DNA of 64,000 bases from assembly GCF_022376445.1 (NCBI RefSeq), contig NW_025955089.1, positions 1-64,000 of the forward strand, in the 5' to 3' direction. Of the stretch, positions 1-64,000 are shown piece by piece. Each line of letters begins with the position of its first letter. Positions within the stretch are counted from its first letter, which is position 1. A program made the translations under genes and the position numbers. A model generated the notes under the pieces. It was not told the origin of the DNA. It saw nothing but the letters and a program-made list of their open reading frames with translations, and ran no database searches. The DNA comes from Fomitopsis serialis (lineage: Eukaryota; Basidiomycota; Agaricomycetes; Polyporales; Fomitopsidaceae).

Positions 1-104
1 TCGAAGGTAGGAGGGAGGGTTTCGACAGACGTGTCGAACGAACGGTGACAAGGAAGGCGAGCGACGGCAGGAGAAGAAGTGTAGAGCCTCTCGGGGCACT
101 ACGA

Positions 105-225
105 GCTGGCGAACGTACTGGCGAACTGACTGACTGGCTTCGAACGTACTGACTGACTGGCGAACTTGCTGACTTTCGAACGTACTGGCTGGCTGTCGAA
201 CCTCGCGGTGCGAGGTGAGATTGAG
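105..225. repeat. Degenerate short tandem repeat (ACTGACTGG / CGAACGTACTGG)
   Basis: Short units such as CTGACTGACTGG and CGAACGTACTGG recur imperfectly over about 120 bases. No protein with recognisable character is encoded here. It looks like an old, degenerate simple repeat just upstream of the first gene. Confidence 0.6.
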
Positions 226-394
226 AGGGTAAGGGGGTCTCTGAGATTCGAAGGGAACAAGTCCCAGAGTATATACAGGAAAATACGGTCCGAAGACCAA
301 GAGAGCCAAGAGAAATCCAAGAATGATGAATGAGAGTGATAAGGAAAATAGCCAATCGGAGACTGTCACAACCTCGACCCGGACCTACTAACAC

Positions 395-1239
395 ATGAGA
401 GAATCCAACTCGGCCTTCCGCAAGTTCCGAATAACGGGCGACCGTCCCCGAACGGTGAAGGTCATAACCGGAGCCGGTGACAGTCCTCGAAGATATGAGA
501 CAGCCGCAGGAGTTTGCCTGGCTTACACGAACATGCCGCACCTCGACCCAACTTCCGAAGCGTATGCTGCCCGCTACTACCGCCTCCTAGAGGTCCTCAA
601 GACCGAGGGACTTGTCGAGCCGCGATACGATGCCAACAGTCCCGGAGAGTGGCTGGCTTGGGCTCACGGAGTCCGTTGGATGATCGTACGTGCCTCCGAA
701 CTTAGACTATCGTTCGAACCATCGAACCGACCTTCGAACAGCGATTCTTGTTCGAGTCCCGTAGCCGGGCCATCCTGCTGGCGAACGATACGCTTCCCGC
801 TCCTAGGTCGTTCCCCGAGATCGACGAGTTGATGCGTTACCTCGATGAGGTCTTTCACCGCGATGGCAACCAGGGAGACATCCTAGGTTCGCCCTACCCT
901 ACGATCGCGTGGTCCGAGACCTTGGTACTGCTCGAACAAGTCAACCAGGCCGAGCGTCGTCCCCTCGCGAACCCGCAGTATCAGCGCGAGTCGTTGATCC
1001 TGTCCGACTTTCGCCAGCTGCCCGATAACCTCGAGGCCATGGGTCGAGCAATTCACAACATCGCAGTCGACCAGCGCCGCACGCACGGCACCCTCGTTGG
1101 GTTGCTCGAAAGCCTACTCGAGCGCGTCAACACTGACCGTGGCGCCGACACCGGTCCGTCTGTTCGTAGGGGTAGGGGTGGTGGTCATGGGTGTGGAGGT
1201 CGAGGACATAGATACGAGAGTTGCCGAGGTCGTCACTAG
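395..1239 (+). CDS. Unrecognised protein with basic Gly/Arg/His-rich tail (one frame break)
   Basis: An ATG at 395 opens a frame that continues in a second frame from about 745 to the stop at 1239. The two halves join into one plausible protein of about 280 residues if one T is missing in the run near 740-745. The N-terminal half has aromatic and acidic residues (AYAARYYRLLEVLKTEG). The middle looks helical (DELMRYLDEVF, LLESLLERV). The C-terminus is an RGG-like segment rich in Gly, Arg and His. No family was recognised. The basic low-complexity tail would fit nucleic-acid binding, and a gag-like protein of a retroelement is possible, but no reverse transcriptase lies nearby. Codon choice is GC-rich like the real genes of the window. 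Confidence 0.42.
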
Positions 1240-2060
1240 CTAGGTTGACGTAGCCATGTACTTGCTCCGGAGTCCTACCAATGTAGCGACGCTTCTACAC
1301 CGCTTGTCTCTGCCACTAAGGGTTCCGAACATGGACGCTTGAGCTTCGAACATCGGGCGGTTCCCTCGAACGGACGGACAGTGCGTCGACCGTTCTGACT
1401 TAGTGTACCGTTGTATCGACCGTAAATGGCGTTTTCGGTGGGTAGGTGAGCTAAGGGCTCATCAACGTTGAATATGTTGAAGTGGTGAACATACATTCCG
1501 TCAACCCCCTACGTGTATGGATGGTACTAGTTGAGAACAAATGGCCTACCTCAACGAAGCTGTAGCACAGCACGGCATCGCACACGATCGTCATCTTGAA
1601 CCGGACGTGCATCGATGTTCAGTCTTCTCGAAGGTCCATACATCATTGGCAATCTGCGAGAGGCGAGGCACGACTCCGAGCCGATCGCAGAGTTAAGTCT
1701 AAGTAGCGTGATGCAGGGCGTAGACGCGCAATGCCTCTCTCGTCGCGCGCCCACGTCCAAAACTCTAGCGAAAGCAATCGAGCTTTCGCCCAGCCTTTGG
1801 TCGTCTTTTCATCTTTGAAAGCCTGTGGAATGCACTCCTAGTACCTAGTCCAACATCAGTACTAGTCAAACTCGCTGGCAGTGCCAAAACCACTCCCCCG
1901 AGTCCCATGCTCAAACCAGACAGCCATGCGCCACCACAGAGGCTCAAGCAGGCTGCAGCGCACACTCAGGTGCTAGGAAGCAGCCAGTCAGCACAGGAAA
2001 GTCCAGAGGTTGGGCGCAGAGCAGGCCCCGAAAGACGAGATGAAGAACAATAATAATAAA
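1240..2060. other. No gene recognised
   Basis: Only short open frames occur on either strand and none shows a known domain. No clear promoter or repeat structure was seen. Confidence 0.4.
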
Positions 2061-2071
2061 AAAAAGGTGTT

Positions 2072-2275
2072 TTATGTTGCCTGCTACGTGCTGCAGGCTT
2101 CGGCCGCCCTGCTACGTGCTACAGGCCTCGGCCGCCCAGTTACCTGCTACAGGCCTCGGCCGCCCTGCTACGTGCTACAGGCTTCGGCCGCCCGCTACAG
2201 GTTTCGGCCACATGCTACCTGCTACCTGCTACATGCTTTGGCCACCAGTTACCTGCTACAGGCTACGTGCCACAT
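2072..2275. repeat. Minisatellite of about 28 bases (CTGCTACAGGCCTCGGCCGCC family)
   Basis: About six to seven diverged copies of a unit containing TGCTACAGGC, then TCGGCCGCC, run in tandem. A later stretch loses the GCCGCC part and keeps only TACCTGCTACATGC. Both forward frames stay open through it because the unit lacks stops, so the reading frames here are repeat artefacts. Confidence 0.75.
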
Positions 2276-2807
2276 GCACGGATCACAACCCACACGATGT
2301 GAACCACGGTCCACACACCTCAGTAGCCAAGCTACAACGCGTCGCCCCAGCTCCTTCACCCCGGGTATTGCAGCTCCGAGCTCGCCCGTTGTTGCACAGG
2401 CTTAGACGCAAAGCTACTTCATAACCATCCCCGAGGCTGAACCCCGAGGCGTCCTCGTGCCCTCGCGTCCTCCATTTGCCCCACCCCATCTGACTCAACT
2501 CGGTACACTCCCAAGAGTAGGGCATACACTACTAGGCTCAACCGTTGTCGCCGAGCCTATGCCCGAGCCCGAGTCTGGCGAGTACGGCAATGAGCCGCCA
2601 CGACCCAACGGCCGGTCCAGCAGGTATGAGCAGGAACTCGCAAGCTCGATGGTCGCGTGCTCAGAACTGAGACGCGACAGAAAGTATGCGTATACTAATC
2701 ACGTCGACCGATGCACTCGACGTGTTCAACGACGCGCCCGGCGACGTATTTGGCAACGACGCGCTCCGAGTCGACACGGCTGGCGATAGACTCGTAAACC
2801 AGTCGAT

Positions 2808-2898
2808 GAGGCGCTTGTCTCCTTTTGGACACTCCTCTGTTTGGTAACTTTTGAAGCCAGGAAAGGTAACCGGAGTGCGAAAAGGAGACAAGCGCCTC
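2808..2898. repeat. Hairpin: imperfect inverted repeat with 27-base arms
   Basis: The left arm starting at 2808 (GAGGCGCTTGTCTCCTTTT...) is matched in reverse complement by the right arm ending at 2898 (...AAAAGGAGACAAGCGCCTC). The loop is about 36 bases. It directly abuts the outer inverted repeat at 2903. Confidence 0.8.
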
Positions 2899-2902
2899 TA
2901 AC

Positions 2903-3711
2903 GACTGGGCGAATTGGCCCCCCTTTACCTTGGTCGCCCCGTGGGAAACGGGACTTAGAGAAATCGTGTTGCGTCTCCTCAAGGGAAGATCGCGCGCGAG
3001 TCTCCCGCACGTCATATCGCAATCCTCGAGTAGCGATTCAACAAGGAGGTATGTTCGAGACATACAAATCAGCTAGAATATACAGCACTGACATGAATAG
3101 AACACGTAGATGTGGTGGGATTGTCCTCATCCACCTCGCGCCTCGGTCCCTTGTCCTCGCCCGCGTCCTCGCCCGCGTCCTCGTCCTCGTCCACCACGCG
3201 TCCCGGGCTGTCCGCCTCTGGAAGAAGCCGACGTCGAGTGTTCATAATCCTCGGCCGTCAATTGCATGCGGAAGATAGCTGGTCGCTGGCTAGTAGCTGG
3301 AGTCGATGTTGCTGGTGTACCCGTCTGCGACGGCGTGACCACTGGAGGCCATTGAGCGAAGGGGCTCGGCGTTGGTTGCAGTGATGGCGAGTAAGTGTAG
3401 TGTTGAACCGGATCCTGATGATTCGGGCTCGGACGACGAAGACTTCGTGAATGAAGACGAACCGGAAGACCTGGAGCCCCAAGCTTTCATGTCTCTCGAG
3501 ACGGCGGGCGATGTAGCACTCGACATGGACATTCAAGAGGACTTTGTACTCGACTTCTAATCTGTAATACAATACAGTTCCATGTAGATATCGATTTCGA
3601 GAGGCTCAGACCACACACCAGCGACGCTCCAGAAGGCAGCTATCGCGCGTTTTCTCCAAGTCCCATTTCCCACGGGTCGACCAAGGTAAAGGGCGGCCAA
3701 TTCGCCCAGCC
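2903..3711. mobile_element. Small non-autonomous element with 61-bp terminal inverted repeats
   Basis: Bases 2903-2963 and 3651-3711 are reverse complements at roughly 90% identity (cores TTTACCTTGGTCG and CGACCAAGGTAAA). They enclose about 690 bases with a CT-rich microsatellite (CCTCGCCCGCGTCC units, about 3140-3190) and a short acidic frame ending at 3560. No transposase is present. The structure suggests a MITE-like or deletion-derivative element; no clean target-site duplication was identified. Confidence 0.6.
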
Positions 3712-3774
3712 GTTCTGGCGAACAGGACAAGTGCCACGACGGACTTTGAATTTCTTTACGCCAGAACGGCTGGG
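3705..3774. repeat. Perfect 16-bp inverted repeat (CCCAGCCGTTCTGGCG)
   Basis: CCCAGCCGTTCTGGCG at 3705-3720 is perfectly inverted at 3759-3774, with a 38-base spacer. It overlaps the right end of the 61-bp inverted repeat and may be a secondary end or a transposase-binding palindrome. Confidence 0.75.
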
Positions 3775-4424
3775 TACGAGCCTAGGCTGGCGACGCGCTC
3801 GACACCGAGGGCTTCAAGAATCACGAGCTCGCGTTGACGCCACCACGATCGCCCGACCCTTCATCAAGACGCTCGCACTGTCCCAACGGACAGGCGAGCT
3901 CAAGTTCGCGACCACTGAACTGCCGCCAATTCAGTCGGGGGCGTCCGACAACCCCACCAGCGGTTCAAGACCGCTATATCCTTCCTCTCCCGGGCCTCAA
4001 GCGCCACCCGGGACACCTCCATTCGACCCTCACACCCCCTCTATTGCATCTGGCGACCTCAATACGGCTCTTCGCGGCTGTGGCGACACACAACAAAGCC
4101 GCACGACCCAGGACTCGCACGACGCACGCGCAAGTCCAGCGCCGGGCAACAACACCCCGCAGAACATCGAGAAACGTGGCGCAAGGGATGCCGTCGCACC
4201 GAAGGGCGCGGGGCGAGCAGAAACGCTCGAACATTGCAGGTACGCCCTCGTTGGCCATCCCTACCTTGCCGTCCCTGCCCCCAGTGCCCACACCATCAGG
4301 CATACCGACGAACGCGAAGTCCATCGTGCGCCTGCTGGCCGTGAACATGGTGTGCCCGCCTCTCGGGACGACTCTTAGGTCGTACCCACTACCTCTGTCG
4401 CCGGAGACGACTTATACATTGTAG
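3731..4424 (+). other. Overlapping Pro/Thr/Arg-rich open frames, doubtful gene
   Basis: Two forward frames stay open for about 200 codons each (3731-4378 and 3834-4424). Both are rich in Pro, Thr, Ser and Arg without a recognisable domain, as expected of GC-rich DNA short of stop codons. The second ends in a slightly more protein-like segment (TNAKSIVRLLAVNM). No intron pattern or conserved motif supports either. A low-complexity N-terminal gene remnant is possible. Confidence 0.2.
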
Positions 4425-5388
4425 CCGCTGCTCCGCACGGCCACGCGTCGGACGTCGGACGCACACTGTTGCACGTCTGACGTGCTCCGGTTTCATATGA
4501 ACTGCCGCATGGCAGTGGGTACGTCGAGCCTATCGCTCGACGTACACGCTGCCGACGACCCCGTCGGCGCGTCCGGCAGACTCGCAAACACCCGGTGTTT
4601 TGTAGGCAGTGAGGGCCGGCACATCAGGTGTGTTGACTTCAGTTTGGGAGCAACGGCCGAGCCGCAACCCGTCGCCACAGCTTCTTCAACCCGGGTATCG
4701 CAGCTCGCCCGTTGCCCTCCAGGTCCCGGAGGTCCGTTTTGGGTCGGGCAGCCCGTAGGGCTGCGCCCCGCACCCGCTACACACATAACACCTTGCAGCT
4801 CCAATTGCGGCCTCTCCGCCTAGGATCACTGCGACCACGATTGGTTGCATAGTAGTTACACTACGCTACACTACTCGACCTAGCCCGAAGACAGCAACGT
4901 AGATAGATAAGTGGCAACGTTGAACGTAACTCAGAAGTCTGAACCTGGTCTGAACGTGAGAAATGGGCAATGGATCTCCGGGCCATGGCCAAGCCATGGC
5001 AATGCAAGTATGTATCCGACGTTCGTTGACGAGACTCCTCTTGTTGCCAAACGCCCGCGTCAGTGACCCATGGAGGAGTTGCAAAGTCATGGCCAGTGTC
5101 TATGGAGTGAGTCTCGATGGGCCGGGTATATCGTCGCGGACGTTCATCGGTGCTTGCCAGAACGGGTCGTTATCAGTCCCAGTCCCAATATACTTGCGGG
5201 TCGCCGATCATCACGGCACTCCGGCGGACACCACTAGAATATTATGGACCCAGTCACGGAGCGAATAGTCGGGCATGATGTTCCTGACCCGACTTTTCAG
5301 TGACTCGTGTCGGTGCGCAAGTCGAGGATTCAGAAGTGCAACGGTCGTCACCTCTCCGACAAGGAGTCAGCCTACAACTGCTGCCAAG
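4425..5388. other. Intergenic DNA upstream of the dehydrogenase gene
   Basis: No supported gene. The last few hundred bases before 5389 are the presumed promoter region; no convincing TATA or CCAAT element could be picked out. Confidence 0.4.
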
Positions 5389-6547
5389 ATGCTACCTCGA
5401 CTAGTTTTATGCGGTGAGAGCGTATCTTGAATGACCAGGTTCTAGATATCAATTACGCTTCAGACCCCGTTGCATACGAGAATGAGTGCAAAGCGATGTT
5501 TGACGGCGTCGCAGAAGTTCTGGTGAGCACGTCCTCATGTATTCCAAAATGTCCAGTTAGGAGACCAATAGAAACAGCAATTAGACCAGTCTGCAAATCG
5601 TGACGACTTCATTCGCTCCCTTCATCCTGGAGGCCAGCTGGAACGCGCGATCGGGCTCTTCGAGCGCAACCAGTCCATCGGACGCATTGGTCGCTTCGAC
5701 GAGGAGCTGATCAGCAGGCTTTCTCCCACTATCAAGTGGATCGCGCACTTGGGTGCGGGCTACGACAAAGTCGACGTCGTCGCTTGCAAGGAGCGTGGAA
5801 TTGGTGTCTCAAATACCCCCGGAGCTGTCGACGACGCGACAGCGACCACCGCGCTCTACCTGCTGATATCTGCGTTGCGAGGCTTCTCCGCGGCTGAGCG
5901 GAGCTTGCGTGCAGGTAACTGGAAGAGATCCCATTCTGCTGCAACCGCGCACGACCTCACCGGGCGTACCGTCGCCGTCCTCGGATTAGGCGGCATTGGA
6001 CTACGTTTCGCCGAACTAGTCCATGCGTTCCCAATGCGCGTCCTCTACCACAACCGGCGAAAGGTCACGACCGCACCGGAGTGGTGCGAGTACTATGACA
6101 AGGATCACTTCGACGATATGCTCGCACAGGCAGACGTGCTCAGCGTCCATGTGCCGTTCACAGAGGAGACGCGGAACATTGTCGACGACAGGATGATTCG
6201 CAAGCTGAAGAAGGGTGCTGTGATCATCAACACAGCACGCGGACAGGTCATCGACGAAGAGGCCATGATGCAGGCTCTCAAGGACGGCCACGTATGTGCA
6301 GAGTCATCTTTGGTTTGACCAATGTTGATAATTCGCGTACTAGCTATCTGCCGTTGGTCTTGATGTCTTCTACAACGAGCCGAACATTGACCCGCGTTGG
6401 TACGATATTCCCAACGCGGTTCTGCTTCCCCACGTAGGGACAGCTACTGCAGACAGCGTCAAGAAGATGGAATTACGCGCTCTCGGGAATTTGCGTGATT
6501 TCGTCCTTGTGGGGAAAGGAACAGACCTCGTACCGGAGCTGAGGTAG
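5389..6547 (+). CDS. D-isomer-specific 2-hydroxyacid dehydrogenase (glyoxylate/hydroxypyruvate reductase type)
   Basis: Predicted NAD(P)H-dependent reductase of glyoxylate, hydroxypyruvate or related 2-oxoacids. Proposed exons are 5389-5413, 5446-5522, 5590-6291 and 6344-6547, giving about 335 residues, normal for the family. The Rossmann motif is GLGGIG. The three family catalytic positions are visible: Arg in NTARGQVIDEEAM, Glu in DVFYNEP and His in LLPHVGTAT. The segment AHLGAGYDKVD is also typical. The last three exons read without frame breaks. The first exon is least certain: it uses a very short 32-base intron, so the true start may lie elsewhere. No neighbour suggests a pathway. Substrate specificity cannot be decided from the sequence. 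Confidence 0.92.
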
Positions 6548-7133
6548 TTTACGGGCGAGGAGGCCGGGTCGACGGAGCTGATGCGATGCACTGTGAATAT
6601 TGTGAATATCATGATATGGAATACAGAGTCTTGAGTCTCAGTTGACGGATCCAAGGTCGTTGTCATTCACGTATTGCTGATTCGATGAGCATGGTTTATT
6701 CCTGTGGCACTGAGCCCAAAATTTGCTCTAGATTGGTCTAAATACTAGTGTTTCGAGGGCCAGCCTAATGAACACAACTTACTATAGGAACCGGGAGTAG
6801 GAAGACCTGCTGAGTACTGGGTGGTAATACTGTCGGACATCCCGTCCAACCTCTCCATGAACGTTTGAACAGCTATGCATACGCCAAATATTCAATACGT
6901 AATTAAAGTTCCTCCGAGTCAGAGATTGAGTGGGCGCCAGCGCAGATCTCAATCTCGATCTTCAACGCTTCAGCCACAACAGCCAACTCGGAAGATTTGA
7001 CTCTTGAGCGTCTTCCGGAGACCAAGGTCCATTCAACGGCGCTGTAGCTTGCTGTCCAGACAACTGGAAGTGCAGTGCGTAATGACGATATGCCTGTCTC
7101 CTAATTGATATAACTTATGCTGTAGCAGCACGG
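6548..7133. other. Intergenic/promoter region of ELP1
   Basis: No protein gene seen. This is AT-richer DNA between the dehydrogenase stop and the ELP1 ATG, and presumably holds the terminator of the former and promoter of the latter. Confidence 0.4.
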
Positions 7134-10100
7134 ATGCGTAACCTCTCGACTTGGAAAATTATCCCGACATGTCTTCAATCACCTGAACAAAGTTCATCCA
7201 GCAAACGACGTATCTCTTGCATCGTCGTTGATGTGGATGAGGACGCTTTCTTCGTTGCCTCTGAGAACACAAGCAATGACAGCAAGTCCGAGATTGAGAT
7301 ATGGAAGCTCGCTACTCGAGAGGACGGGCAGGTCAGTTCTTCGATCAGACCTCGGGTAGCGTTTTCATCTGGATAATCTTCCAGTTTCCTGCAAAGATTG
7401 CGGTATATAGCATTCCTGATGCCGTCTCTTCCAATCCGTGGTCGGCAGGTCAACGTCGCAGGTCAACTCAATGTATGAAGCAATCAGCTTGAGACTCCTC
7501 CTAGACACGCGCACGATCGTCCTGATTACTCGTAATGGGATTTATGTCTTTGTCTTTGGAGGACGAAGAGCAAGTAAGGTTTCTATCAGACTTGAAACGG
7601 CTCTGACAATTCATCCAGTTCGATATAGTTGGCTCGGTTGAAGCAGGCATTACCGCGCTACGTGGGGTCCCGATGACTCATTGCTCGTCCTGACAACAGG
7701 TCAGTTTATCACGAGGAATTGCTCATGATGGTCGAATGAATTTGCGATACAGGCGACGAGAAATTATTCTCATGACGTCTACGTTCGATGTTCTCACTGA
7801 AGTCCCTTGCATCCTAGCGATTTTGGAGAAGGTCTGTTGTGACCACTTGGCATTGTGCGCACGCTAACATGTGCAGATGCTCCAATCGCGCTCGGCTGGG
7901 GAGACAAGAAAACCCATTCCATGGTTCACTCGGAAAAAGCGCTGCACAGGCCGGCTTCGACTTATCTGCGGTTGGTACTAGCCCAGACGACGATAGCATA
8001 CCCCGCATTAGTTGGCGTGGAGACGGCGCATCCTTCGCCGTTTCTGCGGTTTGTCCTGCAACTGTGAGCCTGATTGCATGTGAGACGTGTTGGTGCTCAT
8101 TTGTCTCTACCTCTTAGGGTGAGAACACGCGCTCTCGCAGGATGCTCCGAGTATATTCCCGCGAGGGAGCACTCTCGAGTACAGCAGAGCCCGTTGCCGG
8201 ACTGGAGCATGCACTCGCCTGGCGGCCATCAGGCAACCTCATAGCCAGCACGCAGCGTTTCGGGGGTGAGGACGGACTTGCAAAGGGAAAGGAAGGAAGG
8301 CACGATTTGGTTTTCTTTGAACGTAACGGCTTGAGACACGGCGAATTCGGGCTACGGGAGTGGGCCGATGGCAAGCGCAAACTGGCCAAAACTGTGACGT
8401 CGAGGAAGTGGGGATACAGGGTGAAGGAACTAGGGTGGAGCTCGGACTCGAACGTGCTCAGCGTCTGGATTGAGAGCGACGATGGGATATCGGTGAGATC
8501 GGCACCCCCTTCGCAATAAAGGCTATCGCGTGACTGATACCGCCTTGCATAGTACAATTGTGGACCACAGGAAATTACCACTGGTAAGTCCCGTTACGTA
8601 GCAACGGCTCAACCGCCTCGATTCACTCCTCATCGTAAGATAGGTATCTCAAGCAGGAGATCGAAGCACCACGCGAGCCATCCGGGGATCCAGGGCGATT
8701 CACATCCGTGACGTGGCATCCCGAAGACGCTCTTCAGCTTATTCTTACCACATCATGTAAGTGGATGTATTCCTCAATCGACCGGCGATTCATTTGTGCC
8801 CCAGCTCAAATCATACAGCGCACTTACGTATGGGAGACCTGTGCGTCTCGTAGCCAGCCACCCAACGACACCGGCTCCGTCGCTGTCTTTGATGGAAGTA
8901 TGTGCCTCAGAGCTCGTCAATCCGACAATTCCTGACTCTTCATCCTCAACAGCTAATGTTCTCTTGACTCCGTTCCGCTCGCAGAATGTGCCCCCTCCGA
9001 TGTGTGCTTTCAGCCTGGATCTTTCGGCATCGACGCCTTCGCAGCCCCTAGGTTCAAAATATGCTCGTACCGCAGTTCCCATACACGCCGCATTCGGTTC
9101 TGAACAGGATGTCCTCGCTCTACTCTGGGAATCTGGACGCGTGGCAGTCCACGGTTTACACACGAGGATCGGCCCAGGGCGAGGGAAGATCATGACCCCT
9201 GAGAGGTTATGGGACGGTGACTTGAGTGTAGAGGCTAAGCTAGATACTCCCCGTTCGTATCGCCAGGTGGTCCTGCTGCAAGCGCTCGACATCGACACCG
9301 CGGAGCAGCCTAGGGGACACGCCCGCCTCGCTGTTTTGGCTGCAAGCATGGCCGAATCAACTCCTGACGTGGTCTGCGTAGTCTCACTTCGACCCGATGG
9401 CCAGATTAGCATCGTCGAGGTTGAATTACCGTCCCGCAATGGTCGACTCCTGTCGGCAGATGACCGAGTCCTATGGCAAGCACCGTTGGGCGACGTGTTC
9501 GAGAGTGCGTATGCATTGCCTGTTCCTTACGTTGTATACCCCTGATACATCGACCCCAGTTGATCAACGGAGCCTGAGCCCAATCCTCAGGTGCTCCTTC
9601 CCGGAATTTTGCACAACTGCGTCTCAGGTATCCGCAACGCATAAAGACGCAAAGGCGTCCTCTATATCGGTCTTGCTCCTGGCGGAAAGCTCCACGTCGC
9701 TCTGGAAGAAGGGTCTGCGCGAACGCTCGCCAGCAATGCGACGTCGTTCACAGTTGCTTCTGGCTTCCTCATCTACACAACCACTGCCCACGTCGCCCAG
9801 TTTGCGCCTCTCGACGCTCTCGCAGGTCTATGCCCATCACCGACATCGGACTCCGATCTTCCCGAAATACCCACATGGGAATCAAGACGTGTAGAGAGGG
9901 GATCTCGCATAGTCACAGCTGTACCAAGCGCCATGAGTCTTGTCCTGCAAATGCCCCGCGGAAACCTCGAAACCATCAATCCTCGACCGCTGGTCATGGC
10001 GGTCGTGTGTCAAGACATCAACAGGTATGCCTCGTGGGTCGTATCGCGCGGGTTATGGGCTGATGATGTGTAGTGGCGAATACGGCAAAGCATTTGCGGC

Positions 10101-12362
10101 ATGCCGCAAGCACCGAATTGACTTGAACGTTCTCGTCGAGCAAGATCGAAACCAGTTCAAGAACAATCTGCCACGATTCGTTGATCAAGTAGACGATGTT
10201 GATCATATCAATCTCTTCCTCACGAGCATTGGGTGCGTAGAACATTCGCTGTGCAGTGAATCAGCCATGACCTTGTACCTGTCAGGCAAGGTGGTCTTTC
10301 AGCAGAGACTGTATCGGAGCTGTGTGACGGCATTCGCTTGGAACTCGAGAAGCGGGATTTGAAGCGATATGTCAGTTCTGTATTGACCGCCCACGCCGTC
10401 AAAAGACCTCCGGATCACGAAGCTGCGCTCTCCTTGCTTCTACGTCTCAAAGGTGCGTGGTAGACTCCGCTCGAAGTTGTGCTCCACGAACAAACCTTCG
10501 CAGAGAGTGACCCCCAGCTTGTTGAGGAAGCCGTGAAGTACATCATATTCTTGGTTGACGCCGACAAGCTGTTCGAGACAGCGCTCGGAATGTATGATTT
10601 CTCGCTTGTACTCATGATCGCACAGCACGCACAGAAGGTATGTCACCATTTTACATGGCTTCCAGTCGTATCACCTAACTCACAGAACAGGATCCAAGGG
10701 AATATCTTCCCTTCCTCCGAGAACTGCGGGCTCTCGATCCTCATTACCAGCGATTCAGGATAGATGACCATCTGAAGCGTACGAGAGGCTCTCACGCATC
10801 TCAGTGAGGCTGGTAAGACGGAAACCTATGATCTCTGGATGTCTCTCATTGGGTGCAACAGGAGCCGATCGGTTCGAAGAGGCCATGACTTACGTAGAGA
10901 AGCATCAACTCTACGATGCAGCGCTGGCAATCTGGCGTCCAACGGATCAGTATAAGGTAGGACCTGAATCTCGGTGCTGCCGGATCTAGATCTCACGTCA
11001 ATGTCCTAGGCGATACTCAACATCTACGGTGACTGGCTCTTCGAGCGAAGGGACTTTAGGTCCGCTGCGTTCGGTACGTAGCGCCACCTCTACTCCTGAC
11101 CTTCGTCATACATGTGCTGACCAGAATGCTAGTCTTCCGCCAAGCATCCAAACCGAGGAAGGCCATGATTGCACATGAGAGAGCGCTCGAATGGGCGGAG
11201 CTATTCGAGCTTGCACTGCAGGAGCAGCTTCCACCGGACGAGTTGTCGTCCATGGCATATCGCGTTGCGGGTTCGTACTCCTGCGTTGTAGTCGTATACT
11301 CTGCTAACGGTTGTAACAGAGGATCTTGCTGCGAAGAAGCGCTACATGGATGCGGCCCGTACCTTGCTTGACTATGCGGAAGATGTCAGGGAAGCTGTCA
11401 AGACACTTGTGGAGGGGAGCCACTTCTCAGAAGCGCGCCGAATTGTGAGTGGCAGAAGAATTAATCTGGGATCTCATGTCATCCATACCTCATCAGATAG
11501 CTTTGAGATCCCATCCAGAGCTCCTGGTAGATATCGTATACCCAGGTGGCTTGGAGTGTCGAGCACAGCTGGCAGAGGACCTACGCGAGATGAGGGAACA
11601 GCTGCGCAAACAAGTCGCACGACTCCGTGAACTGCGCGTGCGTAAAATAGAAGAGCCGGGTAAAAAAACAGCCTGTTTCTGTTTGCTGGATTGGCTGACA
11701 TGCTCTTCTAGACGCATTCTACGGGGTAGAGGACGTAAATTTGCACGATGTCGATGTCATGACTGATGTGTCAATGGCGCCGACTGCATTTACGCGCTAC
11801 ACGCAAGCGCCTTCTTCAGTCTCTCGGACTACATCAAAGTGCGTGCAACGCAACAAGTCTATTGTGTGGCTGTTAACCAACAGACTTTAGGCGGAGCTCG
11901 CGTTCAAAGCGGAAGCTCGAGCGCAAGGTTGGCTCGGGAAGGAAGGGCACTGTCGATGAAGAAGAATACCTCCTGAAGTCTGTCACCAAACTCGTAGGCA
12001 GGTTCAACACTACTCAAGGTTTGCAGTCGCCTCCTCGCTGCAAGGTCTCTGACTTACATTACCTTCAATACAGCTGACGCGGCCAGCCTGCTCCCGCATC
12101 TCCTTCAGTTCACTGAGGATCACCAGACTGAGGCGCGCTCCCTTCAAACAGACCTTCAGTCGTTCGAGGACGAGTTGCGCAATGCCGTTGAAGAGATTGG
12201 ACAAAGCCGGCGCCCGAGGGTGATGATGCAGCGGAATCCACACTCGACGGGTGGGCAGCGCGGATGGAAGAGTACGAGAAGCAACGGCAGATCAACGCCG
12301 TCGAGAAGGTCAGCAAGCCAGAGTTTGTGAAGCGCGAGTGGGATCTGAGGCTGCCCGCATAA
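7134..12362 (+). CDS. ELP1: Elongator complex subunit 1 (ELP1/IKI3), with several frame breaks
   Basis: Scaffold of Elongator, the cytoplasmic complex that modifies wobble uridines of tRNAs. The start MRNLS matches the conserved family N-terminus. Successive exons give the WD40 region (GSVEAGIT, SWRGDGASFAVS, GLEHALAWRPSG, VQLWTTGNYHWYLKQ), then GSRIVTAVPS, LVLQMPRGNLE, EYGKAFAACRKHRIDLN, HINLFLTSIG, DPREYLPFLREL, the TPR-like helices (HERALEWAELFELALQEQ), a basic stretch (KRSSRSKRKLERK) and a C-terminus ending KREWDLRLPA. Introns of about 45-75 bases are well formed. The frame shifts by single bases near 7460, 7538, 7655, 7764, 7805, 7916, 9570, 10780, 10788 and 12207. Each looks like one lost base, usually in a short homopolymer (7538 could be one extra base). 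Either the assembly is unpolished here or this allele is decaying. Identification is secure; integrity is not. Confidence 0.93.
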
Positions 12363-13172
12363 CATAATGTGAGATGGATAACTGCAGTGTAACAATGTGA
12401 TGTAGCCCTAGAATGCAGTGAAACCCCAATCAAAGAAAAAGTCTACGACTGTTTGATGTCCTAGACGTCGCACAGATCGTCTCAAGTGCCCTGGTGCTGT
12501 TATTGACTAGAGAAGGATATCCTGAGGCACGAAGGTGGAAGGAATTGTCTATGTCTGCCTGGCCCGCCTGTCTTTGGGCACCTAAGTAGCACTATAGATG
12601 GTATTTCCTCCTCCACCCCCTCTTGTCGAACGTTCTGAACATCTTGACCCTCAACTGGGTTGCCGAATGGCCCACTTGACGAAACGTCTAACGCGACTCA
12701 CTTAGATCGGTGGAGACATATTGACTGATCAATTGCGTGAGGTCGTCTCCGCCCGGTGTACCTGCGCAGATCGGCGTAGGCCCATCATCCTTTGGGGCGA
12801 GTGAGCGATGTCATACTAGTACTGCGTCTATTGTGGTGCTCCAGTTCGCGACACCGTAGCTTGAGATGGCACACTACTATGTCGCCCTGCACGGCACGCC
12901 TAATCGCGGTGCCGTAGCGAAACTTGTCCTACGCCCCGGACAGCGAGACAGGCTCGAAATAGCAGCAAACAGGATACAGTCTTTTGCACTTCTCCTCCCG
13001 TTCGCCAGGGTTATATGCCCTGCATTCGACATAGTTCAGATCGTTCGAAGGGACAGTTACTCGCGAGATCGCGAGACTGTTCTGATAACGGATATATTCG
13101 TACATGCAAGAAAAGTACAGCATCAACTCGAGACAAAGGCAGATCTCAGTTGAATACAACCTCAGACCGACC
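12363..13172. other. Intergenic DNA between convergent genes
   Basis: This stretch separates the ELP1 stop from the stop of the DUF1479 gene on the other strand. No supported gene. It probably holds both 3' ends. Confidence 0.4.
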
Positions 13173-14613
13173 TCACGCCTGTTCAAACAGAATACGGTTC
13201 GCTGCTTCAATGAGGTTCCTCTCCCCTGCGGACGCATCTGCAGGTTGCTCGAACGGCGCGAGGCCGAACATGCGCCGCGTGTGTACGCCGGTGATGTCGT
13301 CAACACCGATTCGGCCTACAAACTGCGATTCGCCCTCGCCACCAGGGAAGTCTCTGCAGATTGTCGTTAACATGAACGTCTGGCGTATGGAAATCCGAAC
13401 ATGGCAACTCACGGAGAGGGTACCCCCCGCGCAAACGAAGCTCGTTGGTCGCGGAGGTACCAGGCGCTGATTGGGTCGTCATCAGCCATGGATATACAAC
13501 GACTGTTGTCAAAAGATGAGCCCACTTCTTCTCCGTCAGCGGAACAGCTGGGATGTAAAGGACAGATGAGTCTCCCGCTCCTCTGTGCTCGCTCTCAACC
13601 GCATGCACAACATCGCAATGCCCTATCCAGTCCGTCAGCCATGCCATACGCCCCAACGCCTCATCATGAGAAGTACTCACAGTACACCTGGTCGCCAGGC
13701 TCGACCCTCGGGATGCTCACGAGCGTCTTGTCGAAGCATAGGTGCGGATGGCTCTGAGAGTTGAGCTCCTGCGCCTTCCGGGGAACGCTCCCGGGGAACT
13801 CCGTGCTCTCCAGGTCAAGCACCCAGTCGTCCGCAGCGAGCGAGTGCGCGGGTGCGCCCGCGCGGAGGGCGAAGAACGGCCGGAGCATGATGTACGCCGC
13901 TGCAAGCGTGATCATGGGGAAGACCTGCAGCGTGCCTTCGCGCGGGCCCGTGCTCGAGAGCGCTGTCCAGCCCTGCCAGGGGCGGAACACAGAACACTGG
14001 TTCCTGAGGCGCATGTCAGAATATGTCATCTCCCGCAACCGAGGGTGCTGTGAGAGCAGCGAACACTCACGGCGCGTCATACAAGTCCTGCTTCGCGTCC
14101 AACCTCGGTGCGACGTCGAAGGCATCGTGCTTCCTCCACGCCTCCACGTCCACCACCCCATTCTCATCCTCATGCTCTAGAATCTTGCTGAAGCACGCGC
14201 GGAAGCCCGGGTCCTCCCAGCGCTCCACGCCCCGCTGTCGACGTGCGGGCCGAGGGTGAAGACGCTGGGTCCGGGCGGGCGGATGCGGAGGCGATCGAAG
14301 TAGGCGAGGGGCGTGCGTAGGCTGACGCGGACGACCGGACGCGGACGAGGAGCGTGCAGAGTTGTGCCAGAGTGAGAGCAGCGCGGATTGCGTGGCTAGT
14401 AGCGCGGGGTGCGTGCGTGCGCGGAGTTGCGCGGGGCTCTGGTAGAGCTCGTAGAAGACGATGTTGTCGGACGGTGCGCCTGAGTGTTGAGAGGGTTACA
14501 ACGAACCAGATGACGAGATGAATGTGTAGGCAAAATGGCTGCGCACCTTTGACGCGGTCACGGTTAGCTGCTATGTAGTCGCGGATAGACTGCTTCCATC
14601 CTAGTGCTTCCTA
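13173..14613 (-). pseudogene. DUF1479-family protein gene, 5' end missing at the Plavaka element
   Basis: Reading on the minus strand, exons give EALGWKQSIRDYIAANRD, then APSDNIVFYELYQ, RTHPALLATQSALLSLWH, FDRLRIRPPGPSVFTLGPH, VERWEDPGFRACFSKILE, FRPWQGWTALSSTGPREG, LESTEFPGSVP, RVEPGDQVYWHCDVVHAVE, HRGAGDSSVLYIPAVPLTE and a tail ending NRILFEQA. This is the DUF1479 (YbiU-like) family, which has a double-stranded beta-helix dioxygenase-like fold; HVD and HCDVVHAVE are candidate metal-site segments. The expected first 80-100 residues (before EALGWKQ) are absent. The first retained exon abuts the terminal repeat of the Plavaka element, and the DNA beyond that element is FunK1-like rather than the missing part. 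Single-base frame breaks occur near 14230 and 14340-14360. Classed as a probable pseudogene; a distant 5' exon cannot be excluded. Confidence 0.8.
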
Positions 14614-14614
14614 A

Positions 14615-14655
14615 GGAACATCAGCAAATGTACAGGTCACTTACTCGGTCCTTAC
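14615..14655. repeat. Left terminal inverted repeat of the Plavaka element
   Basis: Contains CATCAGCAAATGTACAGG then CACTTACTCGGTCCTTAC. It is inverted at 21553-21596 with a few mismatches. Confidence 0.85.
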
Positions 14656-15225
14656 ACGCCTTAATAAGTCGATAAAGCACTGTAAGACGCTAAGGAGATC
14701 TGCTTAATCAACAAGGCCCATTCTCTTGATTAAGACGTCGAGCCTTGATAGGCCTTAGTAAGGACGACTTAAGCTAGTATCAAGACAACATAAGCAGCTC
14801 TAAGCAGCATTGTAAAGGAGATAAGCCGGCACTCAAGTTCCTCAAAACGCGTCAATAGCCACGAAGTAGCATTGCATTAGGTCGTACGAACAGGTGCGGA
14901 AACCAATTTTGGCCGCATTACGCATGATAGCGGTCTAGTGAATGTACAGTGCATGGAATACTGCCGAGATGGCGCGCTATAGTTCATGTACAGTATGCAA
15001 ATTAGTAGTTCGGCGATGATGATGACAACGTAATGAATGGACAGTATGTTGATTAGTACCAGATCTGAATATGCAGTCGGCGGGGACTCGGGGTGCAGCT
15101 GCGACAGAGACTCGGAAAACATGACAAGGGGTATACGGACGTGGCGATATGAAGCCGCTGGAATCAAGACGATCACTCCGACTGCATAGATGCTGTATCA
15201 AGACGTCAGCATCCGATTGTATGCA

Positions 15226-17640
15226 TCACTGCATTTGGTACTTACCGCCGTCATCTTCCTCGAATGGCTCGCATTCAACCGGCGAATGACACTGTTGACC
15301 CGCAGCGGTGTCCGACCCATACATACTCGCCGTATCTTCCTCTACCTCCATGGAGTTGTCGACGGCCTCAGGCTCCACATCCCCGACGATTGGGTCGCTG
15401 TCGTCCTCGTTGGGTGGCTCGGAATGTGCAGCCACCTCACCGTCATCTTCTTCCAAGTCGGAGCTGTCGAGAAGCCTGGCGCGATCATCCTCTGGCCCCA
15501 TGTCGCAGTCAGAACTTGCTGAATGTCCAAGGCGCCGAGCTTTGCCCTTCTTCGCGTATGGTTCTGCGGCAGCGATGATCGCGTCCCAGACCTCGGGCTT
15601 GAGTTGTGCGATAGTTCCTTGGTAACCATCTGTTGCATCATACCAGATACTGGCATTGAACTCGGGTCGCTTGGTATCGCCTGGATCCGACACGTGGTGT
15701 ACACCAGTCTCAAAGAGCATCAACGCTCGCTCAAGCTGTATGATAAGCCAAGTGAGTACTACATGCCACTGATCAGCTTCTGGAATGGCGCTTACCGCGA
15801 CACAAGTGAGTGCAAGTGCCCCCTGTGGCTCATAGCCTTTGAAGAAAGAGCCGACGGTCCCTTGAACTTCTGTGAGGTGCGTTGCGAAGGTCTTGATGAT
15901 CAGTGAAGATTGGAATGCGCCTGTTCGCTTCTGGGGGGCCTGATCAACCAATATGATTGCATGATCGAGGTAACTGCATACCGGGGTCGTTGCCTGCCAT
16001 ATGAATAGCTTCTTGGGACCGAGAGCCCACTTCACAAACTTCGCGCGAGACTCTGGCGACGAATACTGTTCGCCGCCGTCTTCGAAATGTCCCACAACAA
16101 CATTGATAGCTGCGGCGGCGAGTTTGTTACGCCACTCGGCGAGGCGTTGGTTCATCTAGAAGATAATCGTTCCAGGTGAGTCATGCTCGCCATCGCAGCA
16201 AACATTCGATACTTACCACTCCAAGAATTGGCCCTCGAATATCCTCCGACGAGACAGGTGTGTTGTATACCTTCTCCCATACATACGTAAGGTTTCCGAC
16301 CATGCGGTTATTCGCAGTGTTATCCCAAGGGTCGTTGCCGGTAGCATACATGTCATACATGGTTGGAACGTACGTATTGCGCCACAGTTTGCGGCAGGCA
16401 GCTGGGAGATCCTCGTTCTTGTAGTGCGAGACACCAACGCGTTTACGGCCTTTTGTGACGCCCTTGTCCAGGCCACTCGAGTTGTGCGTGATGGTGACAA
16501 TTCCCTACAGGTAAGGGACGAATTGTCATGTATGCACAGACGACGAAGCTCATTGACTGCGTACCTCTGCTGTAGTACGCACGTCACCCTTCTCTGGAGC
16601 GGCCGTCTCGTCATCGTCATCGCTTGCGTATCCTCCGTTCAAGACTTCGCCTGGCGGGCCCGACTCATCGTCACTTCCTTTGACTTGAGGTGGCTGCAAC
16701 TTCGACCACTCGCGCGCGACCTGTATAGCAGCCCTCGGAAGAGAGATGGCTTGTTGTTTGGCAGGAGTAGTGGTGGCCTTAGACGGAGTGACAGCCTGAG
16801 CTTGAGAACTCCAGTCAGGTCGTACACCGGCTGGGGCTTTCGTCCTTGACTTCTTCGCAGGTTTCCTGGATTGAGTGAGTATCTAGTATTCGCTGACACT
16901 CACAGAGCATATAGCCATGTCAACACTCACTGCTTGGGACGTGCGGACTCAGAACTTGCACCATTGTTGTCAGGCGCCTTGCGCTTTGAGCCACCAGCGG
17001 CGGCGGACTTGACGCTCGTAACGGTTGTTCCTTTCCCACTCGCACTTGTCGCCGCACTTGTACCTGTGCGGCGGGATTGCTGCCCCGATGCACTCAACAA
17101 TTCTCTGGTCTCGGTAATAGCATCGCGTCCCGGTTTCGTCGACTTACGCGCTGACTGATGCTTGTCCGTGGATTCTACAGGATACCAGTGCATCAGTGTC
17201 CAAATCGATGCTGATACTGTACAGTCCAATGACTGACGATTCACTGGCAAGATCGTGCTCTGATGCAATATGTGAGTATCATTAACTCTTCTGGAACAGA
17301 ACTGCAGACAAACCTCTGGTTGATGAGGGGTCACTGCAGGAGCTCGAGTACTAGTACTCTTGGCAGCACTGGAACCCGATGCGGAAGGCTTCTTGGTCTT
17401 CGACTGGGACGCAGTACTAGGTTTGTTTCCTACTTTTGCTCGCTTCAGCTCTGCCTTATGTGCAGTATTCTGTAGTTTCGCAACATGCACAAGCTTCTTA
17501 GCCTGTGTGGCTGCCTCCGCCGCTTGCTCCTGTTCGGCCTCGAGGCGCTCAGCAACCAGCTCACTCGACGGTCGCCGTGGATTTTTGAGGTCAGGATTTC
17601 CCGGATGCTTCGAAGCATTAGAGGGACGTGTATTGACCAT
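15226..17640 (-). CDS. Plavaka-element companion protein, function unknown
   Basis: The gene starts at ATG 17640 (MVNTRPSNASKHPGNPD) and runs leftward through several exons, divergent from the transposase. The N-terminal region is a charged, Ala/Glu/Lys-rich helix or coiled coil (RLEAEQEQAAEAATQAKK) followed by Lys/Ser-rich low complexity (KTKKPSASGSSAAKSTS). Middle exons include VGNLTYVWEKVYNTPVSSED. The long last exon has RLAEWRNKLAAAAINVVVGH, FVKWALGPKKLFIWQ, FATHLTEVQGTVGSFFKGYE and an acidic C-terminus. A donor site near 15235 suggests another 3' exon between 14880 and 15215. I know of no biochemical role. Accessory genes beside Agaricomycete transposases are common, and its location makes a transposition-accessory role plausible. 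Confidence 0.6.
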
Positions 17641-17878
17641 AGCGTTGCAGGCAGCAGAAGTAGCGAGGGTGAAAGGATTCAAGTTCGAAGGAAAATGTAA
17701 GATAGATGGGAGAAAGGAGAAATGTCGTACACTCGTATGGCGAGATGCGCTGGCAGCAACTCGCCGCATTTGTTTGAACTCCGGCAGATAAAAGCGTGAT
17801 CTGCAGGTCGTCTCGGGCACCTGCAATCAGATTATACCCAAGCCCGTACACCCTCAAGACCCTTCCTCTTCATCCACG
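17641..17878. promoter_or_regulatory. Shared divergent promoter of the Plavaka element
   Basis: About 240 bases separate the ATG of the minus-strand companion (17640) from the proposed transposase ATG (17879), so both promoters must lie here unless 5' introns exist. No clear TATA element was identified. Confidence 0.5.
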
Positions 17879-20800
17879 ATGCATCCGAGTCGTCGCCGTC
17901 AGCACCAACCAAGGCACCTTGCTTGTTCGATTCCGACATGCAATCATATGTCCATGAATGCATCTGGTCGCACTCAACACTTCAACGCTGTTCATTTACC
18001 TGCGCTGTCATTTGGGCAGCCTCGCCTTCCCCGTCGCTCGGAAACCCCGGAAGATCCTCAGCATGACCACCTTCATGGCCATGAACCACTGGGCCACGAC
18101 AATGATCATCCAGACGAAGGCGAGCCTCGGCGCCCTGTTGACTTCCGCGAGTACCACTCCGCCTGACAGGTATGATCGGCACTGTCTTCTCGTACTCTTT
18201 TCACTGACTAGGACACTGTACGAAGGCCTTGGATGTGACGCCGATGGCAATGTCCTTCCGGCAGATGCACCTCCGCCGCCGTGGCTTGATCCCGAGCCTA
18301 CAAACTGGAATCCGTACGACAGCCGAAACGAGTTTGAGGTCGCTAACTTCCTCTACAAGAAGTGTCAGATGCCGCAGGCGAAGATTAACCAGTTAATGAA
18401 CCTTTGGGCAGCATCCCTTCTCAAGCATGACGACAATCCACCCTTCGCCGATAACACTGATCTCGAGAACGTCATTGATGCGACAACTGTCGGTGACATT
18501 CCATGGCAGTCTTTCTCGGTCAGTACTCAGGACGCAAACCTGACGGGAATGTTCCATCGTGGATGACTGCCGAACATGACGTCTGGTACAAGTCGCCGCG
18601 TCTCGTCGCTCACCACATCATCGGGAATGCGGACATCGCAGAGGAATTTGATAAGGTCCCCTACCGCGAGTTTGTCCATGTTGATGGTGAGGAACAGCCA
18701 CGACGCCGGTATGGCAACTTCATGTCAGCGAATTGGCCATGGGAACAAGCAGTAAGTACACTTAGTAGCTGAGCTCGATTGGATGATCTAGTACTAATTG
18801 TTCTGCTCGTGCAATAGGATATCATCGCAGAAGACGAGAAAATGCATGGGGCGATGTTCGGGCCCCTCGTTGTCGGTAGCGACAAGACCACCGTTTCTGT
18901 AGCTACAGGTCAAAACGAGTATTACCCTCTCTACATGTCCCTCGGAAATGTCCATAATAATGTGCGTCGCGCGCACCGCGATGCACTGGTCCTTATTGGC
19001 TTCTTATCTATACCGAAGTGTGAGTTGTGTACGAATTGTACTGCTGTCATCCGAGTCGTGTACGAAGTCTTACCTTATTTCCAGCGAACAGGGTACACAA
19101 GAAAACCAAGCAATTCCTCAAGTTTCGGCAGCAGCTATTCCATTCCAGCCTCTCGGCGATCTTCGACTGCTTGCGGCCATATATGGCAGAGCAGTATGAC
19201 GTCGTCCGTTGTGGGGATGGCTATTACCGACGTGTTGTGTATGGCCTGGGTCCATACATTGCCGACTACCCTGAACAGGTCCTCGCGGCGTGTATAGTCC
19301 AAGGCTGGTGCTCGTTGTAAGCTGATATATTGTTGTAATCGCGCTGCTTGTGTTTCCCACTGATTTTGCTATGTGACCTTCAGTTGTGATGCCCATCGTT
19401 CAAACCTTGGTCCAGGTGCCGATCGTCGAACTCAAGCTGTCACCGAAGCCCTTATCGACGCGTTAGATCCACGGGTCCTATGGGATGAATACGGCATCGT
19501 GCATGACATCATTGTGAGTTGTCTCCGCACATTTCCTGCTTTAGACAGTGATTCATTCACACTCTGCAGCCATTCACGAACGACTTCCCACGTGCAGATA
19601 TCCACGAACTCTTATCGGGCGATCTCCTACACCAAGTTATCAAGGGCGCCTTCAAGGATCATCTCGTGACATGGGTTGGCGAGTATCTGACTCTACAACA
19701 TGGCGAGGCGCGTGCGAAGGAGCTACTTGATGAAATAGATCGGCGGTATGTCATGCGTTGTGTCGAGTGTACTTACTGCTGCTTACTTATGACTTGGTTA
19801 GAATTGCTTCGACACCTTACTTCCCGGGACTGCGACGATTCTACGAGGGACGTGAATTCAAGCAATGGACTGGGGATGACTCAAAGGCTTTAATGAAGGT
19901 ATGTCAACCGTGTGTTCATTCGTCGCGAAAACCACCAAATATGTGCATTATCAGGTCTACCTGCCTGCTATCAACGGGATAGTACCCGATGACATGGTCC
20001 GCGCCCTTGCCGCCTTCATGGAAGTCTGTTATCTCCTGCGTCGCTCAATTTTGGACGACACTGATCTCATTGCAATCGAGACTGCCCTTGAGAGGTTCCG
20101 ACACCATCGCCAGATCTTCCAGGACTCTGGTGTCCGGCCTACTGGCTTCTCTCTGCCTAGGATGCATGCCCTGGATCACTACATACGACACATCCAACAG
20201 TTCGGGGCTCCGAATGGTCTGTGCTCCTCTATGACCGAGGCTAAGCACATCAAAGCCGTCAAAGAACCATGGCGCCGGTCGAATCGTCACAGACCACTCG
20301 GGCAGATGCTCCTGACGAATCAGCGCCTAGACAAACTCGCCGCGTCGCGCCGAGACTTCGAGCGTCGTGGAATGCTTGAAGGCGACTCGCTATCGGCCGC
20401 GCTTGCGGAACTCGCGGCGGATGATCCACCAGCAATGGGTGAACCTATTGCGGCCGAGGCCCAGGGTGAACTTGATGATGAAGAGCCGGTACTCGCGCAG
20501 GATGAAGAGAGAGATGACGAAGAAGACGACGTAGTTGATGGACCGACAGTTCATGGCTTTGTAGAACTGGCCCGTTGTCCAGGTATGTCGATATCCTTTC
20601 CGACTCAGTTTTTACTTCCAATGATTGACCGGCGCGCCGCCAACAATAAATCTAGTTCGTGGTTTGCCTAATACTCTCCAAGCCCTCAGCGAGCACATTG
20701 GCCAACCTGCACTGCCGTCCCTATTGCGCCGCTTCCTGTTTGATCAGCAAAACCCCCAGTCCGACGTACCAGGAGACGAGGTCTCCCTTCGGGAGTGCCC

Positions 20801-21323
20801 AGTAATCAACAGCCGATCAAGAGTACGCGTCTTCCCATCAGCCGTCGCGACATTCTACGCACCTAGCGATGTTTCCGGAGTCGGTGGTATGCGGCGCGAG
20901 CGCATCCGCGCTGTATCGAGTTGGTACAATGGCCCAGGCCGATACGATTGCGTCTTCGTCGGCACAGACCCTTCACAGCAAGGAATGCGGAGCATGCATG
21001 CAGCGCGTGTTCGACTCCTCTTCTCCTTCCGACAGGATGACACGACGTACCCGTGCGCCCTTGTCGAGTGGTTTGAAGCCGTCGAAGATGAGCCGGATGG
21101 TTGTACAGGTATGTGGGTGGTTGAACCTGACCTCTACGCAGACAACTCTCGCCACACATCTGTCATACACCTAGACTCAGTTCTCCGACTCGCACATCTC
21201 ATTCCTGTCTATGGTGAAGACTTCCTACCAATTAATTTCGACGCCGTACACTCGCTGGACGCTTTCCGATCATACTTCGTCAACAAATTCGCGGATCATA
21301 ATGCTCACGAGATAGCTTTCTGA
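17879..21323 (+). CDS. Plavaka transposase
   Basis: Transposase of the Plavaka group of fungal DNA transposons. The N-terminus from ATG 17879 has a C2H2-like finger (CSIPTCNHMSMNASGRTQH, then a His). Diagnostic core segments follow in order: NVPSWMTAEHDVWYKSPR, NFMSANWPWEQADIIAED, VGSDKTTVSVATGQNEYYPL, GNVHNNVRRAHRDALVLIG, RRVVYGLGPYIADYPEQV, FPRADIHELLSGDLLHQVIKG, FKQWTGDDSKALMKVYLPA, FMEVCYLLRRSILDD, MHALDHYIRHIQQFGAPNG and SMTEAKHIKAVKEPWRRSNR. An acidic linker (DDEEPVLAQDEERDDEEDD) and a C-terminal domain end at TGA 21321-21323. Exons are separated by short introns. Two frame slips (near 18160 and 18519) look like base losses. Family assignment is strong; activity is unknown. Confidence 0.92.
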
Positions 21324-21552
21324 TTCCTGTCATTTGTACTAGTACTACATTCGACATTGGCTCCGCGACCACTTCCCAGCCCGCTTATGTTGCTTAATCA
21401 TCTTGCTTCGGAAGTGCGCTGTAAATGTGCTTAATGAATGCTTATACTCTTATTGCTGCTTGACGACGTGGCACTCCTGTGAGGCACAGGTATTCCAAAG
21501 CCAGTAAGTCGACTAAGGAGATGATTAAGTCTGTTAAGCTCCGTAAGTGCGA

Positions 21553-21596
21553 GTAAGACTGAGTAAGTGATGTGCACATTTGCTGATGCGGGTTCC
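21553..21596. repeat. Right terminal inverted repeat of the Plavaka element
   Basis: GAGTAAGTGATGTGCACATT followed by TGCTGATG mirrors the left repeat at 14615-14655. Confidence 0.85.
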
Positions 21597-22060
21597 ACGG
21601 TACAGAATATGATAACTCATGTCTCCGGCACTGCAATGGTCTTCTCAAGTATTGTTGCTGCTTGTGTATGACCGACATCGAGGTGTCCCACCCGAGGTCA
21701 CCGAGCGATGACGTGTATATGCCGACAATGACGCGAATCAACAGCTGCGGTTCCTATGGCATACATCAACAACAAGATCGGGTCAGGAAAACACCAAGAC
21801 ATACTCGATTCATGTCGAAGACCGCTGATCCTAGGACACCAGTCCGGTCCGCCAAGTACACGGACATGTTTGTGCACCCTATCACAATGCCGAGCACAAA
21901 ACTGCGATCCATTGACTCGCGGAAGACCATGCGCATGCTCTTCAGTAACTGCTTTGACTACTACCTTGTTTCTGCTTCATCTCTGCCTATCCGAGATGTG
22001 CAAGTTTTGCAAATCAAGTTCTTCCACCTCCTCGAAGTAAGTGCCATGTCCACGGTCCAG
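21597..22060 (-). pseudogene. FunK1-type protein kinase fragment
   Basis: On the minus strand, KSMRMVFRESMDRSFVLGIV is followed by NMSVYLADRTGVLGSAVFDM, then after an apparent intron by EPQLLIRVIVGIYTSSLGDL and GWDTSM. This order matches the pre-kinase region of fungal FunK1 proteins (RRFVIGL..., DRSGVLG..., FIRVI... GWDPTM). No kinase catalytic core follows; the Plavaka terminus lies directly downstream. It is a truncated remnant. Confidence 0.68.
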
Positions 22061-22159
22061 CTTGTGAACTTGAAGCACCGCGACTCGGACCGGGCATCCC
22101 CATCAGTGTCGAGGCCAGAAGCTCACATTTTGTACCGCATCTAGTCATCCATCGTCTGC

Positions 22160-22478
22160 GCCAGCGCATATACAGGCTTGGAATGCCAACGCAATTGAAC
22201 TTGACGTCGTCAGTGAACTCTCGACTGATGTGTTTTGTGACGTTGCTGGCTTTCTGGAGAGAATGTTCCCTGTCTCGGACAAGATCATGAACAAGGTCTT
22301 CGCAAACGCGTCGAAATCCCGATGTTACAATGCTCCAAAGAAGCAGTGGTCAGGCTACCCGACCCAGCAAACTACTAACCACAAAAGCAATTTGTATGCG
22401 CCGTTCGTCACGCTCGCACGATCTATCGCTGGCCACACATCAGCAAATCGGGCAATTTCTGAGCATCTGACTGGCTGA
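22160..22478 (+). pseudogene. Probable FunK1 N-terminal fragment in the opposite orientation
   Basis: The plus strand reads IELDVVSELSTDVFCDVAGF, then LERMFPVSDKIMNKVF, KQWSGYPTQ, SNLYAPFVTLARSI and a stop. The combination (FLxxFxP..., then LYxPFVxxxxxI) resembles the N-terminal part of FunK1 proteins. It faces away from the neighbouring minus-strand FunK1 fragment, so an inversion or two insertions is implied. The match is weaker than for the other fragment. Confidence 0.45.
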
Positions 22479-22740
22479 CAGAGACCCTTCAGAGTATCAG
22501 ACACCTCCAGGCACTCAGAGTACCTCAGGTTCGTCAGAATGTCAGAAAAACTATCGGATTGTCTTGTCCCAGTCTCGCTTCAATTCCTTTATGTTCAGTA
22601 CTATATACAGTGGCTTATAATTCCAAATCTCCCAACTGATCTATTGTAATAGAATACATAGCTCACGAATAATAGCACACCTTCAACCCGCGAGGTAACA
22701 CTGATCTGTCATATTCAAGCACTAGGGTACATTATATAGG

Positions 22741-23110
22741 TGGATCCGTAATGTACATACACTGCTTCACGGCGATGCACGCGCGCACGAAGCGGTCGAA
22801 CGTGATGCCCGCAGTGATGCCGGGACCAGCGACGGACTGTTCCAGTGAGCGTGGGCGGTCACAGATGCGGCAGGCGAGAACTCACCGTACTTGCGCTCGA
22901 CAAGGTCAAGCAGGCGCGGGGAGAGGTTGTAGCCGAACTGCATCAGGGCGTTGCGCAGCTCGTGCACGTTGATTGTGCCGGAGCGGTCACAGTCGAAATG
23001 GCAGTAGATGGTCCTCTCCTCCATATCCACCACCTCCATACCCCGGCGGCGCGCCAGTCAGAGGTGCATATCCGCCAACATGTTGTCCGCCAGCGATGGT
23101 CGAGACAAGA
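22741..23110 (-). pseudogene. Penta-EF-hand (peflin-like) gene remnant
   Basis: Minus-strand exons encode a Gly/Tyr-rich N-terminal segment (AGGQHVGGYAPLTGAPPGYG), then an EF-hand (FDCDRSGTINVHELRNALMQ with FGYNLSPRLLDLVERKYGE) and, after an intron, GPGITAGITFDRFVRACIAV. That is the order in peflin/ALG-2-like calcium-binding proteins. The first EF-hands between the Gly-rich region and this motif are missing, and the final one is lost after KQC at about 22755. The Gly-rich segment and the EF-hand are in different frames. It is a shrunken, probably non-functional copy. Confidence 0.6.
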
Positions 23111-23129
23111 AATCAGTGATACGGTTCTG

Positions 23130-23620
23130 CACGGGCGAGAGGGTCGACGGACAAGAGAGGGTCGATGGAAGAGAGGGTCAACGAACAAGAGGGTCGACGA
23201 ACAAGAGGGTCGACGGACTGTGGGCGAAAAAGGCCGTAGGCGGGCGGTACAGCGGGAGATGGATAACGGGCGAGTGCGAGTGCGGGATGATAAATAAGAT
23301 AGATTATGGGCAAGCGGAGCGACGGCGAGACAGCGAGCTGGTGGGCGAGCGGCCGAGCGAGTGACCGAGCGAGCGAGTGGGTGACCGAGCGAGCGAGTGG
23401 GTGGGCGAGAGAGCGCGGGGAACAGGCAAGAACACGAGGGCGAATAGCGAGAGGATGAGAGTGGACCTAGGCAGGCGAATTTGTTAACGACAGATTGAGT
23501 AGGCGAACGGACGTGCGTGCGAGTGGGTGGAAGACTGCACGAGCGAGTAGGCGGATAGGCGGGGTAGCAAGAGGGCGGCGGTGGGCTGGCGAGTAGGCAG
23601 GCAAATGAGCATACACACTC
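23130..23620. repeat. Low-complexity GC-rich DNA (GAGCGAGTGGGTG, GAGGGTCGACGA words)
   Basis: Short words such as GGTCGACGAACAAGAGG and GAGCGAGCGAGTGGGTGACC recur in tandem or near tandem. Long open frames on the minus strand here are Ser/Pro/Arg-rich by-products of the repeat. Confidence 0.65.
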
Positions 23621-24544
23621 ACCTATCATCCCTTCCGTGGCGCACCTCCCTCCGCTCCGTGTTATCCTCGCGCCTCCGTCGCGTTTCGCGTGTGTTTTGA
23701 CGCCACCGTGTAGTGATGAAGGCCAGTCAACGTTTGGTCGGCGTCGAGGAGGAGGGAGGAGGGCGTGCGTGTGGAGGCGAGAAGTGCTAAGCGCCTCAGC
23801 CACGACACGTCACGCGCGCTCGCCGGACCTCCTTCGAGCCTCAGAGTCCACCCTGGTCCCTCACTGTCCGTCACCTCCCTGTCTGCTTCGCCCTCGCTAG
23901 CCCGCCGCCGACCTCCAACCGACCTCCAGTACATACAGGCGGGCCCGTCCGCAAGAGACACAACGTATCAACCGGACCACTGCATGGCCGAAGACCGCGC
24001 TGTACGCGACCGCAACGAGTTCCAGTGACGCGCCAAAAGCATCGCTGGAGGCTCGCGAAGGTTCAACACGCAGGGAGGAAAGGTGATTGCGGCCAACAGG
24101 GCCAGAAAATGAGGTGAGTGTACCCCGTTGTTGAACCCTAGCAAGTGAGTGCCCACCAGGACGACCGGACGGAGACGAATGCGACGGAGACGGCCCCATT
24201 GCGCGCGCAGGGAAGACAATCTCGACGCGCGCGTGTGCAAGGACACCAACCAATGTGCCTGACGAGTCTAATGCCACGCACGGACCCGCCAGCAAGAGCA
24301 CGCGCAGACGCGTACCGGTTCGACGAAGGCCGACTCGCTGCACACCGATACGACGTGTCCAAGCCCAGCACGACCCAGCTCAGCAAGCAGGACTGCGACG
24401 AGCAAGAGCCTGCCGGGCACCCCAGTACGTCCACTAGCGCAGTACACAAGGACTTACCAGGCAATAGTAGCCATCTGCATCCACCCTGCTCGCTCGTATG
24501 CTCGGGCTCTTGGGCATTCACTTGCTATCACTCACCTGGCCACC

Positions 24545-24960
24545 TGCCAGCCCATTCACGAGCCCGCCCGCCCACTCGTCCGTTCGCCCGCCCACTCGTC
24601 CGTCCGCCCGCTTGTCCGCCCACTCGCCCGCCCGCTTGTCCGCCCACGCGCCTGTTTGCCCATCCACTTGCTTGCCTTATCGACTCATTCGTCTGTCAGC
24701 TTGCTCGTCTAACATCCATTCATCTGCCCGTCCACTCGCGTCCACTCGCTCGCTCGCCCTTCCACTCGCTCGCGCATCTGCTCAGTGGCGCGTCAGCTCA
24801 CTCGCCTGCCCGTCCGCTCACTCGCCTGTCCGTCCGCTCACTCGCCTGCCCGTCCGCTCACTCGCCTGTCCGTCTGCTCACTCGCCTGTCCGTTCACTCG
24901 CCCGTCCGCTCACTCGCTCGTCCGTCCGGTTGCTCACCTGTCGCTAGCCTGCCCATCTGC
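24545..24960. repeat. Minisatellite of about 20 bases (CCGTCCGCTCACTCGCCTGC)
   Basis: The unit CCGTCCGCTCACTCGCCTGC and close variants (GCCCACTCGTCCGTCCGCCC) repeat many times. It encodes only repetitive Pro/Ser/Leu/His frames. A compositionally similar tract occurs at 51890-52180. Confidence 0.75.
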
Positions 24961-25668
24961 TCGCGAGCTCATCCGTCGTCTGCTCACCCAGGTACTCACT
25001 TACTCACTAACTCGATCGCTGTACGCCTACTTGCACCATCATTTTCACTTGCCCGTCGTCAAACTCGCGAGTATGCTAGAATACGTGGTTGCTCACTGCC
25101 AGTGGGTTCCTGACCTGCCCATTCCCCTGTCTGCAGAGTACGCCCGAACGCCTGAACACTTGCATGTACACCTTCGGGTTCATGTAGCATGTAATACATG
25201 TATATGTAGTCTGTACACCAGTATCACGACCAGAATAGATTTGGATTTATTGCATTGTGTCTGGTGGGCTGTGCATCTGACGCACTGTCTGACGAGGTCT
25301 GAGGGCTCTGAGGATTTCATCTGACGAGAATATCTTGCGAAAATTGCAGGTCATGAGGGCTGAAGATCTGAAGCAATCTGAGGCAATCTGAAGCAATCTG
25401 AAGGCTTCTGAAGCCTCTGAGATGGCCGTCAGACAGATTGCGCAAGTTCCTGATGCATACCCAAGTCTGACGCGAAGACGAACGGCGTACAATGGCGCGA
25501 CTATCACAACACTCGACCTTTATCTCGGGATCGTTGCGCGCCAGATATCAAGCCAGATATTATTGCGACTATCGGGGTGGCGGACGACGAACAGGTACCG
25601 TGGAGTCGTGTCCTAGTCCCGGTGGAAATCAAACAGCAGGTCCGGGAAGGTCCCGCGCTGCTTCAGCT
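24961..25668. other. No gene recognised; short CTGAAG/CTGAGG repeats
   Basis: Around 25290-25425 the words ATCTGAAGCA, ATCTGAGGCA and TTCTGAAGCCTCTGAG recur close together. Nothing else was supported. Confidence 0.4.
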
Positions 25669-26071
25669 ACTGACGCTGAACCGGTAATGCAATCACGTTT
25701 GCATTACTGTCCTGCACCCGCAACACAAAGGGTTTTCCCATTTTAACCTGCTAGACTTAGTTTCATACATCTTGAGCACACCCTTAAATATTTCAAGGCC
25801 AGAAGGAGGGCGGGAACATGTCGTCTGCACGTCTGCAAATGAGCGACTGTGTTCGCCCGCCAAAACTGGCGCTGCAGAATAGGCGCTGAAATCGCACCTT
25901 TCGATTTTTCCTGAGGTGCACAGAGCAGGTAGCTCTTAATGCGTACGAGAGAATAGTAACTAAGTAAGACAGCATGTGGCGACATGATGCACATTTTTCC
26001 GTGCGCACACGGAGGAAGAAACCCGCCAGTTTGCATTACTGTACCGTTTGCATTACCGGTTCAGCGTCAGT
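25669..26071. mobile_element. MITE-like element, about 403 bp, with 24-bp perfect terminal inverted repeats
   Basis: ACTGACGCTGAACCGGTAAT plus GCAA at 25669-25692 is perfectly inverted at 26048-26071. A second word, GTTTGCATTACTG, lies just inside both ends. The interior has no coding capacity for a transposase. The flanks show no obvious target-site duplication. Confidence 0.82.
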
Positions 26072-28195
26072 GGGCTCGCGCTCAGGCCGCTCAGGGAGCG
26101 CGCATGCCAGTTGGATCCTCGAACAGGGATCCTTCCTAATTTGGCAAGTGCTGTTCGATATCAATGTCGCGGTACACCGCCAAATCCTGCCCGCGTAGCC
26201 ACCAGAAATATGCCACATGTGGAAGTCGGTCGACGGGTTTTAGAGTACTCATGTAATTGCCACCCATAATCTACCTTTTTGAGACATGTGGTCCCCCGCC
26301 GCGCGGATATATGGATTCCAGCCGGCTGCCGTGTTCTCTTCATAGGATCGAGCAGGCAGTAGAGACCCGCTCGTACAGCAAGCAACAATGTATTCAAGGG
26401 CATCTCGCAGATGTCGATCGTATGGATGGTATTCAGCAATACATTGATCTCTATTCCATATGTCCACCACGTCGTGAGTAGACCTAAGTCGGGCTGGTAG
26501 ACATCACTTGCTCAGGCTGAATATTGGCTTAATTCAACATATATATCACATCACCCAATGTATGACGAGCCCATGGCATTAGCATCGAGATTACCATCCT
26601 CGCGCGGATGTGGCTTAAGGGCGGCCAGCGTGCTAAGCCATGTAAGCAGGCCCGAGGCGGCGGGCCCTTCTCAAAGTGCTTGCACGTATTCGAATCTATT
26701 GCAGTCTTGAGTCGCGTATTAAGTACACGTAGTCCCACTATCTACACTCCATAGTCGTTATCCACGACGATGTTCGTCCGGGGCGATTGCGAGCTCCATG
26801 TGCGTGGGGTGCCGCGTGCGAACTTGAATGCGAGGGAGGGAGGAACGCAGGACGATGGGCCATGGCAGCAGCAGCGTGCAGCACGAGGATGCCCTTCTCA
26901 GAATGGCACACTCGATGCGGCCGAATCCCAGTGTTGCGGTTGCCAAAAATGACCAACTTCGGTGACGCGGGAATGCTGGGCCGTGGCGCGAACGAAAGCA
27001 AGAGGCGTGGCGAACATCAGTTACGAGGACATGGGCGCGAGACGATGTACGTACTAATAGACGTGAGGGGCGACGCCATGAGGACGTGCATGTCGACGTA
27101 CGACGATGAGCCGTGAAGCTTGAAGCTCGAGGGGATGGGGTTACAGAAGGTGCACGGTGGCGTGTCCGTGGATGCGGCAAGACGGCGGGGCATGGGCTTG
27201 AAGTTGTGTCAAGCGAGACTTTGGCGGGGGGTGTGATGGGATGGTGGAGCAAGGGTGACAGGGATGCGGAGGCAGCGGTGAAGACGGGCAAGCAGGGCTG
27301 GATGGTGCGGGCTGGCGAAGACCAAAGGGCAGGGAGTGACGATGATGGAAAGGGTGACGTAGATGGTAGGCTAGGGCGGGACGGGCAACACGTAGACACG
27401 AGGGTGACGTGAGGGCGACTGAGGGATGTGGATGAGTGGGTGGCAGGGTAAGTTATGATGGATTCAAACGTGTATCTTCAACGTGTGGAAGGTGGCTGGC
27501 AAATATCAATCAGTACTGTTTTAGAGCGAGCATGGCATTCAGCGAGTGAGGGCGACGTCATTGCGATGCAAGCTCAGCATGAGAAGCAAGAAAGCTCAAA
27601 CAGACCACGGATGCTTCACCAGGGCCGATCCCCTACGCGCACATCAACGTGAATCTGCTGCAAGAGACCGTGCTTCATCCAGCTGTCTCCACACTGTCAA
27701 TGACCTTCCTCGCACACAGGAGGTGAGGACGCCTGTGCACCGTCGTATTTGGAACAGTTTCGGAAGCTGCCAGATACTCACCTCTGCCCATATCCTTCCA
27801 TGCAACCCTCAGGTCAGCTTCTCGTCTGGTCGTCTGCGTTCTCTTGCAGAAAGCACTAAGAGTCAGAGATGATGAGGTGCGAGGAATGAGTTGAAGATAG
27901 TAACGACGTACCTGGGATGTGCGATGGACAGAGGAGAAGCGGGCGCAGGTTCACCGAGAGTTGGCACCGAGTCGCGTCTGCAACTGAAATAGGCGCCGGT
28001 ACTTCCGGTTGGCCCTCCTTGTCCCAGTTCTACTCGAAGTACGACGTCGGGGTACGTTTTTTATATATGTAAAACCAGGTTTTAATTCTGGCTCTCGATG
28101 CATGTAGGTGCCGAACATTCATTATAGATGGGAAGAACCCGAGAGAACGCTTTCTAGGGCGCTTACGGACTTGAGCCTCGCACAAATATCTACCA
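26072..28195. other. No gene recognised
   Basis: Open frames here, including a 213-codon minus-strand frame at 26758-27399, are Ser/Pro/Arg-rich with no domain or plausible intron pattern. The stretch separates the MITE from the end of the next transposase gene. The segment 28105-28160 resembles one at 54840-54890. Confidence 0.4.
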
Positions 28196-31100
28196 CTAAG
28201 ATCCAGTCTGCCGCTTTCGCTTTCGACCTCCCACTCCATCCACGGGTACTGCACCATGATCCACATTCGCGTTAGCAGCTCGCTTAGCATCTGCTTTTTC
28301 CTTCTGCACTGCGCGTTTACCATTCCGCTTCTCGCGCATTTCTGCCGCATATTCATCATGCTTCGCCTGTCGGTCCTCGGAGTTATGCAAAGGAGTGGGT
28401 GCCCAAAGTGACCGCGGCAGCATTTCTCGGATGAGATGAGCATTATGGAAGCTGAGGGTGTTGATGATCCAACGGTCAATAGGGTCGTGTTCAATGTACT
28501 CTTCTGTGATGGTCGTTTCCTGTCGCTCTTGCATGCGGGGCCGTGCGCCGGTGGCAGAGCACCTCCCGCTCACGCAGTCGTGCTGTACATTGTACTTGAA
28601 CTTTAAGTTCTGCATGAGGATCAGAAACAGTAGATTTATGGACGAATGTCATGTAATGACACAGCGTACCTTCACAGGGATAATCAGGCATTCATCCTCG
28701 CCATGTCTCCGTGTCAACACGGGCATATCATAGATGTCATGGCGGTGCGCAGACACATGATACACATCGATGATGGCAATCACATCCGAGTTGCGCGAGT
28801 CAACTGAGCGCGTGAGTATCGCAGTGATTCGCCCAGTCATTGGGCTTCCCTATGCCGGAGTAGTACTGATGTTAAAACTTACTGGATGAATGCTCAAATC
28901 GGTGTACGCACATTTGCAATGGATGAATCCGCATATATCCAGGATCCGTCGAAACACTCGTCAAGGCTCTGGGACACAGCAGACGCACATTTGAGCCATC
29001 CAGCGAGGGGTTTGAACTCCGCAATATTGAGTGCATGACTGGCCAGAGCCAGGAGATCGACTGCGGGGCGGCTGTGAGAATTCGGTACAAGCCTTACGGA
29101 TGCTGTGCCACAGATCAATTTGCGTGCCTCGCCACAAGCTTACGATAGTGTGGGCTTGACGTACCTGGCTTAAGATGGGCAGGATCAGACCATCCAAGCA
29201 TGGTCTGAAGCATTGGACATGTCTGCATGAAGTCGCGGACGTCGCTACCAGCACGAACCCAAGTACCTGTGCTATCATCAGCCCACCATCCACCGGTAAG
29301 ACGGTGCTTGAAGCCCTCGAGATCTGCGAGTTGGTTGGCAATGTCGCGGCTGGGAGCAAGATGGTTGGAAAGAATAGAGCATGCACGGAAAACAGCGTTG
29401 AAACATTCGTATGACTCGGTGATCACATTGAGCAAAGGACCAAATCGACGAGTGTCCTGACAGATATGATTGAGCAGATGGAGTTTGATCTTCTCCAATA
29501 GTTGGCTGGCGTCCATGCCCGCAAATAGGTCGAGCACGTTTGCCACGGCAACCTCAATATCGGCCTGATAAAACGCAGATTGGTCGGAAGATGTCTCGGA
29601 TATATGACAGCAAAATCTAGCAACATACCAGGTACTGCTCGAGGTTTGGCTCCGATATCTCAGTGAACCAGAGAAGAACCGCCAAGTCACCAACAGCTTT
29701 CCATAATCTGAATGGTAGGGGATCGACAAGGTCGTGAACGTGGAAGACGGCAGTCTGGATAACAGTCTTGAGCTGACGTCCGATCAGGGAGTTGGCATAC
29801 TGCATGATGTAGTTTGCACGGATCGGATGGATAGACAATCCATCCCGATTGGTTGCTTGAAGTCGCAATGCATATGTGCGTTTCTGGGCCGCATTCCACT
29901 TCGTATGAGTTGCATGCCAGATATACTTGACGATGCCCAAGAGGATGGTATGCAGAAGCTCAACCGGGGTGTCCTGAGACGGGTCAAAGCCTGGGCGCAA
30001 CAGCGTCAGCGAGCGTATATGGCAAGAAGCTTATCACGTTTACCTTCCATAGATAGGAAGGGACTTAACATTTCGTTAAGCTCCCCGCTGTACTTCGCCC
30101 ACAAGAACTTCTGGGCTTCACTGATAGTCATCTCTGGATTGTCGTCCCGTAGCGTACGAGCTTCTGCAATGAGCTTCTCGATGAAGTACTGGGTGTATGC
30201 GTCCTTGACCCCGGAATCTGTCTGAGCAGTCGAGACCCGCTTTGCCACGCCAGAACACGCCTCAAATATTTGATGGGTGAGTTCTTTTATGATCGCCTCC
30301 TTGCTGCGCAGGTTGCCCGACTGTTCAAACAATGTCCCGGTCAGCGTGCTTGTCTGAATGATCAGTTCGGAATTGCACAATACGTACAGTGAATAGCTTT
30401 TCAAACCCTTCATCACTTTCCTTGTCCTTGTCCGTACCACCAGTGTCGCACTTGCGGCACAGGTAATTACCTTGACCGCCTATATGCGATGCAACTTCAC
30501 TCGACATCGGGTTATCAGAGGTTTCTGCATTCACGTATAACCGAAGAGCCGCCTCGTCTTCGGTGGCTGCATCGAAAACAACTACTGGCTCCGTGTGTGT
30601 CGCTCTGCACAGAATTCCAAGGCATTGCTGTGAGCATAAGTTTCTCGAAATTCCACGCGACTTGCTTACTGTATCTGTTTCTTTGCAGCACAAAACTGTT
30701 CGGCGATTCCTGCATTCGGGGAGGTGGAGACAAAGTGTATATGAAACTCTTGTTGGATAATGCGGCGGGGTAGATTCCGGTGAGTGATGTATCCGTTCCA
30801 ATGTTTGTTCCATGCCTTTGACCGATTTGCTGATACGTCATCACCGAAATAGTCGACAAAGCTGGTGTACAGTGGCCGCCCCTTAGCGACTAGACGGAGT
30901 GGGTTGGGCATTTCCGTAGGATATCCATGGTCTAAGGAGCGAGCTTCTTGGCTGTTCAGTCACATGGCCTCTAACACGACAAAATGACAGCTCATAGTAC
31001 TCACAGCTGCAGCCTAACGGAAGGTGCCCTCGGTCCTTGAGGGCGAGATAGTTACTTGCAAGGTCGTGTGCAGCAACAAAGAGCTTTGTTTCGTCGACAA

Positions 31101-32560
31101 TATCTGCAATACCATCCTGATTGGCCATGAAAACGTAATGTGAGTCACAGATTGCGTTGGAATAGTCGCTGTGAAGCTTACCGGTGTTATGATAACAGCA
31201 AATGCATCGGCATGAAGCTTCTCGTGGTATGTAACCCATCGGAATGGGATGACGAACGATCCATCCCGCATCTGTGCAAGTTCATTGACATAGAAATGCT
31301 GGTGGCCTTTGCGATCATCATACATTGGACTGAGAGCGTCCAGGGGTACGTCTTGGTGCCATTTCTGAGCGTGATACACCTCACTGATCTTACCATCCGG
31401 TTTAACGGGATATCGTTCCAGCAATGGTACGGTCAATGGGTTCGCGTAGTCCTGCAATGCAAGCCGGGTTCAGAGTCTACGGTGAGTACTTTCACAGGTG
31501 ATCATCCAACATCATTGACTTGCCTTCGCGACCAAGGCAACAGGGTCATTGAGCGTGAACCGGTTGCCGCGGACCGAGACACAATCAATTGATTCGACAC
31601 CACTTGATTGACGAAGATCCTTTTGCACCTTTCGGAGGCGATCCAAAGATGGTACATGACGCACCCCCATCTCCTTCAGGACCCACAACAGAACACGCAT
31701 CAGCGAGCTGGATATCCGCAACCGGGGGAGATTATCGATCATGTCCAGGAGGAACATCTGAAAGAGAGACGCATACCGAGATAGTATTGTGAGTATGCCA
31801 TACAATCTGGTCTGTCGGAACACTTACAACTTTAGATTCATACGGAAACCAGCTGCGGGAATGGTCCTCTGGATTTCCTGATTCATGAGAAGGATCGTTG
31901 TTCATCTCATCATGATGTTCATCATGCATCCGTGCTACATACCCATCATGTGAGCGAAATGCGAACATAGACTGAGAGTTGAGACACTATGCTTACCAGC
32001 ATTTCGCAGCAACTCATCTAGAATATCATTGCCTTCTGGATCCTCGCCCAACATATCTCTCAGTATCTCTCCGCTCTCCGCATCTCCAAACCCTGTCTCT
32101 CGAGCAGCAAGCACCGGATTCCACAGGCCGAACGTCTCGGCCTCGCGTCGGAGCCTCTCCTGTGCCTCTGTGGCTGCAGTGTTCAAATCTTGGTCCAGAT
32201 CGTCAACTTGGAAGTCGGCACCGTCATCATCATCCCACATTGCTAATTCTGCCGCACTACGTTTCATTGGCTGTGATGCGCTGGGGCCAGAATCGGGGAT
32301 ATCAACTGCATTCAGCTCGACAGCTTCAACAGGTTCAGAGGCGGCCGCACGCGCTGCAGACATCTCCTGTTGCATACGCACAGCTTCATCCGCTTCACCT
32401 GCACGTCGATGACCCAGAGAGTTGAGGTGCGTCTTTTCAGATCCACGTTTCATCCACGTATTGCGTTGCAGAGGGTCGTGCAACATACAAACTTGGCAAC
32501 GAATCTTCTTTCCATCTTCAGATACCGTGAAACCTCCATCACAAAGTAAGCCCAAATTTA
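28196..32560 (-). CDS. Large multi-exon transposase-like protein (CACTA/Tnp2-like Agaricomycete family)
   Basis: A minus-strand gene with about a dozen exons. It begins near 32560 with a zinc-finger-like region ([18 protein letters not shown], then HLNSLGHRR) and an acidic linker. Later exons give [37 protein letters not shown] sequence, [20 protein letters not shown], a zinc ligand cluster ([20 protein letters not shown]), [59 protein letters not shown] and a C-terminal [11 protein letters not shown] segment with a basic tail to the stop at 28196-28198. This set is shared by a large family of uncharacterised transposase genes in mushroom genomes; placing it near CACTA/Tnp2 transposases is inference. 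The start codon is not resolved because the 19-kb element's left end lies about 50 bases upstream. Confidence 0.72.
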
Positions 32561-32608
32561 TTCCTAAGTTCAATTGGACAATCCTTACAGCTCGCAATTC
32601 ACATTACT

Positions 32609-32690
32609 GAGTGGAACTTGACCGTTACTAACGGTCCACCCGGAGTGCATTTGGCCCGTTTGTAACGGTAGGCCCGGGCTCGGCCGGAGC
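32609..32690. repeat. Left terminal inverted repeat of the 19.3-kb element
   Basis: Starts GAGTGG, contains ACGGTCCACCCGGAGTGCAT from 32631 and ends CTCGGCCGGAGC at 32690. Its reverse complement is at 51794-51874. Confidence 0.92.
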
Positions 32691-33050
32691 AGGTAACCTG
32701 CCGTATACAGAGGTCCGGCCGGGCTGCACGTCTCGGGCTTCTAGCGGTCCGGCCGAGTACCGACCGACCCGTATCAAACGATTGGCCCGGAGCCGGTTCC
32801 ACTATGAACCCTGAATTCCAACGTGGCGGCCGGACATTCAGCGCGCGGCGAGTGGACGGCGCGGCCGGGGGCGTCCGGCCGCAGCAGGGTATCCACTTTG
32901 AGCATTGATTCTCAACGTGGCGGCCGGGAATTCAGCATGTTCTCAATGGACGGTGCGGCCGGAGCGAGTGGGGTGATCATGGGTGGGGGCTCCGGTCGGA
33001 GCTTAGGGACGACACCCATGAGTTAGACGGTGCGGTCGCTCACCAGCAGG
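32691..33050. repeat. Left subterminal region rich in CGGCCGG
   Basis: Two related passages, ATTCCAACGTGGCGGCCGGA near 32815 and ATTCTCAACGTGGCGGCCGG near 32910, are diverged repeats. No gene is supported. Confidence 0.6.
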
Positions 33051-33054
33051 CATG

Positions 33055-33850
33055 GTGTCCAACGGTCCGGCCGGTGTTGTCAATCCAGATGTGCGGGGCT
33101 ACAGCCTCCATATATAATACACCATTCCCAACGGTCCGGCCGGTGGCGGTCCACCAGGGATTCAGGGATGGTCCCATGTGTGGATGAGGGTACCGCCCTT
33201 GGGCCGTGGATTCGAACGGTCCGGCCGGCGAGTGCGACTTAGGTATCGCCTCATACATGGATGAAGGTACCAACCTCGGGCCGTGGATTCTGACGGTCCG
33301 GCCGGCGAATGCGACTTCGGTATCGCCTCAGTGATGGATGAAGGTACCGCCTCGGCTCTCTATGGATGAGGGTACCGACCTCGGGCCGTGGATTCTGACG
33401 GTCCGGCCGGCGAGTGCGACTCAGGTATTGTCACAACTATGGGTGAAGGTACCGACCTCGGGCCGTGGATTCTAACGGTCCGGCCGGCGAGTGCGACTTA
33501 GGTATTGCCTCATACATGGATGAAGGTACCAACCTCGGGCCGTGGATTCTGACGGTCCGGCCGGCGAATGCGACTTCGGTATCGCCTCAGTGATGGATGA
33601 AGGTACCGCCTCGGCTCTCTATGGATGAGGGTACCGACCTCGGGCCGTGGATTCTAACGGTCCGGCCGGCGAGTGCGACTTAGGTATTGCCTCATACATG
33701 GATGAAGGTACCAACCTCGGGCCGTGGATTCTGACGGTCCGGCCGGCGAGTGCGACTCAGGTATTGTCACAACTATGGGTGAAGGTACCGACCTCGGGCC
33801 GTGGATTCTAACGGTCCGGCCGGCGAGTGCAACTCAGGTAGGTACGGCCG
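33055..33850. repeat. Tandem array of 77-bp units (105-bp variants) centred on CGGTCCGGCCGG
   Basis: CGGTCCGGCCGG starts at 33217, 33294, 33399, 33476, 33553, 33658, 33735 and 33812, giving spacings 77, 105, 77, 77, 105, 77, 77. The 105-base units contain an extra 28 bases. Each unit also carries GATGAAGGTACC and CTCGGGCCGTGGATTCT. Two further diverged copies precede the array (near 33062 and 33132). The units are highly alike, indicating recent amplification. This is a candidate transposase-binding or regulatory array beside the left end. Confidence 0.9.
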
Positions 33851-33919
33851 GTTACTTTTTGCAGCCGAGGTATGTGATGCATTGAACAACGGCGGTCGTA
33901 CAGAGCATTACAAATCTGT

Positions 33920-35990
33920 CTACCGTGAACCACTCGCCTCGCGATACCATTCCTTCACCCATGCTACTGCCGCCCTGTTTTGGTTGTTTGCGCGCTGCAG
34001 TGCCAACAACGAATCGATGTGTGCCATCACCGCGGCACGCTCGGCGGCCAACTCCAGCACTCGTGACGACATTGCGCCGGTCAGACCGCCATCTGACACA
34101 AAGAAATGGATGTCAGCGTGTCTATGTATGAGCAAATGAAATGAGTACGTACGGGTTTCCGGAGCCGGATTGAACGCATTCGTCGCAGTCGGAGCGAAGG
34201 TGAAAAATGCATCGTCTTGCTCATGGTGTGGAGCAAGGGTGCTGGTAATGTTGGCAGGGACCATCCTGTCAGGCTCGGCGGGCAACTCACGGGACTTTCC
34301 TTTGTCCTTGCGGGTGCCTTCTTCCTCACCTGTGCTGGGGCTAACGCCTCCAAGCACATTGCTCCCCGACCCCGGGGATGCCGCAACCCCGTCCAAGGGC
34401 TGATGTCACGCCTCCAAGGCGGTGGCACCCAACCAAGTTCGCCGAACTTCGGGCCCACCGGTGCGCTTTTCTGATACCCTGAAAATTCGGGGAAGGCCGG
34501 CACCCGGAGGGCCTTACCATCAGCGTGTCGGCCGCTCGAGGTGCTCCTGTTGTCCGGTCGGCCATCCGTGATCTCGATGTCGGAGTCGTTGCTGGCGTGC
34601 GTCAGTGGTGCGGGCGTGTATCCGGTGATCACGACGTCGGAGTCGCAGCTTGCGGCCCTTGCGCCACGCCCAGCCGGTTCGTCAGCTTGTATCTTCTGAG
34701 CGTCGGCCGGCTCGTCCGTTCCCCTGCTCGGCGGGCCCGGCGGAAGGGACCCCTCATGATCGTCGGTGGCGGTCTACCGGCAGTGAGTTTCTGGCTGCTC
34801 CGAGTGAGTGCCGGGACTTACCTCATCAGCGATTTCCATCGGGATGTTGAATAGCTTCCGGCTGTGCGCACGGCCATCCACCTTGGCGGGCACACGCTCT
34901 TGCGGCGACTACACCGAGCACAATGTGAGTATCTGCTTTGTCGGGCAACGGTGGGTATGACACACCTCACTACGTGCAACGGAGCTCCCGGCCCGCGATG
35001 CTAGTGTTGTTGCCAACATCTTCGCGACAAGCGGATCCATGTCCTGCTGGCAGGAAATCAGCGAAAATCATTGTGAACAGACCATTGAACTTACCGGTAT
35101 CTCATCCTCCGTTGGGATGCCGAACAAGCTTCCTCCCCTTCTCACCGTCGCCAGCGCCGACTCGACAGGCACCTATGCGCATGTTGGTGAGTACATGCAC
35201 ACCGTCAACCTTCAACCGAGACTCACCTTCTCGTCGGTACCAACGTCCGAATCAACTTCCATCGGGATTCCAAATAGGCGTGGAGCCACCGACGCCGAGC
35301 GAGCACGCTCTGGACCTGCAATAAGCTAGCAGCAGCTTCCGTCAGTATGAGGCTGAACTGCTCGGCGAGAATACACGTACCACGGCCATCTCCACATCCT
35401 CTTCCTTTGGAATGTTGAAGAACTTGCCCGGGGCGATTGGTTCCCCACTGCCACCGGCATCTGTCCTCGGTCCGTGAACATTCCGGCCGGATGCTGCGTG
35501 GGTGGCAATTGGCTGGTAGGTAGCGGAGGTTAGTATTGCTCAATTACTCGGCATGAGTCCACATACCAGAATCGCATCTGCAGGTTCTTCCTTCGGAATA
35601 TTGAAAAGTCGGCCGGGCTCTTCCTTGGGAATGTTGAAGAGTCGGCCGGGCTCGTCCTTCGGAATGCTGAATAGTCGGCCGGGGACAGCCTGCCCGCCAC
35701 TGTGACCGGCACCCGTATTAGCTCCGTGAACATTGGGACCCGGCGCAGGGTGAATCGGCTACCGAGGATGCGTCAACTGGAGCGTGATGAGCAGATCGCG
35801 GCGGTACGTACCTCATCATCAAGCCCGATTGGGCTTCTCGATGCTTGGCGGGCGTTCCGGCCGCCACGCGATCCCTGCCGACGAGTTGACACGTCACGGC
35901 CGCCGGTTTTCTTGCGAGAGGCTGGAAGAAGGGTTATGAGTGGTAGGCCCCGGCGATTGGGCCGGGGACATACCTTGCTTGGCCATTGTT
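33920..35990 (-). CDS. Element protein with repeated LF-x-IP-x-E motif
   Basis: Minus-strand gene read from a tentative start near 35990 (MAKQ) to the stop at 33920-33922. At least seven copies of a short motif are visible: GRLFSIPKDE, GRLFNIPKEE (twice), GKFFNIPKEEDVEM, PRLFGIPMEVDSDV, GSLFGIPTEDEIPV and an FNIPMEIADEV-like copy. Two copies are preceded by a similar leader (NVHG...T.AG..SG), so exon-sized duplications built the protein. The rest is disordered, rich in Pro, Ser and Asp, with DSDIEITDGRPD resembling an acidic interaction motif. The C-terminus is helical (SSRVLELAAERAAVMAHIDS, WVKEWYREA). At least two frame slips and unresolved first exons limit the model. No known family; repeated short linear motifs suggest multivalent protein binding. 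Confidence 0.55.
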
Positions 35991-36245
35991 GATACGATGG
36001 GTTGAGGATACGCAAGTGGTCAGGAGGAAGAGGTGTGGCGAGCGATCACCAAGTTGATCGCCCATTAGCGCTCCCGCGGCATCACCGGAGTCACGTGCGC
36101 CGTGTGGCTGCAGTGTGGCTGCTAAGTTCGTGATCGCCGGCGCTCTTCTTCCTTTGTCTCCGCGTTCACCATCGCGTTCTCGCATCCCGGCTCCTCTCCG
36201 CTGCACCTCCACACTTGCTTCGGCCCCTGCTCGATTTTGCTTGCC
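35991..36245. promoter_or_regulatory. Divergent promoter region between two element genes
   Basis: About 255 bases separate the tentative start of the LF-x-IP protein (-) from the ATG of the zinc-cluster protein (+). Divergent pairing with a short gap suggests co-regulation. Confidence 0.4.
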
Positions 36246-39017
36246 ATGTCTGCCGCGTCTACCACCCCCGCCACGTCAGCAACCGCGCCGGCTCCTGCCG
36301 GCCTAAGAATGCCTCGCCCCCACCTCAATCATTTCCTGGAAATCACGAACGCCAAGCTGCTGAAGATGATGGGGAATGGTTTGGTGAGGCAGGAGGATGA
36401 GGCGGCGCTGGCAGAGGAGATTGTGAGTACCCAGGGCTTCATGTAAGCTCGTCCAGGAATCTAACCATTCACCTGTAGCTTGGAGAGTTCATTGAATGTG
36501 TGGTAAGTACGCACATATATCGCTCTTTCGGTCCCTGACGTTTGTGGTAGTACGGGGCGGTCCATGCAGTTGTGAGCGGTCGGACGGCGGGCGAGCCTCC
36601 CGAGCAGCGGCCGATGGTGCCGCTGTTCCTGCTCTCAGCGATTCTCGAGCTGGACCACTCGCCGAGGGAAGGCCTCAAACTGTCCCGCATCCGTCCGGAC
36701 GATCCACGGGTCCTCACCTCGGCGTGGCGCAATCCTCGTGCGCCGTCTGGCCTCCCTGAACGCCCTCGCTCGCCGACCCCCGTTCCCGGCCCGTCTCGTC
36801 AGCCTTCGACGACGGTGCGCTTCCAGGACTTAGCGGCGGATTCCGACGGTGAGGAGGAGGTCCCGGTGAAGGAGGACGGGATGGATGTCGACGAGGTCGA
36901 GAAGACCCCACCTCGCAAGACTAGAAGACCGCGTCGAGCAAGAAGACGCCGGGCCCTGGACGGACCGAATCGGCGGGTACCAAGCGCAAGCGGGCGCCGA
37001 CTCCTACTCGCAAATCGAAGGGCAAACAGCGCGCGCAATCACCCGAGGATGAGCAAGGCGACAACGAGCGGGCGGCTGGACATCAGGACGAGGAGACCGA
37101 GCAGGAGATGGACGAGGAGGAACACCCGAAGAAAAAGCGGGCGAAAGGTACGTCGTGTTCACCTTGCCTTGTTGGATTCTAACCGTCATCTATACCAGGC
37201 TCAAAGCCACCGAAGGGCATCCTCGTGAAGAAGACAGAGGAGGTCCACGGCGAGCGGGCCAAGTTCGAGATGGAGTACGTGCCTGGGAAGGTTCGACAGT
37301 TCGTCCACCGGCGTGAGAAGGTATGTTTGGTACAAGGTCTCGGTCTCATCGTGACTCACATCTTACACAGCCGGACCCATGCACCCAATGCAAGGGGTTC
37401 CCTTGCTATATTTCAACACCGGAGGGCTACGAATTCAAGAAGGACGGCACCATGAAGGACCCACCGCCGGCATGCGACTATTGCAACGTCAAGAAGGTGA
37501 AGTGCGAGCCCATCGACACCGAGGGCACGTTTAAGCCCAAGAAGTCCCGCGGGCGTAAGGGCTCGAAGAGACGTTCCTCGGCCGGCTCTGGCACAGAGTC
37601 CGAGGGCACCGACGAGCCGCAAAGCGAGGCGGAAGCTCCGCCCACGACTGACGACGAGCTCGACCGGGCTGACACTGCCTCGGTCACGTCTCACGGCAGC
37701 CGGCGCAGCTCTCGACGGGCGGGTACACCTTCTCGGCGACCGACAACCATCGCCAAGAAGGCTGGCAAGAAGGCGCAGAAGGCGGTCAAACAATCGCCGG
37801 CCGTTACGCCGGCGCCTCAGGAGAACGCGGAGGCTGGGCCCAGCTCTGAGGTCCAGCAGAAGCCCGTGCGTACGAGGAAGACGAAGGGTCCTGTCCGGGA
37901 CGTCGCCGACATTCGTAAGTGCATGTACGTCTCATTCTCGTATTGTGTGCTGATGATGCAGGTCGCATCTATCCCATTTTAGTCGCTGACAGGAAGCGTG
38001 AGTTGTGGAGTTCGGGGGCCCGATCGATGTCCTCCAGGAGGACGACCTGAATCCAACACTCGCGGCGCTGCGCATCCGCGAGCTCCAATCGAATGTCCGG
38101 GACCTCCGGGAGCGGCTTGAGTCGATGGAGGCCAGGGACCGTGCTATGCGAGCACGTCAGGAAATTCTCGGTAAGTTCTCAATGTGTTTTGAAAATCTAA
38201 TGCTGATGCTTTCCAACAGCCCGGGCAATCCTCGACAGCGAGAATGTGGACTACCGCGAGCTCATCAAGGAGATGCTGGAAGAGCATGAGCCGGCCGACC
38301 AGATGTTCGTCGGCGCGGTTCCTCAATATCCCGGAGGTGCGGACCCGGGCCCCGCGTATGAATCGGACGACTCGTCCACTGAGTCGCATGGTGACCTCGG
38401 CGAGTCCCCACCCGGTGCGCAAGACGTGCCGGAGCCTCGCGACGAGGTGACTGACCCTGTAGAGGTCGCCGGTCCCGCATCCCCAGCCCCTCCGCCGCCG
38501 AATGACACTGTGGCCGGAGGTCCCGAGGTCCCTGCTGGGCACGACGAGGTGACCGGCTCCGCCGCTGGGCCCATGTCCCCAGCCCCTCCACCCCCGAAGT
38601 CACCGTGGGCGGGGGATCTGACATTCCTCCTGGGCAAGGCGAGGTGACCGGCTCCGCCGCTGGGCCCGTGTCCCCAGCCCCTCCGCCCCCGAATGTCAGC
38701 ATGGCCGGCGGTCCGGAGGTGCCTGCTGGGCAAGACAAGGTGACCGGGTCTGCCGGGACTGCCCGATCAGAGCCGGCGGCGCAGCGACCCCATTCCTGCT
38801 GGGAACACGCACGCGACCCCCCCGGCTGTTCTGGAAGGTATCCGAGCGAACTTGGCAAGGTTCGTCCCGCGCCCACTTTTCCCACTCCGTCGGTCTCAGC
38901 TCCGGCCCTCAACAGCACCCAAGCCAGCGTGCCGTCGTCATCCCCGAGGAGAATCACCCGGCGAACGAGAATGCGATGGATGTTGACGAGGGGAATGCGC
39001 CGGGCCAAGCAAAGTAA
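36246..39017 (+). CDS. Cys6 zinc-cluster, coiled-coil protein with Pro-rich tandem repeats
   Basis: Starts at ATG 36246 (MSAASTTPATSATAPAPAG), then HLNHFLEITNAKLLKMMGNG. Exons carry VPLFLLSAILELDHSPREGL, a highly basic and acidic linker, and a Cys6 motif C-x2-C-x4-C-x22-C-x2-C-x5-C (PCTQCKGFPC ... ACDYCNVKKVKC). This resembles a fungal Zn2Cys6 DNA-binding cluster with an enlarged loop. A coiled coil follows (LRIRELQSNVRDLRERLESM). Near the end a 96-base unit (DEVTGSAAGPMSPAPPPPN...) is repeated about 3.5 times at 38444-38760, one copy being 95 bases because a C is missing near 38595. The tail reads ENAMDVDEGNAPGQAK to TAA 39015-39017. Similar Cys6/coiled-coil proteins are common in mushroom genomes. 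DNA binding is inferred; it could recognise the CCGGCCGG palindromes. Confidence 0.65.
38444..38765. repeat. 96-base coding tandem repeat (32 residues, Pro-rich)
   Basis: GAGGTGACCGGC-like words begin at 38444, 38546, 38641 and 38737. The 38546-38641 interval is 95 bases, one short, coinciding with a C-run and a frame break. The other intervals (102 and 96) keep frame. Confidence 0.8.
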
Positions 39018-39692
39018 GGGTCCGAGTTCGTGTAGGCTGCACTAATGTAATTACCACTCTGTACAATGTATCGCTTCCGCTGCACACTTACAATGAAATG
39101 ACACATGAACTTGGAATGTCGGATGTGTACACTTAACAGGAAGTTTCTCCCCCGCCGAGTGCTTGTAAGAACTGCCGGGCCGAGAGTATCGCATTTTGCC
39201 CGGGCCGAGACATCAAGTCGATATGTCGGTCCATGACCCACACCTCAGAAAGTCCAAGATTACATTGTGCCACTGTGTAATTCACAGTCCATCTGCTGCT
39301 CAACCATCATGTTGACCTCAGCGTGGTGTGTTACATTGTGACCGCCGAAGGTTTGCATCGTGCTCGGCCCGAGGGTTCGGCGAAATCGTCGGGCCGAGAG
39401 TTTGTCAAAAGTCTCGGCCCGAGTGACCGCCGGGCGGTGCTTGTCATTTTGGCTGCACTGTTGAATACATGGTAGCTTTAGCGTGGTTTGTTTACATTGT
39501 GACCACCGAGAGTTTGCATCGCGCTCGGCCCGAGAGTTCGGTGAAATCGTCGGGCCGAGAGTTTGTGAAAAGTCTCGGCCCGAGTGACCGCCGGCCGGTG
39601 CCTGTCATGTTGGCTGCACTGTGAGATACACGGAACGTCGTAATGTGATTTCGTGAATGCGTCGGTGGTAAAACAATGCGTGTACAGACTGT
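39018..39692. repeat. Intergenic region with a 160-base tandem duplication
   Basis: A segment beginning GCGTGGTGTG at 39321 recurs at 39481 as GCGTGGTTTG, extending about 150 bases with small changes. Both copies are dense in CTCGGCCCGAG and CGGGCCGAGAG. The genes on either side converge here, so this holds their 3' ends. Confidence 0.75.
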
Positions 39693-42600
39693 CTACTTCT
39701 TCCCCCGAGAGCCACGCTTAACCGGAGCCTTGCTGCCTGAGGGCTTGGATGACCGGCCGGCGGCCCAGGCTCGGTGCGGGGCTTCTTCGTCCGCTTCCCA
39801 GTCCCGAGCTCTTCGTCATCGACCGCAGCGGAGGGCCGCTTGGAACCAGTGGCGGATCCTGCCTCCCAGCGAGCCCGAATCTTCTTGCAACGCTTGACGA
39901 GGTCCGCGGCAACTGCAGCATCCAAGTGGGAATCGAGCACATACTGCGGGACTCCGTGGTTCAAGCTCGGGGCGACGTCCTTGCTCTCGATGTCGTGGAT
40001 CAGCATACCCACAGCCAGTGTTACCAGCAGACCATCATCGCGCGCCATGACATTCTCGCCGAGGGACGATTCCATCGTTGTGAGCCATCGGCGGAACTGT
40101 GTCAGTTCCTTCTTGTCGTTGTGGATGGAGGAGGGGCACGTTGCTCGGCGGTACGACCAGCTGGCCCACTCCCACTTGGTTGTCGAGTGCCAAGTCCCGG
40201 GTCAGGCTGGTACGATTGAGTGAGCATGCTTTTCGGAGGGAGTACAGGACGTTACTCACAAGCTTCAGAGCAGCCTTCACCATCTTGCCAATCTCGTCGT
40301 CGCCACAGAGAACCTGCAAGAACTTGCGCCGGGCATCCACATCCGAGGCGACCTTCGCCGGACTGCCCTTCTGAATGCGTGGGCCGGGCTTGCTACCGCT
40401 CGGCTCGGCGCCGGCGGTGTTCTTCTTCGGCGGGCCTGCTTGTGATGTCAGCAAGTTGTCCCTCTGTAGAAATGAGATGACGGACCGGCAGCTGGCGAAT
40501 CAGCTTCCTCGTTATCCTCGGCGTCGCTGTCACTCTTGGTTGACTGCTTTGGGCGGGCCGTGGTAGACTTCTTCGCCGTGGCTGGCTTCGGTGCTTTTGC
40601 GGGGGCCGGAGCTTGCACCGGGACATCGCCCTCTTCACCGGCGTCTTCGTCGTTACCCTCGGCCACGGTGTCTGCACAATAGTATAAGGATGTTAGCTTT
40701 GCGTACACGAGTCGCCCGTTGTGATGAGACTAACCACGGTTCTTCTTGGACACACGACCGCCAGACTTTGGCTTGGCCGACTGCCCGGCCGACCCTGTGC
40801 TAACCACCGGCTGGTCACCGGCGGCCTGGTTGCGTGATGCGCCGGCCGACTGTGTGGATCTCGTGCTATCCTTCCCCTTGCTGGTCTTCCCTGCCCCGCC
40901 CCCTGCACTCTTTCCACCCACCGACTGTCCACCTTTCTTCTGAGCCCCCTTAGATGGACCTCCTCCTCGGCCTTCCTTCGTCTTCGTCTGCATCGGGACA
41001 GCCTCCTCGTCGTCCTCGTCACTGGAGGCAGCGATCACCGCCCGGCCCTTGCCCTTGCTCGGTCGGGCCACCACGACCTCCTCGGGGGCGTGATCAGAGT
41101 CCTCGTCATGGCTCTCCTCGTCACTGGAGGCACCATCGAGGTCCTTTGCGGGTTCGAACAACGACCCATGGCCCACAGCATCAGAGTCCACACTCGAGGC
41201 CTCCTGGTCGTCTGAGGAGTCCACCGGCGTGTCTGACTTGGCTCGGCGAGAGGCACGTCGGGCGGCCGGGGAAGCACGGCGGCGTCTCGGCTTAGGTTGG
41301 GGCTTCCGCTTAGGCTCGGGCGCCGGAGATGGTGAGCTCACCCTTTCCTCCTCGTCCTCGACCTCCACGATCTGTTTCGCCGCGTTCCTCCAAGCCTTGA
41401 AGCGGAGCACAGGTTCTCCGTCGTCGGCATCCTGCCTCACACGCCAGTGACGAAGGACCGCATCGAGGTCCCCAGCGCGGATCTTGTTCGGGTCGCTGAG
41501 AACAACGCCGGCCGGCAGATAGCCGTCCTCGAAGAACTCCTCCGACTTTTCCGACAGGGACTGCCACGGCACCCTGATGTTCTCGCGCCGGGTGTAATGA
41601 GCTATTGTATTCTCCGAGGTGAGTGGCCGGCCATAGGGAATTGGACTCATTGCGCTCACCGTATGTCATGCGGACAAACGTACTCAGGAACATACGCTTG
41701 TGATCGGTCTTTTTGAAGCACTCGTGATCGGCCGGCGGCAGGATGGGATACCCGTCATCGTCGAACTTCCACTCGATGCGGTCGATCAGTTTCGATGGGA
41801 CGATACTCTCCTCGCCTTCAAACCCGTTGGCGTCTGAGCGAATACGTTGAGCACCAGCACGTAGCATATGCTGGGCACACTCACTGAATGCGTCCTCGGC
41901 GTACTTCTTCCACATCTCGTACGTGTTGCCCCGCCGGAAATCTTTGAAGACCTGGATAAAATTTGGTGGCTCGGTGCCTGGTCCGCTGCGAGGATACGCA
42001 TTGTTATAGTCCCATCTAGTCCTCGTCATCTTTCTACATGTCCAATGCGTCTGGACACTACACGTACTGCATGTTCCCCGTCTGTCCGTCCTCTCTCAAG
42101 TACGCCCCGAGCACAAACACCCTCACCCCACACTTCCTCCACATCAGCTGAACGAACTCGGACACCATCCCGTTGCCGTGCCTAGCGAGGTGCTTGTACT
42201 GGTACTCCCTCGGCCACACGGTGGCGTTGTACTCGGCGGCGGTCTTCCGGTACTTCGCCTCGTCGAGGGGGCGAATTCCGTCGCAGAGCTCCTTCAGCGC
42301 AGTCTGGTAGATGGACGGATACAGCTTTGTGTCCTTCTCCCTCCCGTTCCCATGCTTCTTTATCAGCTCTTCCAGCTCCTGCTCATGAGCTTGGGCACAG
42401 ACCGTGCGCCATGAGAGGTCCTTGCCGAGCTTGATGAGGTCCTTCCTCACCGGCTCCTTATCCTCCGTGTCGGTCTCGTGGTTAGCGAACCACTGCCCAA
42501 CTTCCTGCAGAAAATGAGTATGAATACACTGCAGGTAGAGCGGTACCTACCTCTCGCATTACATTGTCAAGGGGGTACCCCCTGATCTTCCCTAGCTTGT

Positions 42601-42718
42601 CAACGGCCTCGGCGACAATCTCCCCTCGCTGCTCGCCATCCTCCGGAAGCTTCCGCCATTCCTCCAGGCGGAGATTGAGGACGTCGAGGTCGCGTTTCTG
42701 CCAGTAGGACCTTCCCAT
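39693..42718 (-). CDS. Basic/acidic companion protein of the KDZ element
   Basis: Starts at ATG 42718 (MGRSYWQKRDLDVLNLRLEE, WRKLPEDGEQRGEIVAEAVD) and runs leftward through several exons. Segments include LSWRTVCAQAHEQELEELIK, TALKELCDGIRPLDEAKYRK, PPNFIQVFKDFRRGNTYEMW, RIEWKFDDDGYPILPPADHE and VPWQSLSEKSEEFFEDGYLP, then LSDPNKIRAGDLDAVLRHWR with VRQDADDGEPVLRF. The remaining half is Lys/Arg/Ser/Glu-rich and disordered, followed by a more ordered C-terminal part (MLIHDIESKDVAPSLNHGVP) and a probable basic tail ending RGSRGKK. The order helix-rich region, VPW...LP...DP...L..HW..RQ resembles proteins I associate with transposase neighbourhoods in Agaricomycetes. Function unknown. Frame changes near the C-terminus leave the last 25 residues uncertain. 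Confidence 0.6.
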
Positions 42719-43737
42719 TGTGGCAAGGGACGAGGAACGTTGCAAGGAAGAGTGGGCTTTGCGGAGGAGGCACAAGTGGAGGCTTGAGGAAGAGATGTGT
42801 TTCGGCGCCAGTCACCCAAACGAACACCGACGTTTATGACCAGTCACCAAATAGTCTACGATTTTGTACCGGGGCTTTGCCCTTTCTCTGCATCATTTAT
42901 GTTAGTATAGATATATCTACATTCATTGTGTCGGTCGTCACTGTACATTAATGCTTTTTTGGCCGCAAACATCTTGAGGCAGACCACCGGCCGGACCGTT
43001 AGAAACCCGGCCGGTCATCGCTCGGACCATTTGGTCCCAAGTCGAAACTCAAAACCGCTCAGTGACAGCAATGTGACACCACGGGGCAGCGCAACTACGA
43101 CCAGCCGCCGCTGAGTGGAAGCCCGCAGCCCGGGGCACCCGTTCCGAGGGCTCGGCGCCCGGCCGGATCGTTGTAACGAAGCAACCGACCACGGGTGGCA
43201 CGTTCTGGAATAGAACCGGGGCGGCTTCTCCGCTCCACTCGTAGGGGCCAAGCGGCCGGCGACACAGACATCCCATATGACCCGAGTCACTTTCATCAAT
43301 TCGGTGACTGGAATGTGCCCCAACCACGACACCAGGGTGGCCAAGCAATGCCTGGGCGTGAGCACGTGACTCGGATCAACGGCCGGGACGATCGAAACCT
43401 GTGATTGCCGGCCGCATCAATTGCTACGGAGCCAAAGGTGGTTCTCCCGGACCGTTGTCTGATGTCGGGTGTTGTGCTTCGTTCACTAGAGGCAAATCTG
43501 CGACCGGTAACACATATTCCATCAGCCGTTCCGGCCGGATCACCGAGGACCCATCGCCGCAAACAGACAGCCGGGTGCGGGTGACGGGCAGTGGTGTGAC
43601 AGTTGCACCGATGGGGGTCCAATGAATCTCATTGGTTTTTCCCCCCTGTCCACCGATATTCTCGCATCATCCGGGTGCTCCGGCCGGCCCGTTACAAACG
43701 GCCGACCTCCTTGAAGCCTTGCTTTCCAGGCTGGACG
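42719..43737. promoter_or_regulatory. Divergent promoter region upstream of the KDZ transposase
   Basis: About 1 kb without a supported gene lies between the companion gene (-) and the KDZ transposase (+). It contains repeated CGGCCGG words (for example ACCGGCCGGACCGTTAG near 42987 and TCCGGCCGGCCCGTTAC near 43679), related to the subterminal arrays. Confidence 0.5.
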
Positions 43738-46700
43738 ATGGCTCGACTGCCGAGGGCAAGCTCCCCTACTGTGGTGGAGGTTGCCATACAGAGGACGAGA
43801 ACCAAGCGGGGAGTTAAGTCCCGCATCGTTCCCGTAAAAACGAATGTATTGCAAACACCACCGCCGACTCCTCAGCGGCGCTCGCAGCCATCCACGAGGC
43901 AGTCAAGCTGGATGAGACAGGAGCAGGATGACGAGCCTCCTAACAATATATTCCTCGATCTTTTACCAGCGCGAAGGGGCTCCCCAGGTACGATAGTTAG
44001 ATCAGCACAAGCAATGTCGGTGATGACATTATTCATTAGACTCAACCCCAAATGCTACGGGAGTGGATCCCTCTGCAAATACATACCTCAGGTCTGTCTA
44101 TGGCCAGTCAAAGCCCCCAACGACCGGCCGAGAAGGCACCTTCGAGTGCGCAAGCTGCAGTAGCGGAGGCGGCGTGTGGAAGTGTTCATCGTGCATCGGT
44201 TCGCCATTTACTGTCACACTTGCTGTCTCACCCAGCACCGCCGAACACCATTCCACCGAGTGGAGCAGTGGAGGATTGAGGGCTACTGGGCCCCTGCCTG
44301 GTTGAAGGATGTCGGGCTGTGCATCAATTTGGGTCACCGAGGTGCACCTTGCCCGGTCCCTGAGCCCTTCGCCGACGTCGATGATGACGATGAGAACGGC
44401 CGGCCGAGGAAGAAGAAAACGACCCGGAGGCTGCTCAGGACGATCCTTTGCGACATGCCGACCCTCCACCAAGACCACCGGCGTCCATGATGACCATCGT
44501 CGACACGACCGGCATACACTTTCTGCCGGTGAGATGGTGTGGATGCGCCGGCGCGGCCAGTCATACCTCTCAGCTCCTTGACTGTGGCCTGTATCCGGCC
44601 AGTCAACGTGCCGCTCGAACGTGCTTCACATTCACCGTGCTCGATGACTTCCTGCTCGACAACCTTGAGTGCAAGACGACGGCGATGAACTACTACCGGC
44701 GTCTTCGCCGAGTCACTGATCCTGTGTTCCCCCATGAGGTGCCGGTAAGTGTGCGGTTCTCTGTAAGAGGTGCGAGGACATGGCTCACGAGTGACAAGGA
44801 CCGATATTTGGAGCTCCTCAGAGTGAGTCGGGAGTGGACCCTGCTGCAAGCCAAGAAGGAGCATGGGTACGGGCCGGCCTGGCGTGGGGTTCCGGGAGAC
44901 GGTGACCTTGCGAATTTCTGTGCTGCATGCCCGCAGCCCGGTGTAAATATCCCACACGAGTGGCAGGCCGACGACCGAGAGTAAGTTGATGCGTGCACGT
45001 ACTCTGCGAAAGCTGACAGCGCCGGCAGCTATTTGTACGCCCGAACGTACGTCATGGACGGAAACTTCCACGCTGAGCAGATGCGGATGCGGAATCCAGG
45101 GAACGATGTTCCTCTTATGCCGGGAAAGATGTTTATGGTCAACCCCGGGCCTTACGAGGACCACCTGCTGGTGGCGAAAGAAGTCAAGATGGTGAGCTTT
45201 ACCACTCGGGCAATAACGCTCGGCCCGGTGTTGACGAGCGGACAGCCCTCCACCTGCCACGATCATAAAGCGGTATCGCAGGCAAACGCCGACAGACACA
45301 AGCTGGCAGTCACCGGCATAGGTGCAACATCGTGTGCCAGACACGGCTGCTTCGTGCCTCATTCGGTGGTGAACTTTCAGAAAGGGGAGCGCCAAATGAA
45401 CATGGATTACTCCCTATCAAATGCCCTCGGGTATCAATCCAAGGGCCTCACCCACGTCTACCTATGTTATGACATCATTTGCCAGTACCATGTGTATCTC
45501 GACAAACGGTTTGCGGGTAACCCCCATCTTCAATGCCCAGCGGTCTGGTGCTGTACAAGTGCATCGGCCTCTTCCACGTACACGGCCATCAGGCAGTGTG
45601 CGAGGTCCGACACTCGCTGACCTTCACAAAGGGCGCCGGCGAGGTCGACGGCGAAATCATCGAAACACAGTGGTCGACGACAAATCGTATCTCTGGCAGC
45701 ACCCGGACGATGTCGACGTCCACCGGCAGGAAACACTCGACCGGCACATGAATGACTGGAACTGGAAGAAAATGATTACCATGGGTACGTCGCCGGGGCT
45801 TCCACTGCCACATCCTCATCATCTGAACAACCGGTAGTGGCATCCCTAAGGAGGAAGATAAAGGCGAACCGGCCCCTGCTCGCCGAGATGAAACAGGACC
45901 TCTCGGCGAAGGAGTCAGGATTGAACGCCGAGACTCTGCAGAGCTGGAAGCGCGAATTGAACATCGCTCAACGCCGGCGCCTCACCAATGTAAAGCGATG
46001 GACAAATACCTTGTGAAGAAACCAATTGTGAGTGCATGCGATAGACCCGGGCGCACGGTGACATAACTCCCTGAACATTGCAGTGCCCACTCAGACAGAC
46101 CTCCTGGTACAGCTCACCGAGGCCGAAGGAAACGGTGGCCGGATTGTCGGGACTGCCGAGTGGATCGCCGAGGGCCTCAAGCTTGAGGAGCTACAGTATG
46201 TCTTGTATGCCGCAGTACGAGGTCATGCTAATGCACCAACAGACTTACCATCCGAAGAGACGTCAAGCAGCAAGGCGAAAAGATCACCAAGCCTCAGCAA
46301 CTGAAGCTCGCTCAACGTCGGAAGGCCCTGGAGACACGAATCCGACGGTTTCACCGGCAAGCCAACGCAATCAGCCACCGGGCAGACTGGGGTGTTGATG
46401 AATCCGAGGCAGATGATGAGGAATGGGAGGATGAAGGCCCGGTCGTCGCCCGGGAGCCACACGGCCCATGGAGTATGTTCACCAGCCGGCCGAAGCTTCC
46501 GCACAGCGAGAACATGGCCGAGCAGACCCCGCTCGGGCTCCCATCCAACTTATCTCCTGTCGTGTTTGATGATGAGAGTCTGAAACGTCTGGCCGAGCAG
46601 GAACTCACCCTTCGGCGTGGGCAAGCCAATGATGCGCTCCACCAGCTCCGCCTCCTTCTGGGCCACAAGTCTTTTCAGTTTCGTACCAGCATTCGGCATG

Positions 46701-47305
46701 GCAAGTCCAACACCAAGCGCACCCGAGCATTCACCACAATGAACAAGCTCGACCGGGCCGTCTCTATTCATGCGTCAATCTACCGGAGGTGCAGAGCTGC
46801 CATGGTGGTCCTCGGTCTCTCAGAGGAGGAGCAACTCAAGTATCAGCGTCTCAGTAAAGAGGACCTCAATGTCACCACCGCCATCGCCGAACCAAACAAG
46901 CCCGGCCAGAGGCACAAATCGACGTCATGGATCTGGAATATCGATGTCGGAGGAGATCTCGACAGGAATGATACACTCTCAATCAGTGAGCAGTACACTC
47001 CATGCGTGTCCGCCATATGTCTCACCGGTATTATAGTTCACCGGATTCACTGGTTCCACGCACGCTCCAAAGTTGATCGCCTGGAAGAAGAGGCCGGCAT
47101 CTTACGCCGGGAACTTGATTCGGTGGGGAGGTATTTCTCTCACCACGCCGAGATGTGGAGAGACCGGGCTATCCAGCACCCAGGCGATGATTATGCAGGG
47201 TTCGCTCCGTACTGCCGGAAGCGTGCCGCGATGTACGACCGTTTATACCGAGATGCTCAGCAGACGTATAGGGATGTTTATGCTGACCCGAACATTTTTA
47301 CGTAG
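43738..47305 (+). CDS. KDZ transposase with N-terminal CxC2-like zinc region
   Basis: Predicted DNA transposase of the Kyakuja-Dileera-Zisupton (KDZ) class. From ATG 43738 (MARLPRASSPTVVEVAIQRT) a Cys-rich region follows: FECASCSSGGGVWKCSSC, then YCHTCCLTQHRRTPFHRVEQ and VGLCINLGHRGAPCP, the usual CxC2 layout. The RNase H-like core shows candidate acidic residues in VMDGNFHAEQM (Asp codon 45057), LCYDIICQYHVYL (Asp codon 45471) and VDGEIIETQWS (Glu near 45653), with GCFVPHSVVNFQKGERQMNM and CIGLFHVHGHQAVCEVRHSL between. The C-terminal part is long and helical and ends DVYADPNIFT at TAG 47303. Frame breaks near 44209 and 44424 look like single lost bases in T- and C-runs. Likely the autonomous transposase of the 19.3-kb element. 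Confidence 0.9.
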
Positions 47306-48028
47306 TGAGACCCGGCAGTTTATGTTAACGAATATATTGAACTTTGGCTGAATTCAGGACTGTATGTTGCGACCATGGCCTGCCGAGCAGAACGTTAAAG
47401 CTTCCGGCCGACCATGGTGCTGAAGGGTTGCCTGCAAGACAACACCGAGTACATACACCGAGGAGACTTAGTAAGCTACCCCAAGACGCCCGACCCTGGC
47501 CAATCATGTCTCAATGGCATTAACCACAACGCATACTCTCGCCCTCCTCGTCCCTTCATGTGCGAAACCACTCCGCCCGAGCACACCGCCGAACCCTCGG
47601 GCCGAGCGAAGCACCGAACCCTCGGGCCGAGCAAACGGCCGAAACCCCGGGCCGAGCAAACGGCCGAAGTCTCGGGCCGAGCAAACGGCCGAAGTCTCGG
47701 GCCGAGCAAACGGCCGAAGTCTCGGGCCGAGCAAACGACCGAAGTCCCGGCCGAGAGAGAGCATCCTTTTGCCGGGCGGATAGACAAGCGGGTCCCTGTG
47801 CCCAATTATGGTGTTGGTGGCGATGAAAACACCTCATTTCGTATAGAGGGACTGTCAGCGCTGACTGAGTTAGAGGGATTGTCAGCGCTGATCAACTCAG
47901 ACATAACCTGAGAGTTGTGCTCAGTCTCTGGGTGTTAGAAAAGTTACCCAATATATAAGTTTCAGTTGTGAGAAGTAGGCAGCAAAGCATAATGAATTAC
48001 AAAAGAGAGCAAATGACAAAACATCAAC
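47306..48028. other. Intergenic region holding a minisatellite
   Basis: Between the convergent KDZ gene and the small minus-strand gene. Apart from the 25-base repeat nothing is supported. Confidence 0.4.
47589..47757. repeat. 25-bp minisatellite (GCAAACGGCCGAAGTCTCGGGCCGA)
   Basis: The word GCAAACGGCC (or GCAAACGACC) starts at 47631, 47656, 47681, 47706 and 47731, exactly 25 bases apart; two diverged copies precede. The unit is not a multiple of three, yet all frames stay open because it lacks stops, so the long open frames here are artefacts. Confidence 0.92.
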
Positions 48029-48631
48029 TCAGGTATCAATCAAATTGTCCCGGATCTCCACCCAATCAATGAGCATCATGAGGAATGCCAGCCGGCCGTC
48101 CATCTCCGGCATCTCCACACTTTCTCGGCTGTTCTCGTGGGTCACTGACATGACCACATGCCCGAAGAAATACCGGCTGATAGTGTATGCATTTGGACGG
48201 AAGGGCACTACCTCGGCGTGGCTGCAACATTTAGTCAGTAAAAACAGATAGGATGAACCGTGGGATTTGCTCACGCGGTTGAAAATGCAAACACCATCAA
48301 CTCTCCCCTCAGCCAGGGATATGGTCCAGAGCGGGGATGCTATTGTGTATCAGCCAAGGGAGATTGTCTCGGCCGGCCGATGACTTACCATATCCAGGGC
48401 CATGCTGAGTGAACAGTACTTTTGGTGGTGGATGATGTGCAAGAGGCACTGTCCACCACTAATGCGCCACAGTGACACACAACCCTGGGAAGATCCCCGT
48501 GTCGGCAAACACTCGGCACGTGTGTTGTGACACTTAACCTTATGCGGAACCGCCGGTGGTGCCTCAGCACGTGCGAGCCACACCGGGCATGTGATGGGTG
48601 TGTGGCTTGTTGAAGATAACGATCGTATCAT
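48029..48631 (-). CDS. Small unrecognised protein of the KDZ element
   Basis: Starts at ATG 48631 (MIRSLSSTSHTPITCPVWLA). Exon 1 continues with HNTRAECLPTRGSSQG, WRISGGQCLLHIIHHQKYC and SLSMALDM. After introns, SPLWTISLAEGRVDGVCIFN and a last exon EVVPFRPNAYTISRYFFGHV ... DGRLAFLMMLIDWVEIRDNL end at the stop at 48029. Roughly 175-190 residues with several Cys and His in the first exon (C, H, C, C, C, H, H, C), so a zinc-binding fold is conceivable. No family recognised. Introns with GT...AG borders support a real gene. Confidence 0.5.
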
Positions 48632-48704
48632 TTGCTCTTAACCTTCATTGCCGAAGCGCACCGAGCACCACAACACCCCGCTACCTTTCAATCACTGCTG
48701 CACT

Positions 48705-49707
48705 ATGCGTTCCACCCTCGGCCCTCTTCTCAACAGTACCGCAAAGGACCTTCTCGGCAAGTTCGCCCGGCAGGAGTTGCGCCCGACGGAGCCGACGGAG
48801 AATGGAGAATTACCATACATAGCAATGATCCATTATACGGTGCGATCAATCCATACTTACGTGTCTGCACCATAGTAACCACTGATGCACTAGTCGCTGG
48901 CGGCCATGATGCTCGGCTTCGAGCGGCTGATGAAGCCCGATGTGGCCGAGGAACTGGGTCTCGGGGAAGTGATGGACAAGTACTGCACGATCATGCTGCC
49001 GGAGGGTAAGACCCAGGAGGAGGTCCTGGTGGACATGATCCTCGGCTTCCGAGCGGCGGATGTCGCTCAACCGCCGCAGCCGGAGACATCCTCGCTGCAC
49101 GCCGAGCACTCTGGTGAACCAGGTAACTGACCAATTCTCTCCGGCCTTTCCGGATATTCATGCCACGACAGAGGGGCAGGTCGGTGCCTGGATGGAAGAT
49201 CCGCCTCAAGTCCGGGATCAAATCGAAGATGCGCTCGATGACATCACGACCGAGCAGGCCAAAATCCAAGAGATGGTCGCCGAGCAATTGAAGGCCGCCC
49301 AACAGCAACTCCAGCATCTTGATGGCCGGCTGCATGTGGAGAAGCTCCGGGTAGGTTTTACACAGCACATTCACATTACATGGGACTTATACAATAAAAA
49401 CTAGGACGAAGTGAGAGCTCACACCGACCGCATCCACCTCCCTGTGCTCCCAAAAATACCCGAGCCAGGTGTGATCTCACCGGAGAACATGCCCCCAAAC
49501 GTGCCAGTCCAAGCCCTGAATTGGTTGGACAGTCTCGGCGAATCGATGGCCGGCATGGATCTATACATCCAGGCAGAGGTGGATTACTGGCGGGCGGTGG
49601 ACCGAGTGAAGGCGGCCGAGTTAGCGGTCTTGCAGCCAGGAGAAGCGCCGAGTGCCGCGGCGGGCTCTTCGCCACCCCGTCCTGTCTCAGAGTCGCATGA
49701 TGGATAG
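48705..49707 (+). CDS. Small helical/coiled-coil protein of the KDZ element
   Basis: From ATG 48705 (MRSTLGPLLNSTAKDLLGKF, ARQELRPTEPTENG), then exons SLAAMMLGFERLMKPDVAEE with LGLGEVMDKYCTIMLPEGKT, then a coiled coil (DDITTEQAKIQEMVAEQLKA, AQQQLQHLDGRLHVEKLR) and a last exon with LPKIPEPGVISPENMPPNVP and LNWLDSLGESMAGMDLYIQA, ending SESHDG at TAG 49705. About 270 residues. No known family; the coiled coil suggests self-association or partnership with another element protein. It converges on the TET/JBP gene. Confidence 0.55.
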
Positions 49708-49953
49708 TCGGGATGTCCCATTAGTGTACAGTCGTATTGGCACCGGTATTTACATCTCGTGATATGACAGGGAAGGCTTTCATGTTCTTATGTGCCCCGG
49801 CCGGCCGAATCAAACACCGGCAGAACGATTGGGCAGCAAGGCAGCTGGCTAGGCCAGACTGTCTGCTATACCTGTACAGTTATTGTGAAGATGAAACCGC
49901 CGAGCACATCAACAGTTCCATATATATTGTAAACACAGTGTAAGGTTATACAG

Positions 49954-51152
49954 CTACTCCGAGTCCATCCGCCAATCCGCCGGGGGAGCGTTTGTCCATG
50001 CATGTACCGCCTCACGCATATAGTAAGATAAGCACAAGCGCTCCTGGGTCGATTGCCGTACGGCATGAGGTATGCGACAGCCAGAAAATACCTCCATAGT
50101 GCCACTGTAGTATGGCATCTTCATTCCCAAAGTAGGATACTCCATATGCAAGGTCTTGTCTCCGCCGAGCGTGAGAATCATATCGTACCAGTGCTTCGCC
50201 GAGAGTACGTCTCGGTGAAGTGGACTGGCCCGGTTGGCAATCACCGATAAGGCGTTGAATGGCGTGTTCCATATCTCGGCGACGCTAGCGCGGTCCGGGT
50301 CGTTGCGCAGTGCATTGATCGACGCCACGCCACTTGCATAGAGGTCCGGATGGAGTATCTCGAGCATCGCCGAGAGGATGATATGGGGGTGCTCCATCGC
50401 CGAGAGCCACGGTCGGGCGAGCGAGGTCGGTTCCCTCAGCAGCCGCGATACCTGGGGTGGACCTGTAGTACCCTGTTGCGGATTAATACAACATATGATG
50501 ATCAGTACGCCATGGATGCCCACCGTATGACCCTGCTGAAACCAGCCGGGCGAGGCAGACAAGCACGACGGCGGGAAGATTGGACATTCATCCGCATTGC
50601 GGTAGTTGTTGATATCTTGTCTCCACTTCTCGGTGGTGGTGGGGGGTAGCGGAGGAACAGCGGTTCCAGTTGACCTGCGGTGTCCCATATGAACTGCTGC
50701 TTGATTGTTAAAAACCGGTGTGATGTCTGCCTGGCGATCTCGCATACCTGGTAGTACGGTGTGATTACGCCGGGGAGATGCCACAAAAGAATCCGGCCGG
50801 CGCTATCCTCGATGGTCGCAGGCTCCTTGCACGCCTCGTACTGTACGTTCTCGGCTTCTTCATCGCTCGGTGTTGTCATCGGATAAGTCAATGCGTCCCA
50901 TTCAACGCTCCCTCCAAGTGGAGTGTTAGCCAAGCTTACGATGGCGGTCAATGGAAGCTCACTTCGGTTACAATAAGCCTGAGCTAACATCTTGCCAGCA
51001 TTCGTCGCCTGGCGTATCATATACACATCCAGGAAGAGACCTGGAAGTGGCTCGGGCTTCATCGCCTGGCCCTCCTGCATGCGAGACAGCCAGTGTAAAT
51101 ATGTCCCCTTCAGGTAGGAACGAAATTGGGTGCTGATCTGTGCGGTAGTCAT
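49954..51152 (-). CDS. TET/JBP-family Fe(II)/2-oxoglutarate dioxygenase
   Basis: Predicted oxidase of 5-methylcytosine (or thymine) in DNA, as for fungal TET/JBP proteins. ATG at 51152 (MTTAQISTQFRSYLKGTYLH). Ordered motifs: LPGLFLDVYMIRQATNAGK, LPGVITPYYQVCEIARQ, CPIFPPSCLSASPGWFQQGH, VAEIWNTPFNALSVIANRAS, then PLHRDVLSAKHWYDMILTLG, YPTLGMKMPYYSGTMEVFSG and CRIPHAVRQSTQERLCLSYY with MREAVHAW. The Fe(II) triad would be His and Asp of HRD (codons at 50215-50217 and 50209-50211) and His of IPHAV (50065-50067); Arg of QERLCLSYY is the likely 2-oxoglutarate contact. At least two introns. One frame slip in the C-run near 50641-50646. Basidiomycete TET/JBP genes are known to expand with KDZ transposons. 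Substrate and activity are inferred. Confidence 0.85.
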
Positions 51153-51793
51153 GTTGGAGAGTGGGGGGGATTGGAGAAGAGTTGCGCGACAAGTTTGCAC
51201 GATGTGGAGGACCTGATGGGCAACATGTGGTGACCATGTGTTTGCCTCATGTTTGTAGGCATGTGATGTTGTCAGTGCTCAAGTGACCCCGGCTAGGTGC
51301 TGGTTCATGCATGCGCCATCTCATGTGATGTCACGTTGTCTGGATGATTGCCCTTGACAATTCTGGTGCCGATTTGGCCCGCAGGATCATTGATATGAGC
51401 CCCGGCCGGACCGTAGGAAGCCTATTTTTTTCGAGGCCTCCGGCCGGTCGTGGCAGGGTCGGGGCGGTCTGGTCCGGCCGAGAGCCTTTTTTCGGCTCCG
51501 GGTCGTTGCAAGGGGTCCGGCCGGAACGCTGGGTCTGTGTCCGGCCGGACCGTAGGAAGCCTATTTTTTTCGAGGCCTCCGGCCGGGTCGTTGACAAGGG
51601 GTCCGGCCGGAACGCTGGGTCTGTGTCCGGCCGGACCGTAGGAAGCCTATTTTTTTCGAGGCCTCCGGCCGGTCGTTCGCCTGAGGTCCGGCCGGAACGT
51701 TACACCACAGCCGGCCGGACCATTCCTAACCACCACCCTACCTCCGGCCGGTTCGTTGCTGCCGGCGGCCGCTCCGAACGGTGGACCCGGAGT
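51153..51793. repeat. Right subterminal region: three copies of a CCGGCCGG/T-tract repeat
   Basis: CCGGCCGGACCGTAGGAAGC, then CTATTTTTTTCGAGGCCTCC and GGCCGG, begins at 51402, 51541 and 51627. The last two lie within an 86-base direct repeat also containing GTCCGGCCGGAACGCTGGGT. The first 250 bases are the presumed promoter side of the TET/JBP gene. Confidence 0.85.
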
Positions 51794-51874
51794 GCTCCGG
51801 CCGAGCCCGGGTCCACCGTTCCAAACGGGCCAAATGCACTCCGGGTGGACCGTTCGAAACGTGATTTCCCACTC
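51794..51874. repeat. Right terminal inverted repeat of the 19.3-kb element
   Basis: Begins GCTCCGGCCGAG at 51794 and ends CCACTC at 51874. It is the reverse complement of 32609-32690 with few differences. Confidence 0.92.
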
Positions 51875-52560
51875 ATTAGGCTCTGGATGCATTCCACGTG
51901 CGCTCGACTCGTCCGCTTGCTCGCGCCCTCGTCCCTTCGCTTGCTCGCTCTCCCTCTCGTCTGCTTGCCTATCCGCCCGCATTGCTGTTCGCCCGCTTGC
52001 TGTTCGCCCGCTTGCTGCTTGCCCGCCCAGCCGCCCTCTCGCCTGCCGCCTGCTCTCTCGATCGCCTGCCTGCTCTGCCTGCTCTCTCGACCGCCCGCCT
52101 GCTCTCTCGGCTGCCCGCTCGCTCTCTCGACTGCCCGCTCGCTCTCTCGACCGCCCGCTCGCTCTCTCGTCCTAACGAACTCGTCTGCCTCCGCGACTTA
52201 AATCTATGCGAGGTGCATGTCGAGGAGCGTGCGCCTCTACCACGCGTACGTAGGATGCCCGCCCTCGCAGCAAGACGGACGGCCGTGTTGCACCTCATCT
52301 TCTCGCCTGCTTACCTACTCACCTGGTCGACCATGCGCTGCTCTTGCCCGGTCACCTGCGTGCCCTCTCGCCTGCTCATGCGCACCTTCTTGCCCGCATG
52401 TCTGCTCTGCTCGCTCGCCCACTGCCTGCGCGGACCCGCATGGAACCCTTACGCGCTGCAGTGGGTTGGTACCCGAGTGGGTCGGGTCTACCCATACGAT
52501 ACTTATTTTCGTAGTTGTACCATTTTGTCATTCCACAATCTAATATATCTTATCTAATGT
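51875..52560. repeat. Low-complexity C/T/G-rich DNA (CTCTCGACCGCCCGCTCG words)
   Basis: Tandem words such as CGCTCTCTCGACTGCCCGCT and GCTGTTCGCCCGCTT repeat over 51890-52180 and fade afterwards. Plus-strand open frames are Leu/Ala/Pro/Ser-rich artefacts. Confidence 0.65.
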
Positions 52561-52868
52561 TCTTTCTGTTATATGAGCTGTCACAACAGTGAGCGACCAA
52601 ATCAATCTGTACGATCAGTACTATGCTTTGATATGTCTACTATGATGGTATATGTTACAGTATATTGGCATATGGACCTATGTTACTATCATTCTACTGT
52701 CTACTATGCTGTTCTATGTTGACCATGGTGGTACTATGACATGCTACAGATCACTACAGATTCTGCAAGCATGCTATACACAAGGGGGATTGCAATGAGC
52801 CTATACCAACTATGTCCCCTATATTGGCTGACCTAGGGATTGTGATTTTTCCTGATGTAAGCGCAAGA
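52561..52868. other. AT-rich spacer with diffuse CTACTATG / TATGTTAC repeats
   Basis: Contrasts with the GC-rich surroundings. Words like ACTATGCTGTTCTATGTT recur imperfectly. No gene is supported. Confidence 0.45.
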
Positions 52869-54733
52869 TGCTGAACCTTCTAACATACAAGTGGCATTCT
52901 CTCATCCACTATGCCTACACAATACCGTGGTTTGGTACCCTCGATGGCGTCAATACACAACAGGTGCGAGCTTCAAACTCTCATGACGTAGGGCAGCTCA
53001 TTAAGAGTCGGGAACGGCCAACTAGGGCGAGATGGAGCATCGCCGTGTGAAGCGGTTCTACACGCGCACAAATAAGAACAAGGCAGCACGACAGATCGCA
53101 CGACGTCAACGCCGGGAGCAGCATCTCCAGAGGATGCTGGCTCTAGATCGCAAACGACGTGCAGAGCTGGCAGCCGCGAGAGAGGTCACTGAACCTGCAC
53201 CTCCAAGTCAGCCAGGTCATCTCAACGTAGATCGCCCTAGAAATGGTACATTACATGCTCTTGACGATACAGGCACCCTACGACGGCGAGGAGCAGCTCT
53301 TGATTTATCAGAGCAGGACCCACTTCCATCTCATACGTCACCGAGAGAACGCTATCACATGTCCGACTCGGAACGGCACCATCACAACATACTCCAGTGG
53401 GTCAATACTCCGAGCCACAAGAACGATCCTGCATTCAAAGTAAGTAGTATGATTTGCTTCCCGATGGTTGCCAATATTGCACAGGACTTTATCCCCATGC
53501 TCAAGGATCACCTGCTCTCACGACTCACGGACCGGGAGTACGATGGCGACGAAGACAGCTTTGGCCTTGACGAACATGACACAATCAAGTTCGTGAACGA
53601 CCGCATCTACCTTCACAAGGCCCTTCGTATCAACTACACGACGTATGACATGCGACGTGCACAGGACACCATTAATCCCCGCACCCAGTCCGACATCATG
53701 ATGCTTGCACCTGCGAAGACGACGGTGATGCTAATGCGAATGCACACCCATACTGGTATGCACGTATTGGAATATTTCACGTGAATGTCAAGCACAGCGG
53801 CTTCCTATCGAAAACGAAGTCTGCCCAGCGGATGGACATACTCTGGATCCGGTGGTTTGGTCGTGATAACAGCGCTCCTGGCGGGTTTGAGACCTCGCGT
53901 CTCCATCGTGTTGGCTTCATTGACTGTGAGGCGCCGAACGCGTTCGGGTTCCTTGGCCCAAAGCAAGTCCTCCGAGCCTGCCACATCATGCCAGCCTTTG
54001 CTCATGGTCGGACTTGTGAGTACCTTCCACCGTCGATTGCGCGACAACCCGATGAAGGCGATGAAGACTATGTATACCATTACATTGGAATGTGCGTACT
54101 ACTCACAAGTTCACTGTCTGCACACTGAGCAGATTGAGCAGGTTTGTTGACCGCGACATGCTCATGCGCTATCTGGGCGGTGCGATAGGCCACAAAGGCT
54201 TACCATCAAACAGAATCACTGCAACGTCGCTCCTATCTGCAGTGAACAAATATCTCTCACGAAGCAAGCAGACCCAGAGCCCCCGGTATCCTCAAGATAC
54301 ATTGAACTCTGTCTTGCTAGACGAACTCTGGGCGCAGGTGAGTCGTGACATCTCAACATACGGATGAACACATGAAGACATTGCCCCATATCAGCATGCA
54401 GACGAGCCACAGCAGGATGGCAACGCAGCCACAGGTGAGGCAGCCGCAGGCAATGAAGACGTTCCAGTCCCTGGAAATGAAGACGTACCAAGTGAAGACG
54501 AAGGCGAAGATGTTCCGAGTGACGAGGACGATTTCGGCTATCAATGGGATTATGCTGAGAACCTAGAAGATGCCGAGGAGGACGGAACACGCGATGAAGG
54601 GCCCGAGGGCAGAGAGGGCGAGGGCGAGGGCGAGGGCGAGGGCGAGGGCGGAGATGATGAAGAGCAGGATTTTGTTGATCCAGATGTAGCGGATGATCCC
54701 TGGGAGGACGAGGACGAGTATGCACCCCTGTAG
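52869..54733 (+). pseudogene. C-terminal part of a third transposase (5' truncated)
   Basis: Exons read MLNLLTYKWHSLIHYAYTIP with WFGTLDGVNTQQ, then GEMEHRRVKRFYTRTNKNKA, LSEQDPLPSHTSPRERYHM, DFIPMLKDHLLSRLTDREYD, LHKALRINYTTYDMRRAQDT with INPRTQSDIMMLAP, HPYWYARIIGIFHVNVKHSG, RMDILWIRWFGRDNSAPGGF, GPKQVLRACHIMPAFAHGRT and FVDRDMLMRYLGGAIGHKGL. It ends in an acidic tail to TAG 54731. This is the C-terminal region of a very common Agaricomycete transposase family. The catalytic N-terminal two thirds are absent upstream, where AT-rich and low-complexity DNA takes over. At least one frame slip near 53720-53770. It is a relic. Confidence 0.7.
54608..54652. repeat. Microsatellite (GAGGGC)n coding Glu-Gly
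   Basis: Six to seven copies of GAGGGC in the acidic tail of the truncated transposase. Confidence 0.9.
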
Positions 54734-56412
54734 ACTCAAGGTGAGCCACAACTTGAAGTGACCGTGACATAGAAGTAGCCCAAAAAAATCTCACAATTCG
54801 TTATAGTATTCTACCCGCCGAAACGCATAGCTCCCCGCCCTTCATTCCAGACGGGAAGAGCCTCACTCAACGCTTTCTGAGGACGGTACCCGGTCCCAGT
54901 GCTCATTCACTCGGAAGTTCTCACGGGGGACCTACTACCCACACACCGTTCTCGCGCATATCTGCTCAGTCTGAAGGTTTTCCTAGGACAATTGAATGTA
55001 TACAATGGGTATTGTGAATTTTCCCGCCCAGTTATACTGAGAAACGAAGGAGGATAATTGACTTTCGCTCCGGCGCGAGTCCACGCCCGGGCGCCTACCT
55101 CTCCGAGTCGCGTCGCCGTGCGACGCAGACTCAGAGTGGCCGCGTCTGCCAGCTGGCTCTATGATCTTCACAATTTCTGGCGACTGACACACAGCGGCAA
55201 GACAAGCTGCAATTAGCTGTTCATATCTGTCTGCGGTACGTATGACAAGCCTATTTCGCTGGGATGATTGAAGACAATCGTTCGTCGCTCAGAAAACCCG
55301 TTATCTGCGACTGTCTTTCGCTTTCATCCAGTGGTGAGTCAGCCCGTTCTTTTCTGTGCAGATCGGCGTCCTGCACTTTTGCTGATGGATCTCTTGCATT
55401 GCGGCTTTCAAGCTTTCCTAGTATCTGTTTTTTTTTCTTCAGAAAGCACCGTGCAGCGAAAGGAAAAGAGTGACTCGTTTTCCCTTTCCCTTTTTCCGCC
55501 CTTGCCTCTTTCTTGGGGTCATCACATTTCGCTTCTGACGAGAGTACTTGCCCGCCGTTGCTCATCGCCAGGGATAGAGCCGCTTGTAAGAAGCGAGCAT
55601 CATCTCCGGAGACACGTCTTCCTGAGCCATAGGCCAAGTAATGGGCACAGACGGTCAAGTATCGCCCGAGAGGAATTTGCGGTGAGTGAGCTGTAACAAG
55701 TTGAACTTGAACGACTACACTGATTGAACTTGAAATTCAGTCACGGTCGCACGCGTCTTGTCACGTTTGAACGCGTCCTGTCACACAGAGTGACGACTCG
55801 TGTCATGCACGTGCCTTTAAATTGTGCCGCCCTCCGAGCCAGTCTTAGCCAGAGCGCTCAGAGTCAGAGTCCCGCCGCCATTTCTGAAGTTTGATTCTGC
55901 AAGCTCTTTGAATTTGTAGCGGAAGGATATAGAGATTCGGCACCCTGAACGGTTAATGCTCACGTTGAACGGCGAGGTGGGTCTTTCAGAATCGATTGCA
56001 TCTTTTGCAACACCGTGACGCTTATCTAGCTGGTTGCCCATGTAGTGGTCCTCCGCCGAGTCGTTGTCTTCGTGCCGCCCCCACTATTGTAACTGCAGTA
56101 CTTTCTGAGAGCGTCGACGACACTAGACAAGGCGAAATTTCTGCTCAAGCCAAGTGGTCGCAGGTTGGTCGCAGGCAACGCCGGTCGCGCGGAAAGAACC
56201 ATTCGACAGTCGTTCGACAGCTGTTCGTAGCCATCAGCGCCCATTGATCGCTTTTCATCTCATTGACTCGATCAAACCCAGACTACGGAGCCGACAGACT
56301 CTAGGCGGCTGGGAAATCCATTCAGTCCGAGTCAGTTATTTGCATAGCCAATACATAGGAGGAGCAAGCTCAATTGGCGCTGCAAGTATTCTGCGCTCGA
56401 ACGCCCACCACC
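54734..56412. other. Spacer and presumed promoter of the ABC transporter
   Basis: The segment 54840-54890 resembles 28105-28160. A 135-codon minus-strand open frame at 55251-55658 has no recognisable domain and is doubtful. The 500 bases before 56413 should hold the transporter promoter; GTCACACAGAGTGACGACTC near 55780 is a short imperfect palindrome. Confidence 0.35.
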
Positions 56413-62970
<6,558 letters not shown>

Positions 62971-63455
62971 AATAGAGTCGGCGCACGTCGATAGGGCTTG
63001 CTGTACTGATTAGGGGAAGCGAACTAATACATATCATGATTGTCTCCGTGCTTTGTGCGACGCTAGTACAATACGTGAGGACTGATGCATACAGTGTATG
63101 TGCCATGCAATGCATCCTTGTGGTCAGCAACGGGGTGGAAATCCTCCCTGAAACGACTAAGTACGGACCCCAGTGCAATACATCTATGTCGTGAAGGATA
63201 CATACATCAGCCTCCAGCCTCACCTCCGTGCAGCCGTTCGGCGACGCTTACTTACATGACAGCGTGAAAGGCAACGCTAGCGGCAGCTTCAAGCTCCAAG
63301 TTACAATCTACAGCGCCTTCATTGTACGGAGTCTGGGTCATGATACAATACAGATACACGATACATTCCTGTTCCGACCCGTCCGATATTCGCGTCCACG
63401 CCGACCAGCGCATCACCAGCACGGGTGCAAGAAGACCGTGCCGAAAGCAGGAGGC
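62971..63455. other. Intergenic DNA between convergent genes
   Basis: AT-richer DNA holding the 3' ends of the transporter (+) and the reductase (-). No gene supported. Confidence 0.4.
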
Positions 63456-64000
63456 TCACCGCTCGCAGTCCGCGAAGCCGATGCCGCCGTAGCCCGCCCA
63501 GAACGGCTTGTAGATACGGATAGAGCCCTCCTTCTCGATATCGAACAGTTGCTGGACCTCCTCCGGCGACAGGTCAACGATCTGCATGTTTTCGATGATC
63601 CGCGCGGGCGTGACCGACTTCGGGATGGCTGCATACGACGTCAACATTATACCAGCACCAACATGGGAGTGGTTGAAAGCGTCGCCTACGTACTGTTCAC
63701 GCCAGGGCGGTTCGCGTGGAAGGAGATGAGGATGTTCTGCGGCGTCACGCCGTGCTTCGCCGCGATCTCCTGCACGACGAGGTTGTCGGTGAGGGGCACG
63801 TCGTCCCCCCCAAGTGGGGAATACGCCGTGACCGCGACGCCCTTCTCCCTGCACAGTTCCACAAGCTCTTCCTGCGCCAGGCTCGGGTGGCTCTCGAGCT
63901 GATTCACCGCTGGCACGACGGACGCGACCTTCAAGAGCTCTTCGAGGAACGGCGCGCTGACGTTGCTCACGCCGATCGCGCGCACCTTGTCCGGGTGCGC
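63456..64000 (-). CDS. Aldo/keto reductase, partial (5' end beyond the window)
   Basis: NAD(P)H-dependent carbonyl reductase of the aldo/keto reductase superfamily. The visible C-terminal part reads MRAIGVSNVSAPFLEELLKV, VVPAVNQLESHPSLAQEELV, GVAVTAYSPLGGDDVPLTDN, IAAKHGVTPQNILISFHANR, then after an intron (about 63633-63694) AIPKSVTPARIIENMQIVDL, SPEEVQQLFDIEKEGSIRIY and KPFWAGYGGIGF to TGA 63456. IGVSN, NQxExHP, YSPLG and IPKS are the superfamily hallmarks for barrel and cofactor binding. The catalytic Asp-Tyr-Lys-His region lies in the missing N-terminal half. Substrate cannot be assigned. Confidence 0.92.
   Translation of the reverse strand, partial: APGQGARDRREQRQRAVPRRALEGRVRRASGESAREPPEPGAGRACGTVQGEGRRGHGVFPTWGGRRAPHRQPRRAGDRGEARRDAAEHPHLLPREPPWREQYVGDAFNHSHVGAGIMLTSYAAIPKSVTPARIIENMQIVDLSPEEVQQLFDIEKEGSIRIYKPFWAGYGGIGFADCER

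Follow-up and report, generated by a model that had tools for sequence, protein, structure and literature searches.

Background

Is the 19-kb stretch bounded by inverted repeats in this region of the Fomitopsis serialis genome a single mobile element, and what might such an element do with a TET/JBP dioxygenase among its genes? The window analyzed here is a 64,000-nucleotide stretch (contig NW_025955089.1, positions 1 to 64,000), in which the initial annotation had proposed one intact KDZ transposon carrying a fixed set of seven genes. TET-carrying Kyakuja DNA transposons of Agaricomycetes are already known, and the sections of PMC12730594 on these elements report that, among TET-positive elements, Polyporales have Kyakuja only, and state that experimental validation of TET function in fungal transposons is lacking.

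Results

Element ends and gene content

The inverted repeats of about 80 bp claimed for the locus are present as a 69-bp core that is 93% complementary (32623-32691 versus 51793-51861). Alignment of the window element with other copies of the family shifted the ends outward to 32600 and 51883, giving termini of CACATT at the start and GGCTC at the end (Table 1).

Table 1 Coordinates of the element and its features in the window
Feature	Position	Strand	Remarks
Entire element in the window assembly	32600..51883	.	19,284 bp
Left terminal inverted repeat	32600..32691	+	begins CACATTACTGAGTGG
Subterminal tandem array	33181..33840	.	77-bp type units with GGTCCGGCCGGCG and CTCGGGCCG
G1	33920..35986	-	own gene model; conserved C-terminal segment, seven LFxIP peptide repeats
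G2	36309..38647	+	own gene model; six-cysteine motif and predicted coiled coil
G3	39260..42718	-	own gene model; about 900 aa; 3' part below 39697 uncertain
Tandem array	39320..39630	.	with CTCGGCCCGAG and GCCGGCCGG
KDZ transposase gene	44487..47305	+	CxC2 at start; KDZ core at roughly 45036-45721; upstream position of the true start uncertain
Tandem array	47577..47755	.	25-bp units, CGGCCG / CTCGGGCCGAG
G5	48705..49707	+	own gene model; 282 codons
TET/JBP dioxygenase gene	49954..51080	-	start may lie slightly upstream
Subterminal tandem array	51498..51699	.	86-bp units with GTCCGGCCGGA
Right terminal inverted repeat	51793..51883	-	ends CCCACTCATTAGGCTC

The window element holds six genes rather than the seven originally counted, with four and not five (G1, G2, G3 and G5, all our own gene models) accompanying the transposase and the dioxygenase. 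A separate Cys/His gene was rejected: on copy C307, this stretch proved to be the KDZ transposase's own CxC2 domain. Both named enzymes were confirmed. The KDZ core (PF18758) scored 87 bits in the window open reading frame (cut-off 26.6) and 172.5 bits in the C307 gene model, in which the associated CxC cysteine cluster was also detected (PF18803 CxC2, 99.4 bits). The TET/JBP domain (PF12851) scored 44.4 bits in the window (cut-off 34.9), and the C307 TET gene model aligned with the catalytic half of CcTet of Coprinopsis cinerea (PDB 7vpn and 8jkk; E 1.6e-19 and 1.4e-19). The HRD motif, the counterpart of Asp337 and the distal His of CcTet are all retained in the element's enzyme; it differs by a Ser at the counterpart of Gly331, and its N-terminal half aligns only marginally. 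The alignment with CcTet accordingly contains the features that PMC12730594 gives for AG-type TET/JBP proteins, namely HxD, the Asp337 and Gly/Ser331 counterparts and the distal His.

The accessory genes yielded no Pfam family above the curated cut-off (G1, G2, G3 and G5 searched). G2 is near-identical to the annotated protein P0003 (it matches P0003 and P0004) and G3, whose family was not recognised, to P0001; searching P0001-P0003 against NCBIfam gave no match, and PDB profile searches of G3 and G2 gave chance-level matches only. Structure prediction on two sequences each reached a mean pLDDT of 35.4 for G3 and 43.4 for G2, and the putative coiled coil of G2 comes from such a low-confidence model. 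As a fungal Zn2Cys6 transcription factor, G2 was rejected after scoring 10.6 bits on the Zn_clus profile, below the cut-off of 21; the cysteine spacing in P0003 departs from the canonical Zn2Cys6 spacing. Protein-database matches to G3 and G2 came from F. serialis only (two proteins each), but carry little information on other species, since this genome alone encodes more than two G3 loci and such proteins therefore seem poorly represented in the database. The conserved C-terminal segment of G1 has matches in 16 further, divergent places. A scan found seven LFxIP repeats in the window G1 and none in the 2-kb part of C188 that holds its G1, and these repeats were therefore rejected as a fixed trait.

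Substitutions counted by codon position lean to third positions in G3 (8/3/21) and the KDZ gene (2/3/9) against copy C301, and in G5 against C307 (0/1/5) and C308 (2/6/11). Third-position bias is absent in G1 (5/10/3) and G2 (6/6/8) against C301, and in the KDZ gene (3/5/2) and TET (13/4/10) against C308.

Motif arrays

For the motif CCGGCCGG, we counted 33 copies in the element, where a first-order Markov model (20 shuffles) predicts 0.8, and none across 44.7 kb of window flank. The element was expected to be rich in this motif from end to end; rich it is, although the copies are concentrated outside exons (3.31 per kb, versus 0.38 within them) and are not evenly spread. In one divergent 2-kb stretch, GGCCGG was found seven times, modestly above controls (7-9 per about 10 kb).

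Copies, target sites and derivatives

At the family level, a large unit combining KDZ and TET genes was supported by fixed gene order, target duplications and uninterrupted target copies. Of the fetched elements, 15 have both canonical ends, and 12 of these are flanked by perfect 7-bp target duplications. Copy C301 encloses all six gene models within one pair of ends and has its own duplication, and related uninterrupted copies of its target on C82, C78 and C257 match both of its flanks with the expected overlap (the sequence was read for C82).

Terminal repeats without these genes between them, which the initial annotation would have counted against a mobile unit, do exist, in 13 fetched short derivatives. 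For one of these (L039), tblastn and gene finding confirmed that genes are absent; the other 12 align to it over most of their length. All 13 are dense in CCGGCCGG (17-32 copies each). The objection was rejected, as 10 of the 12 derivatives with both canonical ends carry their own perfect 7-bp duplication; they fit a mobile family because this is expected of non-autonomous cut-and-paste derivatives.

The complete six-gene set, in identical order and orientation, was found in 7 of 47 gene clusters, with strongly diverged proteins in five of the seven, at loci C139, C163, C188, C58 and C634. Collinearity extends to 44 of the 47 clusters overall, and to 26 of the 29 with at least three gene types; of 28 G3 loci, 25 have KDZ in the same cluster. 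The proposed fixed accessory set is thus upheld in its order at many divergent loci, with six genes instead of seven and with LFxIP repeats that vary.

The window copy

The window copy itself is probably not one intact unit. It has no 7-bp target duplication (flanks at 32600 and 51883 compared). On the left, its flanking sequence corresponds to a site that is uninterrupted on C18; on the right, it is the flank of C301. With C18-like and C301-like flanks, it probably joins the left part of one family insertion to the right part of another. Between 46,855 and 50,894, and over the 500 bp examined on the right side, window and C301 show 0 substitutions and differ by gaps only, mostly of single bases. 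Compared with other copies (with C307 for both genes), the reading frames of the window transposase and TET are interrupted by single-base breaks, which may be assembly errors. Aligning the KDZ stretch from four copies, each of which has its own gaps, gives 39 gap columns; 12 of these fall in runs of at least three equal bases, versus about 13% of all bases. C34 and C301 differ by single-base gaps where substitutions are absent. Short of proof, we lean towards assembly error over decay from the placement of gaps in base runs and from the C34/C301 gaps.

Discussion

We are highly confident that a six-gene transposon lineage exists, its divergent six-gene loci being identified here as gene clusters. 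Most likely, the six genes are kept as one inherited unit by a large cut-and-paste lineage of the KDZ superfamily. Nested or neighbouring elements at C25, C179 and C264 show that insertions into one another do happen, but an arrangement produced by accidental nesting is highly improbable given the shared order of the seven complete clusters, the collinearity of nearly all the others and the single pair of ends and single duplication around the six genes of C301. For the window copy only, real recombination of two family members could have produced the mismatched flanks, and such an event is possible between two near-identical 19-kb repeats. The assembly contains no second allele beyond the C18 site, which is compatible with recombination and with an assembly join alike, whereas the differences between the window and C301 look like those of a single locus that entered the assembly twice. 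Recombination is in our view rather unlikely, and the joining of two insertions is probably a misassembly.

Judged by duplication length and host order, the element quite probably belongs to Kyakuja among KDZ transposons. Its family shares a KDZ transposase, an AG-type TET and 7-bp duplications with TET-positive Kyakuja (PMC12730594), and differs in having a conserved set of six genes that spans about 19 kb, and a 69-bp inverted repeat; the sections of that paper on TET-positive Kyakuja describe no accessory gene set. Two Laccaria Kyakuja families have CA..TG termini and no inverted repeats, traits reported in PMC12730594 for those two families and not as a definition of Kyakuja, unlike the CACATT..GGCTC termini and inverted repeat found here. 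KDZ1-3 of Cryptococcus neoformans (PMC12810828) share the KDZ core with a CxC-type cluster and terminal inverted repeats, but are 9-11 kb long with CxC1 and 4-8 bp duplications, and the word dioxygenase is absent from the text of that paper on KDZ1-3. The conserved six-gene set with its motif arrays looks like a novelty relative to known TET-positive Kyakuja.

The VANC/VANDAL system of Arabidopsis (PMC5735166) also has motifs in non-coding DNA, its target motifs often lying in tandem repeats, just as arrays are concentrated in the non-coding DNA of this element, and VANC proteins, like G1, combine conserved domains with variable tandem peptide motifs. No kinship to VANC is seen, because G1, G2, G3 and G5 lack Pfam matches above the curated cut-off. 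Unlike VANC, the element has a TET enzyme on board, and its anti-silencing role is predicted.

Recurrence of the six-gene set in distant copies suggests that the element may carry its own kit for escaping silencing. We give an even chance to the overall picture of a six-gene, Kyakuja-like lineage whose accessory proteins would target TET to the motif arrays against silencing. The transposase would act on the terminal inverted repeats, while one or more accessory proteins would bind CGG/CCG-rich motifs in non-coding DNA and bring TET to them; 5-methylcytosine would be oxidised there, and the element and its gene-less derivatives would thereby escape silencing and remain mobile. Action of TET against methylation of the element is somewhat probable; the arrays as docking sites that target TET are a tentative proposal. 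The element might instead be an ordinary TET-carrying Kyakuja, its extra genes serving transposition only (DNA bending, complex assembly), its arrays acting as binding sites for excision and its TET untargeted. The short derivatives retain ends and motifs without genes, which would be expected if the transposition machinery used these sites in trans, and non-specific action in Agaricomycotina is a speculation put forward in PMC12730594, which cites oxidised methylcytosine on retrotransposons as well. Against this stands the distribution of the motifs, which occupy introns and intergenic DNA along all 19 kb and are not limited to the neighbourhood of the ends, and we consider such an untargeted TET conceivable, if somewhat improbable.

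Conclusions

The element is possibly a self-targeted anti-silencing system. That this fungal transposon lineage possesses a full DNA-demethylation kit which it directs at itself, made up of adaptors, arrays and TET and shielding the parent and its gene-less derivatives, is rather doubtful; if true, this kit would be the VANC strategy invented independently and with its own enzyme. Whether partner proteins aim the TET enzyme of a fungal transposon becomes a testable question with these fixed partners and arrays. If they do, this would be a naturally occurring system for sequence-specific demethylation, and co-evolution between transposons and silencing through target motifs would gain a second example, one outside plants.

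Results

A conserved six-gene set with motif arrays

Six genes were modelled in the element with a small, purpose-written gene finder trained on the window; the separately annotated F. serialis proteins P0003 and P0001 support the G2 and G3 models, respectively. The KDZ transposase and TET/JBP enzyme of the initial annotation were both confirmed: the transposase carries CxC2 and KDZ domains (C307 gene model), and the TET catalytic half aligns with that of Coprinopsis cinerea (CcTet), keeping HRD, the Asp337 counterpart and the distal His, with Ser at the position 331 counterpart, a residue set matching the AG-type marks in excerpts of PMC12730594. In the window copy, the KDZ and TET genes have single-base frame breaks relative to contig C307, and each of four KDZ copies compared has gaps of its own. 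Third codon positions are favoured by substitutions in G3, in G5 and, when C301 is the comparison, in KDZ; this lean was absent in G1, G2, and in TET and KDZ versus C308.

Features of the window element and neighbouring genes
Feature	Position	Strand	Detail
Element ends	32600 and 51883		
G1		-	gene order as listed (gene finder)
G2		+	
G3		-	
KDZ		+	
G5		+	
TET		-	
Tandem array	33181-33840		same or related motifs
Tandem array	39320-39630		same or related motifs
Tandem array	47577-47755		same or related motifs
Tandem array	51498-51699		same or related motifs
DUF6532 gene and adjoining Plavaka transposase	15173-22478		opposite strands; Plavaka match 1.8e-105
ELP1 alpha-solenoid match	9933-12330		4.5e-50; ordinary host gene near element

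Searches of the assembly (66.2 Mb, 806 contigs) gave 108 matches for KDZ, 71 for TET, 100 for G3, 62 for G5, 68 for G2 and 62 for G1, which, after 30 weak TET rows were excluded, were collapsed so that each locus counted once and then clustered with a 13-kb limit. Among the 47 groups holding two or more gene types, 44 show the window's order and orientation, as do 26 of the 29 holding three or more. The exceptions were C179 (rearranged), C264 (neighbouring G1) and C28 (38.9-59.7 kb), scored as such because it holds an additional TET besides the complete set. Seven groups are complete: the window's own (C34), its close copy C301, and the divergent C139, C163, C188, C58 and C634 (piecewise identity about 30 to 66% for G2, G3 and G5), the divergent loci being recognised by their gene matches. 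The conserved gene order proposed initially stands at the complete groups, but for six genes rather than seven.

Of 28 G3 loci, 25 also have KDZ in their group. Because six groups (C100, C144, C654, C72, C75 at 33-38 kb, and C86) hold just G3, KDZ and TET, within 4.7-6.1 kb and with G3 identities of 28-40%, sequence comparison suggests a three-gene core; we infer the direction, in which G1, G2 and G5 would have joined later.

Divergent G1-G2 pairs occur alone, over about 3.1-3.6 kb, on C141, C153, C169, C256, C327, C372, C465 and C75 (8-11 kb); these eight clusters may be fragments, contig ends or perhaps a separate unit. The weak TET/JBP matches (30 of the 71 rows, about 24-31 bits, at other loci, many of them in reading frames some 130 aa long) are perhaps another TET lineage. 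C307 and C308 (L065-L068) resemble the window element only in the right half (KDZ, G5, TET); the 10 kb on their left are unlike it and alike between the two, and the left end was not found in the fetched stretches.

The motif CCGGCCGG occurs 33 times in the element against 0.8 expected; the window flank (44.7 kb) has 0, and further controls have 1 (10 kb), 0 (9.4 kb) and 0 (9.9 kb). The four tandem arrays in the table contain this motif or related ones. The motif richness first described as running from end to end is thus real against the flank, but lies mostly outside exons (3.31 versus 0.38 per kb in exons). CGG and CCG exceeded expectation (observed/expected) as inverted pairs at spacings 0 (78/9), 1 (49/11) and 5 (45/10), everted at spacing 2 (44/13) and direct at spacing 1 (118/22); since all three arrangements are enriched, arrangement alone cannot identify the binding mode. 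At the divergent C188 locus, a 2-kb stretch has 7 GGCCGG, compared with 8 across the 44.7-kb window flank and 7-9 in each of three further controls about 10 kb long, an enrichment that is suggestive only.

All 13 fetched short derivatives (2.2-3.8 kb) keep 17-32 copies of CCGGCCGG, whereas the kilobase flanking each of them has 0-2. Their CpG observed/expected ratio is low (0.69-0.85) versus 0.98-0.99 in full elements. These derivatives (L039-L051) have long internal inverted arms, and several have the inner 2 kb flipped relative to L039. One family member of 15.1 kb (L061-L062; G000:C25:72040-87171), flanked by a 7-bp duplication of its own, is a short derivative into which other repeat DNA, about 11.5 kb long, is inserted. 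Overall, the six-gene set and motif arrays are well supported.

Element ends and the origin of the window copy

The inverted repeats noticed initially are present (69 bp, 93% complementary), and the ends were set at borders that the family copies share. Each end matches at least 41 places in its own assembly (40 of 71 and 40 of 80 candidates scored). Perfect 7-bp duplications flank 12 of 15 fetched elements having both canonical ends and are absent from the window copy, L041 and L047; in a sixteenth, L051, whose left end is altered, a looser script with a fuzzy end search that clipped bases gave a 6-bp match. The C301 copy (18,787 bp, all six gene models) lies in another repeat; both of its flanks align, overlapping as expected, with relatives of this target on C82, C78 and C257 (C82 sequence read). 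Uninterrupted target sites were thus found, although they are paralogous, not allelic. The target flank at L050 and L026 (G000:C64:67782) looks like the family's own terminal sequence, which would fit insertion of one element into another's end.

The window copy is probably not the single intact unit first envisaged, having flanks from C18-like and C301-like loci and no duplication. On the left, the flank is 99% identical to C18, which continues across the site without any element; on the right, it corresponds to the flank of C301 (99% identity). The C301 duplication TGGATGC is present on the right and absent on the left. Versus C301, positions 46,855-50,894 and the 500 bp compared on the right flank differ by gaps only, with zero substitutions, and identity further left is 95 to 100% (500-bp steps). 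The assembly holds no second allele for sequence beyond the C18 site. The alignments point to two joined insertions, for which assembly is a likelier cause than recombination.

Discussion

Iyer et al. (2014), who named KDZ, reportedly mention additional proteins in their abstract, including one with a divergent HMG domain. G3 may be this protein, in which case some of the gene set may already have been noticed. A recognisable description of the six-gene set was not found in the literature searched, which included excerpts of PMC12730594. According to excerpts of published work, KDZ elements in Cryptococcus span about 9-11 kb (PMC12810828), CxC2 precedes KDZ in intact Pleurotus elements (PMC7641404), KDZ terminal repeats have been characterised in Marasmius (PMC8290104), and TET-bearing Kyakuja elements with 7-bp duplications, as in the present family, occur across Agaricomycetes (PMC12730594). 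TET-carrying KDZ elements are known already, and the six-gene set with arrays looks like a variant of them.

The transposase would work on the element ends and TET would oxidise methylated cytosine; the conserved partner proteins most likely serve these two activities. In the reading we favour, one or more partners bind the arrays and thereby recruit TET to the element, the best candidate being G2, which has six cysteines and a predicted coiled coil. Such targeting would resemble, by analogy, the action of VANC, the anti-silencing proteins of Arabidopsis VANDAL elements. VANC targets are found in non-coding DNA, frequently in tandem repeats, and tandem peptide motifs are common in the variable regions of these proteins (excerpts of PMC5735166), a trait that G1 matches. 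Kinship to VANC was not seen for G1, G2, G3 or G5 in Pfam at curated cut-offs. Targeted demethylation of the element is a testable hypothesis rather than a result.
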